64,000 nt of DNA, from positions 19,220 through 83,219 of the forward strand of contig MU832182.1 of the NCBI GenBank assembly GCA_029204225.1. Reading direction: 5' to 3'. The notes under the pieces were generated by a model. That model saw nothing but the letters and a program-made list of their open reading frames with translations, was not told the origin of the DNA and did not search any database. The position numbers were made by a program, and so were the translations under genes. Within the stretch, counting starts at the first letter, position 1. Each line of letters opens with the position of its first letter. The stretch comes from Diphasiastrum complanatum (taxonomy: Eukaryota > Streptophyta > Lycopodiopsida > Lycopodiales > Lycopodiaceae). Shown here piece after piece: positions 1 through 64,000 of the stretch.

Positions 1-2524
1 TCCTTGAGCTCTGTACTCAAAAAATCAGAAGTTTAGATCCAAGAGATCTACAAAGTCAGGCTCTACTGACAAAAAGAGCAATGTGCAGTCTGGACCAAAT
101 TTCGGTTCAGGATTAAATTCAAACTCTTCATCATTCCAACCTATGTAGAAACTATTCTGCAGATACTGTAAGAGGACTGGTCACGAAATCAAAGACTGCC
201 GAACTTTGAAGTACAACAATGAAAAGAAGAAGCAGTTCCAAAAACAAGCACATAGTGTTACAACAGTCACTCAAATCAGCAACAAGAAGAAGAAGATAAT
301 GATGAAGCAGCTTTCGTGACCAAAGTTAGAGAACAACAGGATATTAATTCCTGGTATCTAGACTCCGGAGCAACTCAACACATGACTCGCCATCACGACT
401 GGTTTAAAGACTACAAGTTGTTCACCCACTCTTGAGTTGTGCAACTTGGAGACAACTCATCGCATTCAATCGAAGGTGAAGGAACAGTCAGGGTTGAATT
501 CAAAAGATGTGAAGTCAAGTTGTTGTCCAACGTTCTCCACATTCCAAATCTAACCAAGAATCTGCTCTTAGTTAGCAGAATCACCGATTCAGGTCGGAGG
601 GTCAAATTTGATACAAAAGACTGCACAATCCTCAAAAAATCCCAGAAGGTTCTAGCCTACAGAAGAATAAGCGGCTATCTTTACAAGCTCAGCCACTGCT
701 ACTCTTCTAACAGTCAAGCTCTTCACACAGCCACTTCTGAATCAACTGATATGTTGTGGCATTTCAGACTTGGCCATCTTAACTACAACAGTGTCAGCAA
801 ATGTCAGTTCAGAATCTAGGACAAGACCTACCTTCAGTCAGCAAGCCAACTTCTCCATGCAAAAGTTGTATTATCAGCAAGCATTCTAGAAGTCCCTTCA
901 GTTCAAACTCTGTTCATACATCTAAGGGCTTGTTTGACCTTGTACACAATGACATTTGTGGCCCGATGCAGACTGCTTCCACAAAGGGAGCTCTCTATTT
1001 TCTAACCTTCATCGACGACTTCTCTCGAAGGACTACAACCTACTATATGAAGAACAAATCCAAAGCATTCAAGTTCTTCAAGCAGTTCAAGGTGTCTGCA
1101 GAAACCAGACCCAGAGGAAGATCAAGACTCTACGCACAGATGGAGGAGGAGAGTACATCTCCACATAATTCAAGGAGTTCTGCAAGGACAACGGGATACT
1201 TCAACAATACACAACTAGCTACTCACCTCAGTCCAATGGTGTAGCTGAGTGGAAGAACCGAACACTCATTGAAAGTGCCAAGAGCATGATGGCCCATGCC
1301 TCTCTTCCAAAGAAGTTCTGGGCAATAGTTGTTACTACAACTACCTACTTATATAATTGATCCATCACCAAAGCCCTGAATGGCAAGACACTTTATGAGG
1401 TGTGGACAAGATCAAAACCATCACTCAAACATATTCGAGTGTTTGGATGCATCGCTTTCGCTCAGATCCCTGAGGATCTAAGAAAAAAGCTAGATGACAA
1501 GAGCAGAAAAACGATTTTCATCGGCTATTCCCAAAATCACAAGGCATGCAAACTCTACAATTTGGATATCGAGAAGGCATTCACCAATAGAGATGTCATT
1601 TTTGTGGAAGACCAGTTCCTCGACCACAAAGGAAAAGTTGTTGATAATTCTGACTCATGGATCGAACAACCAGTCAATTCCAATCCAGAGAATCAACTGC
1701 AGAATCTCGACGTTGACTCAGAAGTTGAGTCAGAACCTCAACAAGTCAACCCACATCAGAGGACCGAAGTTCAACCCAAGAGGTTGAATAGGTCCAAACA
1801 ACCTCCATCCATATTTATGGATGATCTGGCCTGCTACTTCGTGCAGGAACCAAACACTGTTGTTGAGGCGATGTCTACTCCTGATGCTGACCAGTGGAAA
1901 GCAGCGATGGACATCGAATTCGATTCTCTTATGGAGAATCAAACATGGACACTCATTGAGTTGCCAAAGGACCGAAACCCAATTCCATGCAAATGGATAT
2001 TCAAGACGAAGTACGACGTTGAAGAAAGGCTAAATCATTACAATGCCAGGCTAGTCGCCAAATGCTTTTCCCATATTCCAGATTTGAATTATTCAGAAAC
2101 CTCCAGCCCAGTTGTCAAACATGTTTTGATCTGCCTACTCCTCTCCTTTGCAGCTACAGTAGATCTTGAAGTTCATCAGATGGATGTTCAGACCACTTTT
2201 CTCAATGGAACCATCGAAGAGGAAATCTACGTGACGCAGCCAGAGGGATACGAACTCAATGGCAAGCAACAACACCTTGTATGCAGAATTCACAAGGCAC
2301 TCTACGGGCTGAAACAGTCACCCAGAGCCTGGTTCCATAAGATCAATGCATTTTTGATAGAGAATGGTTTTATTCCAAACTCAGTAGATTTAAATGTTTA
2401 CTTCAAATCTGTATCAGAATACTTCATCATCATCACTCTCTACATAGATGATACACTCTTATTCAGTAATAATCTGAATCTGATGAAGGATACAAACTGC
2501 ATGCTATCAATGCAAAATTATTGA
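1..2524 (+). pseudogene. Ty1/copia relic A: gag zinc knuckle to reverse transcriptase
   Basis: This is a decayed copia polyprotein running off the left edge of the window. In order it shows a CCHC knuckle at about 158-199 (FCRYCKRTGHEIKDC), an aspartic protease site at about 352-387 (WYLDSGATQHMT), the GAG-pre-integrase segment near 750-800, and integrase (HNDICGPMQ near 950, RTDGGGEY near 1135-1160). Reverse transcriptase follows from about 1850, with the YIDD catalytic motif at 2441-2452. A stop near 433 and frame changes near 815 and 1160 break the frame, while 1400-2524 is still open for 374 codons. The RT ends abruptly after YIDD with no RNase H. The domain order protease-integrase-RT is diagnostic of Ty1/copia. 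It is non-functional. Confidence 0.87.
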
Positions 2525-4335
2525 TAGGAGTGATAAGATCCTTGCACTCGGCAAGAGGCAATGTTACTTATATAGATTGGCACACTGTTATTCTGAGTCT
2601 AGTCAAGCCTTGAAAACCTCTGTTCTAGTCAATAAAGCATTACTATGGCATCATCACTTAGTACACGTGAATCATGCATCTATTTTGAACATGTCCAGAC
2701 AATCCATGGTTCTTGATCTCGACTATCCTTCTGGTAAGGTCAATCTCCCTGTCTATCATAGCTGCATCTTTGGAAAACAGGCTAGGATTCGTTTCAGATC
2801 AAACCATATGCATGCAGCAAAAGGTCTGTTAGATGTTGTTCATACAGATATATGTGGACCTATGCAAACTCCTTCATTGCTAGATGCAAAGTATTTTATT
2901 ACCTTTATTGAGGAATTCTCCAGAAGAACATTTGTTTATTTCATTAAACAGAAATCATAAGCTTTCATCAAATTCAGACAATTCAAAGAGCATGCTGAGA
3001 ATCAAACTGGCAAATGAATCAAAGCACTGAGATCAGATAACGGGGGAGAATACATCTCCAATGAGTTCAAGGAGTACTGTCTTAACAATGGCATTGAGCA
3101 ACAATATATTACCTCCTATTCGCCTCAGTCAAATGGTCTTGCTGAGAGAAAGAACAGAACCTTAGTCGAATCGACAAAGTGCATGTTATCGCACGCGACA
3201 CTTTCAAAGTCCTTCTAGGTTGAAGCTGTTTCAACAACAACCTATATTCAGAACAGATGTCCTACTAAAGTCCTCTCAAACAAGACACCACTCAAAGTTT
3301 GGATAGGTACCAAACCTTTTTTATCAAATTCACGAGTTTTTGGATGTATTGCTTTTGCGCAGATACCTGGTGATCTCAGGAAGAAACTCAACTTCCAGAG
3401 TATCAAATGTGTTTTCATCAACTACACTACTTTAGATCAAGCCTACAAGTTGTTCGATCCCATCGAGTCGAAGATATTCACTAGTCGGGATGCCACCTTC
3501 ATCAAAGATCAGTTTCAAGACCTCAAAGGAAAGGGCAGTTCCCATGTAGCCGACCTATCAGATTCTCCTGATGCATTGAATTTTCCAGTTTTGCAGTCGA
3601 CTACTCCCATTGAAGGTCCAAGCTCTTCTACTTCCGACAAACAACAAATCAATGGCGAATCAGAAGATGATGTTGTTGCAGTTCAACAACTACAGTATGA
3701 TCGAAATGCAACTTCCTCTATTACCCAGAAGATCTTCAAGAACCAGCAGACCACCTAATCGGTATATCGACGAGTCTGCAGTCTACCTTGTTTAGGAACC
3801 GACGTCTATCCAAGAGGCACTCAGTCAGCCTGATTCTGATCTCTGGAAAGAAGCTATGGATAAAGAGTATTCATCTCTTATCAAGAACTAGACGATTGTC
3901 AAATTACCTGCTAGCAGAAACGTGGTTGATTGCAAATGGATTTTGAAAGTCAAGTACAACGCAGATGGAAGCATCAACAGAAGAAAGGCATGACTTGTCG
4001 CCAGAGGATTTTCTCAGGTACACAACGTCGATTACACTGAAACTTTAAGTCCAGTAGTCAAACATTCTTCTATTCGACTTTTGCTATCATTTACCGTTGC
4101 ATCAGATCTGGAAATACATCAAATGGATGTATAGACAACATATCTCAATGGAGTTATTGAAGAAGACATTTACATGGTGCAACCCAAAGGTTATATTATC
4201 GAGGGTAAACACAATCATGTGTGTAAACTCCATAAGGCACTTCATGGCTTGAAGCAATCTGCTCGAGCATGGTTTCAAAGGATCAATACTTTTCTTATTG
4301 ATCACGGCTACACATGTGTTGGCTTTTTGTGACAA
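2525..4335 (+). pseudogene. Ty1/copia relic B: GAG-pre-integrase to partial RT
   Basis: A second copia fragment lies in the same orientation. It restarts at the GAG-pre-integrase segment (LWHHHLVHVNHAS at about 2643-2681) although relic A had already reached RT, so this is a separate copy. Integrase (HTDICGPMQT near 2840, the DNGGEY region near 3040) and the first half of RT follow. Stops occur near 2958, 3016, 3218 and 3795, with more in the RT. It ends in RT near FLIDHG (about 4305), just before the polymerase motif. It is related to relic A (shared CGPMQT, GYELNG/GYIIEG and SRAW/ARAW segments) but is clearly diverged. Confidence 0.85.
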
Positions 4336-5320
4336 GTCGGTGTTTTGCCTTCAGCTTCTTCCTTTCAACTATTTTGAAGAAGTTAAATCATTTTAAAGAC
4401 ACCTTCAGCTTTTTAAGGGCAGTGTCGGCTTTTTAAGGGCACTATCGACTTTTTTGCAAAATCTCAACGAGAGAGAAAAATCTCAGTCGTCTATTTTCAA
4501 CGAGGAACGTTCCTAGCCACTTCCCAAAAATGGGATGTGAGAGAAAGCCACTTCACATAAAATGTGAAGTGAGAGATTTGCAGGGTCCTCGTTCGCGTCA
4601 ACATTCTTTGATTCGTTGACTGTATATACCATGTATAGTTGTCACACAAGCCAAATACTTTCGAGTACAACGACTTACCTAATTAGGTGACAAATATTTA
4701 CTATAATTAATATATGGATGCAATCTATAAACGGATCATCCAGGCACACTCTACATGATGCTCCGTCCATGAGACAAATGATTTTGAGCCTCCCAGTTAC
4801 ACCATCATTCTAGTTGTAACTGCTATTTCGTTGTGTTTCAGTGTAATATAGCAGCAGCACGTTTTTCTATCTGTGTATAACATAGATGAATGCTTGTTGT
4901 GATTTGAATGCACTTCATTATTGTTTGATAACAATTGTTCACTCACTCTGATCAAAACACAGACGTCTACGACTCCTCAGTTTTTTATCAGACGATGGGT
5001 GTCTTTGACGTCGGAGGAACTGGTGCTGCCATACTTCTCTTTCAATCTATTTTAGAACTAAACTTCTGATTAAATCCATTTTCAGTAATACCACACACAA
5101 ACCATTTCTAATCTCTTCGGTGGAGTGTACTCATTTTTGTTTTTGTGAGTATGAACTAATTTATAAGATTCTGTTGGGCAATAGAACACTTAAGCGGTGA
5201 TTATAATTAGCATAAACATTCCCTTAGACCGTTTTTGCATCTAGCAGCCCATTGTAGTGGGAGAGTTGTTCCGCAAATATTCCCGCTCTCTTCTCCGCTC
5301 GCGTTCTCCATACTCCCTTG
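4336..5320 (+). repeat. Non-coding, LTR-like spacer
   Basis: No gene is visible. The stretch looks like a degraded solo LTR or LTR pair. It contains short direct repeats (CTTTTTAAGGGCA-type, about 4410-4455), an inverted-repeat-rich block about 4500-4580 (CCACTTC/GAAGTG), and a TATA-like element at about 4622-4629. It sits between two copia fragments whose RT content overlaps. No TG..CA ends with a target duplication could be fixed, so the LTR reading is inference. Confidence 0.3.
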
Positions 5321-6546
5321 CCCCATCAATTTATATGTCTCAATCCGAAGGCTACGAGTTGGAGGGAAAGACCCATCAGGTATGCAAACTTCGAACAACT
5401 CTCTATGGGCTTAAAAACAGTCATCTCATGCATGGTTTCATCGAATCAACAAATTTTTTATTTAGCAAGGATTTATACCAAAGTCAGTTGTTTGTAATGT
5501 CTACTACAAATCAGTGAATTTATCTTTTGCTATCATTACATTATATGTTAATGACACATTACTTTTTAATAATGACATTCGAATGTTGAAGTATGTTATC
5601 GAAGAAATTTGATATGACAGAATTAGGGGAGGCCCATTTTTGCCTTTGTATATAGATTTTCAGGTATCGTGATCAAGATTGGTTTATATTAGTCAACAAA
5701 TGTACATTTGTAACCTGTTATTCAAACATCAAATGGCCGACTGTAAACCAACCAAAAATCCAAATTAGATCCATGTTCAAAATATTCGAAGGACCAGTGT
5801 CTCTAGTCTTTCGAATAAGTCAAACATATAAAACAATACCTTCATCATTCTATTATTGGTTCTCTAATTGCCATGATATGTATTAGACCTGAAATTGCTT
5901 ATTCAAGTTAGTACACTAAGTCAATACATGTCGACTCCATATTTCATTCGTTGGAAAGCTCTACTTGGAGTTTTTCGATATTTACAAAAGACACAAAATT
6001 ATTGCATTTGTTATGGTGAAAATTCGAATGATGATTCAAATGACCATGTTAATCTTCTTCAGAGTTTTACAGATGCAGATTGCGCTGGAGATGTTGATAG
6101 GAGAAATTCGACATCAATATATCTTTGTATTCGACAAAGGTCCTATATCTTGGAATAGCAAGAAGTAAAATTCCACTCCATGATCTTCGACAGAAGTGGA
6201 ATACCATTGCCACCGCACATGCTGCAAAAAACAATATCTGGTTAAGACATCTATTGTTGAACATTAATCTTAGTCAGTTACAAGTAACTTACGTCTTTAG
6301 CGACAATGAAAGTACAATCGCTTTATCTGTTAATCCCATGTATTATTCTCGGAGCAAGCACATTGAGATAAAGTATCATTTTGTCATAGACAAAGTACTC
6401 AAAAGGGAGATTATTCTAATTTCTTGTAGAATAGTGTTCATGACAACAAATATATTTACTAAATCTTTATCATTTGACAATCATTCTAAGCTTAGCAATA
6501 TTCTCAACTTGATACCTCAAATTTTTATGAGCACATTAAGGGGGAG
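5321..6546 (+). pseudogene. Ty1/copia relic C: RT tail and RNase H
   Basis: A third copia fragment begins inside RT (YMSQSEGYELEG, about 5332-5367) and runs through thumb and RNase H. The latter is seen as DADCAGD near 6072, the weakened copia tether motif near 6160, and SRSKHIEIKYHF near 6350-6385. Several frame changes and stops break it. It repeats RT sequence already present in relic B, so it belongs to a different copy. It ends at a purine-rich tract directly before a TGTTAG sequence, the normal 3' end of a copia element. Confidence 0.8.
6538..6546 (+). other. Polypurine tract of copia relic C
   Basis: A purine run (AAGGGGGAG) lies directly before TGTTAGATTTC, the usual position and composition of the plus-strand primer of a copia retrotransposon, just after its RNase H coding end. 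Confidence 0.6.
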
Positions 6547-7100
6547 TGTTAGATTTCATTCCCTAAATCATTTTGTAATGTGGAACCACTCTGAAGATTG
6601 TCGAGACAGTGTCAAAGGTTTCAAGACCGTCTGTAGAAATGCACATATTGTTGACACATAGTCAAATCAATTGTCGAGGATTACCAAATAACAACTTCAA
6701 TAGATTTGATAGTGGAGTATTTTTCACTAGATATTTTGGGTCCAATCTCGTAACTCCATGTGGCACCTGCCAGATGGATAACGGCGCATTCCGTTAGGGC
6801 TATGCCATCAACAATTATAAACAGATTAGTAGACTAGTTCATTTTATGACATTCATCAATCAAGTTCAAGTTTCAGAATAAGTTATTCCTTTTCTTATCC
6901 TCTCTCTATTCTGCCATAGGCATAGATTGATCATTAATAAGCTATGGTGATTAAATTTATAGCAAAATTAGATGCACTATTACTATAGTGCAATCAGAGT
7001 AGACAATGGGTGTATTTTTATCATTCAGCAATACAGACTGCATTTCGACATATCGACACATGACTTGCCTTGTTCTACTATTTTTGTTATTCATGCTATT
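6547..7100 (+). repeat. Putative 3' LTR of copia relic C (right end uncertain)
   Basis: The LTR starts with TGTTAG right after the polypurine tract. The sequence is non-coding and AT-rich. The right boundary is a guess because no matching 5' LTR is in the window to compare with, and no clear CA end plus target duplication was found. Confidence 0.45.
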
Positions 7101-8599
7101 ATGATCTGAGTTCTAATAGTTGGCAATGAAGTGATCTTTCTCTATCATTCATTTTCTACACTTGTGAATGATAATAAGTTGTGTTTATGGTAGTATCGAA
7201 TTAGTTTTTGTGATTACATTGACTATTGTTTTTCAATAATCGAACTATCATTGTCAAATAGTTATTCAACTCATATGCAACTTATTTTTCAACAACCATT
7301 AGCGCAAGTAGATCTTTGATCAGGCCTTGACGATATAAAAATTCTTGATCATATCATCTTTCTTTTGACCAATGTAGGAAGAAGCGAAGAATTTGGCTCT
7401 ACGTCCTCTAATATAGCTTCAACAAATGCTTTTACCAAAGCGCCAGAGAATTTACAAAATCAATTGCGGAAGCTCACCACTGAGCTACTTGGGATCGTGG
7501 ATCAAAAGCTTAAGCATGTACATTAGGTACCAAGGGTACCACAACCGCCAGTTTATCCACGAAAGAGGCTAGTTGGTGTCCAGTTTGTACAGGCAATCAT
7601 ACTGCCAATGTGTTATGTCCACGTCCTAGATTCCGCATAATCCTAGACTTGGATACACGATACTCTATTACTCAAGATTATTAGTTACGCCACGTTATTC
7701 CAGATGAGGCCAGTAATGTTAACAACCTTGTGATGCCCAGACACACTAAGTGGAGTTAGCACATGGATTTAGGATTGTTAATGCATGTATCAACAACAAT
7801 GGAAAGCACTTTTGGGGAGTTTAGGCCTTGCATGGGCACATGCACAGTGGGGTCCTGAGCCTATAGAAAGCTAGTGAAAAATCGCCCTACCACATTATAA
7901 TTTTGGTGATTCATTGCTAGTTTCTCTCACTATACTCTTGCTTCCTATTCCTTGGCTCGAGGGTGAAGCTTTTGGAAATTGATCGGGTGCTTCTACTTGG
8001 TTGGGTGGTTTTGCTCCACAATGTGTTCTCGTGCGTTTGACTTCTAATCAGGATCTTCAGGAGCTTTTCCTTACATTGGTATCAGTGTATGAGTGACAAA
8101 TGTCAGATGGTCTTCCTAGTTGATTGCTTGTGTTTCAAAGTAATGCCAAGTGGCAAGTGTCATATGTATGGATCTTGCCATGTGTTGACATTAGGATATG
8201 TCAGAGTTAAGGGTTGCTTGGGGGATATAGTGTGAGCCTTTCTAGATGTGAACTCGATGGGTAAGGCCTAAAGGCCAATAAATCTATTGACTTATCAACT
8301 CACGTATAATAAGTCTTGAATCAACTTAAATGAAAATCAAATTAGACTTTAAATCTCGAAAACGATGGATCACATAAATTCATTCACATACAGCGGAAGC
8401 ACTGAGGGGTCAAGATGGGGATTCCCCCCTGAAAAATAATTCTTTTCATTATGCAAAACCAATTGGCCTATGCCAATTACATATACATTGGATTCCACAA
8501 AGGGTCTCAATTAGGAACATAAACTTAGTTCCTTTCAATGGACTTAATTACAAAATCTAGCTTATTAGAAGCATAAGATATTCTTCATAAATCTTAATT
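7101..8599. other. Non-coding stretch with a weak gag-like trace
   Basis: No gene can be supported. Around 7380-7660 on the plus strand, broken frames give a short helical segment and then a CCHC-like string (WCPVCTGNHTANVLCP, about 7570-7620). This may be the remains of a gag nucleocapsid, but no other retroelement domain accompanies it. The remainder is AT-rich with no recognisable content. Confidence 0.25.
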
Positions 8600-8850
8600 C
8601 TTTCGACATGCAATCATGATGGATTTTAGATACTTGACATGCAATCATGATTGATTTTAGATACTTGACATGCAATCATGATGGATCATAGAATCTTGAC
8701 ATGCAATAGTCTGAACTGACATGCATGGACATTAGGCAAATTATGGCATGACATGCAAGAGTCTAAACTGACATGCATGGATATTAGGCAAAGGACGACA
8801 TGACATGCAAAAGTCTAAACTGACATACATGGTCATTAGGATATGGTTTC
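8600..8850. repeat. Two adjoining minisatellites built on TGACATGCA
   Basis: A 31-bp unit (TTGACATGCAATCATGATGG...) occurs three times at about 8605-8697. It is followed by a roughly 52-bp unit (CTGACATGCATGG...CATTAGGCAAA) in about two and a half copies to 8850. Both share the core TGACATGCA, which contains the RY-like CATGCA. Confidence 0.85.
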
Positions 8851-8930
8851 TTATGACATGCAAATGGTACTAGACATCCATTCATACATATGCATATCAT
8901 ATTCATGAACGTACCATGGTTTCAGAAGAG

Positions 8931-8933
<3 letters not shown>

Positions 8934-9009
<76 letters not shown>
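8934..9009. repeat. (GA)38 microsatellite
   Basis: An uninterrupted GA dinucleotide run of 76 bp. Open frames read across it are repeat artefacts. Confidence 0.98.
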
Positions 9010-9013
<4 letters not shown>

Positions 9014-9610
9014 GAAAGAGAGTGAGAGATCCATGAGGGTTTGAGCTTCAAAATCCTCCAATCCACAATTCAGCATAGCCTCCTTGAGTCAATGCTTCAA
9101 TCTTCTTCTCCAAAGCACCTGTACACAAGAACAAACAATAGGGAAGAGTTTGGATGCAAAATCATGGAATCCTCTTGGTAGAGGGAGACATTTCCACTTA
9201 CATAGAGAGTGGAGAGTCATTCCAAAGTGAGTGAGGTGTCAAGTTTAAGTGCATGAGGTGTGGGGAAGACTCCAAATGGACTTAAGGTGAAGTGGAGTGC
9301 ATGGATGAGGTGTATTAGTTAGAGAGGGTGAATGGGTGAGGTGTATTAGTTTGGGAGGGTTATTATGATGATTTGGCATATGAAGTGACAGTGTAGGAGG
9401 GCGCCCCATTCTAGGTGTCAAATAGCCTAGAATGCATGTAGCAAAGTAGGTGGGAGGTAGGTGGTACAAGGTTTAATCTTGACTTTATATTTCATATAGT
9501 TTTTCATTGTCACAACTTGGATATTCACCCAAGTGCAATCTTCTTAGGGAAAAGGCCAAAGTATATGCCCATCTTGTTGCATGATAGTCATCAATTCCTA
9601 AGCCCTTTGT
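9010..9610. other. Non-coding stretch
   Basis: No gene is seen. A short direct repeat (GAGGTGTATTAGTT) occurs at about 9307 and 9337, and the sequence is otherwise unremarkable. Confidence 0.5.
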
Positions 9611-9825
9611 TTCTAGAGGTTGTCCATCCTCAATCATGGTCATTGGCACTTTTTTCTAGAGGTTCTCATCCTCAATCGTGGTCATTGGCACTTTTTTCTA
9701 GAGATTGCCCATCCTCAATCATGGTTATTGGCACTTTTTCTAAAGGTTGCCCATCCTCAATCATGGTCATTGGCACTTTTTTTCTAGAGGTTGCCCATCC
9801 TCAATCATGGTGGACAAGGGTCATT
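9611..9825. repeat. 42-bp minisatellite, five copies
   Basis: Units starting TTCTAGAGGTTGCCCATCC recur at about 9611, 9653, 9695, 9738 and 9781 with few substitutions. The 115-codon open frame over this region owes its length to the unit being a multiple of three and is not taken as a gene. Confidence 0.9.
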
Positions 9826-9859
9826 AGGGTGATCAGACCCTTGTCCTTGTCCTGTTCTT

Positions 9860-10140
9860 TATAGACTCCTCTGAGCCTTCATTATAGACTTAGTAATAAG
9901 CCTTCCTTATAGACTCCTATGAGCCTTCATTATAGACTTATAAATAAGCCTTCTTCTTGTAAACGGTCTTTAGCTTTGAAGGCTTCTTGTTCCTGTTTTG
10001 GTCCTTCAGGCACTTTCATGAGTACCTGCACACACCTTCAAAGTAAGGTCAGTCCTTAAGCCCTGAAGGCTTCTTATTCTTGTTCTTGTTCTTCAGGCAC
10101 TTTCATAAGTACCTGCACATACCCTCAAACAAAGGTCAGT
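9860..10140. repeat. Two further direct duplications (48 bp and 87 bp)
   Basis: A 48-bp unit (ATAGACTCCTCTGAGCCTTC...) occurs at 9861 and 9909. An 87-bp unit (GGCTTCTTGTTCCTG...AAGGTCAGT) occurs at 9981 and 10068. Together with the upstream 42-bp minisatellite this makes a 0.5-kb repeat-rich block. Confidence 0.8.
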
Positions 10141-11295
10141 TTCCATACCATCAGATATGGCTCACAATAGGTTGGTGTATCAATTTTCTTCTTAGATTGG
10201 AGCAAAATTGGAGATGCTTAGTTTTAATTCCTAAACTTTTCTTACGGTCTCTTGGAAAGGTTGCTCTCAACTTCTGTGCTTTGACAAGATTGGAATTCTT
10301 GATCTTAGATTAAGAGCCATGCAAATTCTTCCTATTTTCCCTTTGGATTATAACTTGGAAGTGTGCTTTTGTTCCTTAGCTATGTAGCCTCCTCCAAAAA
10401 GATCATAGGCCAATGTCATTTGCAGAATTTTATCCTGCCCATTATCGAGTCAGTATTAAAACCAATGCTTGTCTTGTTTCTGTCTTTCATGTATGGGCAA
10501 TAGTTTGCAATATATACTTAAATTTTTCTACTAATATGGGGGATTACAAAGTTAGAGAGAGACATCTGATTTTCAAGAATCTTCAAATTTCATGACACTT
10601 GTTGGGGAGTGAATAGCAATCTGCTGTAAAATATAGAAAGATATTCAACTAAAGCTGCATCATGATTTATAGATCACTTGGCTGGTGAGTGCAAAAGGAA
10701 GTCAAGATCTTGAATGTCAATGTCACTCAGCTTGCCAATTGATCTTTAACTAACTAACTAGCTAACTAGTTTGTGTAATTGATTGGTCATGAACAGTAAC
10801 AACTGCTAATTCCATGTCATGTACGACTCATGAGCTACCTCTTCCTCAACCCAAAATCACATTCTCTGACATCTCAGATAGATCTGCATTAATCAGTACC
10901 ACAGTTCAAACTTTGTCTTCTAGTTGAAACAAAAAGCAAATGCGACAGACCAAAAGTTCAACAAATTGTATATAGAATTTATATACATATATATGTATCT
11001 GCATATTTCACAAGGGAATACTGTAGGCTGGAAATTCTTTCTAAGCTTTGATAACTTGTTTGTCAATCATATAATCTCCTTCAACCTTTAGCATGTTCAT
11101 CATATTTCCTCTTCTAAATTCTGGACTATCAGTCATATGCAGACATGCAGAAAACAGATCACAACGATGACGATCTTGTAGCTGTTGCAATAACACCATT
11201 GTAATTGTTTGCTGAAGATCAAGGGAAATCAAAGCAGCAGATTATCATCATCCATCCACCAGGCTGACAACCACTAGCACTGCACTCATGCTTGC
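10141..11295. other. Non-coding stretch, 3' flank of the DMP gene
   Basis: No gene can be supported. A short CTAA-type run lies at about 10747-10770 and an AT-rich alternating run at about 10970-11000. Because the DMP gene is on the minus strand, the part just below 11296 would hold its 3' UTR and terminator. A 63-codon minus-strand frame (11041-11232) has no recognisable features. Confidence 0.4.
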
Positions 11296-11961
11296 TCAAG
11301 CTTCCTCTTTTCCTCTCGTAGCATTAGCATCGTCTTGCAAGAGAAGAGCATTGAAACTGCTCTTAGTGAGCTTGATGGTGCTAGATGCTGAAGGTTCCTC
11401 AATGATAAGGACGTGAGTCTTGAGATTTGAAATGGCAAAGCCTATGCCGCGTCTCGCAGGTGGGGCAAACGCAAAGTACAGGCTCACAAGGAGAGACACA
11501 AGGATAGGTACAGTCTTTGTAACCAACCGGGGAATCCCAGGGTAGAAACAATCTGTGACTGGGGGTGTGAGAAGAGCGAGGGTGCAGAAGCAGATTACAG
11601 TTAGAAAGCCATTCAGAAAATCAAAACGGCTGAGGAAGAATTGAGTTGTTCCTGGTGGGCCGGTATAGAAGGGGCCTTGCGTGTAAGGGAGATTAGCAGT
11701 CAGAAACTGAGGATTGTATAGACCTCTTGCAGTAGCAAGCCCGTAGTAGACATGCCCAGCTTGTGTAGTGATACTATCTGTGAAGCGGGCAGTAAAGCAA
11801 ATGACCGAAAACGTAAGCACCAGCAGTCCAGTCATGATTTTCTCAACGAACCCGCAGTTGCCGTTGTTGGTGAAGAGAGGCGCCAGCGTCTGGAATGTCA
11901 GAAAGGTTCCGGTTGGCAGCAGATTTATTAAATTGGTGAGGATTCCTGAAGGTGTAGGCAT
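11296..11961 (-). CDS. DMP family (DUF679) membrane protein
   Basis: An intact, intronless 221-codon frame whose product matches the DMP (DUF679 domain membrane protein) family of land plants. The family signature is near the N-terminus: LINLLPTGT, then FQTLAPLFTN and a Cys at residue 36, with FTDS near 60-63 and YYGLATARGL near 72-81. Four hydrophobic segments are visible (about residues 10-31, 43-60, 115-133 and 150-168), followed by a charged cytosolic tail. Family members are usually about 200-240 residues and intronless, so this looks full length. Known members sit in tonoplast, ER or plasma membrane, with roles in senescence-linked membrane remodelling and, for the pollen-specific DMP8/9 group, gamete fusion. 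The subgroup cannot be assigned here. The start is the first Met, seven residues before the conserved block. It is the only clear host gene in the window and shows no frame damage. Confidence 0.9.
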   Translation of the reverse strand: MPTPSGILTNLINLLPTGTFLTFQTLAPLFTNNGNCGFVEKIMTGLLVLTFSVICFTARFTDSITTQAGHVYYGLATARGLYNPQFLTANLPYTQGPFYTGPPGTTQFFLSRFDFLNGFLTVICFCTLALLTPPVTDCFYPGIPRLVTKTVPILVSLLVSLYFAFAPPARRGIGFAISNLKTHVLIIEEPSASSTIKLTKSSFNALLLQDDANATRGKEEA

Positions 11962-12042
11962 ATTGAATTCTCTAAGTAGAGCAAAGATCTATAGATAAAC
12001 TCTGTCCAGTATAAACGTGGTAGCTAGCAGCTACGTATAGAA

Positions 12043-12050
12043 GATATATT
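12043..12050 (-). promoter_or_regulatory. Possible TATA element of the DMP gene
   Basis: On the minus strand AATATATC lies about 85 bp upstream of the DMP start codon, and a CCACGT half G-box lies between them (about 12014-12019). Position and composition fit a core promoter, but this is inference. Confidence 0.25.
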
Positions 12051-13060
12051 GATCTTCAAATTACAGTAAGCAAGATGCCATTTATTTTGAGATTGATGCG
12101 GGAGGTGGAGATATCGCTTCTTTCACTCCCTCACTATATTCTTATGCAGTCGAAAAAAGTTCAGAAAGAGCTGCCCAATTCCTTTGATCACAACTTTCAG
12201 TTATAATCATACGGAACGAACAACATGCTGCTGGTGGAAAGAGTTCAGAAAGAGCTGTCAGCTCCTTGATCAGCCAAAATTATGCAAACCACAACAAGAA
12301 AGCCCTCAAAGAAGAGCTTCGAGATCTAAAAGGAGGTAAGAAAAAGGCAGCTTATAAACACTTGCATATCTGGACCCCAGAAAGGAATGAAAGCGGCTTT
12401 TGCAGCTTGAAATACAGAAAAGATGAAGCCTTTTGCTCTTGGGCAGTACGAAAGATGAAAACTATTCACAACCCAAGATCAAAATTTAGCTCATGGGCAG
12501 GAGTTTGGAGTGTGTTGGGTTATATTGAGCTTGTTGAGTCTTGATCACGGAAATTGCTAAAAGAGAGGGATTGGCTTGCTTGTTTGGCTATCTGATTGCT
12601 TGCTTGAGAGACTAAATAGACTGATCTGGCACTCGAAGTTGTCTGAAGTTTTCCAGTTCCACCAGATGAAACACAACTGCCATCGTGCATCCCATCTGGT
12701 CCCACCCGAGCTGCTACAGGAAGCCATGAATTATGAGCTTCAATGGGTTGGTTTTTGTTTAAGCCTCAGCTCAACATTGATCTGGATTAGAAGCTACAAC
12801 AACACCAATGTTTGCCAAGCAAGATCAATCCTGCATTAGGAGCACCTGCAAATGTGATGCTGAATATACTCAGTACTGCAACCTGCCTCCGACAAGTAAT
12901 GCACTTACGTAAAAGCAAAGGATTCCCAGGTGGACTGCCCAGGGGTGAATGCCCCAATGAGGCGTCCTTCCTTAGCATGAAATATGTTTTTACATCTGAT
13001 TTCTTTTTTTTTTTTGGTGTAATTTTTTTTAGGTGCACCTTCTATTCCAAGGATGCTCCC
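12051..13060. other. Non-coding stretch upstream of the DMP gene
   Basis: No gene is supported. Open frames here (for example 12266-12544 plus) show no family features. Poly-T runs lie at 13005-13030. Confidence 0.45.
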
Positions 13061-13067
13061 ATTGGAC

Positions 13068-13145
13068 ACACTCACCTTCAGCGCGGAAGGTGAGTGTAAG
13101 AAGATAATTTTTTTTGCGCGCACCTTCCACGGCACCTGGAAGGTG
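13068..13145. repeat. Two adjacent hairpins sharing CACCTTC arms
   Basis: ACACTCACCTTC (13068-13079) and its exact inverse (13086-13097) flank a 6-nt GC-rich loop. CACCTTCC (13121-13128) and GGAAGGTG (13138-13145) form a second stem, and a further partial copy lies at 13036-13042. The block is flanked by poly-T runs. It could be a small foldback/MITE remnant. Confidence 0.7.
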
Positions 13146-13500
13146 TAAAATTTGCCATAAATTTTTTTCCCCCATGGATTTAGTTCTATGAGGCTGATCC
13201 ATTTCCTTCATGCAATGTGAAAACTGATTGAACATGAGGGTAAGGGCCCGTCGAGAGTTGTTAACTTTAGGGCCCTTGTCCTAGGGTGCTAGCTTGAGCA
13301 TTTCAACCTAGGGCATGAGCCTTAACAAAGTGTAAACCAAGACACTCAAGCTTTTACTCAACCTAAACATTTCAAACAAATTGTTTTGGTGACTTTTTTT
13401 TTTTTTGAGGCTTTGATTTTTTGGCAGAAGTTATAAACGAGTTTCAGAAAATTTGTACTCCCTTTTTTAGATCCAGCAGCTGTGCAATCATCGGCCTGTG

Positions 13501-13502
<2 letters not shown>

Positions 13503-13556
<54 letters not shown>
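13503..13556. repeat. (GA)27 microsatellite
   Basis: An uninterrupted GA run of 54 bp. Confidence 0.97.
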
Positions 13557-13559
<3 letters not shown>

Positions 13560-13657
13560 GTGGGACCCGTGGGAGAGAGGGAAGGAGAAAAAATGACTCT
13601 AGACTCTATATTTCATACAATATACCTCATCCACAAAAAAAAATTTATATGGAGACT

Positions 13658-13658
13658 T

Positions 13659-13689
<31 letters not shown>

Positions 13690-13696
13690 CGCGCGC
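13658..13696. repeat. Compound (TG)n(GC)n microsatellite
   Basis: A TG run followed immediately by eight GC dinucleotides. Alternating purine-pyrimidine of this kind favours Z-DNA. Confidence 0.95.
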
Positions 13697-13856
13697 CCGT
13701 GCACGCACATGTGTTCCAAATCCCCCTTCCCCCCTATATTTCTCTTTTTAGTGTCTCTTTTGCTCCCCTCTCCCCATCCCCCTCCTTTTTTTTCAACTGT
13801 GTATTTTTTGGCCCATGGATAAAAGCTTGTGGGTAACAATTAAAGCTAGTGAGTTT

Positions 13857-15209
13857 GGGCTTGTGATTAAACAAAAATAAAATTTAGCCCCGTTGAGTTG
13901 ATCAAATAACTCGTCTACCCGAGGCATAGGATACTTATTCTTAATTGTGACTTTATTGAGGGCTCTGTAATCTACACAAAGACACATAGACACCTCTTTC
14001 TTTTTCACCAAAAGGACTGGTGAGGCCCATGGTGAACTACTAGTCTGAATTTGGCCTTTCCCAAGATAATCTGTTAGCTGCCTAGTTATTTCTTCATCCT
14101 CTGTTCGGCTGACCCGATACGGAGGTTTAGAAACAGGTGTTGTACCTGGTACTAGGTTTATTACATGATCTTCCTCTCTGCTAGGTGGTAAACCATGTGA
14201 TAAATCTTTAGGAAAAACATCTTTAAATTTAGACAACAAAGTTTCTAATTTACTAATTTTCTGCTGTAAAGAACTGGAAATAGAGACTTCTGGAATATTA
14301 AACTGAAAGTCACATAAGAATACCTGATGGTCGTCATCTCCGATTAGCTGACAAAGCTCTGAACTGCAGACCATAGGGCTATTGGAGACATCATTCTCCC
14401 CATGCAACTGGATCTCTCGGCCTTTATGCTGAAAGCTGAGGGTGTTCTCCTGATAATTTCTGTGGAGGGAAGATCCTAAACTGTAGAGCCAATCTCTCCC
14501 GAGAATAATATCTGTGTGATTCAGATGCATTATCTGAAAGTTTATTTCATCTTGATACCCTGAATACCAAGATTTAGATTATTTACCATAGTTTCTCAAA
14601 TTTTCTTGTCTTCACCCTTAGCTAATGAAACTATGTACCTATGCTGACTAGGTACTTCTAGAAGTCTGAGTTTTTTAACTAGGGTCTAGTTGATGAGATT
14701 ATGGGTCGCCCCATCATCAACCATAACTTTGACTGACTGGTCACCAACTTTCCGTCAAGCGGCCCAAAGCTGAAGGATCTCGCTAGCATTGCAGAGGTTA
14801 GCTGGCAATAGTATTCATGGTCTTCATGAAACACTTTGATCTTGGAAGCTGCCGAGTCACTTAGGAAACTTACTGTTTGAACAAGATGAATTTGTTTTTT
14901 TTTATCTTTTTTATCTTTTCTTGGGACACTGTTTGACTGCGTGTTCCTTGCCCATGCACACAAAGCACACACGTTCTTGTTTGGCTTTCTCAAAATCTTC
15001 TGGTTTTAAGGGTTGTATGAGCGATGGGCGTTTCTGAGGAGCTTCACCTTTAACTTCATCTTATTTCTCTCGTTTTATAAATTTCTTTTTGAATTGAAAG
15101 TCTTTCTGAGGAGGCTGCTCAGAAAGGGACTGTTGCCTCGTCTTCTTCCTACCCACTGAATCATCATAGATTTGAGCAGAGCTTGCTCTAGGTTAGTGGG
15201 CGAGTTTCT
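13857..15209 (-). pseudogene. Ty3/gypsy D pol: zinc knuckle, protease, truncated RT
   Basis: Minus-strand gypsy sequence. A nucleocapsid knuckle at about 14926-14967 reads CFVCMGKEHAVKQC, an intact CX2CX4HX4C in its own frame. The protease region keeps IILGRDWL near 14500-14525. RT begins with the gypsy-type start ([56 protein letters not shown]) and is cut off at about 13857, before the polymerase YVDD box, so RNase H and integrase are absent. Frame breaks fall between the knuckle, protease and RT. The protease-RT order with RYR-type motifs identifies Ty3/gypsy. Microsatellites begin immediately beyond the truncation. Confidence 0.87.
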
Positions 15210-16079
15210 CTAGACCTCTACTTTATATTTATCTTTTAGGCCACGGACAAATCCTCTGATTTTCTGATAATCATCCATATTTTTAATTTTTAAAATTGTT
15301 TCTCGATACTGCGAGATATATTGGATTAAAGATTTGTCCATTACTGTTTTCTCCCAGGCTTCCCAGGCTCTATCAAGCTCGTTTTCTAGTAGAAACTCTG
15401 TTAGAAATGCTTCTTCAAAAGCTTTCCATGACCAGGGGGTCTGCCCAGTCTGACCAGGGGGCCCTAGAGAAAGAGTAGCCTCAATAGCTTGCAAATGGTC
15501 AGGGGTCTGTTTAAGAGCATGAATTTTCTTCCATTTGTTGAGGAAGGTGTGTAGAATATCTGCGTTTCTATCATTCTCTTCCCCAATAAAAGTAGGAGGC
15601 TTTAAGTTTTTAAAGACACTGGGATGAGACCGCATTGGCTCACCTGAAACTGATGGAAGTGGAGAAGGGGACAACTAAGAAGTGGAGGGAAGGCTTCCTT
15701 TCGCGGAGCTCAAAATTAAACTTTTGAGTTTGGCGAATGAGTCATCGACACTGGACTTGAAATTGGCTAAAGCCAATTTCAGTTCATCCACCTCTATTAC
15801 CAAGTGGAGATACTGCTCCTTGGTAATCAATTCGTCGAGTTCTTCAACGAATTGCTCATGTTCTTCCACTTCCATGGGTTCTTTTCTCTTACTGAACCTC
15901 AGAGATTCTGTCTCTAATTCATCAATGCCTCTTATCAAGGGTTGATCAAGTCCCGGAGAATTCTGAGATAGAAAAGGAGTGCCTGGCATTTCTTCTATAA
16001 CAAAAGTCAAACAGACTAATTTAGAACTGTACAAAGATGGGAAAGAAAGCTTAGTTGTTTCTAAGGACTGTACTTCCAA
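15210..16079 (-). pseudogene. Ty3/gypsy D gag
   Basis: Two consecutive open stretches in the same frame (134 and 154 codons) are separated by a single TAG at about 15675-15677. The upstream half has an acidic, helical segment. The downstream half carries the retrotransposon gag core (PPTFIGEENDRNADILHTFL near the start, then the WSWKAFEEAFLTEF and ISQYRETILKIKNM helices), typical of gypsy capsid. It lies directly upstream of the zinc knuckle of the pol part, as expected. Apart from the TAG the gag appears well kept, so the element is moderately old. Confidence 0.82.
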
Positions 16080-16786
16080 AGAAATATCAAGAAAAGCCTT
16101 CTCAATTCTTCTACAGCGAATTGCAGACCTGTTGTCCGGAAAATCAGGAACTTGTCCGGCCCGAATTTCTCTGATTTGGGCTCAAAAACGATTGCAAAGA
16201 TCTGAATTCTTTAAGCATCCTGCTCACTGGTTGGACAACCACTTTGTTTGCTCAAAAACTTCTGATTTGGCCCCCAAAATGGTTCTTAAAATCCAATTTT
16301 CAAAAGGCATTTGGAGCATTGGACCTACAGTAGAAATCTGCTAAAAGAAACTCGGATTTGCAGCCAACAAGAATGCCAGTTTTTGAAATTTCAGTAGCTC
16401 TCTAATCGTTGACATGTCCCCTATCTAATCTCTAAATATGATCTGAAAAATCAGACTCCTGGCTAAATCTGGAGATAGAAATCTAATTTGTGAGGATAAG
16501 TACCCTCGCTATCTGAGTAGAGACCTGGCTGCCCAAAAAACTTCGGATTTGATACCAAAATTGGCTTCGAAAATGAGAATTTAGATAGGCCTCTTTAGCG
16601 CTGGACTTGCTCCAGTAATCTGGCCTAAATTCTATCAAAAGAGCATATTATGCTAGAAAGTTTGCTCAGTAGAAAACTGTTCCTACAGTGCTGGCCCTGC
16701 TCTACTTACTTTTGAAAAGTTCAAGAGATTCTGAGCAATCTATCTACTTTCTCCACTACTGCTACTAAGCTCCCAAAGAAGGAGAT
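16080..16786 (-). other. 5' leader of gypsy D
   Basis: Untranslated leader between primer-binding site and gag. No gene is seen. Confidence 0.6.
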
Positions 16787-16799
16787 GGCTCTGATACCA
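16787..16799 (-). other. Primer-binding site of gypsy D
   Basis: On the minus strand TGGTATCAGAGCC matches the 3' end complement of plant initiator Met-tRNA. It begins one base inside the LTR end. Confidence 0.9.
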
Positions 16800-16800
16800 G

Positions 16801-17158
16801 TGTTAGAGATCCAAACACCACTGTAGGGCAAACACTAACTGATCCACCCAACCTTGCCTACTCCCTGATATGGAGCAAGCCCCTCCTAGCCCAGTGTGAG
16901 GACTAGTAGCATGTATACTGCCAAGTGTCGGCCACGTGGCACTAACGTGGCCGACTGCACGTCGAGATCCAACATGGGGCCCTATCCTGCTGACAGGGTC
17001 TCTGGACTGTGTTAGGCCCGCCATGGCTATGGACTGTGCTGGGGCACACTACTCACACTATCTTGCCCTGTTGGTCGTGTACACTGGACACGACCTTGAC
17101 TGTGGTATCTGACCTCCTGTGTTCCCTAGGGTTCGGAATTGGTTACGTGCTTGTAACA
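16801..17158 (-). repeat. 5' LTR of gypsy D
   Basis: On the minus strand this reads TGTTACAAGCACG ... CTCTAACA, with TG..CA termini, ending one base before the primer-binding site. The far end (17158) was chosen because TGTTAC mirrors the CTAACA end and because the satellite array starts right after it. The partner LTR is missing because the element is 3'-truncated, so no target duplication can be confirmed. Confidence 0.7.
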
Positions 17159-17160
17159 GG

Positions 17161-18780
17161 ATTGCATTTAGGATTTTTGGTTTGGATGCACATTTCATTG
17201 TGAGTACTGAACGTTTGGAGCCCAGTTTAGTCTTGTGGGTTCGTCTCGGCGTGTAGCACAGGACGGAACAGAGGGTCTGAAAAACGGACTCTATTCGGTG
17301 ACACTAGACCAAATCTTGGGAATGTTGGAAAGTAGTCCATTTAGTGGCAATCCCCCAACAGAAAGAGCATTTCTGGACAAACAACGTCAGAATTGAGCTG
17401 CAAATGGTCATGTGGGTTTGTGTCAAGCCCACAAACCTGTGGACACCTCCCATCCAAAGTTCTAATCTTTTTTTACTGAATCTGACCAATTCTTGGCTTG
17501 ACGAGCCAAGAATTGGTCAGATTTAGATGCACATTTCACTATGAGTATTGAACCATTTGGAGCCCAGTTTAGTGTTGTAGGTTTGTATCGGCATGCAGCA
17601 CAGGACGAAACAAATGGTCTGAAAAATGGACTCCATTCGACGACACTGGACCAATTCTCGGGAATGTTGAAAGTAGTCCATTTAGTGCAATCCCCTCGAT
17701 AGAAAGGGTGTTTCTGGACAAACGGCATCAAAATTGGATTGCAAATCGTCCCGTGAGTTTGTGTCGAGCCCACGAACCTATGGACACCTCCCGTTCGAAG
17801 TTTTGACCGTCGTTTACTAAATCCGACCAATTTTTTGCTCAATGGGCCTAGAATCCCAACATTACATTTAGAGTTTCTGGTTCGGACGCACTTTTCACTA
17901 TGAGTACTGAACTATTTGGAGCCCAGTTTAATGTTGTAGGTTCTATCAATGCGCAGCACAGAACGGAACAGAGGATTTGAAAAACGGACTTCGTTCAATG
18001 ACACTGGACCAATTCTCGGAAATGTTAGAAAGTAGTCCATTTAGTGGCATCCCCCCCAACAAAAAGAGCTTTTTTGGACAAACGGCGTCGAAATTGTTTG
18101 TATCGAGCCACAAACTAGTAAACATCTCCTTTCTGAAGTCTTGACCATTTTTTATTGAATCCGACCAAATTTTGGCTCGATGGGCCTAGAATCCCAGCAC
18201 TGCGTTTAGGGTTTCTGGTTCAGACGCACGTTTTGCTGTGAGTATAGAACCGTTTGGAGCCTGGTTTAGTGCTGTAGGTTCATCTCGGCGTGCAACAGAG
18301 GACAGAACATACTTCCTACAAAACAGACTTTGTTCGACAACATTGGACCAATTCTTGGGAATGTTAGAAAGTAGTCTATTTAGTGGCAATCCCCCGGATA
18401 GAAAGGGCGTTTCTTCACAAACGACATCAGAATTGAGCTGCAAATGGTCTTGTGGGTTCATGTTGAGCCCACAAAATAGTGGACATCTCTCGTCCAAAGT
18501 TCTGACCAGTTTTTACTCAATCTGACCAATTCTTGGCTCGACGGGCCTAGAATCCCAACACTATATTTAGGGTGTCTGGTTTGGATGCACATTTCGCTAT
18601 GAGTACTAAACCATTTGGAGCCCAATTTAGTGCTGTAGGTTTATATCGGCGTGCAGCACAAGACATAATAGACGGTCTGAAAAATGGATTTGTTCAGTGA
18701 CACTGGACCTGTTCTCGGCTATGTTAGAAAGTAGTCTATTTAGCGGCATTCCCCCTGGCAAAAGGTCATTTCCAGACAAA
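17161..18780. repeat. Tandem satellite, about 340-360 bp unit, about 4.6 copies
   Basis: The landmark GAYGCACATTTCRCTATGAG recurs at 17185, 17526, 17885, 18223 and 18584 (spacings 341, 359, 338, 361). Other shared blocks are TTGGAGCCCAGTTTAGTG, GAAAGTAGTCCATTTAGTGG and GGCCTAGAATCCCAACA. Two units are shorter for separate reasons: the first has a foldback replacement at its end and the third lacks about 22 bp near 18085. The array is bounded by the gypsy LTR on one side and a decayed reading frame on the other. Open frames inside it are repeat artefacts. Confidence 0.93.
17479..17523. repeat. Perfect 20-bp hairpin within the satellite
   Basis: AATCTGACCAATTCTTGGCT (17479-17498) and its exact reverse complement (17504-17523) are separated by TGACG. 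In the other satellite copies this place holds the ordinary GGCCTAGAATCCC sequence, so the right arm is a replacement. Confidence 0.95.
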
Positions 18781-19596
18781 CGGAGATATAACTAGAACAT
18801 GAAGAACCAAATAAAATGTGAATGAAATGATTCCTCCATGTTTCAAACTTTGAACTCTCTGAAAAATTACAGCAACCAAACAATAAATGTGAGTGATCAT
18901 CCAATGCTTGCTTGTATCCTCCATATTTGTCCTTTCTTGATATGTCTCCACCATAAAACTCCATGAATGAGCCTCCATCTCATTTTCATCAGCAAAACCA
19001 GCCAAGAATGCTAGTACAACTCCAACAATAAGATATTGCAAGACAATGTAGCTAGTTTGTCCATATCTTGACAATTTGCACACATCCACATGAAATAGCT
19101 CAAACATGAGATAGAACAAGTAGAGTAAACTTGAACAACACTTCCTTGCTTCTCCTTTGACCTTACTCGAGTCTTCAATAACCTGTAAAAACATATCCAC
19201 AACATATTTGCCAAATAACCTTCCTTTGATGCTCTTGACTAGCTCCTTTCCTTTTGTGTTGTTGAAGCCCTTTGAGACCAACCTCTTGCTCTTCCTCTTG
19301 ACCATCAAAGTCATTGAACAAACTCTATTTTCCAGATCCATTACTTGCTTTTCCAGTATGAAAACCATGAGAACCAATATCCACTTGCATAGCATCATCT
19401 ACACAAGAAAATTCTCCAAAACATGTGAGTAAAGCAAAATGAGTCGCTAACACTTGCTTACCTTTCTCTTGATCATCAAAGATATGAATATCTTTAGATA
19501 TGAACCTCTGAAAATAATCCCTCTCAAACATATGATCTATATCCAACAAGATCTCATCAATGCTTGATCTTGATCTTCCATAAAGGTTAGTGTAAA
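18781..19596 (-). pseudogene. Unrecognised decayed reading frame, 3' part (interrupted by copia)
   Basis: Minus-strand frames here (about 19325-19596 and 18766-19398) continue, in frame across the copia target duplication, the reading frame that ends at about 25468 on the other side. The product segment reads YTNLYGRSRSSIDEILLD and continues to FDDQEKGKQVL. I do not recognise the family. A frame change occurs near 19330-19400 and the frame ends close to the satellite. It may be a captured host gene or a retroelement-associated ORF, possibly continuing from the copia-like remnant at 26.0-26.6 kb. Confidence 0.45.
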
Positions 19597-19601
19597 CAAT
19601 G
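19597..19601. other. Target-site duplication (left) of copia element 1
   Basis: CAATG directly abuts the LTR start TGTGAAAAAC and matches CAATG at 25463-25467. Confidence 0.95.
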
Positions 19602-20254
19602 TGTGAAAAACTCAGATCCAAAAGATGCTAAAGTTTCATAAAGATCTTGGCCATGGAAGTTATGCACATCTAGATTGAAAAAATGATAGAAATTGTGATG
19701 TTAAGCATACTAAACATCAACTAAACATCAAAATCTGATCATAAGCTTCCACAAACAGAAACTTGCTGTCCCTGTCTGTACTTCAGAGCCTACAACCTGC
19801 ATTTCACACGTGTGAAGCCATAGCAACAAAGAAATCACAATTCTAGTGGCTAGAATGCAAGATATGAACAAAAAAGTGAGAGAGAAGAAGATGGATCTTC
19901 AAAGAGCATAACATTCATTCAATAGAATGAAAATGAGATATGTACATACTCGTGGAGATGGCTATTTATAGCAGCCATAGTGCCTCTTGGCCACTTGTCT
20001 TATGATAGGCTAAAATTGGGGTCCAATAGGATTCACCCATATACCTAGAAATTTGGTCAAATAGGAATGCACCAAATTATGAGCCAATAGAAGAGCTCCA
20101 CACTCGACCTCCTCTAATTAATGTGACCTCAAAAGTAGTGTACACATACTTTGGGCCTCTACATACATGTATGAACCTATCTCTAACTTTTATTTGGCCA
20201 TAGGCCTACAAAATCTCAAGTTAGGAAAATACTACTAGTTGACAATTTTTCACA
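19602..20254 (-). repeat. 3' LTR of copia element 1
   Basis: 653 bp, TG..CA ends (TGTGAAAAATTG ... GAGTTTTTCACA on the minus strand). It contains the palindrome TTCACACGTGTGAA at 19803-19816. Confidence 0.97.
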
Positions 20255-23200
20255 CTCCCTCTTCAACTAGTTTTAGCATAGATTTAGAAAGTACACCAAG
20301 ACTTGTTCTATGCTTGAAAAATAAGTCCTTTCCCAATGCTTTGGTAAAGATATCAGCCACACATTCCTTTGATGGGACATGTTCAAGCTTGATCTCTTTT
20401 GCCAACACTTGTTCTCTCACAAAATGGTAAGCCACCTCGATATGTTTGCTCCTTGCATGGAAAACCGGATTGCTTGCTAGACTTTGGGCTGAAAGGTTGT
20501 CACAAAAGATGATTGGACTCTCTGAAAAATCCAGCAAATGAAGCTCCATAATCATCCTCTTGATCCACACCATCTCCTTTGTGCATGATGTCAAAGCTTT
20601 GTACTCGGCCTCACTAGAAGAAAGTGATATAGTTGCTTGTTTCTTCGACATCCATGAGATAGCTCCATCACCTATGAAAATAGCATGTGCATTTATGGAT
20701 TTTCTATCCATAAGGTCTCCTGCAAAATCTGAATCTGAAAAACCAAATAAGTTAGGTGATGAGCCTCTATAAACAATGCCAAAATCTTTTGTTCCCGAGA
20801 TGTATCTCAAGATCCTCTTTCCTAGTTTCCAATGTTCTATGCTAGGATCTTGCATGAATTGGCTTAATCTACCAACACAATAAGATAAATCAGGTCTTGT
20901 GATGGTTAGATATATAAGAGAACCTATTAGCTTCCTATAGAGAGTAATGTCCTCGAAGGATCTTTCATTACCTCTTATAGTTAGCTTTACATGTGATTCC
21001 ATAGGTGTATCAATAGGATTTACATCTACCATATGAAATCTATTGAGAATAGAAATAGCATACTTCTCTTGTGAAATAAAAGTGATTTGAGAAGTTCTAA
21101 TTACTTCTATTCCTAAGATATAGCTCAAAAGACCAAGATCATGCATTTCAAATTCCTTTTTTAGTGCTTTCTTGATATCTTCTATATCTTCCTTGTTCCC
21201 TCCACTTAAAATAATGTCATCCACATAAATTAGAAGGATTGTAACATCATTAGCACTAATTCTAAAGTAAAGTGAATGATCATACTCACTCATAGTGAAG
21301 TTTTGAGAAAGTAGAAAAGAGTTAAGCCTAGCATACCAACTCCTTGGTGCTTGCTTAAGACCATACAAACTTTTTTGTAGAAAACACACATGATTAGGCT
21401 TGCTATGAGAAACATAGCTCTCGGGTTGCTCCATGTAGACTTCCTCTTCAAGATCACCATTCAAGAAAGCATTAGAAATGTCTAATTGCCAAAGATCCCA
21501 TCCATAAAGAGTTGCAAGGGAAATGATTACTCTTATGCTCACCATCTTTGCCACGGGTGCAAAGGTTTCCTCATAGTCAATGCCATGCTCTTGAGCATAA
21601 CCTTTAGCCACCAACCTTGCCTTCAACTTGTTGATAGATCCATCTTGATTTGTCTTTACCTTGAAGATCCATTTGCATCCAATTGCACTTTTGCCCTTTG
21701 GAAGCTCCACCAATCTCCATGTGTTGTTCTTCATAAGTGCTTCAAACTCAAGATCCATTGCTTGGATCCATTCCTCTTCTTGCCTTGCTTCATCTACACA
21801 TGAAGGTACATCAAAAGAAGTTAGGAAAGCATAGTTGGATCCATCCACCACTTGCTTACCTTTGCCATCATAAGTGAGCCTTGAGGGTTTCACTTTATGC
21901 CTTGGAGTTCTCCTTGGAATTTGACTTGAAGAGGCTTCTTCAACATCCACATCCAATGTGTCATCAACTCCATTGTCATCAAGCACATTAGTTGCAACAA
22001 CACCATCATCACTTGAAACAACTTTTGGAATGTTACCTTCATCAAAAATGACATCCCTACTTGTGAACACTTTCTTGATTGAAGGAACATAAATCCTATA
22101 TGCTTTGCTTACTTCACTATAACCAACAAAAATGCCCTTTCTTGAAGATGGATCCTCCTTAGTTCTATCATCAAGAGTAATGTTGAAGTAGCAAATGCAT
22201 CCAAAAGTTCTTAGAAACTTGACATTAGGCTTCGTACCAAACAAAGCTTCAAAAGGGGTTTTTCCTTCCAATACAACACTTGGCCATCTATTGCATAGGA
22301 AATTTGCACACAACAAAGCATCACTCCAAAAAGGTTTAGGAAGATTAGCATTCAATCTCATTGCCTTTGCACTCTCACACAAGGTTCTATTCTTCCTCTC
22401 GGCCACTCCATTTTGTTGTGGTGTTCTTGGACATGTGTACTCCCTCTTGATCCCATGCTCATCGCAAAAGGCTTTGAATTTGTTAGAAATGTATTCACCA
22501 CCATTGTCGCTCCTCAAGCATTTGATTTTGGTTGTAAATTGAGTCTCAATAGCAACTTTGAACTTGACAAACACATCAAACACCTCATCCTTGCTCTTTA
22601 GTAGATAAACCCAACAAAATCTACTAAAATCATCAATGAAAGTTACATACATCTTAGCACCTCCATTGCTAATTGTAGTAACACCATGAATATCCGAATG
22701 CAAGAGAGAAAAAGGCATCTTAGATCTAGATATAGATCTAGTATATGGCAATCTATGTGATTTAGACAAAGCACATTCTTCACAAACATGATTCAAGCAA
22801 GTAAGAGACTTGGGAAGTCCCCTTACTACCTCCTTTTTGGCTATTACCTCCAAGGCCTTGTAGTTGAGATGTCCCATCCTTTTATGCCATACCTCTTGAA
22901 TTGACATTTGTTCATTTGCCATGCATCCAACTTGGTTAGCAACAACACATGCATCAAGCTTGAACAATTTCCCTTGCCTTTTCCCTTTTGCAATGATACT
23001 ACACCCCTTTTTGATCAAGCAAGCATCACCATCAAACTCAACTTTGAATCCTTTGTCAAGCATTTGGCTTACACTAAGTAAGTTCTTGGTAATGGATGGA
23101 ATGAGCAAAACATCTTTCAATTCTATATTCCTATTTGTAGAAAGTGAAATAGGAATTGTGCCAATCCCCTTGATTGCACACTCACCATCATTTGCGGTAT

Positions 23201-24200
23201 AGATTACCTTCCTATCACCATCAAATGCCATTAAAGATGAAAAATACTCTTTATGATATGTCATATGAGAAGTGGCTCCACTATCAATCCACCAAGGATC
23301 AATGTCTCCATGATTAGCCAACAAGCAAGATGACATAACAAAAGCATCATTTGAAAGAAGCTCATCCCCACCCTCATCAATAGTTAGATTGGTTTGCTTT
23401 TCCCCTTGATCCCTCTTTTTCTTAAAACAATCACTAGCAAAATGCCCTTTGACTCCACAATAGAAACATTTTAGCTTAGATCTATCCTTCTTTTTGCCAA
23501 AAGTAGAGTGCTCACCTTGGTCTTGCCCTTTAGACCAATTGCTTTTACCTTTGCCCTTGAACTTGCCTTTAGAGAACATTGCCTCCTCTTCTCCTCCTTG
23601 AGATGTAGAAGATGCTCCCACTCTTGCTTGCAACCTGAATTCTTCAGCCAACAAGACCTCTTGCAAGTCTCCAACACTTGGTAAACATTTTTGGATAGCA
23701 TAACTTTGAACAAGATTAGCATGATCATCCAACAAGCCATTGAGAATCACTTGAACAAGCTCCTCATTATTTATGCCATCATTAATGCATGCTAACTCAT
23801 CATTCAATGCTTTAACTCTCAAAACAAAAGCATGTCCATTCTCACTCTTCTTTTGCATACAAGAAAAGATTTGCCTTCTTAAAGTCAACACTCTAGAAGT
23901 AGACTTGGATTCATAAACCTTCTTTAAGGCTTCCCAAGCTTCACTAGATGATGTGCACTTACCAACCTCTTTGATAAGCTCATTTGTCACATTCATCTTG
24001 ATCATGTGAAGGGCTTTCTTTGCCCTCTTGTCATACCTCAATTGTTCTTGAGGTGCCAAAGGTCTCTCCTCCACACCTACAACAATATCCATCAACTCAT
24101 TCATCTCAAGCAAAGACTCCATCCTTACTTTCCAAGTAGAATAGTTGAGGGAGGTAAGCCTATCATTGCTTTCCAACATGTAGCCTCCATTTGTAGCCAT
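20250..24200 (-). CDS. Copia gag-pol polyprotein, copy 1
   Basis: One uninterrupted 1316-codon frame encoding the whole polyprotein. Gag occupies about residues 1-230, with a Lys/Gly-rich tail. The CCHC knuckle is at 245-258 (CFYCGVKGHFASDC). The aspartic protease DSG is at 306-308 (WWIDSGATSHM). The integrase zinc site has H439 and H444 followed by a Cys pair near 468-476, and its catalytic core has D503, D565 (SDNGGEY) and E601. RT has YVDD at 992-995. RNase H has D1158, E1197 and D1234, and the conserved SKHIEVAYHF is at 1251-1260. No catalytic residue is missing. The start is the first Met, 596 bp after the primer site. The last codons run through the polypurine tract and the TGA stop lies inside the 3' LTR. 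Copy 2 differs at only four residues (G722S, L859F, M1019V, V1060A). Cellular role: self-encoded capsid, cDNA synthesis and integration. Confidence 0.97.
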   Translation of the reverse strand: MATNGGYMLESNDRLTSLNYSTWKVRMESLLEMNELMDIVVGVEERPLAPQEQLRYDKRAKKALHMIKMNVTNELIKEVGKCTSSSEAWEALKKVYESKSTSRVLTLRRQIFSCMQKKSENGHAFVLRVKALNDELACINDGINNEELVQVILNGLLDDHANLVQSYAIQKCLPSVGDLQEVLLAEEFRLQARVGASSTSQGGEEEAMFSKGKFKGKGKSNWSKGQDQGEHSTFGKKKDRSKLKCFYCGVKGHFASDCFKKKRDQGEKQTNLTIDEGGDELLSNDAFVMSSCLLANHGDIDPWWIDSGATSHMTYHKEYFSSLMAFDGDRKVIYTANDGECAIKGIGTIPISLSTNRNIELKDVLLIPSITKNLLSVSQMLDKGFKVEFDGDACLIKKGCSIIAKGKRQGKLFKLDACVVANQVGCMANEQMSIQEVWHKRMGHLNYKALEVIAKKEVVRGLPKSLTCLNHVCEECALSKSHRLPYTRSISRSKMPFSLLHSDIHGVTTISNGGAKMYVTFIDDFSRFCWVYLLKSKDEVFDVFVKFKVAIETQFTTKIKCLRSDNGGEYISNKFKAFCDEHGIKREYTCPRTPQQNGVAERKNRTLCESAKAMRLNANLPKPFWSDALLCANFLCNRWPSVVLEGKTPFEALFGTKPNVKFLRTFGCICYFNITLDDRTKEDPSSRKGIFVGYSEVSKAYRIYVPSIKKVFTSRDVIFDEGNIPKVVSSDDGVVATNVLDDNGVDDTLDVDVEEASSSQIPRRTPRHKVKPSRLTYDGKGKQVVDGSNYAFLTSFDVPSCVDEARQEEEWIQAMDLEFEALMKNNTWRLVELPKGKSAIGCKWIFKVKTNQDGSINKLKARLVAKGYAQEHGIDYEETFAPVAKMVSIRVIISLATLYGWDLWQLDISNAFLNGDLEEEVYMEQPESYVSHSKPNHVCFLQKSLYGLKQAPRSWYARLNSFLLSQNFTMSEYDHSLYFRISANDVTILLIYVDDIILSGGNKEDIEDIKKALKKEFEMHDLGLLSYILGIEVIRTSQITFISQEKYAISILNRFHMVDVNPIDTPMESHVKLTIRGNERSFEDITLYRKLIGSLIYLTITRPDLSYCVGRLSQFMQDPSIEHWKLGKRILRYISGTKDFGIVYRGSSPNLFGFSDSDFAGDLMDRKSINAHAIFIGDGAISWMSKKQATISLSSSEAEYKALTSCTKEMVWIKRMIMELHLLDFSESPIIFCDNLSAQSLASNPVFHARSKHIEVAYHFVREQVLAKEIKLEHVPSKECVADIFTKALGKDLFFKHRTSLGVLSKSMLKLVEEGV
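20255..20264 (-). other. Polypurine tract of copia element 1
   Basis: GAAGAGGGAG on the minus strand, immediately before the 3' LTR. It also encodes the last Glu-Glu-Gly of gag-pol. Confidence 0.9.
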
Positions 24201-24796
24201 GTTGCAATGATTGATCTCTGATCTTTGACCTGTTCCAATGCACTAAGCACTCTCTTGAATCAACAAATGAAACACAAGAAGAAATCACAAAGATTTGGAA
24301 CCTAAAACCTTACTTTTTCTCTCTTTTCCTCACTTTTTCCTTAATTTTAGCCACTAGTTTTATGATTTCTTGATCAAACCAAGACCAAACCTCAATATAC
24401 TTGCTTTTCCCTCACTCCTAAGATTGAAATACACTCTTGAATCATTCAGCAAACTGAAAATCAGAGGGTTACATCAATTTTGAAGTTTTTGACATGAAGA
24501 AGCAAGAAATTGAATCAAAAAACTATATGCTAGAATGGAAAACTAATAGGATCTTGTTGGATCTTGCATCTCCCTCTTTCCAAAACAATTTTTGTCTCCT
24601 TATTCTGATAAGTACAGAGGGAATTCGCCCTACTTCAATTGAAATGCATACAAATGATGTTTTGATCACAAAGATCCAATTTCTACACATAAATCAACAA
24701 GATTTTTAGCTAGAAACTTGATTGGAATGCTACAAAAGCAAACTCGCCCACAAATCTCTTCTAAATCTGGCAAAACCTGCACATTTGGCCGCCTAA

Positions 24797-24809
24797 TGCT
24801 CTGATACCA
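24797..24809 (-). other. Primer-binding site of copia element 1
   Basis: TGGTATCAGAGCA on the minus strand abuts the 5' LTR with no gap and is complementary to initiator Met-tRNA. The 596 bp from here to the gag start (24201-24796) form the leader. Confidence 0.93.
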
Positions 24810-25462
24810 TGTGAAAAACTCAGATCCAAAAGATGCTAAAGTTTCATAAAGATCTTGGCCATGGAAGTTATGCACATCTAGATTGAAAAAATGATAGAAA
24901 TTGTGATGTTAAGCATACTAAACATCAACTAAACATCAAAATCTGATCATAAGCTTCCACAAACAGAAACTTGCTGTCCCTGTCCGTACTTCAGAGCCTA
25001 CAACCTGCATTTCACACGTGTGAAGCCATAGCAACAAAGAAATCACAATTCTAGTGGCTAGAATGCAAGATATGAACAAAAAAGTGAGAGAGAAGAAGAT
25101 GGATCTTCAAAGAGCATAACATTCATTCAATAGAATGAAAATGAGATATGTACATACTCGTGGAGATGGCTATTTATAGCAGCCATAGTGCCTCTTGGCC
25201 ACTTGTCTTATGATAGGCTAAAATTGGGGTCCAATAGGATTCACCCATATACCTAGAAATTTGGTCAAATAGGAATGCACCAAATTATGAGCCAATAGAA
25301 GAGCTCCACACTCGACCTCCTCTAATTAATGTGACCTCAAAAGTAGTGTACACATACTTTGGGCCTCTACATACATGTATGAACCTATCTCTAACTTTTA
25401 TTTGGCCATAGGCCTACAAAATCTCAAGTTAGGAAAATACTACTAGTTGACAATTTTTCACA
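24810..25462 (-). repeat. 5' LTR of copia element 1
   Basis: 653 bp, differing from the 3' LTR at one position by my reading (24985). It carries the transcription start region of the element. Confidence 0.97.
25170..25179 (-). promoter_or_regulatory. TATA box in the 5' LTR of copia element 1
   Basis: CTATAAATAG on the minus strand, a consensus TATA box inside the LTR. The palindrome TTCACACGTGTGAA (25011-25024) lies about 150 bp downstream of it in the transcribed direction. The same box occurs in the other three LTRs of this family (19962-19971, 41669-41678, 46877-46886). Confidence 0.75.
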
Positions 25463-25467
25463 CAATG
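25463..25467. other. Target-site duplication (right) of copia element 1
   Basis: CAATG following the LTR end TTTTTCACA, identical to 19597-19601. Confidence 0.95.
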
Positions 25468-26604
25468 TCACCAATGTCACCATCATAAATCAAAAGATAG
25501 ATTCCAAAATTTCCATCCAACATGAAGTAGAGTAGGTGAAGATGAGTATCAAACCTAATAAATCCAGCCTTCTTGAGTCCATAAAAAACCTCAATAAGCT
25601 CACCAATGAGATCTCCCTTGCCTTGAAGAAATTGCTTCTCGATTTTCTCCATGTAGTCTTCTCCAACCAACCTTTGCCATCTTGATCATGAGTGATCAAT
25701 TCATAATCATAGAATCCTTTGAGTTGATGAAGAGATTCGAGATCCATGCCTTGGATCTTCCCAAGAACCAATCTTTCATTGCTCTTTCCTTCATAAGACT
25801 CCCTCTTAATGATTGCATCATAAGAAGTAGAAACCTCAAAAACATTAGAAGCCATGAAAAAAATGATTAGTACCTTCAACATAAGGATGATTGAAGTACT
25901 CTCTTTTTTCAAACAAGAACTTCTACTCAATGTTTTAGGTAATGACTCATATGATAATGATTCTTCCTCACTATCATTCACATGACATCATTCAAAGTAC
26001 ATCCTACTTTGAACTCTTCACATACTTCTCTTCTTCTTGACTTGTGACTATCTCCCTCACCAAGTCTCTTAATAGAACCATTAGATCTACTCAATTTATG
26101 AAGACATGTGACTCCACTTGTTGGAAAAATGAATTTCTTGGACTCATCACAAAAGAATGTAGAAGAACCACCTCCTTCATGCATGCACCTAGCAACATAT
26201 TTTAACATATGATCAAAGAAATCATTAACAACAATCTTTGTCAAGGAAGAACCTTCACCTCCATTGATGAAGTTAGCTCTTTCCTTACCTTTTGCATGCT
26301 TGCACTTGCCATGAAGAACCATTGAAACACCATCATTGTCCTCAAGACTAGCCAAGTTAGCACAAAGATGAACATGTCCAAGAAGCATATTAGATCTCAA
26401 CCTAGATCTAGCATAAGGAAGCTTTTTAGACTTTGCATAAGATCCACCAATCTTATTGATGCTAAAAGGGAACTTTGGAAAGTTAAGACCAATCTCCTTT
26501 CCCATACCTTGGTTCTCTTGACTCAAATTAGCTTCTTCACAAGTAGAGGATGCCATCTGAAAATAGGTGCCCCAAGACCTTGAGGGAACAATGAGATATG
26601 ACAC
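25468..26604 (-). pseudogene. Unrecognised decayed reading frame, 5' part, with copia-like traces
   Basis: Three minus-strand frames (25978-26604, 25490-25981 and 25458-25670) overlap and together approximate one gene with frame changes near 25980 and 25660. The last part (LLYFMLDGNFGIYLLIYDGD) leads straight into the copia target site and resumes at 19596. The upstream part has short DNA-level similarity to the GAG-pre-integrase region of the young copia elements (the AGATCTAGATATAGATCTAG block near 22720 versus 26390). Product family is not recognised. It is either a rearranged retroelement or a captured gene. Confidence 0.4.
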
Positions 26605-27330
26605 TCACAAAAAGTCTATCAGATTGGGGATCCCAAAAAGTGCAAAAATCAGGATTTTCACATTTTTCGATGCAACATGATGGGTACTTGGGCTCTTGGC
26701 TCGCCCTCTGGATAGTGTACTAAACTCAATGAGGTCTATCAATTATGAAAGAGGCAAGCCAGCATATCCAAAATTAAAGCATGTAGACCAAAAATAGTAA
26801 ATATTGAATTTTTTTGACTTTCTAGCTGATTCTTTGGGTGTCTTGGCTCTCCTAATGCAAGTTAAGCTCTTGATGAGTGGGAAATGCAACCTGCAAATAG
26901 GAGAACCAAGAGCTTGAGAGACCTGTGAGATATGACACTTTGGGATTTATCAATTTTTGAATCCCAGTTGGCAAGCCGTTTAGTGCCAAAATATAAGGAT
27001 TTTTACACTTTTCAATGCAGCATGATGAGTACTTGGGTTCTTGGCTCGCCCTCTGGACAATGTACTAAAATCAATGAGATCTATCAATGGTGAAAGAGAC
27101 GAACCAAAATGGGTTTTACTGAGGCTGTAGAGGGGGGTCAGATATCTCGAGAATGGTGCAAGCTCTTGGTTGGCCCTTTTGATACAATCTTCAAAAATAA
27201 TTGTCTCTCAAATTTGAGCTAGGCGAGCCAAGCTGAGTAGATTTGGAGCTCTAGGAAACCAAAATAGGTCCATGGTGTTTTTTCTGAGTAAAATCTTCAG
27301 ATCTTACTGTTCTGGCTCGCCCCTCTGATA
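26605..27330. repeat. 345-bp direct duplication with TTGGCTCGCC motifs
   Basis: A block including TGGGTACTTGGGCTCTTGGC followed by CTCGCCCTCTGGA, then TCAATGAGRTCTATCAAT, occurs at about 26681 and again at 27026 (345 bp apart). Both copies are preceded by a similar T-rich AAAATCAGGATTTTCACA stretch. Related pieces with the same GGCGAGCC/GGCTCGCC words reappear at 27230, 27310 and about 39180-39310. Non-coding. Confidence 0.75.
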
Positions 27331-28689
27331 GATGGTAGTTCAAAGTCTATTTTATCTTCAGTGAAGAGGGTGAGGCAAGTTGACTCTTGGATGGGATAGA
27401 GACATGCTCTAGATCGATTTTGGAAGTTGGAAGCACTTGGATTGGCATCCCGGAATTGAGTGCTGATTTTCAAGAGAAGTTCGAATATGGATTCCATAGT
27501 TCTTGTATGTGGCATACTTTTCGAAATTGTTGGTAGAGTGCTCTTCTACATGTTCTATTTTGACAAAGATGCTGGAATTTATGTGAATTCATTCGTGGTC
27601 TTCTACTTCTTTGAAAAAGCTTTCAGATGTTGTGGAATGATCTGCTCAACGACTTGTTTTCTATTTGGTTAAATTTTAACAACATGCTAGACCATAATAT
27701 TTTGATTCATGTAGGCTAGTGTGATACTACATCGATTTATCCAGTTTGTGTGGACTATTAGCAGTTTCTCTTATGAACATGCATGATGGGAATATAGGGG
27801 AATGAGCAACTATGTTAAAATTTAGCAGAATGGAAGCTATGTTAAGCTAGTGAATCTTAGGTTGAAGCTTGATGTATGTAACCCTGTTGTGACCCGCTAG
27901 ATAAACAATTGAGCCTTCTCTCAGATTTTGTTTTTCAGATTCTGGAACCCTGATTGATGGCTAAAACTTCACAACTTGAGAAAAACCTAAGGTCGTTTTC
28001 CAGATACTGATTTGCAGGTGCAACTACAAATAGAAGTCGACTGATGGCTTAGGTGCTGTAAGTTGTGGCAGAACCTGTTCTATGGGACATATTCTGAAAT
28101 GATAGAAGTTTTGCTTGATCTGTAGTTGGACTCTCCCTTTGTTTGATATGGGCTTTCATTTATTGAATGAAAGAGTGTATACACAGATTTTTACTAAAGT
28201 TTATTTGAAACTATTGTTCTCCCACAATGGTGATTGTTGTAGGTAGATCTTTGCAGCACGTTATCAGCTCCTGTCTTTTTCGCATCTGTGACATGGCAAA
28301 TATTAGTGAATGTGCAATTGTAAATGATGACATTTTCTATTATTTTGTTCTATTTTGAAATGGCAATAAACATAAAGTACTTACAAGTCTTCCGTTGATG
28401 ATAAATTTGAAATATGTTGGTAGATTGGTTTGTAATAGCATGAGCTCTGTTCTGATAAAATCAAGCTTCCAATGCTCTTCCACCTCAGCCATAGTCAAAT
28501 ATTCCTCATTGTTAGATAATGCTTATCTCCATTCGGTTTGTGTGACCATTTAGTTCAAAGTCTTGATCTAGCGGTAGCCATGTACCTTCAATTTTCTTGT
28601 ATCTCTGGTAGCTAAATGTGAGACTGAGCATTTGCTTTTCGATACAAATAAGGTCATATTCTTCCTTTCGGCTAGTCCATTCAACTATA
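27331..28689. other. Non-coding stretch
   Basis: No gene is recognised. Short plus-strand frames such as 27460-27672 have no family features and the sequence is AT-rich. Confidence 0.45.
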
Positions 28690-29200
28690 GAGAACAGAAA
28701 ACAGAAAAGTATCTTCAATACCAATTATTGAACAATACTCCTTGAATTCATTTTTGATATATTCACCACCATTGTCAAATCTAAGTACTTTGATTCTTTT
28801 GCATTTCTGCCGCCTCCGCATGCTCTTTGTACATTTTGAAGAATTGAGAAGCTTCAGATTTGTGTTTCATGAAATATATAGCAGTTTTTCGTCAATGAAT
28901 GTAATAAAGAATCTTGCACCAAGCAGTGATGGTGTTTGAATAGGCCACATATATCATAATGAACTATCTCCAGCAAATCTTTAGATATATGTTCTTGATT
29001 CGACCTAAATGGCCTTCTAGTATGTTTTACTACGATGTAACTCTAGCAGACATGAGTGTTGACAGTTCGATAGTCAAATCAAGAACTGAAGAATGCTTAG
29101 ACATGTTAGCAATTGATATGTGATTAAGGTGGCCAAGTCTACAATGCCAAATCAACTCTTTATTTTATTGATACTGAACTGCTTAAAATACAATTAGTCA
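28690..29200 (-). pseudogene. Ty1/copia integrase relic
   Basis: On the minus strand, broken frames give recognisable copia integrase pieces: a VHYDICGPIQ-like segment near 28950 and an LRFDNGGEYIKNEFKE-like segment near 28740-28790. Stops and frame changes are frequent. No LTR or other domain is joined to it. Confidence 0.6.
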
Positions 29201-29589
29201 TAGAGTAACAGTGAGTAAGCCTGTAGAGATATCCTTTCCTCTTTTCGATCTTCCATACATGCTAAATTCTGAGATATGTTATCGCTCTCATGGGATCAAA
29301 CCTATGCGTGACAACTAACTTCATCTCGTTAATGCTTGAGTGCTTGGATCTTGGGTTGAGGATAGGCTAGGAAATAAATCCACTACAATTTTGGCACCGT
29401 TGCCAGGGAGCTACAACAATTTTTCAGATTGCAGCATGTTGGTAGATGGTTAGCTTGCATTAGGCATCTTGTTTTGGCATAAATAGGGTTAAAATTGCAT
29501 TTTAGGTTTAGATTGAGGGTGGTGTTTGCTTGATTTGAGTGGATCTTCTTGTTTGAAATCCAATTTGATTGTTGAACAGGGATAGGCAT
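29201..29589. other. Non-coding stretch
   Basis: No gene or clear repeat is seen. Confidence 0.4.
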
Positions 29590-30540
29590 TCAAATCACAA
29601 TTCTTAAGATCCAAAAAACCAAGAAAAACAACAACAACCAGTCATTTCTGCCATATTTGAGCAAAAAGGAGACAAAATCGTCATCAGATCTGATAACTTT
29701 TTATCCTCTTATAGGAAACCTTCGCCGAGTTGTAGAAAGTGTTGGTTTCACTCACAGATACGTCAGATTGAAGGCCGAAGATTAATTCCTAGTAGATTTG
29801 CAAAAATATCAGAAAACCCTTAAAAAAAATACCAAAAAATCATCAAAAACTCTAAAAATACATAAAAAGAACCTTCACCCATTTCACTATGCATAGGTGT
29901 GATTCAGATCTACTTACTGCCAGGTCAGCGAAGAATAATATCAAAAATAGAAGGCCAAAGTGACTGTTCATCTAGTTGTTGGTAATCTTTTGTGAAAAAT
30001 TTACAGCTTTATGCAAAAATATCAGTTCTCTAAGAAGAACCTTCGCCTAAACCTTCGCCAGAGTCTGTGTCAGTCCCACTTACTATTTTTGATATTCAGT
30101 AAGTTGGGCGAAGGTTTTCCAAAGATCAGTTGTCAAATTGTCATATTTTTGTCAAAAAAGCCTTTTTTTTTTTGCAAAAATACCAGTATTACTCTTGATT
30201 CTTCGCCACATCGCCGAGTTTTCTAAGGATTCTAAATATAGTAATTTATCATTTGTGAGTTTGGTGAAGATTAGATCTATCAGGATCTTCCAAAAAGTCA
30301 ATTTTTACTCTCGCCAACTACAAAAACCCTATTTTTTTTTCCTTTGCCAATTCTACCACACATTTATTTGTGTCAGATTTATCCATTGAAGAGTGGGTGA
30401 AGGTTAATTTTATCATATTTGTCAGTAAATAGCCAGATCAATGATTTGTTACCAAAAATAACAGTGAAGAACCCGAGTCTACCTTCACCTAGGAAACCTT
30501 CAAGATCCATTCGATCTAGGTTTGGTTGGGTTGGTTTGTC
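29590..30540. repeat. Degenerate repeat with CTTCGCC / GGCGAAG words
   Basis: About ten occurrences of CCTTCGCC, CTTCACC or their inverses occur between 29715 and 30500, each in a similar setting (AAAAATATCAG..., TCAGATCTACTTACT). This suggests a decayed tandem array with a unit of roughly 170-200 bp. Coding content is not supported. Confidence 0.5.
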
Positions 30541-30589
30541 CACCATCTAATTCCCTTGTGTTGCTTTGTTGTGGCTTGATTAGCTAGTG

Positions 30590-30930
30590 TTGAGGGACTT
30601 TATAAAGACGTGGCACATTTGTTCTTTCATTGTCATGGCCCTCTATGAAAGTCAGTGACTGACCTCTTCATTGCATGCTTTCATGTCATATTCAAGAGGT
30701 TCTGTCACATTGTTCTATTGTGCAATTTATTAGAGTTATTACACTTTGGAACATTTGGTTAGATATAAACTGCAGGGAATTTGGGACCCGTGATTATGTC
30801 ATCTCTCTCTTGTTTCCCTTTAAGGAGGCAGATAAACTTTTCCATCTTTAAGTTATTTGTTCTTCTACTTTGTACTTTGTAAAAAGTCTTTAATCTATGG
30901 TTAGCTTTTTGAGAGAAAAAAAAAATTCAA
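30590..30930 (+). pseudogene. LINE (non-LTR) retrotransposon 3' tail
   Basis: On the plus strand AHLFFHCHG (about 30612-30640) fits the reverse-transcriptase zinc-binding segment (HLFFHC). A frame change then leads to TLWNIWLDINCREFGTRDY (about 30736-30795), which fits the usual W..W..RN.R.F end of plant LINEs. A short A-run (30918-30927) follows. It is 5'-truncated, as LINE insertions usually are. Confidence 0.45.
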
Positions 30931-32029
30931 TGTCACACAAACATGAAGGCTTAATCATTCGATCTGTGGGATTTTGTGGAAATGTTATTGGCACCCTATG
31001 CAAAAAAATATAATTTGTTGTCAACACTTGGGCATGACCAATAAGTCATGCACTACACAATGATCCTCTTCTTTTCATAGGAAACTTCATAAGACAAGTC
31101 CAACTTTCACATTGTTGAGACTTTGAAATCATTCTCCATGGGGCACCCTTAGTAAAGAACAATTCTTTGATGATTGTGTTCTTTCCAAAACTCTTCCTTC
31201 ACCAAAATCTACCACTAAAAACACAAGTTTTGCTAAAGACAGAACATATTCTATACATGTCATAGTTTTGGTGGTAAGGAGTAAAGGGACTTAAGCAAAT
31301 TCTTTCATCTCAGATGGGATTTGGATTGTTCAACACTCTCTCTCATAGGAAAAACACTATGTTGTTGGGTGTAGCTAAGTGCATGATGTTTCTTGCACCA
31401 ATTTCAAAAGAAGGGGATGGGATTTGGATTCTTCAACACTCTCTCTCATAGGAAAAACACCATGTTGTTAAGTATAGCTAAGTGTATGATGTTTCTTGCA
31501 CCAATTTCAAAGGAATTGACTTTCTAAGAAAAAAAATTCCCATATGAACACGAGCTAGTGGTCTCTCACACGTACCTAGAATGGGCTAAATATAATCACA
31601 ATTATACATAACAACATTCCTCAATTTTTTGTTGGTATCTTATTTGCCTCTTTTTTCTTATAAAAGTTCATAGTCAATTGGTTTGAGTGATTGAAAGCTT
31701 CTGTAAAAGAAGTGATGAATTTTGGCATGAAGTCCATCAAATAAACTCTATTGTATATCATGAAAAAAATTTATCATCTATACCTTTGTCGTATGATGGA
31801 TGCCACTTCATCTAGCATGAGACATATGCATAGGACTTCATCTAGACCTAGCTTGTAAAGTTGGCCTTCTTGAAGTGATAGGCAGGACCTACCTTTTTAA
31901 TAAGCTTGTACCACTTCACTTACTCATCACAGGGGGTGGTCTACCCATCACTAAATATTTTGCAATGTCTACTAACCATTCTAGAACTACATCAGCCTAG
32001 AAAAGTTATGACGTCGTTATCTATCTTCA
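30931..32029. other. Non-coding stretch containing a 103-bp tandem duplication
   Basis: No gene. A unit beginning GATGGGATTTGGATTSTTCAA and including CAACACTCTCTCTCATAGG occurs at about 31313-31415 and again at 31416-31513 with few differences. Otherwise unremarkable. Confidence 0.6.
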
Positions 32030-33130
32030 ACCCTTCGTCACTAGCAGATACATTATAATTTCTTGATAGGTGATATACCAAGTAGTGTTGTCTTTATCTT
32101 TTTTTTTTCTAAAGTAGTTGCCATTGGGTGATTCTTCCACCTATACAAGGCCTTCTAACTAGAAATATAAGGGCTTTATGGTCAACATAAAATACAAAAG
32201 GCTTAGCCAAGAGATAATGTCGATATTTATTAACACTATAATCATAGCTAGTGCCTCATTCAATATTAATGTATTTGATTTCCTCCTTTATCAGTTGTTG
32301 ATTTAGAGATTGAAGGATAAGAGCATAATATGCGAAGGCTCAATTCAGCTTATGAAAAGTCTTAGTACCTTGGGGGTCCACTTGAGTATGATTGTAAGTT
32401 AATAGATATAGTGCAAAAATTAATCATTATTAATAACTATAGTGTTTCATAAATACTAGAATTTCATGTATAGTTGGTATGTTCAAGTAAAGTTAATATT
32501 ACTTTTATTTTCTTCCAGTTTATTGTGATGTCAAACTACAAAACAACATGGCCTAACATTATGACATGTTTGACCACTATCTAGCAGTTGGCTAGGTTAA
32601 GAGATATGTCATAAAAACAACATTTTGAACACATGTTTCCTAAGTGAGTGCATGCACAAGTTATCAGAGTACATTTTCAACAACTTCTATACATTAAGCC
32701 TTTTGAGACATGGCTCATATTTTTTGGCAAGATGCTTGGAGTATTGCATAATCCAAATGGCATCACTCTATTGGCAAAGCTACCCATTTAGTAAAGAGTG
32801 CAATCTGATATTGCTTTGATAAAACTATTTGTGCTTCATTGTAGCAAGTGGAACCATTCATAAAACTATAGGTCTCTTGGCATACCACATGTTCAAATAC
32901 ATTCTCTATGATTGGTTAGAAAATGATCATATCTGAAATCAAGAAAAATCCTTAGTTTTTCATTCTTCTTTGGAACCACTACAAGGGGAAAAACTCAATT
33001 TGATTTCTAGATGAGACCAACATCAAGTGACTTGGCCATTTCCTCTTGGATCAACTAAGCATAGTGTGGATTAATCTAATAAGGCTTGCTCATTACTGGT
33101 TTATCACCCTATACTAGGAAGATCATGTGC
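32030..33130 (-). pseudogene. Ty3/gypsy relic E: RT and RNase H
   Basis: Heavily mutated minus-strand gypsy pol. Readable pieces are HYA-LIQEEMAKSLDVGLI near 33030, FPLVVVPKKNEKLRIFLDF near 32940-32995, VMPFGLCNTPS near 32740-32770, and an RNase H trace near 32150-32200. Stops and frame changes are throughout. The order and motifs are those of gypsy RT. Confidence 0.7.
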
Positions 33131-34679
33131 ACCAAAACATCAAGGATTGTAATCTTAAGCTCACTATAGTTCTAAGAAAAATAGTATAAATAGTTAAGCA
33201 AGAGTTCTTGCAAGTTATCAAGTTCTTCTCCCACCATATCCTCATCTTTTGATATAGTTTTTTCCTTTTGTCTAGATAGGACAAGTCTAGTTATTCACCC
33301 TTTTCATAAGCATAAAACTTTGACTAGTCATTCGTGGATATTCCTCATGGATATTCTTAGGTTGTGGCATCACTACAATCACCTCCCCCATTGTGCAATT
33401 GTTCTTTCATCAAATTAAATTGTACAATGGACTCTACTTGATCCTTGATAAGGATTTTTCTTGATTGGGTATTATCTTATTAAAGCTTTTAACATGGATC
33501 TTGGTCTTAATATTTAGATTGTTTTTTTTTTCTTCTTTTTGGTAGAAGAAGGTCTCTTTCTCTATAGATACATCTTCTTGATACACTACTCATTTTCTAG
33601 CTCTCCAAATTTTGTTACCATAAATTGGGTCCAATTTTCCATTGTAGCAATCAGCATAGTGAATCCACTGCGTGTCATCTGCATACAACACATAACATTG
33701 TGGCTTTGGATACTTGAATTCATACATCACTATTCACATTAGCTTGGGGTAAAGGAAAATAGCTAAAAATCCCTCTTTGCTCATCTAGAGGTAGTAGACT
33801 AAGTGGAAATGGTGGGTTTTGGGCTTGTACATACTGAGGTTGTCAAGCAATTGGTGCACTCTATCGTTATTAAATATGTTTGTAATATTATCTTGTAGCT
33901 TATACACATGGATTTTAATGACTTTAAATGTATCATGTTGTTCATGTTAAACAAGTAGCAATACTTTTCAATCCACTTGACACATTGTTGCATTTGAGAG
34001 CACTCGTTAGTAGTATGGTTACCTAGTGAGCACCATGTTATTGTAATGAACGCTCGTTCAAGTGGTTCTTGATTCTCCTTCTCATCTACCTCCAAATCCA
34101 AACGTCGTTGTGTTATCAAATATCAAATTGCTCGCAACATATAACTAATGTGACTAATTGTAGTTTTTTGAACCAAATTAGTTCCACTTTTTAAATTGGG
34201 CTTTCCTATTCATACTAAAATAATTACTCTTAAAATTTTCAAGATCAAGATGTTAACCACTCACTGACCTTGCACACATGTTTCAACAATAATCAATCAA
34301 GATCCCACTTGTACTAAAAGCACTTGGATTCTAGATGCCCTAGCATCTAAGGGTACATTCATGAGTAATTGTATGAGGTTCAAGAGGATTTTTAGCCAAC
34401 ATATTGTTGAGTCAGAAGGGAAAAAAAATGGAGGGATAGAAATAGGAGCCTCAAGAATAAGGCTATTTTCAAGATAGAGATGCATAATGTACTTGGTGAC
34501 TACCATTGGTTTTTCTAGAGAAAATAAATATAGGAAATAGATGACATTATCATCTTTCCTTCTTCTTGAAAAGGGAATGTGATCAGAAGGAATCCTCTGA
34601 TCAACGACTCGGAACACAACTTTGACAATAAGTCTAAAACATATGAACTCAATCATGATGTCACAATTGACTACGTATG
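33131..34679 (-). other. Probable decayed upstream part of gypsy E; no gene readable
   Basis: AT-rich, no convincing domain. Its position upstream of a minus-strand gypsy RT suggests decayed gag/protease, but I cannot show it from the sequence. Confidence 0.3.
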
Positions 34680-34920
34680 AAGTTAATCGTGTAGAGAACC
34701 ACAGAGCTTGTCAACTACCACCCAAATGGCATCATGACCCTTCTTGATTTTAGGGAGTCCAGTCACAAAATATATTAAAATACTTTTCCATTTCTTACTT
34801 GGAATTTTCAAAGGATGTAAGAGACTTGAACCCTCTTTGTTTTATTAAACTGACATTTTCCTTGACACGACCTTTCATCTTTGGCCAATAAAAATTATTT
34901 TTATTTAGGTCGAATGTGCT
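34680..34920 (-). pseudogene. Ty3/gypsy integrase relic
   Basis: On the minus strand FYWPKMKGRVKENV (near 34880) and TPKIKKGHDAIWVVVDKL (near 34700-34750) are the integrase zinc region exit and the start of the catalytic core. The piece is too short and broken to place in an element, and it is not collinear with relic E, so it is a separate fragment. Confidence 0.65.
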
Positions 34921-35393
34921 CTATATGTCAGGGTGACCAGGCACAAGGGTTGTCATGACACTGTTGCAGAATTAAGTCTCTAACATCCTCCCTGTCCATG
35001 GCACACATGTACTTCCTTTCCAAAAAGAAAGCCATTCCTTATAGAATGACCATTCAGTATCTTGTCATTTCAATAAATGAGGAGTCCCTCCCTTCTCTAC
35101 TTGGAGAACCTATAGAAGAAGACGAGTAGTCTCATCTCCTCCTCTTTCCTCAAAAAGAATTAAATTCTTTTAATCTTGTGTTATCAAATATTTTGCTTAC
35201 AAGTTCTACGAAAACTTTTGTTTGAAGCTACAAACTAAGACAAGCTTAGACTTTAAACTTTTATGTACTTTTCAAGATTTGTTAAACAAACTTATAAAAG
35301 TTTATGTTTAAAGCTTTTTCTAAAGACTCATATCAAAAGTACAAGATATGAGGATGAAGTACGTTCATCCCTCCTCTTACTTTGTCCTTTTTC
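34921..35393. other. Non-coding stretch
   Basis: AT-rich with no gene recognised. Confidence 0.4.
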
Positions 35394-36540
35394 TTATAAT
35401 AAACAACTCAACTTTACTTTTAACAAAGGAAAGGAGAGAAGAAGGTAGGCACGCCTGCGACCTACGCAACAAGCACTATCGTGAGGAGGATGCACGGCCT
35501 TCCTCCCCATGCATTCTTGCATATTGGCTACAAGTCTGTGATGCAGATTGAAGGGCGAAATGCCCATTTCTTGCATATCCGCAAGGAAATCAGTTGTGAC
35601 TTGCACCTGTAGGTTTTTCATGCCAACACTAATTGGTGATCGAGGTTGAAAACCATACATAAGCATGAAAGGGCTGAATCCGATCGCTGAATGCTTTGCA
35701 CTGTTATATGCAAATTCTACCAGTGGAAGGTACTGTTCCCAATCAGACTGCCGATGGCCCACATATGATCGAAGCATATCCTCCATCGTTTGATTGGTCC
35801 ATTTCCTTTGACCGTATGATTTCGGATGATCTGTAGAACTCATACTTAAAGTTGTTTCCAACTTTTCAAATACTGCTTGCCAAAAATTCCCAATGAATTT
35901 TGTGTCATCGTCACTGACAATATCACAAGGCAGCCCATACAGTCAAAAAAACTTCTCAGCAAATAGTTGAGCTAGTTCCGAAGCTTTAATAGTAGTTTTC
36001 GCTGGGATAAATTGAGCAAACTTTGTAAGTCTATCAACAATGACCCAAATTGAATCGTGGCCCTTCCCTGTACGTGGAAGCTCGACCACAAAATCCATAG
36101 ATATACTTTTCCACTTTTCGGTAGGAATATCTAAAGGATGTAATAGGCCACTAGCTTTTAGCCTCTCTGTTTTATTTAACTATCACTTAGTACATTTAAG
36201 TACATAGGCCTCTACCTGACTTTTCATCTTAGGCCAAACCATAATCATTGGCATCGGTCCTGACCATAAAAGCCTTATTAGGATCGCCAATGATTAGTAT
36301 TGGTGCCGAAGTGACACTTTTCTTAAGCAACTCAAAACAATTATTCATATCCTCCGTCCACACCACTAGTGGACTCTTAGCCCTCCGGCTTAGCTTCTTA
36401 TAGCCTTTCAAGGCCTGGGTAAGGGGAAATGCCAATCGAGCAAATTGGGGAATATGCCGACGGAAAAATCCTACAAACCCCAAGAAAGACTTGATTTTCT
36501 GAACTGTGGTGAAAATAGGCCAATCAATAACCCTCTAGAT
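35394..36540 (-). pseudogene. Ty3/gypsy relic F: RT end joined to integrase
   Basis: On the minus strand, 36229-36540 encodes the end of RT and the RNase H entry (FVGFFRRHIPQFARLAFPLT, then TDANDYGLA). At about 36230 it passes directly to the integrase zinc region (VWPKMKSQVEAYV) and on through the catalytic core (MDFVVELPRTGKGHDSIWVI, about 36030-36100) to WEQYLPLVEFAYNSAKHSAI near 35690-35750. RNase H proper is therefore deleted. One stop lies near 35943, and further damage appears toward 35550. The last 155 codons are open. Confidence 0.8.
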
Positions 36541-36599
36541 ACGATCGACCTCAATCTCCACTCCCCGTTCGGAAATCTTATGCCCCAAGTAGGACAACT

Positions 36600-36850
36600 C
36601 CTTATAATATTGGATCATCACTGGTCCATCGCTGGACAGCCTACCATATATATCAACATTCTGATTCTTTTGCTAATGATAGATCGCTGCAGGTCCATCG
36701 CTGGACAGCAACAAGTCTACCTTCAACAAGTACTCCAGAAGCGAGTATGCTTCATCGCTGGATAGCGGAAGGTATATGAAGTATTTATCAAGCCAAACAT
36801 AAGTTGTATGAATCCATATTGATCAATCGCTGGACAACGGGTTCATACAT
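36600..36850. repeat. Short irregular repeats with CCATCGCTGGACAGC
   Basis: The word CATCGCTGGACAGC or a close variant occurs at about 36626, 36694, 36751 and 36824 (57-73 bp apart), with partly similar spacers. Non-coding. Confidence 0.75.
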
Positions 36851-37815
<965 letters not shown>

Positions 37816-38772
37816 TTAGTATGGACTTGCATGGCAAAAGGATGTTTGGCGAGTTGGGTGCGGCTTGGACTGCTGCTTGTGCCGAAAGGTGTTGGGCTGC
37901 TTGCTACCAGTCCTTATCTTTTGGCGTGGACTTCTTAGATTTTGCCTTAGAAGGCGTGGCCTCATGGAAAATTCTGCTGGAAAGTCCGTTGAAGGGTCAA
38001 CTAGGTCACTTGCTTGGTGTATTGCTAGTTGAGTGAGAAGTGGTCCCACCACAGTCTGCTTCTTTGGAGAGAGAAGGGCCTTAAAAATTTCTTCCTGGAC
38101 TAGGTGAGCCCAACTGTAGTTGTATCCGTCTGGCTCAGTAATAGCAGCTAGTAGGTACATAAAGAAGGTCATTGAAATGCGAGCCTTCCTTGACCTTGCC
38201 ACCTCAAAGAAGTTGACTACGAAGGTAGCAGCTCCTTGAAGAACTTCATCAATGATGGCTTCAATTAGTAGGCCATCATTCGTGTGCCATGCCTTTTTAG
38301 TAATGTCCATATACTTTTCGACTTTCACGGCCCTTGTCTTGTGTGTCCACATGCGCCTTGGCCCGTCAGGAATGCCAATTGCCATAAGAGCTTCTGTGGC
38401 AAATGAGACGGTGTGTGTCACTTGGTTCAACCTGTACTTGAAGCTCGAAATATCCTGAACAGTTGAGCGGAATGCATACTCCACAATGATCGTAACTTGG
38501 TGTACAGGAGGAGAATAGTTTTGAGATCCGTAGGTTTTCAATAGGGGCTCCCCTGATTTCCACCATTTCCGTGCCTCATAGGATTTTGGCACCGAGAGGA
38601 GTTCTGGTACGGCCGGCTTTTCCTCCATCATTTCGTCATCTGATGTGTGTGGGGTGAGATCTTCTTCTCCCACAATGAATTCTGGGTCCAACTCTTGTGT
38701 GAGCTTGAGCCTTTTGACTGGTCATGTAGGATCTATTATGGATTTGCCTTTATCCTTATCCTCCTTCACCAT
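37816..38772 (-). pseudogene. Unrecognised ORF with one premature TGA; TE-type gene
   Basis: The frame opens at an ATG (38770-38772; MVKEDKDKGKSIIDPT), meets one TGA at 38722-38724, and is then open for 291 codons to 37816. The N-terminus is Lys-rich, the middle acidic, and a predicted helical core includes SMTFFMYLLAAITE. The C-terminal third is strongly basic (Arg/Lys/Gln/Ser), which would suit nucleic-acid binding. I do not recognise the family. The style resembles extra ORFs of plant gypsy elements. A TATA box lies about 213 bp upstream. The single lesion suggests recent loss. Confidence 0.5.
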
Positions 38773-38984
38773 CTTGGCAAGTTTAAGCCCAAAAAGTGCT
38801 TAAATTTCCCCAAAAAGCAAGTGAAAAAGTGAAAAAGAGCAATAAAAGCTGCTAAATCTAGCAGGTGAGCTTTGAGAATGAATGGATGGCCTTTGTGATT
38901 GCTGGATTTTGCTTTGGGAATGCTGGAAAATTTCTAGAAAATTTCGGGTCTGTAGCAAGTGTGAGTTTTGAATGGATTCCACCT

Positions 38985-38994
38985 CCTTATATAG
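38985..38994 (-). promoter_or_regulatory. TATA box for the minus-strand ORF at 37816-38772
   Basis: On the minus strand CTATATAAGG is preceded by a G-run of about 15 bases. This places transcription start near 38955 and leaves a 5' leader of about 180 nt. Confidence 0.55.
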
Positions 38995-39923
38995 CCCCCC
39001 CCCCCCCTCTCCAAATTCGGAGAACCAAGATGTTAGATATCAAATCGACTAAAAAGGACATTCTAAGATCAATGGTGACATAGGCAAACCAAGATCAGGT
39101 CATTCACACATGTGGGGATCCAAAACAGTGTTAAAAATGGCCAAAACACTTAGTTCAACTCAAATCTCTATTTTTGGCTGGGATCTTGGCTCACCGGTTT
39201 GACGGTAGCTTTAGCATGGAAAGATGTGCAAAATATCAAAGGGACGAACCATGAGTCATTTTTACACGTGTGGGGAGCCTGGAACATAATATGAGGAGTC
39301 TATTGTGAAGAGGGCGAGCCAACATCTCAAAAAGACAAGCCTGTATGTGGGTGTAAGTGATTTTTAGTATTTTTGGACTACAGGGCTGGGATTTAGGGTT
39401 CATGGATCCCCTGACTCAATTTAGACTTATCAAGATGTGTTCTAGCCATGGTCAAATAGGAGAACCAAGACAGTGAAAATTGGGAGAGATATTGAGGTTT
39501 TTGTCTCCGCTAGTGACTTGTACTATTCTACTCGGCTGAATAGTGAAGGGTTTGGAACTGTTCAAATCATTGGCAAATGGTATTTCCTTCACTAGCACTG
39601 ATTTTGGCACTGAGTTCAAAGTTTTTTGATAAATATAGCACTCTCTTTTCTTTTTTCTTTTTTTCTTTTTTTTTACCCTTGTTGATTCACTTTGTTGCAC
39701 AATACTATATTTGGTGGCCTTCAACGTCCTTACCTGTAACCTGTACTAACTCCATGAACCATGTAGATTGTTTTTCCATCCCTAGAGATACTCTACTCTC
39801 TACACATAACATCACTCCTTGTACATTGTATCACAAAAAGACAAACAAATAGAAGAATTGTTCATAAACAACTGGGAAAATGCAAAGAAAGGCAAAAAAT
39901 AATCATACAAAAAATGATGAAGT
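38995..39923. other. Non-coding stretch with TTGGCTC/GGCGAGCC words
   Basis: No gene. It starts with a C/G homopolymer run and contains ATCTTGGCTCACCGG (about 39183) and GGGCGAGCCAAC (about 39301), sequence akin to the repeat at 26605-27330. A T-rich run lies at 39640-39675. Confidence 0.5.
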
Positions 39924-41303
39924 TTATACAGTGGGAGGTAAGTGGTAATAGCGCCTTAGCCAACTACCATTTACCAAGGTGGGTAAAAGGTCACCCTCCA
40001 GTGTGGCCGATCGAACTGCACCATTCTCGAATATTTTCATTACTTGATAGGGTCCGAGGCCGAAAAATTTCAATTTGCCTTTTGTGACCTTGCTCTGATA
40101 CATCAATGCTAGGTCACCTTTGTGTAGGTCCTTTTGTTTTAGGGCATGGTCATGCTAGGCTTTGCGGCGTTTCTTTTCGGTGTGCAATGCATGCAAGGCA
40201 GTGGTTCGGGTTTCGCATAAATCAGTAAGCCTAATTGACGTTGGGTAGACTTACTTGTGTCTAATCATTCCGTCACAGCCACTCTTAGGCTAGGGACAAT
40301 GAACTCAGCAGGCATTACAGCCTCGAGTCCATAGACCAGTTGAAATTGGGTATGGCTAGTGGCAAGCTTATAGGTTGTTCGAAACACCCATAAAGCTTGC
40401 TTGGAGTTTATGTTCCCAATCAGACCTACTGGCTTCCACGGTCTTTGTGATAATATTGCACAAAATCTTGTTGGAAGATTCGGCCTGTCCACTATATCGG
40501 GGATAATAAGGCGTACTCTTGCAATGAACCACAAGGAATTCAGCTAGGAGTACTCGTACTGTTTCATTCAGGAAGTGAGTTCCACGATCACTCACAAGTT
40601 CTAAAGGGCATCTGAAGCGCGTAATGATGTTCTCATAGAGAAACTTAGCTGTGCTGGCTGCATTGGCTACTCTAACGGCCTTCGCTTCTACCGACTTTGT
40701 AAATAATCTGTCGCCACTATAATATATCAGGCTTGACTTCCTCTAGCGGCTGGGTGGATGGGACCAACATAATCTATGCCCCATTTTTCGAAAGGATTTT
40801 CTGCTACGATAGGCTTTGAAGGCATAAACCCAGATTTTCTCGATTTTGTGGCTCTTTGGCAAACATCACAGTGTTTCACAAAGGTTGCCACATCACGGTA
40901 TAGGGTAGGCCACCAAAATCCTTCTTGGAGGACCTTTCGAGTAGTAGCGTCAGCTGCCAAGTGACCACCACCAATTCCTTCATGAGTTGTACTAATAATA
41001 GGTTTTATTTCATGGTCCAATAGGCATCTTCGAAGGATATGGTCTATTCTCATTCGATAAAGTTGTCCAGCTATTAAGCTATACGGGACAACTTTTATTA
41101 TCAACTTTCGTGGATCTACGAAAGGTAGTGAAGGATCAGGTCGTCCCCTCAAAAGATACTCAACTATATCGGCAGCCCATTCTGGAACTACATCAGCATA
41201 AAAAATATGAGCATCTGGGAGTTCATCATCAACTCCCACTTTTTCTTGATGTGTCATCAATCTAGAAAGGTGGTCAACCAAATAAAGTTGTTCTCCGGTC
41301 CTA
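39924..41303 (-). pseudogene. Ty3/gypsy relic G: integrase
   Basis: Minus-strand gypsy integrase. From high to low coordinates it starts with the RNase H-to-integrase linker (LVDHLSRL, about 41263-41286) and the H..H..CDVCQ zinc site (HEGIGGGHLAAD near 40970, KHCDVCQ near 40870). The catalytic core entry follows (WGIDYVGPIHP near 40765-40800), then SDRGTHFLNE near 40565-40595, SGQAESSNK near 40480, and the C-terminal tail (GLGPYQVMKIFENGAV near 40010-40060). Frames break near 40720, 40400 and 40200. The upstream RNase H end lies at 47175-47285, cut off by the second copia element. Confidence 0.85.
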
Positions 41304-41308
41304 ACCAC
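41304..41308. other. Target-site duplication (left) of copia element 2
   Basis: ACCAC abutting the LTR start and matching 47170-47174. Confidence 0.95.
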
Positions 41309-41961
41309 TGTGAAAAACTCAGATCCAAAAGATGCTAAAGTTTCATAAAGATCTTGGCCATGGAAGTTATGCACATCTAGATTGAAAAAATGATAGAAAT
41401 TGTGATGTTAAGCATACTAAACATCAACTAAACATCAAAATCTGATCATAAGCTTCCACAAACAGAAACTTGCTGTCCCTGTCCGTACTTCAGAGCCTAC
41501 AACCTGCATTTCACACGTGTGAAGCCATAGCAACAAAGAAATCACAATTCTAGTGGCTAGAATGCAAGATATGAACAAAAAAGTGAGAGAGAAGAAGATG
41601 GACCTTCAAAGAGCATAACATTCATTCAATAGAATGAAAATGAGATATGTACATACTCGTGGAGATGGCTATTTATAGCAGCCATAGTGCCTCTTGGCCA
41701 CTTGTCTTATGATAGGCTAAAATTGGGGTCCAATAGGATTCACCCATATACCTAGAAATTTGGTCAAATAGGAATGCACCAAATTATGAGCCAATAGAAG
41801 AGCTCCACACTCGACCTCCTCTAATTAATGTGACCTCAAAAGTAGTGTACACATACTTTGGGCCTCTACATACATGTATGAACCTATCTCTAACTTTTAT
41901 TTGGCCATAGGCCTACAAAATCTCAAGTTAGGAAAATACTACTAGTTGACAATTTTTCACA
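41309..41961 (-). repeat. 3' LTR of copia element 2
   Basis: 653 bp with TG..CA ends. Contains TTCACACGTGTGAA at 41510-41523 and the TATA box at 41669-41678. Confidence 0.97.
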
Positions 41962-44900
41962 CTCCCTCTTCAACTAGTTTTAGCATAGATTTAGAAAGTA
42001 CACCAAGACTTGTTCTATGCTTGAAAAATAAGTCCTTTCCCAATGCTTTGGTAAAGATATCAGCCACACATTCCTTTGATGGGACATGTTCAAGCTTGAT
42101 CTCTTTTGCCAACACTTGTTCTCTCACAAAATGGTAAGCCACCTCGATATGTTTGCTCCTTGCATGGAAAACCGGATTGCTTGCTAGACTTTGGGCTGAA
42201 AGGTTGTCACAAAAGATGATTGGACTCTCTGAAAAATCCAGCAAATGAAGCTCCATAATCATCCTCTTGATCCACACCATCTCCTTTGTGCATGATGTCA
42301 AAGCTTTGTACTCGGCCTCACTAGAAGAAAGTGATATAGTTGCTTGTTTCTTCGACATCCATGAGATAGCTCCATCACCTATGAAAATAGCATGTGCATT
42401 TATGGATTTTCTATCCATAAGGTCTCCTGCAAAATCTGAATCTGAAAAACCAAATAAGTTAGGTGATGAGCCTCTATAAACAATGCCAAAATCTTTTGTT
42501 CCCGAGATGTATCTCAAGATCCTCTTTCCTAGTTTCCAATGTTCTATGCTAGGATCTTGCATGAATTGGCTTAATCTACCAACACAATAAGATAAATCAG
42601 GTCTTGTGATGGTTAGATATATAAGAGAACCTATTAGCTTCCTATAGAGAGTAATGTCCTCGAAGGATCTTTCATTACCTCTTATAGTTAGCTTTACATG
42701 TGATTCCATAGGTGTATCAATAGGATTTGCATCTACCATATGAAATCTATTGAGAATAGAAATAGCATACTTCTCTTGTGAAATAAAAGTGATTTGAGAA
42801 GTTCTAATTACTTCTATTCCTAAGATATAGCTCAAAAGACCAAGATCATGCACTTCAAATTCCTTTTTTAGTGCTTTCTTGATATCTTCTATATCTTCCT
42901 TGTTCCCTCCACTTAAAATAATGTCATCCACATAAATTAGAAGGATTGTAACATCATTAGCACTAATTCTAAAGTAAAGTGAATGATCATACTCACTCAT
43001 AGTGAAGTTTTGAGAAAGTAGAAAAGAGTTAAGCCTAGCATACCAACTCCTTGGTGCTTGCTTAAGACCATACAAACTTTTTTGTAGAAAACACACATGA
43101 TTAGGCTTGCTATGAGAAACATAGCTCTCGGGTTGCTCCATGTAGACTTCCTCTTCAAGATCACCATTCAAGAAAGCATTAGAAATGTCTAATTGCCAAA
43201 GATCCCATCCATAAAGAGTTGCAAGGGAAATGATTACTCTTATGCTCACCATCTTTGCCACGGGTGCAAAGGTTTCCTCATAGTCAATGCCATGCTCTTG
43301 AGCATAACCTTTAGCCACCAACCTTGCCTTGAACTTGTTGATAGATCCATCTTGATTTGTCTTTACCTTGAAGATCCATTTGCATCCAATTGCACTTTTG
43401 CCCTTTGGAAGCTCCACCAATCTCCATGTGTTGTTCTTCATAAGTGCTTCAAACTCAAGATCCATTGCTTGGATCCATTCCTCTTCTTGCCTTGCTTCAT
43501 CTACACATGAAGGTACATCAAAAGAAGTTAGGAAAGCATAGTTGGATCCATCCACCACTTGCTTACCTTTGCCATCATAAGTGAGCCTTGAGGGTTTCAC
43601 TTTATGCCTTGGAGTTCTCCTTGGAATTTGACTTGAAGAGGCTTCTTCAACATCCACATCCAATGTGTCATCAACTCCATTGTCATCAAGCACATTAGTT
43701 GCAACAACACCATCATCACTTGAAACAACTTTTGGAATGTTACTTTCATCAAAAATGACATCCCTACTTGTGAACACTTTCTTGATTGAAGGAACATAAA
43801 TCCTATATGCTTTGCTTACTTCACTATAACCAACAAAAATGCCCTTTCTTGAAGATGGATCCTCCTTAGTTCTATCATCAAGAGTAATGTTGAAGTAGCA
43901 AATGCATCCAAAAGTTCTTAGAAACTTGACATTAGGCTTCGTACCAAACAAAGCTTCAAAAGGGGTTTTTCCTTCCAATACAACACTTGGCCATCTATTG
44001 CATAGGAAATTTGCACACAACAAAGCATCACTCCAAAAAGGTTTAGGAAGATTAGCATTCAATCTCATTGCCTTTGCACTCTCACACAAGGTTCTATTCT
44101 TCCTCTCGGCCACTCCATTTTGTTGTGGTGTTCTTGGACATGTGTACTCCCTCTTGATCCCATGCTCATCGCAAAAGGCTTTGAATTTGTTAGAAATGTA
44201 TTCACCACCATTGTCGCTCCTCAAGCATTTGATTTTGGTTGTAAATTGAGTCTCAATAGCAACTTTGAACTTGACAAACACATCAAACACCTCATCCTTG
44301 CTCTTTAGTAGATAAACCCAACAAAATCTACTAAAATCATCAATGAAAGTTACATACATCTTAGCACCTCCATTGCTAATTGTAGTAACACCATGAATAT
44401 CCGAATGCAAGAGAGAAAAAGGCATCTTAGATCTAGATATAGATCTAGTATATGGCAATCTATGTGATTTAGACAAAGCACATTCTTCACAAACATGATT
44501 CAAGCAAGTAAGAGACTTGGGAAGTCCCCTTACTACCTCCTTTTTGGCTATTACCTCCAAGGCCTTGTAGTTGAGATGTCCCATCCTTTTATGCCATACC
44601 TCTTGAATTGACATTTGTTCATTTGCCATGCATCCAACTTGGTTAGCAACAACACATGCATCAAGCTTGAACAATTTCCCTTGCCTTTTCCCTTTTGCAA
44701 TGATACTACACCCCTTTTTGATCAAGCAAGCATCACCATCAAACTCAACTTTGAATCCTTTGTCAAGCATTTGGCTTACACTAAGTAAGTTCTTGGTAAT
44801 GGATGGAATGAGCAAAACATCTTTCAATTCTATATTCCTATTTGTAGAAAGTGAAATAGGAATTGTGCCAATCCCCTTGATTGCACACTCACCATCATTT

Positions 44901-45907
44901 GCGGTATAGATTACCTTCCTATCACCATCAAATGCCATTAAAGATGAAAAATACTCTTTATGATATGTCATATGAGAAGTGGCTCCACTATCAATCCACC
45001 AAGGATCAATGTCTCCATGATTAGCCAACAAGCAAGATGACATAACAAAAGCATCATTTGAAAGAAGCTCATCCCCACCCTCATCAATAGTTAGATTGGT
45101 TTGCTTTTCCCCTTGATCCCTCTTTTTCTTAAAACAATCACTAGCAAAATGCCCTTTGACTCCACAATAGAAACATTTTAGCTTAGATCTATCCTTCTTT
45201 TTGCCAAAAGTAGAGTGCTCACCTTGGTCTTGCCCTTTAGACCAATTGCTTTTACCTTTGCCCTTGAACTTGCCTTTAGAGAACATTGCCTCCTCTTCTC
45301 CTCCTTGAGATGTAGAAGATGCTCCCACTCTTGCTTGCAACCTGAATTCTTCAGCCAACAAGACCTCTTGCAAGTCTCCAACACTTGGTAAACATTTTTG
45401 GATAGCATAACTTTGAACAAGATTAGCATGATCATCCAACAAGCCATTGAGAATCACTTGAACAAGCTCCTCATTATTTATGCCATCATTAATGCATGCT
45501 AACTCATCATTCAATGCTTTAACTCTCAAAACAAAAGCATGTCCATTCTCACTCTTCTTTTGCATACAAGAAAAGATTTGCCTTCTTAAAGTCAACACTC
45601 TAGAAGTAGACTTGGATTCATAAACCTTCTTCAAGGCTTCCCAAGCTTCACTAGATGATGTGCACTTACCAACCTCTTTGATAAGCTCATTTGTCACATT
45701 CATCTTGATCATGTGAAGGGCTTTCTTTGCCCTCTTGTCATACCTCAATTGTTCTTGAGGTGCCAAAGGTCTCTCCTCCACACCTACAACAATATCCATC
45801 AACTCATTCATCTCAAGCAAAGACTCCATCCTTACTTTCCAAGTAGAATAGTTGAGGGAGGTAAGCCTATCATTGCTTTCCAACATGTAGCCTCCATTTG
45901 TAGCCAT
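41957..45907 (-). CDS. Copia gag-pol polyprotein, copy 2
   Basis: An intact 1316-codon frame, identical in layout to copy 1: gag, CCHC knuckle 245-258, protease DSG 306-308, integrase D503/D565/E601, RT YVDD 992-995, RNase H D1158/E1197/D1234. It differs from copy 1 at S722, F859, V1019 and A1060. None touches a catalytic residue, and F859 (INKFKARLVAKG) is the more usual copia residue, so copy 2 may be nearer the family consensus there. The stop again falls within the 3' LTR. It looks competent. Confidence 0.97.
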   Translation of the reverse strand: MATNGGYMLESNDRLTSLNYSTWKVRMESLLEMNELMDIVVGVEERPLAPQEQLRYDKRAKKALHMIKMNVTNELIKEVGKCTSSSEAWEALKKVYESKSTSRVLTLRRQIFSCMQKKSENGHAFVLRVKALNDELACINDGINNEELVQVILNGLLDDHANLVQSYAIQKCLPSVGDLQEVLLAEEFRLQARVGASSTSQGGEEEAMFSKGKFKGKGKSNWSKGQDQGEHSTFGKKKDRSKLKCFYCGVKGHFASDCFKKKRDQGEKQTNLTIDEGGDELLSNDAFVMSSCLLANHGDIDPWWIDSGATSHMTYHKEYFSSLMAFDGDRKVIYTANDGECAIKGIGTIPISLSTNRNIELKDVLLIPSITKNLLSVSQMLDKGFKVEFDGDACLIKKGCSIIAKGKRQGKLFKLDACVVANQVGCMANEQMSIQEVWHKRMGHLNYKALEVIAKKEVVRGLPKSLTCLNHVCEECALSKSHRLPYTRSISRSKMPFSLLHSDIHGVTTISNGGAKMYVTFIDDFSRFCWVYLLKSKDEVFDVFVKFKVAIETQFTTKIKCLRSDNGGEYISNKFKAFCDEHGIKREYTCPRTPQQNGVAERKNRTLCESAKAMRLNANLPKPFWSDALLCANFLCNRWPSVVLEGKTPFEALFGTKPNVKFLRTFGCICYFNITLDDRTKEDPSSRKGIFVGYSEVSKAYRIYVPSIKKVFTSRDVIFDESNIPKVVSSDDGVVATNVLDDNGVDDTLDVDVEEASSSQIPRRTPRHKVKPSRLTYDGKGKQVVDGSNYAFLTSFDVPSCVDEARQEEEWIQAMDLEFEALMKNNTWRLVELPKGKSAIGCKWIFKVKTNQDGSINKFKARLVAKGYAQEHGIDYEETFAPVAKMVSIRVIISLATLYGWDLWQLDISNAFLNGDLEEEVYMEQPESYVSHSKPNHVCFLQKSLYGLKQAPRSWYARLNSFLLSQNFTMSEYDHSLYFRISANDVTILLIYVDDIILSGGNKEDIEDIKKALKKEFEVHDLGLLSYILGIEVIRTSQITFISQEKYAISILNRFHMVDANPIDTPMESHVKLTIRGNERSFEDITLYRKLIGSLIYLTITRPDLSYCVGRLSQFMQDPSIEHWKLGKRILRYISGTKDFGIVYRGSSPNLFGFSDSDFAGDLMDRKSINAHAIFIGDGAISWMSKKQATISLSSSEAEYKALTSCTKEMVWIKRMIMELHLLDFSESPIIFCDNLSAQSLASNPVFHARSKHIEVAYHFVREQVLAKEIKLEHVPSKECVADIFTKALGKDLFFKHRTSLGVLSKSMLKLVEEGV
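41962..41971 (-). other. Polypurine tract of copia element 2
   Basis: GAAGAGGGAG on the minus strand, abutting the 3' LTR. Confidence 0.9.
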
Positions 45908-46503
45908 GTTGCAATGATTGATCTCTGATCTTTGACCTGTTCCAATGCACTAAGCACTCTCTTGAATCAACAAATGAAACACAAGAAGAAATCACAAAGA
46001 TTTGGAACCTAAAACCTTACTTTTTCTCTCTTTTCCTCACTTTTTCCTTAATTTTAGCCACTAGCTTTATGATTTCTTGATCAAACCAAGACCAAACCTC
46101 AATATACTTGCTTTTCCCTCACTCCTAAGATTGAAATACACTCTTGAATCATTCAGCAAACTGAAAATCAGAGGGTTACATCAATTTTGAAGTTTTTGAC
46201 ATGAAGAAGCAAGAAATTGAATCAAAAAACTATATGCTAGAATGGAAAACTAATAGGATCTTGTTGGATCTTGCATCTCCCTCTTTCCAAAACAATTTTT
46301 GTCTCCTTATTCTGATAAGTACAGAGGGAATTCGCCCTACTTCAATTGAAATGCATACAAATGATGTTTTGATCACAAAGATCCAATTTCTACACATAAA
46401 TCAACAAGATTTTTAGCTAGAAACTTGATTGGAATGCTACAAAAGCAAACTCGCCCACAAATCTCTTCTAAATCTGGCAAAACCTGCACATTTGGCCGCC
46501 TAA

Positions 46504-46516
46504 TGCTCTGATACCA
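46504..46516 (-). other. Primer-binding site of copia element 2
   Basis: TGGTATCAGAGCA on the minus strand, directly after the 5' LTR; initiator Met-tRNA type. Leader 45908-46503. Confidence 0.93.
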
Positions 46517-47169
46517 TGTGAAAAACTCAGATCCAAAAGATGCTAAAGTTTCATAAAGATCTTGGCCATGGAAGTTATGCACATCTAGATTGAAAAAATG
46601 ATAGAAATTGTGATGTTAAGCATACTAAACATCAACTAAACATCAAAATCTGATCATAAGCTTCCACAAACAGAAACTTGCTGTCCCTGTCCGTACTTCA
46701 GAGCCTACAACCTGCATTTCACACGTGTGAAGCCATAGCAACAAAGAAATCACAATTCTAGTGGCTAGAATGCAAGATATGAACAAAAAAGTGAGAGAGA
46801 AGAAGATGGACCTTCAAAGAGCATAACATTCATTCAATAGAATGAAAATGAGATATGTACATACTCGTGGAGATGGCTATTTATAGCAGCCATAGTGCCT
46901 CTTGGCCACTTGTCTTATGATAGGCTAAAATTGGGGTCCAATAGGATTCACCCATATACCTAGAAATTTGGTCAAATAGGAATGCACCAAATTATGAGCC
47001 AATAGAAGAGCTCCATACTCGACCTCCTCTAATTAATGTGACCTCAAAAGTAGTGTACACATACTTTGGGCCTCTACATACATGTATGAACCTATCTCTA
47101 ACTTTTATTTGGCCATAGGCCTACAAAATCTCAAGTTAGGAAAATACTACTAGTTGACAATTTTTCACA
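46517..47169 (-). repeat. 5' LTR of copia element 2
   Basis: 653 bp, TATA box at 46877-46886, palindrome TTCACACGTGTGAA at 46718-46731. Confidence 0.97.
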
Positions 47170-47174
47170 ACCAC
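47170..47174. other. Target-site duplication (right) of copia element 2
   Basis: ACCAC, identical to 41304-41308. Confidence 0.95.
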
Positions 47175-47285
47175 TATCTGAAATTCAAACTCTTGAAGTT
47201 GTAAAAGCCATTGTATAATACGGCCCGTCGTACAAGGTCGATTTACCAGCTATAACAATGGTTGATGACTTAGAATTTGCTTCGA
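47175..47285 (-). pseudogene. Gypsy relic G, end of RNase H
   Basis: On the minus strand CTTGRIIQWLLQLQEFEFQ-like sequence (TTGRIIQWLLQLQEFEF) runs up to the copia target site and continues at 41303 as VVRTGEQLYLVDHLSRL. It is the C-terminal end of gypsy RNase H. It breaks off near 47285 against a different element. Confidence 0.7.
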
Positions 47286-47545
47286 ACAGGAACACGGATT
47301 ATGCTACACAGTAACACAGACAGAAAACACTCTCCACAATAAGCTCACATAACAACTGTATTTCTCAAAATGAAATTACACTGTACATAAAGTTGTTTAC
47401 TCAGGCAACCCATGCATGACCCAGGTTGTTGTTGGCGGGACGCGTGTCCCGTCAACTTGCCTCGTGGCGAGGCCAACTGATCCTTATCGACTGATAGGAC
47501 CCACAGTACATTAGCACAGTGATTCTACTTTAATTCTAACTCTCT
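47286..47545 (-). repeat. Probable 3' LTR piece of copia H
   Basis: Non-coding sequence directly downstream (minus sense) of copia H RNase H. It follows a purine-rich AAGGGAGAGAG tract at about 47534-47544. The expected TGTTAG start is mutated (AGTTAG) and the far end at the gypsy junction is not exact. Confidence 0.45.
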
Positions 47546-47583
47546 CCCTTAAAGTAGAGTGTACTTTTTTTATAGCCTTAAAG

Positions 47584-49069
47584 TCAACAAACTTTAAGTA
47601 CAAAAAGCTTTGATCTAAACTTATCAAACTTTTCTCTAACAAGTGGCTTAGTGAAAATGTCAGCTAGTTGTTCTTCCGTACTACAATGAACAACATGAAT
47701 TTCACGATTCAGTAGCCTCTCACGTATAAAGTGATATTGAATCTCAATGTGTTTGGTTCTCGCATGGAACACTGGACTCTTTGCTAGCTGAATGCCACTT
47801 TGACTGTCGCTATGTAAAATTGTGGGATTTTTCTACTTCATGCCAACTTCTTCCAAGATTTGTCTCAACCATATAGCTTCATGTGCTGCACTACACATTG
47901 CCTTATACTCTACTTCTATGGTGGATAGAGCAATTGTACTTTGCTTCTTACTAGACCAGGAAAATCAATTGCCACAAAGCTGGAATACATACCTTGTGGT
48001 GGATCTACAATCATCATAGTCACCTCCCCAATCCGCATCCACATAGCCACACAACTCAAATAAACCCTCATGCTTCCTGTAAATCAAGCCATAATCCGAA
48101 GTGCCTTTTACATAACGCAGAATGCGCTTAGCTGCCTTCCAATCCTTTTTCGTAGGTGCTGCCATAAATTGACTTACAATACCAACAACATAGCATATAT
48201 CTGGTCTAGTCATGGTAAGATAAATCAAGCTCCCTACTAACTGCCTATACAACGTAGCATCAAATGGTTGTGACTCATCAAGCTTAGAAAGATTTTTACC
48301 TGGTTCAATAGGAGTATTCACTGGTTTGCAATCCTGCAACCTAAACCTGTGCAGCAACTCTTTGACATACTTCACCTGTGTTAAACCCACTTCGTGTGCT
48401 TTTTCCCACACCTCTACTCCAAGGCAATAATGCATCAGACTGAGATTTGTCATCTCGAATTGTTCCATGAGGTCTTTCTTGATCATATCTATCATCTTTT
48501 GATTATTTCTCGTAATAATCAAGTCATCAACATAAAGAGCAATCAAAGCAACCATACCATCAAAGCAAAAGACATACATATTTGGATCAGAATGTGTTCT
48601 CACCATCTCCTTTGAATAAAAGTAGGCATCAATCCTACTATACCACGCACGTGGTGCCTGTTTAAGACCATAAAGTGCTTTCTTCAAACAACATACTTTA
48701 TTTTCATGTCCTTTCGCTACAAAGCCTTTAGGTTGATCCATGAACACCTCTTCTTCTAACTCACCATTTAGAAAAGTAGATTTCACATCCATCTGATGCA
48801 AAGGCCAACCAAAATGTGAAGCTAAAGCAACAAGTAGACATAGAGTATTCCACTTACATATCGGTGCAAAGGTCTCCTCGTAGTTGATGCCTTTACTTCG
48901 TGCATACCCTTTGATCACCAATCTTGCCTTGTGCTTTGCTATACTTCCATCTGCATGGTACTTAGTCATGTATACCCATTTGCAACCAATGGGTTTCTTG
49001 CCAATTGGTGGTTCTACTAAGTCCCATGTGCTATGCTTAGCATTTGACTCCATCTCCTCTCCCATGGCC
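47584..49069 (-). pseudogene. Ty1/copia H: RT and RNase H
   Basis: On the minus strand the RT starts abruptly at EEMESNAKHSTWDL (near 49060), then shows GCKWVYMTKYHADGS, the catalytic YVDD (ALYVDDLIITRNN, about 48505-48540) and the thumb. RNase H runs to YVDADWGGDYDD near 48010, a stop/frame change near 47960, then SPVFHARTKHIEIQYHFI and the end at 47584. The RT block is open for about 365 codons. Everything upstream of RT is absent. Instead the reading frame runs straight, without a stop, into the Ulp1-like exon at 49069-49212. Confidence 0.87.
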
Positions 49070-50625
49070 ATCATGATTCCAAAATAAGAATAAACAGAAT
49101 CTATTACCTTAGAAATATCAACATCTTGTTGAAGGACGAACCACTCTAAAAACAACTTGGCATTGTATAATGTGTACCACCCACAGCTGAATGAATCATT
49201 TTGCTGGGGTGACTGCAAAATTATTCAGCACACAAGAAATCAATTATGAAACAGAATGAATTAGATTGAAAATACTTCATTAGAATACTGATTTCAAAAT
49301 GCTATTAAGAAAGATAGAGTTTACCTCCAAACCCTAAACCCTAAATCCACGGAATGGGGAACGTCTGTAGGAATATATTTACTTAGATATGAAAGGTACA
49401 TATCTACATCCTTATGCGTATTTCTCGCCGAATTCATCTTGACACAAAAACCTTTAATAATATTATTTACAGATCTCTTAATAGAGATCAGGTTTAAACT
49501 CCAGTGGTCACTGCAAAATAAGATTGAAATTTTCTTTAGCTATAATTTTGGGAACTATTTCCATTGACAATGCCAATGTTAATGCATAAAACAACAAGAA
49601 GCAATTAATATATCTTACTTCGTATGATAAGGTATGAGCAGATACTTTGTTGTTGGTGTGAATCCACTTGTCGGACACTGTGACAATGTGTCATTGTTCT
49701 CCTTGAAGGCCTGAAGCAGAAAGCTACTCAGCACCAACAACTCATTTGATGAATCTCTTGCAATGTCATATTGCAAGATTGTGAGCCTGGACTCTATCAC
49801 AGGATCGCTGATAAGAGCCCGTCTGACTTTGAGATCCAAGCAATCTATAACTCTAAAACTAATACTAAAATCAACTTCATCTAGTCTAAAGCAAAAAGGA
49901 GTACCAATAGTATCTATAGCATCGGATATGTCTTTCTCAAATTTAAGATAATCATCTGAATCTATATATGTATAAAAATTTGGAGGAAGAGGAGGAGGTG
50001 GATGTGTAGTATCTACAGCAATTGAAGAGGTATCCAAAACAGAGGTAGCTATATTTACAGCATTATCAACAACAACATTATCTACAATGGATTCCGAGTT
50101 AGGCTTCACAGAATCTGAAGGGTTAGGCCTCACTTTCTTAGGAGCACGCTTGGGGGCTGTCTGCTTCCTAGGACGCTTCATAGGAAGATTAGTCCTATCT
50201 ACAGGAGTTGGTCTAGGAGTAGCAGGCTGAGATATATGTAACCTACAGTACTTATCCCTCATCCTCTTCAGGAGCTGAAAATCCTTGGGCATTATGGTAA
50301 CCCTCTTGGAATGGATGGCAAGCAAAAAAGAATCCTAAAAAAAAAGGCTAATGTAATCTTCAGCAGCCTCCTGAAGGCACTGAAGAGCACTGGGTGTGAA
50401 TGTAACCAGCTTTCTGAGATCATTTCTTGTTATGTTTTGGACATCGCGGTAGAATGGAGCTCTTGGGATCAACAGAGCTATTGATCTCTAATACTTGCAT
50501 ATCTCAGAGGGCCACCTACTACGGTTGCGCGTTCTAGGTCTAGCAGGTGGTGTGATGGCAACCGCAGGAGATGAGGATGAGCCAGGAGAGAAGATGTCTC
50601 TCCTTGTCTGCTTTCTCCTATCCAC
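49070..50625 (-). pseudogene. Histone H3/CENH3-like domain fused to Ulp1-like (C48) peptidase
   Basis: Exon 1 is 50625-49619 in one frame. A GTG stands where H3 has its Met. The tail reads DRRKQTRRD (H3: R2, K4-Q5-T6, R8), then comes a Ser/Pro/Arg-rich stretch, the alphaN region (SEICKY), LLIPRAPF, LQEAAEDYIS, and finally LLAIHSKRVTIMPKDFQLL, which is H3 alpha3 to the C-terminus. QEAAEDY and LLIP resemble CENH3. TAG stops replace the Gln of the YQK position (50488-50490) and the Glu of FED (50335-50337). A basic NLS-like linker (KRPRKQTAPKRAPKK) follows. The peptidase part runs from about 49990, with YLLIPYHTN completed across an in-frame GT..AG intron (49618-49511) by DHWSL (catalytic His). 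Exon 3 (49212 on) has SPQQNDSFSCGWY (Gln and Cys; Cys codon 49183-49185). The expected Asp position may be Asn. The exon 2 donor is uncertain (49325 or 49351). The C-terminus is replaced by copia RT. Confidence 0.8.
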
Positions 50626-51455
50626 GGATGTGTACTATGTGATAGCGGACTTGTGCGTGACAGTTAGGATGAGCAAGGAGGGATGATAAAGAACTCGCAG
50701 AGGACCGATATGTACGGACATAGTGTACGTATATCGGACCTGTGCGAGCCGAATATCAGAGAGAACGATTAGTCTTGAGAAAAGACGCACAAGTGCGATA
50801 TGGGGTGACACGTAGGCAGACGTATCGAACCTATGCGCATGGAAGGCGGTAGGAGAAATTTTGATTGTGAAGGACGCGCACAAGTGTGATATGCGGAGCC
50901 TAAAAAAAAGTGAAAAAAATTCATTGAAGTTTGTGATTTTATATCGCGGTTCGCACGTGCCAAAGAACGTCCTGTCACACGTGTGGGAGTTGTATGGACA
51001 AATGCGAGAGCGACACATGTCACCCTGTCACATTACATGTGTGGGATTTGTACGATCTAATGCGAGAGTGACAAGTGTTGTCGAGCAAACGAATGAACAC
51101 GTGACACGTGTCCAAGTGTCATTTCACATGTGTGTTGATGTCACCTCACACGTGCCTGCGCTTGTAGTCCAATTGAAAGTTGACACATGTCCTAAGTCCA
51201 TTGACCACACGTCAAAAATTTAGTATAAATGGCACAAAAATTGATTGATTTTTTACCTTTTCCATTCTCGAAATTCGCGGCATATCGCTCTTGTGCGCGC
51301 TCATTGCCTTCCATTTGCTTGCAACTGTACCTACTCGCGCACAAGTGCGATATTCGGTATATGCCTGCCGTACATATCCCTCTTGTGCGCCATTTTGATA
51401 GCTAGTTTTGGTTCAGTTCTCCCTCACACACAAATGCGATATTCACGTTACTGCC
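50626..51455. promoter_or_regulatory. Divergent intergenic region with ten copies of a palindromic motif
   Basis: It lies between the divergent starts of the H3-Ulp1 gene (minus, 50625) and the plus-strand gene (51456). The motif GCGCACAAGTGCGATAT, containing the inverted repeat CGCAC-AA-GTGCG, or its reverse complement occurs with variation at about 50639, 50731, 50785, 50821, 50874, 50938, 51281, 51335, 51373 and 51424. The middle (50950-51200) has about seven CACGTG-like sites (CACACGTGTG, CACGTGACACGTG) and a 58-bp duplication (50977 and 51035). This would suit either a bidirectional promoter bound by an element-encoded factor or transposase-binding repeats. Open frames here are not credible genes. 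Confidence 0.65.
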
Positions 51456-52972
51456 ATGGCCTCTTCCTCATCATCCTCACGAGATTCAGGCTTGAGTTCA
51501 TTTCTTAGTGAATTTGGAATTACTAAAGACCTAGACTATTTCCACAGTCTATTCAAGCCATATCTACATGTTTTCAGGATTGCACAACCAAATTCTAACG
51601 TATTTTATGACCATTATGTCAGATTCAAAGATATACTTAGTAAGCCTGTTTTCTCTGTAGGTCCACTCCAGTACATGCATTATATTGATCTTGTTCATTT
51701 CTTCCCAGCTTTTAGACATAGACTGGATAGAATGTTCACCAAATTGTTTGATCTTTTCAGAAGCAGTTCAATGTGTCCGTATTGCAACAAGAAATGTCGA
51801 TTCGTTGAATTTCATAGTGGTTTCGTATTTTTCCTGTTAGTTCAGATCCCAAATGATGATGAAGTTTTTGTTGCTGACCCTCCTTTTGCACCATCCTCTG
51901 TTCAGTCAGCTATTAAGGATATCAGTCACTTTCTTATCGACACTCCTGATTAGGAAAGTGAGTTTATTGATGTAAATACTGATGTTCTCCAGGATTCTTT
52001 CATTGGCCAAAATACATCTGATGATGAATCCAAATCTATGGAGGAGTCAAAATGTCTTTTCAATTTGCCTGTATATTATATTAATGACGATGTATATTTT
52101 GCTACTGCTGATTTATGTAAATTTTTTGACTATCTTGAGGACGAGGTTCTATGTTTATTATCCGACACAATTTCCGAATTCTCCGACTTTGTAGATTTTA
52201 AAACAGATGAACTTGTTGCTGGTATTGATTTTGATGAGGAGGAGGGACTTATGACCGGTGAAGAATGCCTGAATAAGACTTTATCAAATATAGCTGAGGA
52301 TGGGTGAGGCAGACCATCCGATGAAAAATTCACGGCATTTCAATCCCAGATGGGCTTCTCTCGTCCATCATTAATGCATTTCACTAATGATTCCACTTCA
52401 ATACGTGGTCATTATATTGATCATCCTGATCTGGTTGCTGCTGATGATGAAGAATGTGTAAGTGTTTAATCTTCCTTGCATTTGAATGTTTTCAATCACT
52501 GAATGTGTTTTTGCTAACATGTTTCCTATTGCAGGATGCTCTCATAATAGATGATTTTGCTACGAGACGAGGTGTTTTCAGACAACACGCATCCTCGTTC
52601 CAGAGGGACAGTGGACTGGGCCACTATCTTAGGCATTTCCTGAAGAATGAGATCTGTATTGCTCATTCCAAGCCGAGCCCATTCGGGGAGAGTCTTATAA
52701 TGGCAATTAGAGCTTTATCATTTTACCTAGGAGGACATAAATTTGTTAAGACGAATAAGATCATTTTTGTCAAAAGATCTTATGTTTTGAACATTTTAGG
52801 CTTTACTGATGGGAATGTTCCTTTAAGGAGCTCTCATTATTCATTGTATTCCACTTATATTGAGCTTAGTGGAAATAAGGATAATGCACATCTATTAGAT
52901 GCATACGCTAGCAGAGAATTTCTTCATGACAATACTGCCATAGAATCTGATACAAGATCTGATGATGAATAG
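51456..52972 (+). pseudogene. Unrecognised two-exon gene of the H3-Ulp1 element
   Basis: The start at 51456-51458 has a strong context (GCCATGGCC). An upstream in-frame Met at 51408 lies inside the repeated promoter motif and is rejected. Exon 1 is 51456-52457, the intron 52458-52534 (GTAAGT..TTGCAG, 77 bp, phase 0), and exon 2 52535-52972, about 479 residues in all. In-frame stops are TAG (51951-51953, codon 166) and TGA (52305-52307, codon 284). The product has a Ser-rich start, a Phe/Tyr/Leu-rich helical first third with a CPYCNKKC zinc-ribbon-like pair (about codons 108-115), a very acidic middle, and a second folded part including GESLIMAIRALSFYLGG. No family is recognised. It is transcribed divergently from H3-Ulp1 and convergently with the transposase-like gene, so it is probably a third component of the same element. 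Confidence 0.6.
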
Positions 52973-53106
52973 TTGACACTTTGTATTTTGGTATAATACA
53001 ATCAATACATTTACATTGGGTATTTCTCCTCTCTTGTTCAATGAATTTGCAAAGCAATTCTGAACATGTCATGATTTGATGACAATGATGATTTTCTACT
53101 CATCAA
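52973..53106. other. Intergenic space between two convergent genes
   Basis: About 130 bp with AT-rich sequence, where both 3' ends must lie. Confidence 0.5.
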
Positions 53107-55741
53107 TCATCTAATTTTCTCTTCTTGTATGAACTTGCATGCTTTTCTAAACTTGTTGTATTGTGTGGACTTTGTTATATGTCGAATCTGAACTCTGCGG
53201 TAGAACCATTGAAACAACTGACAAATGTAGTTTCGTTTTTCATTGCTTCCTCCATGTTTTGTATTTCGATGAAATGCTGCTTGTGCTTGCCAGTGTGACT
53301 TCTCCATCTCTTGTGATGACCATACACTCAAGCTTCCATATGTATTTTTGTATGACCTCTTAGTATGTGCTGCATATGTCAAAATCATAATGTTAGTCTT
53401 ATGTTTGGATCTAAAAAAATATGAAAATTTGAAAGCATTTTGAAAATTTTATACTAACCATGTAATGAGTGATGTGATCTTCTCCCCATGCTTTTGATAC
53501 TGCATTAACAAACTCGACACAAGTCCTTTGGACAGCTTTCTTATCAATATCAGAGTATTTTTCTTTTCTTAGATTAGCAATCATACTATCAAGCTTTTTC
53601 CATACATCAACTTTTAGTACTCTGGTTTTGCCATCTTTCTCGAAGTCCTAAGTGGCAGCAATAATATCTGTCCAGACTGAGTGTTGAATATTAGAAACCT
53701 TACCAGTATGATTTGATAAAAAACGACGTGCTTCTGCTCCTCCTATGCTTGGCTTAGTTGGCATGTTCCCGTTCTTTCCTGAAAGCTTTTCATCTTTTTG
53801 AAATTTGACATGTCCTTTATGGAGTCTTGCTTTTGATAAAACATCTTCTAATCGAGAGATAGCTTCCTTTGCTAATGATGTTGGCTTAGTACTCCAAGCA
53901 AAAACTATATGAAGATATATGATCTTTTCTATTAATCTAACTTCTGCATGAAGAGTGCAAACATGCACATTTTTTAAGGGGATAGGCAGCACGTGCTTCC
54001 AGTTTGGATCTGCATATTCTCTAGTAATTCCTTTACTCCTAGTTACATCTTTTGTCATTTTCATGCAGGTCAAACACGGGTGTTTTGATGTAGCATCGTG
54101 AGAGACATTATACATACATTTCAATGTTTTCAAATCACCTGCTAAGTGCCATTCAACATTGAAGTCTCCAACTCCTGGAACATTGAGAAGTCCTCCATCC
54201 ATATGGTCCTTGATGATCCTAGGATGTGAGAATATCCATGATAATATATCATGATCCTCTTTTAGCACCTGTCCAAAGAATTAATGAGACTTAGTTTACA
54301 ATGTATTAATACTATTCAATAAATGTAATGTAGTAATGAGGCTAGTTACCTGAAATGCTGCCAACCACCATATATCATTTTCTGACTGGACACTGAATCT
54401 AAAATCTTCTTGGTTCTCTGTTTGTGATAGAGCACCATTCATGAGAGTTATACTAACCCTCCCCATCTTCTGCCCTTTCACAATTTCTGACTCATCCTAA
54501 CTTAACTACTATGATTATTTTGCCATTCACTTTTTTCATAGATTATATCATAGAATGTGACGATGTATCTCAGCAAGTAATTTAGATCAACAAATAAATT
54601 GTTTGATGAATTGTAAAATATCGATCTTCCACCAGTTTCATACACCTCCTCAATATGAAATGGAGTTCCAATGATCTTATGCATACCTATGTTTAATGTA
54701 TCCCTCTCTTTCTTCAAGTGATATGTCCTAGGGATTGGGACTTTTCTAATTTGAACTTGCTTAAAAGCTTCTCTAATTAGTTTAAATATTGTTGCATATG
54801 CTTCTCTGCTAATACCTGCAAAATCACAAGCACCCTGAACTATAGTCTTATCTAAAAAATTTTGAATGTCCACCATCAAAGACTCTGCTATTTTACACTT
54901 TACATTTGAAATCCTATTGTTCATCATGATACGCGCAGTGGATTTGCAAGTCAATATTGTGCCCAATGACATTCCTAGTGAAGCATTGTCTTTAATATTC
55001 CGAGGAGCTACTAATGCAGATCTGCAAAAAAAACAGATAGTTAACATAATATCACCATAGCTGAAATTAAATCCAAATGTCATTGAAAAACTTACAAAAA
55101 TCAGAATATGCTTACTTGAATACACAGATCCTTCTATTTCGATAACCTCCTTTTGAAAGCGTTTGAATATCCTTGCAACTTTGTCGCTTTTGCTTCTTAC
55201 TTTCAGCCTTTTTCTTTGCCAAATCCACATCCTTCAAGAATTGTAAGTTTTCAATACGAATAGACTGTAAGACTGATTGTATTTGCTCTAGTTCTGATTT
55301 GATGTTGATTGTTATCTTCTGTAATGATTCATTATTTTTTTTAAGTTGTTCATTTTCTTCTAACGTCTTTTGGAGATGACAATCTCTATTCTGACAATAA
55401 GAGGATATCCGAATTAACTCACCTTCTAAAAAGTGAACTTTATTCATATAAAGTTGTTTTCCATGGTTCTGCAATCTTTCACAATATCCTAGTAATCCAC
55501 TATGCCCATTGCATATCCATGTAACTAAATGAGTTATTGAAGAGAATGTGGGATGTGTCAAAGTGCTTGGATCTTGTGGATATAATGTTCCATCTATCCA
55601 TAAATCCAAGTTTTTTTTCCCTTCTGCCCTGTAACGAGAACGATTCTCAGCAGATATTTGAATTCCTTTGCCTCCTCTTCTCTGCAAAGGTGCCAAATCA
55701 ATAGGGATATCCACATGTAAATGATATAATGTCATCATCAA
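53107..55741 (-). pseudogene. Multi-exon DDE-transposase-like gene
   Basis: Exon 1 is 55741-55116 (209 codons with a coiled coil at about residues 103-182 and a basic end). An in-frame intron (55115-55022) leads to exon 2 from 55021 (SALVAPRNIKDN). The junction near 54530-54490 is damaged. Exon 3 (GRVSITLMNGALSQ) ends at 54350. An 81-bp intron leads to exon 4 (54268), which holds WHLAGDLKTLKCMY followed by KHPCLTCMK, a stop at 53648-53650, and an open tail to about 53459. A last exon (about 53370-53107) has YGSLSVWSSQEMEKSHWQAQ and RNTKHGG. An Asp in GDLK, a following CxxC pair and a late Glu before a His/Arg-rich helix match the layout of eukaryotic cut-and-paste DDE transposases with a zinc insert (KDZ-like and related groups). 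The superfamily is not assigned, and the first Asp appears lost (KGQKMG). The family call is inference. Confidence 0.5.
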
Positions 55742-56110
55742 AAAAATAATAGAGTAATCAGTTGCATCAAAGTACTATGACCAGATTCTATGAAGCAAAA
55801 CAAAATACTCATCTTTGATTATATTATATACTATGTACGATCAATCCAATCTCCATGCTTGTATGCTTTATTCAAATTTGGAAATGCCGCTCATTTTTTC
55901 ATTCCAATAGGTAGTTGGCGCTCATATTTTCAATCTCGTGGAAGGAATGCATATGTAAGCATTTTGCGATTTTTTCACATTCGAATTTGGGGATGGCGGT
56001 CATATTCTAGATCCAGTGAAAATATTGCCCTTTTTGTAACCAATGGAGGGAATATTTTTGAATTTAGTCAAGTTGTACTGCGAACTGTTAACAGTTCTTA
56101 ACTGTGACTA
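55742..56110. repeat. Possible subterminal repeats at the element's right side
   Basis: Three loosely similar segments carry GCGCTCATATTTTCAATCTC or GGCGGTCATATTCTAGATCC preceded by TTTGGGGATGG-like sequence (about 55871, 55909 and 55980). No matching inverted terminus was found on the left, which has been replaced by copia H. Confidence 0.35.
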
Positions 56111-56557
56111 TAGACACTGTGGTTAGATCATTGGGAGTTGGGGAGGCCTTGGGAGTGGTGTGGGCAAGCAAATAAACAATATTGTTTTTTTTATTTTGAT
56201 ATTTTTCTATATCCTACATGGCATTCCTTAAAGGGTCTTTTTGATATTGAGAACTCCTCTAATGTCCAAGCCAAGCAAGCTAGAACAAGGAGGCAACCAC
56301 CACACCTATGTTGAAGAGAACCAAAGCCTAAAGAGGAACCGCCTCGTTCTTAAGGCTAACAGCTCCTTTTGGGCCTAAAAAGCTTACAATGGATATTTTA
56401 AGGCATTGATAAACACTAATTACTAGAAGTACATGACACTCCCCCTACTTAAACATTTTTGTCCTCAAAAATGAAGACATCTACTTAATAGCTCTAGTAA
56501 TACATTTAAGTAGTGTCAAATATGAATGTCATTCCCAACAGCTTCATGGCAATAGTT
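56111..56557. other. Non-coding stretch
   Basis: No gene recognised. A plausible 3' end/LTR flank of the adjoining gypsy relic, but not demonstrable. Confidence 0.35.
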
Positions 56558-57535
56558 GTGGCCACTTTTGAATAAACGAGCTGTTGACCCAAGAATTGTC
56601 TTCATCAGGAAGGTTCTTCCAATGAATTGGATATTCTTTATGAGCTTCCCATTTCACAATACCTTGTCCCGATATCCAACAATTTTGGCTGGTTCTAGAA
56701 CCATATTACTCTCATAATCCAATGGTGGTAGAGTAGCAGTTGCAGTTGAGTGTTCTCCCAAACTCCTCTTTAGAAGAGATACATGGAACACACGATGCAT
56801 ATGGGTCATTGACGGTAGATCTAGTTCGTAAATCAACTCTCCAATCTTCTTCACAATCTTGAAGGGTCCATAAAATCTCGGAGCCAACTTTTCACTTTGC
56901 AAGTCCGTTTTTGATCATCATATTGCTTCATTCGTATCTATGCTGCCTTAATATGCTCCCGATTGGCTCTCAAAATATCACTCATGTGCTGAACCTGGTC
57001 CACAACTGCTGGAACTACAACCTCTGACAAATTCGCACTAATGGGTTATAATGGTTCATGGCAATATAATGCAAAGAAACGTGTCATACCAATTGACACA
57101 TGTGGAGTGCTATTATAACAAAATTCAGCAAGGTACAACCAATCGACCCACTTTGTCTGGTGATCTGAAACAAAATGTCGCAAATAACACTCCAACCACT
57201 GGTTGACCCTTTCCGTTTGTCGATCAATTTCTAGATGAAATGATGTACTTAAGCACAATTTAGTGCCCAACTTGTCCATTAAAACCTTCCAGAAAGTGGA
57301 AATAAACCTGCCATCTCTATCACTCACTATCTCCTTCGGTATTCCATGTAACTTGAAGACATTTATCAAGAATATTTGTATCAGTAGTTTTATAAGGTAG
57401 GAAATGTGCATATTTTGTAAGCCGATCCACCACCACATAGATACCATCATATCCCCCAATCATTGTTGGCAAGGAAGGTATAAAATCCATACTAATATTT
57501 GTCCAAGGTTGTGTAGGAATAGATAACGGATGCAA
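56558..57535 (-). pseudogene. Ty3/gypsy relic I (chromovirus): integrase with chromodomain
   Basis: On the minus strand the integrase core starts at [15 protein letters not shown] (near 57475-57520), followed by [15 protein letters not shown], then [15 protein letters not shown] and RQTERVNQWLE. The C-terminal part (LAPRFYGPFKIVKKIGE, MHRVFHVSLLKR, 56654-56902) follows. A frame change then leads to HKEYPIHWKNLPDEDNSW (about 56575-56640), a chromodomain remnant. A chromodomain after the GPF/Y module marks the chromovirus lineage. There are frame breaks near 57400, 56900 and 56650, and nothing upstream of integrase remains. Confidence 0.85.
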
Positions 57536-60077
57536 TCATGCTTCGTTGTCCAAATCTTCGTTGCCCAATGACAGCATACGTGTAGAATCGATGTATAACT
57601 AAAGGCCTACCTGGCAACAAGTCTCCTTATGAAGTTTGGACTGCATCCAAACCTTCATTAAAGCATTTAAAATATTTGGATGCACTGCTATGCTCATGTC
57701 CCAAAGGACACAAGAAAGAAATTGTTGAAAATTGTCACTTTTCACTTGACATTGGTTATTGTAAATATTAATCAAACATTAGAATAATGTTGATGATCTG
57801 ATTTCACACGTGTGGAGCCTGTTCCCACGTGTGAAAGGATGTACTTTTCATACTTGTATATATCTAAATCGATTTTGTATCAATCTAGTTAGTGTGAACA
57901 TGATATGACTAGTTTTTTATTCAAGTTGACTAGTCACCTAGAAATTAGCCTTTCCTTGCATGTGCATGAGTAAATGCTCCCACATGGCAAGTGGATGTTC
58001 ACACGTGTGTATAGAGTACTAGAAGATAAGAGTTGACCATTTTTCTTAGATCCTATTTTGTAGGGAATATTCCTATATTCTAGGAGACTAGCTTTTTGGA
58101 TTTTAGCCGTATTCTAGAAGGTCAACTTTTGGATAAGGATCGAGGATGGATCAAATGGATAGATCTGAGTGATGTGGCACTCTTCACACGTGTGAAGACC
58201 TGCTAAACTGTACCAGACTCTTGGATGTACTTGATCCATAAAAGAATCATCATTTTGCTAAGAAGATTGATGAGACTTTTGCATTCTACACTTTTGTGAG
58301 ATTTCTAGTCATTTGTCTTGTGATTTCTATGAGTGATTGCTATCTAGGACAATTGTACTTGTTGTTTCAGGTGCAGGCCGTATTGTGGACAGTTTTCCAC
58401 ACGTGTGAGGCCGCTCTCACTAATTTATGATGTGTTGATCCATTGCTCTTGCTTAAATCCATGTGTAGTGAATCTAGATAAAGATCTAATGTGTAGAACT
58501 TGATAGATCCATTGATTAAGCAACCAATAACTCTCTATGATTGTTAAGTACAATCATTACTGTCCTAAAAACCGAAAAATTTATCAGAAATTAGATGAGC
58601 ATTCAATCAAAATTGTTTTTGTTGGCTATTCTTCTTCTAATGGCATGTATCAACTGTACAATATTGAAACCTTAAAGTTTCTACTAGCAGGGATGTGACT
58701 TTCGTTGAAGATCGGTTCATTGATCTGAAGGGCAAGAACCAGATCCAGTCTATTGACTCTGCCCCGACAACTAATGTATATCAGAATACTATTTTGATTC
58801 CTTCAAGTAGCCCGCATATATAGTCAAATTTGGAAGAAGACCGAGAAGCTACAACTCAAGAGCAAGGGAATTTTCACAAATTCCCAATGTTGACTACTAT
58901 GAAACCTTTAGCCCAGTGGTCAAGCACTCCTCTATCGACTGTTGCTATCCTATGCTGCTGTAGCCAACCTTGAGGTACACTAGATGGATGTACAAACAAC
59001 ATTCCTCAATGGATTCATTGAAGAGGACATATATGTGATCCAACCAAAAGGCTATGTCCTCAATGGTCAAGAAGATTGAGTATGCAAACTCCATAAAGCC
59101 TTGTATGGTCTGAAGCAATCATCGAGAGCTTGGTTTCACCGAATCAACATCTTCTTGATCGATCATGGATTCCAACCAAGCTCTGCATACTGTAATGTTT
59201 ATTTCAAGGTTGTCAAACAATCCTTTATCATTATCACACTATATGTAGATGATACGTTGCTTTTCAGCAACCATACCAAACTGATAAAGGGACCAAGAGG
59301 ATGCTATCCCAAGAGTTTGAGATGACAGATCTAGGGGAAGCACATTATTGTCTCGGGATACAAACCCATAGAGACAGAAATAAAAGGCTCATGTATCTTA
59401 CTCAACAGAGGTACTTATTCAATATTCTTTCAAAATTCAACCTAATTAATTATAAGCTTGTACATAATCCCATGATCTAGATTTGAAGTTATCTAAAGAG
59501 TAATGCCCTCAAACTAGTGAGGAAAAGAAAAAAAATGAAGGGGATATCTATATCAGTCAATTATCGAATCCTTGATGTATGTAATGATCTCTATAAGGCC
59601 TGATCTTGCATACCATGTCAGCTCTTTAAACCAATATATCGCGAACCCTGGTATGATCCACTAGAAAGCTCTTTTATGAGTACTCAGATATGTACGAGCT
59701 ACCATCAACCTATGCATATGCTATGGAGAGACTGATCCATCCAATATCCACACATTGCATGGATACACAGATGCAAATTGGGCAGGCAATATCGACACAA
59801 GAAATCCACCTCTGGATTTGTCTTCTTGCTCAATAATGGTCCAATATCTTGGAACATCCTAAAATAGACCTCCATCGCAATGTCTTCGACAGAGTCAAAA
59901 TATATTGTAGCCTCTCAAGCTACTAAAGAGGTAATTTGGTTGAGAAACTTATTGTCTGACATTGGGTTCAAACAATCTGCTCCAACAGTTATTCAATGCG
60001 ACAATCATAGTGTCATTGCATCATCTATTAATCTTATATTTCACTCTAGGGCAAGCACATAGAGATTAAGTACCACT
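57536..60077 (+). pseudogene. Ty1/copia relic J: integrase end, RT, RNase H
   Basis: Plus-strand copia. The integrase end (NKSPYEVWTASKPSLKHLK, about 57619-57675) is interrupted at about 57722 and resumes at about 58567 with a KIVFVGYSSSNGMYQLYN segment. RT pieces follow (59101-59325, with YVDDTLLFSN at about 59239-59268), then a broken thumb and the RNase H end (ASQATKEVIWLRNLLSDIG, about 59910-59966). It is cut at 60077 by the LTR of element K. Many stops and frame changes are present, so it is old. Confidence 0.8.
57723..58566 (+). repeat. LTR-like insertion inside copia J
   Basis: About 844 bp of non-coding sequence separates two collinear parts of the copia J integrase. It begins TGTTGAAAATTG, like the LTR at 60078 (TGTTGAAAATAA), and holds four copies of the CACACGTGTG-type palindrome also found in the copia LTRs. 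It is probably a solo LTR of a related family. The right end and target duplication are not fixed. Confidence 0.45.
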
Positions 60078-60611
60078 TGTTGAAAATAAAAAAGCCATCT
60101 ATTTTGACTTTTGGGGTCGATGAAGTTTTCCATCATGCATGTGGTTGTAGAATGTGAAAAAGCCAAATTTGGCCTAGTAGAAACTCGAGCCACTTCACAT
60201 GCATAGAGTCTAGTTTGCCAAATGTAACATGCAAAGCAAACTAATACTTGTATTGGCACATGCATGAACATTTGTACATATGTATTCTAGAAAGTGACAC
60301 ATGCAAAAAGTTGGTAGATGAAGTTGCATTTCTCAACATGCAAAGTTGTAGGTGTCAAGTTTTAGGTAGATACTACTCTTAGATGTGGACAAATGAGGGT
60401 CAAGGGCTAATCTACCTCGTGCTAGTACAATCACTATATATGTAAGTGAGATCCCTCACTATTTTTGTTGATGAATCAAGCATAGAAGCTATTCTCTTGT
60501 CAATTTGGATTTTCCTTTGTAAGCTTGAATTGCCATTCTCTCTCTTACTTGAGGAGAAGGTCTAGATTGTGATTTAGCCATTCCACACGTGTGAACTTCT
60601 GGAAATTTCAC
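60078..60611 (+). repeat. 5' LTR of copia K
   Basis: About 534 bp, starting TGTTGAAAAT and ending GAAATTTCACA directly before a primer-binding site. TG..CA ends and the TTTCACA terminus resemble the young copia family. Confidence 0.75.
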
Positions 60612-60624
60612 ATGGTATCAGAGC
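60612..60624 (+). other. Primer-binding site of copia K
   Basis: TGGTATCAGAGCC, initiator Met-tRNA type, abutting the LTR. The leader runs to 61377 and includes TTCACACGTGTGAA at 60797-60810. Confidence 0.9.
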
Positions 60625-61377
60625 CAAATTAAGCTTTGCATGTTATAACCAATTCATGTATGAGAAATTTTGAATTCTATTCAAGCTAGGAAGCAGTTTT
60701 TGACAAATTTCTATCAATTCTTGAGAAGTTTGTGGATCAAAGAGATCAAAATAGAAGTTTTCAGGTTTGAACAGGGATTGTACGGATTTCTGAGATTTCA
60801 CACGTGTGAAAATCAATCTACTTCATTTTAATTGTTCTCTTTGATGCTTAATCCAAAGATAGTGACTAGATAGCTTGTTGGAAAGCTAAAAAAAAGTCTA
60901 GTTTCCATTGCAATTTGTTTCAAATCAATCTGATGAGCCAATCAAAAGCTATAAGCTTTTGATTTAGTGTAGGTAGGATGCCTAGACCTGTTTGGACACT
61001 TTTTTTTATTTGACCAAAAATTGCTTGTTTGATCCAAAACCCATATTTGTGCATACCAATTTCACAAACTCGAGATCTAGACATTGTTCTGAGTTGTTTG
61101 ACACATTGCTTCATACAAAGGCATTGTATTTGAGTCAATTGTGGTTTCTTTGAGCATCCTTTACATGCCAAAGAAAGCTAGTACCAAAACTTGTCTAAAC
61201 TCCATTTCAAAGTGAGAGGTTGATCTAGTTTGTAGAACATTGGCAGAAATTTTGAGATCTATCTCAAATTTTGTTGCAAGATCTTGCATAGGAATTGGTA
61301 GTACACCCTTTGTGAGTCCTATAGTGAGAGAGGAGCAACATATCATTTTGTTCATTACAAGGATTTTTCACACATTA

Positions 61378-62397
61378 ATGGCCTCTATGGGATATTATGT
61401 CTTAGAAGCTAGTGAAAGACTAAACACCTCCAATTACTCTATTTGGAAGGTTAGAATGGAGTCTATCCTAATACTCCAAGATGTAATGGACATAGTTTTT
61501 GGACTTGAGGAGGAGCCTCAAGAACAACAAGAAGTACAAAAATATAAGAAGAGAGCTAGGATGGCTCTTTATTTTATAAAAATGAATGTCTCTAATGAGA
61601 TCTTAAGAGAAATTGGCTCTTGCACCACTTCCAAAGAAGCTTGGGATGCACTCAAGACTATCTATGAGGCAAAGAACACCTCTAGAATTCTTACTCTTAC
61701 GAATCAAAATTCTCAAAGTATCCAAAGAAGTGAGGAGAGTGCTTCTAATTATGTATTGAGGATCAAAGATCTTCATAGAGAGCTTCCTTTTGTTGGAGTC
61801 TCAGTCAACCAAGATGAGTTAGTTCAAGTCATCCTTAATGGCTTGAAAGAAAAATACGACAACCTTGTCCAATCTTATGCTATCAAGGAGTTACCAAACT
61901 TGGAGACTCTTCAATTTTCGAGGAAGCAAGACAAAAGTACAAGCTTTTGAGGATGGACAAGCTATCTCTCAATTATAATGAAGATGGAAAAGCAGAAAGG
62001 GAGGAGCAAGAACCAACAATACCATGCCTTCAACAAAGACAAAGCAAACGGCAAAGGCAAAGATGGAGAAGAAGATGGTTCTACAAATTTTTCTACCTCT
62101 AAGTTCAAGAAGAAGAAGAAGATCAAGTGTTTTTTTTGTGGCAAGAAAGGCCATTATGCCACTAATTGTTTCATGAAGAAGAATCAACTCAAGCAAGTCA
62201 ACATCATCAATGATAAAGAAGACGACTCTATTGCAAGTGAAGGAGAAGGATCCCTTATGGTATCAAGTTTCTCCTCTTCACCCTTCAAGAAGGATGGATT
62301 GATAGTGGTGCTTCATCACACATGTGTTGCTCCAAGAATTCTTTTAATTCTATTGTACCTTATGAAGGATTTAAGAAATCAATATACACAGCAAACT
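61378..62397 (+). pseudogene. Copia K gag and protease start (truncated)
   Basis: The start at 61378 (MASMGYYVLEASERL) is chosen by alignment with the young copia gag (MATNGGYMLESNDRL). The gag follows the same path (YSIWKVRMESI, MALYFIKMNVSNEI, CTTSKEAWDALK, VQVILNGLKEKYDNLVQSYA). Frame changes occur near 61910 and 61980. The CCHC knuckle (CFFCGKKGHYATNC) is at about 62129-62170. After another frame change the protease reads WIDSGASSHMCC (about 62297-62332). Sequence stops being copia K at about 62397. It is a diverged relative of the young family with everything after protease lost. Confidence 0.85.
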
Positions 62398-63127
62398 CTA
62401 CAAAAACAAGAAAACAAAAGGCTCAAGTTTTTCAGAACATCGAAAAATCCAGTATCGGATTTTTTCGACCCAATGTCAAGCCTAACAAACGGAGATTTTT
62501 CGACCCTGGATCAGATCGAATCAAGGTGGAATTATCCGGACGTCCTCAACCCTGGATCGGGGGTCAAATCGGGTTTGATGTTTTTGAACCTGACTATATT
62601 TTCGACCCAGTGTAAAAAAAAATCGATCCTTTATATATTTCTCGATACTTTGTAAAGTTCGATACTGTCGGTCTAAAATCCGACCCAACGACTTCGCATT
62701 GACAGTCCGTCTACATTGTACATGCAGTTATAGTTCTGAGGCGGTTGTAATAATTGTAGAAAATATCAGTTATAGATATTTTGAGTAGTATATCAAGATA
62801 AGTATATTCATCAGAAAACTTCTTCTGATCTTCTGATATCTAAAACATCTGATAATTGCTTCTATCAATTCATTCAGATAGTTTCGTTGCATGTATTATC
62901 ACACACAACAATCAGAGTTCTCATTATGTAGCTAGCTGAAGTTTTCACTTCATGCGATTGTACTCCTTGTGGATATTAATCAGAGTACATTTTGTCTCCA
63001 CTCTATTTTTGTTCCATTGCGCATTCTTTATTCCTTCATTTTGAACGTTCTGTTGCTAACTATGGCACTACTGATCCACGCACCAAGCTCGCTCCCAGCT
63101 TCCGCTCATTCCCATTGATTTTTGACA
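62398..63127 (+). repeat. LTR-like end of another copia (L)
   Basis: Non-coding sequence that ends TTTTTGACA directly before a TGGTATCAAAGC primer site. A TATA-like run (TTATATATTT) lies at 62631-62640. The start is uncertain: TGTAAAA at 62611 is the most likely TG end. The preceding 200 bp contain three TTTTCGACCC words. Confidence 0.5.
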
Positions 63128-63139
63128 TGGTATCAAAGC
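63128..63139 (+). other. Primer-binding site of copia L
   Basis: TGGTATCAAAGC, one mismatch from the initiator Met-tRNA complement, abutting the LTR end CA. Confidence 0.6.
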
Positions 63140-64000
63140 ATCTGTTTCTATCATAGCTCTACTAATCCGATATCATCTCGATTTTTCTGATTTTCCAACA
63201 AATACTACCAAAAATTGTGAGCATAAAGCGTTTGCCATTGATATTTTTTGGTTCCTTAAATTCCATATGTCCCACAAATATTTACCCCTACACATCGACA
63301 ACCATTGTAGAGAATAACTATAGTTTGAGTAGAGATCCTCACAAAATAAAACTATTTCAAAAGCAACAAAAGGCCCTTTTGTTTTGAGGGCAAGGGTTCT
63401 TGCTTGATAATCATAATTGTAATGGTATAGGCATATTGGTAAAGATGCTCTTCATGGTCACATGTTGTCATTGTTACATATTGAAAGATTTTATTAGCTA
63501 ATTTTTAGTGTCAAATATGACGACTTTAAATTGTTGGTCATCATAGTGAGAGGTCATTTTTGGCATACATATTTATAATGAAGATCTAATGCATTTTATA
63601 TGTGTAAATTAATTGACGTTGTTGATATTTTAAAACTCTGAGTCTAAGCTTTTCCACACTACTTAGTTTCTTGTCAAACTAATCATAATATACAAATATT
63701 CAACAAAGTACATTCATATACATGGAGTGCAAATTGCTTTTCTATAATGCTCCACAGTTTCAAGCATAAAGCCAAAGGCATTGATGTCATCTGTGTGGAG
63801 TTGAACTCTCAAACTCAAGATGGGGACATGAGAGGAATGCCACCATGGCAATCAACATAAAAAAACAAAATCAACATTTGTGCAAAAGAAAAAAGAAACT
63901 TGGAACCTTGCATTGTAGCTTATATTCCATATACTAATAAGGGCCCCATTAAAAGGAAACCATGTCAAGGTCAATAGGTTGAGTTGGGTGGGTATGAGAA
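63140..64000. other. Non-coding stretch to the window edge
   Basis: If element L were complete its gag would start here, but no gag-like frame is visible. AT-rich with no repeat recognised. Confidence 0.4.

Follow-up and report, generated by a model that had tools for sequence, protein, structure and literature searches.

Can a histone and a SUMO protease have become a single gene, and if so, what carries that gene? This question is raised by a minus-strand frame in the window, by which we mean the whole 64,000-nucleotide stretch of contig MU832182.1 of Diphasiastrum complanatum analyzed here. In a preliminary description, the frame was read as running from a histone H3-like tail through the histone fold into a Ulp1-type cysteine peptidase, and a transposon was proposed to have captured a CENH3-like gene and fused it to a deSUMOylase-like protease.

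In the window the frame can be followed as described, without frameshift, from the tail through the fold to the end of exon 1 (50622 to 49618), and both catalytic motifs of the peptidase are present downstream of introns (Table 1). The statement that it runs on without a break holds only near the end of the H3 fold and beyond, in a 239-aa open stretch of the minus strand (49615-50334); further upstream two TAG codons interrupt the fold. Because of these stops, a GTG start codon, a degenerate end of exon 2 and a missing exon 4, the window copy is a pseudogene, a dead fragment. Its homology to other, intact copies ends at 49070, at the start of a Copia RVT_2 fragment, and a 419-aa open frame that joins Ulp1 to Copia (47965-49224) is a chance junction. 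Elsewhere in the window, two pairs of a 300-nt repeat at 19602-25109 and 41309-46816, with a spacing of 5208 bp and a likeness of 99-100% within each pair, resemble the LTRs of a retrotransposon present in two young copies; locus L009 has part of a third.

Table 1. Features of the H3-Ulp1 gene and of its carrier in the window.
Feature	Position	Strand	Remarks
5' terminal inverted repeat of the H3-Ulp1 transposon, begins CATTAGAGGAGTTCTCAATATCAAAAAGACCC	56230..56264	-	Matches the L015 copy's 3' end (8192-8226) at 35/35 bp
Broken transposase gene, RAG1/Transib-like family	53110..55020	-	Aligned pieces 55020-54532, 54542-54498, 54496-53459, 53382-53110
Opposite-strand ORF piece 'rrgg'	52535..52969	+	90% identical to L015 copy; family A homologue E=6.8e-9
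Opposite-strand acidic ORF piece	52050..52466	+	89% identical to L015 copy; related frame in L027
Opposite-strand ORF piece with CPYC motif	51402..51917	+	82% identical to L025 copy
H3-like N-terminal tail DRRKQTRR	50599..50622	-	K4 kept; next residue D is position 9; compared with 20 other copies
Histone H3 fold	50251..50505	-	50.6% over 85 aa to canonical H3, tblastn E=5.6e-20; in-frame TAG at 50490-50488 and 50337-50335
Linker and pre-Ulp part, remainder of exon 1	49619..50250	-	Donor AA/GTAAG common to intact copies
Ulp1 exon 2, catalytic His (DHW)	49325..49510	-	Aligned with L015, L025, L013; 3' part degenerate
Ulp1 exon 3, SPQQND..CGW (Gln and Cys)	49108..49212	-	Intron 3 cut at 49070
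Copia RVT_2 fragment abutting the broken element, outside the gene	47965..49070	-	PF07727 E=2.3e-72
3'-part fragment of a second copy of the H3-Ulp1 element family	28149..28644	+	97% identical to L015 6348-6842

Intact copies are found elsewhere in the organism's own genome (1.74 Gb in 5176 contigs, about 23 of them of chromosome size). A Histone HMM search, in which 150 of 6325 first-look candidates were scored, listed canonical H3 genes at ~165 bits alongside numerous diverged H3s scoring 95-110 bits, the latter often inside open frames of 200-400 aa. At two loci, L015 and L025, the gene is intact, with four predicted exons and 470 aa. The spliced L015 protein bears out the two-domain architecture on a single chain, matching both Histone (PF00125, E=1e-27, residues 27-123, above the curated cut-off) and Peptidase_C48 (PF02902, E=1.1e-10, 42.2 bits against a cut-off of 20.7, residues 316-442 of 470). 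The histone fold of an intact copy scores 98.3 bits against PF00125 (cut-off 26.4, E=4.7e-28), and the 60 PDB matches listed of 178 to the H3 part are all named H3, one merely as a 'histone domain-containing protein'.

The fusion recurs throughout the H3-Ulp1 element family (family B below). A genome search with exon 1 gave 121 scored matches, each spanning at least residues 12-314 of the 331-residue query and hence joining H3, linker and pre-Ulp part; they are the best among 9965 first-look candidates, which favors whole copies in the count, and assembly duplicates may account for a few on small contigs. Counted by eye, exon 1 is stop-free in 24 matches and carries stops in the remaining 97. 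Exon 1 reaches just into the start of the Pfam Ulp1 match; the later exons were checked in 20 copies, which were chosen for an open exon 1. All later splice sites are present in 12 of these, and seven (L015, L025, L034, L036, L039, L043 and L046) hold a full four-exon frame of 470-491 aa, with the catalytic Cys kept in all but L034, which has Tyr. An assembly or annotation artefact, by which the two parts merely appear joined at the window locus, has practically no probability left: the window copy does contain an artefactual open frame, that between Ulp1 and Copia, but H3 and pre-Ulp stand in one frame in every scored copy, on many chromosomes and contigs, and this, together with the splice sites of the 12 copies, refutes it. 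Nor are the two parts always separate genes elsewhere, or the Histone HMM match insignificant, as the preliminary description had allowed they might be.

The carrier of this gene is a TIR DNA transposon of 8.7-9.3 kb and high copy number. The flanks of its copies diverge beginning at the terminal inverted repeat, for which the genome has 2446 matches against 0 for the reversed control, and the ends are of the form 5'-CA..TG-3' (CATTAG..CTAATG in family B and in family A, described below). Of ten end pairs compared for target site duplications, one shows a 3-bp match (TCA), one a 2-bp match (CA) and eight none; in one set of five copies, both ends were recovered in two. Across 38 homologues of the transposase, D404, D501, H580 and H585 are invariant and C521 and C524 near-invariant, and the DDE core and the C(2)C and H(3-4)H motifs can also be read in the element's own frames. 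A transposase homologue has a RAG1-like fold. Pfam returned no transposase match to the element's transposase, no MULE match among the scanned ORFs and sub-threshold matches alone for the accessory ORFs; membership of the MULE family was rejected, the fold of the homologue being RAG1-like instead. Among other plants the search turned up a single partial relative of the transposase, in Adiantum nelumboides (21% of the query), and relatives of the transposase homologue P0121 were absent from the viral contigs searched.

These features recall the CMCT clade, which according to the available part of PMC12730594 unites EnSpm/CACTA, Mirage, Chapaev, Transib, Plavaka, ESTA and Lanisha and is characterized by 5'-CA..TG-3' ends and by C(2)C and H(3-4)H between the second D and the last E. 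The element shares these ends, both motifs and, in its homologue, the RAG1-like fold. Of the 2-5 bp target duplications of the clade, the two short matches among its end pairs are at most candidates, and H3 cargo is not mentioned in the passages on CMCT elements. Judged by its motifs and ends, the element appears to be a RAG1/Transib-like (CMCT-type) TIR DNA transposon with H3-Ulp1 as an accessory gene, and we consider it very probable that the fusion is encoded by this transposon as one gene. The earlier proposal of a transposon gene and of an H3-Ulp1 fusion is supported; its CENH3-like label has weak support, and deSUMOylase activity is a possibility.

A histone H3 gene is also found in a diverged sister family, A. 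Its full copy L018, of 9.0 kb, has ends of the same kind as family B (CATTAGGGCCC...), and the two transposases are 33-39% identical over long stretches (E to 4e-81). Other ORFs of family B also have homologues in family A ('yry', E=4e-21; 'tnsA-like', E=1e-10; 'rrgg', E=7e-9). The family A H3 gene (MARTKQTARDPRV...) encodes an acidic proline-rich linker and a C-terminal H3 fold ending in RRERN, within a 417-aa open frame at L009. With the Ulp1 part of family B as a query, the family A loci searched gave no match except at L027, which is B-like. L027 (5396-8617) is a more diverged relative of the H3-Ulp1 element, with a Ulp1 part 62% identical, an inverted 5' end and, judging from its alignments, less sequence separating transposase and H3.

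Among the matches listed, at least 23 of 113 family A transposase matches have an H3 match within 12 kb, against 0.23 expected, and 21 of these 23 pairs lie on opposite strands. When 10 of the other 90 family A transposase loci were checked, an H3-like match, in some cases broken, lay where expected in nine, and L061 had none. Given both the pairs and these further loci, the H3 gene is a regular component of family A and not a one-off; at the sequence level, H3 is thus not confined to one element family. Identity between the A and B folds is 44-46%, and that of either to the genome's own H3 is 51-53%. The tree places both folds on the same side with a support of 70/87, where the tree program warns of long branches meeting. 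Origin of both from one capture is weakly supported. Family A also has an upstream in-frame Met (MSEEMARTKQTAR), and translation may start there (MSEEM...), which would leave the H3 tail buried rather than N-terminal.

The tails of both families retain K4 and lack K9, reading ARTKQTARD in family A and DRRKQTRRD in family B. K4 is found in 19 of 20 family B copies (T in L040), and position 9 is D in 18 and N in two, never K. In family A, 16 tails from 30 loci scanned, B loci among them, all have K4, with D at position 9 in 15 and G in one. By eye, no ARKS motif is present in the tails of L009 and L015. Both families share LIPRAPF and EDSFL, and A(I/V)H.KRVTI(M/L)PKD of the element H3 is H3-like in its PKD loop, as is the tail. 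Loop 1 has one more residue than H3 in family B and no more in family A; in plant CENH3s it has two more. The positions corresponding to H113, R116 and D123, which presumably serve pairing with H4 and nucleosome entry, are kept in the alignment.

Is the element H3 then a CENH3? The LIPxAPF in helix 1, which plant CENH3 sequences have in common with it, lends weak support to that part of the earlier label, and the tree groups it weakly with plant CENH3 (57/91). This support does not settle the matter, and CENH3 ancestry was not adopted; unlike plant CENH3, the element protein has H3-type tail residues and the PKD loop, is fused to Ulp1 and is carried by a transposon. It is quite unlikely that a CENH3-derived H3 leads the transposase to CENH3 chromatin while Ulp1 acts on kinetochore SUMO. 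Besides the LIPxAPF and the weak grouping, such centromere targeting could draw on the terminal repeats on contig C1, where 28 of the 99 perfect matches listed fall within 1.7 Mb (C1:64.97-66.68 Mb). However, two copies read in this cluster are 95.5% alike including the outer flank, and a third flank matches. Because the likeness extends into the flank, a larger unit seems to be duplicated there, and as the two copies look like duplicates of one insertion, the cluster was not counted as targeting. The scored H3-Ulp1 copies are moreover dispersed, with one of 121 on C1, and the H3-like tail and PKD loop also speak against a centromeric role. A further 27 of the 99 listed matches on C1 lie at C1:95.0-100.6 Mb.

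In the Ulp1 part, the catalytic His is kept in 12 of 12 copies, and the Gln/Cys motif was found in 11, with Cys in nine and Tyr in two. An Asn (VKMNS) aligns near the Asp position. Since papain-like enzymes use a His-Asn pair, activity is possible, and the Ulp1 part could be a protease or deSUMOylase. The term deSUMOylase-like fits the His, Gln and Cys and is weakened by the Asn. A search of 5.8 billion proteins for homologues of the Ulp1 half retained 0 of 736 candidates at E<=1, and since this search is word-based it can miss distant relatives.

Intact copies elsewhere in the genome show signs of selection on the fusion gene. Pooled Nei-Gojobori dN/dS between two length subfamilies of family B (13 x 7 copies) is 0.24 in the H3 fold, 0.30 in the pre-Ulp part, 0.36 in the tail and 0.52 in the linker, and 0.34 overall. 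For Ulp1 exons 2-3 it is 0.23 between subfamilies (7 x 4 copies, some with stops) and 0.24 among all 11; a value of 0.45 was discarded, as it included L033, which is out of frame there. Within the first of these subfamilies, B1, the values are higher (H3 fold 0.51, pre-Ulp 0.46, tail 1.05, linker 1.62, overall 0.69), which would be expected if most recent change comes from decaying copies. The copies were selected for a stop-free exon 1, which lowers the values somewhat but leaves the difference between the domains and the linker unexplained. The family A H3 fold is under weak constraint, with a dN/dS of 0.64 among 21 copies.

Plant transposons are known to capture genes passively, as reviewed in the available part of PMC13317346, and pieces of host H3 and Ulp1 might likewise have been copied along without function. 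The many stops in exon 1 and the high ratios within B1, in the linker above all, are what such capture would leave behind. We nevertheless think it improbable, given ratios of 0.23-0.30 on both domains between subfamilies against 0.52 in the linker, and given that H3 has been retained in two families whose transposases have diverged so far. Genome-wide, the internal stops of family B copies are mostly TAG, which would fit decay via cytosine methylation, with CAG turned into TAG in a CHG context.

What might such a protein do? The analysis as a whole favors, by a modest measure, a chromatin-acting accessory function for H3-Ulp1; an anti-silencing function in particular is a more tentative proposal. 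At or close to element DNA, the H3 part would enter nucleosomes or would bind histone chaperones or H4. Without K9 or the ARKS motif in the tail, the H3K9me2 silencing mark could not be placed on these nucleosomes, while K4 would still be on offer. Brought by H3 to element chromatin, the Ulp1 part would cleave SUMO off silencing factors, and the two would jointly serve as an anti-silencing factor, a transposase-docking factor, or both, as VANC/KIU do for VANDAL.

Docking on its own, in which the K4 tail is bound by an element-encoded reader that holds the RAG1-like transposase on chromatin, seems unlikely, though it has a model in RAG2, whose PHD finger binds H3K4me3. The conserved K4 and the RAG1-like fold of the transposase homologue are consistent with it. 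A candidate reader is a small fourth ORF conserved in families A and B at 27-30% identity (L025 7600-7950, minus strand; L017 2456-2809, plus strand), for which a low-confidence model ranks structures of EBS, DNMT1 and AIPP3 1 to 4. This ORF may encode a BAH-like domain, but the model is suggestive only: its pLDDT is 58, the BAH matches are not significant (best Foldseek E 0.68), Pfam gives no BAH match, and the best phmmer hit in the PDB (E 0.34) is an unrelated chain.

Anti-silencing by H3-Ulp1 would have precedents in other elements. VANDAL MULEs with VANC/KIU (Kaonashi) are likewise plant DNA transposons with a Ulp1-bearing accessory gene, and the VANC/KIU proteins cause hypomethylation of their own elements and counter their silencing; they have a MULE transposase, and the available passages mention no histone (PMC13317346), whereas here a RAG1/Transib-like transposase is accompanied by an H3 fold. 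Fungal DNA transposons carry TET/JBP genes, and HarbingerS and MuDR elements carry SET genes, with oomycetes as well as fungi among the hosts of such elements; the genes are interpreted in the available passages as counter-silencing (PMC12730594). These too are transposons with chromatin-mark genes, but they encode the enzymes that handle a mark; the present element encodes the marked protein itself, a histone.

Chimeric H3 proteins of ~386-425 aa form a separate group (P0001, P0016, P0021, P0063, P0066, P0111). Their tail is MARTKQTARK or close to it, and a long insert rich in charged residues precedes a near-canonical C-terminal H3 fold. The ~388-aa P0021 and its many near-copies resemble family A in this tail, long insert and C-terminal fold; their near-canonical fold (LIRKLPF) sets them apart from the element. 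Near-identical versions of them are numerous, with up to 212 member sequences, and they may be another mobile H3; the viral contigs searched held no relatives of P0021.

Transposons with chromatin-mark enzymes are known; the literature searched, which mostly excluded subscription journals and included the available parts of PMC13317346, PMC12730594 and PMC4411706, yielded no description of an element that both encodes a histone variant and maintains it. At its most ambitious, and with considerable doubt, the sequence evidence could be read as a transposon superfamily with its own K4-bearing, K9-less H3, a SUMO protease, a possible BAH reader and a RAG1-like transposase, which together would form a private chromatin address, both a shield against silencing and a guide for transposition. 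The H3-Ulp1 fusion offers a testable case of a mobile element altering the nucleosome itself, and it is relevant to the encounter of RAG1-type transposases with chromatin. The D. complanatum genome, in which element ends number well over a thousand and natural variants are plentiful, provides material for relating structure to function in this family.
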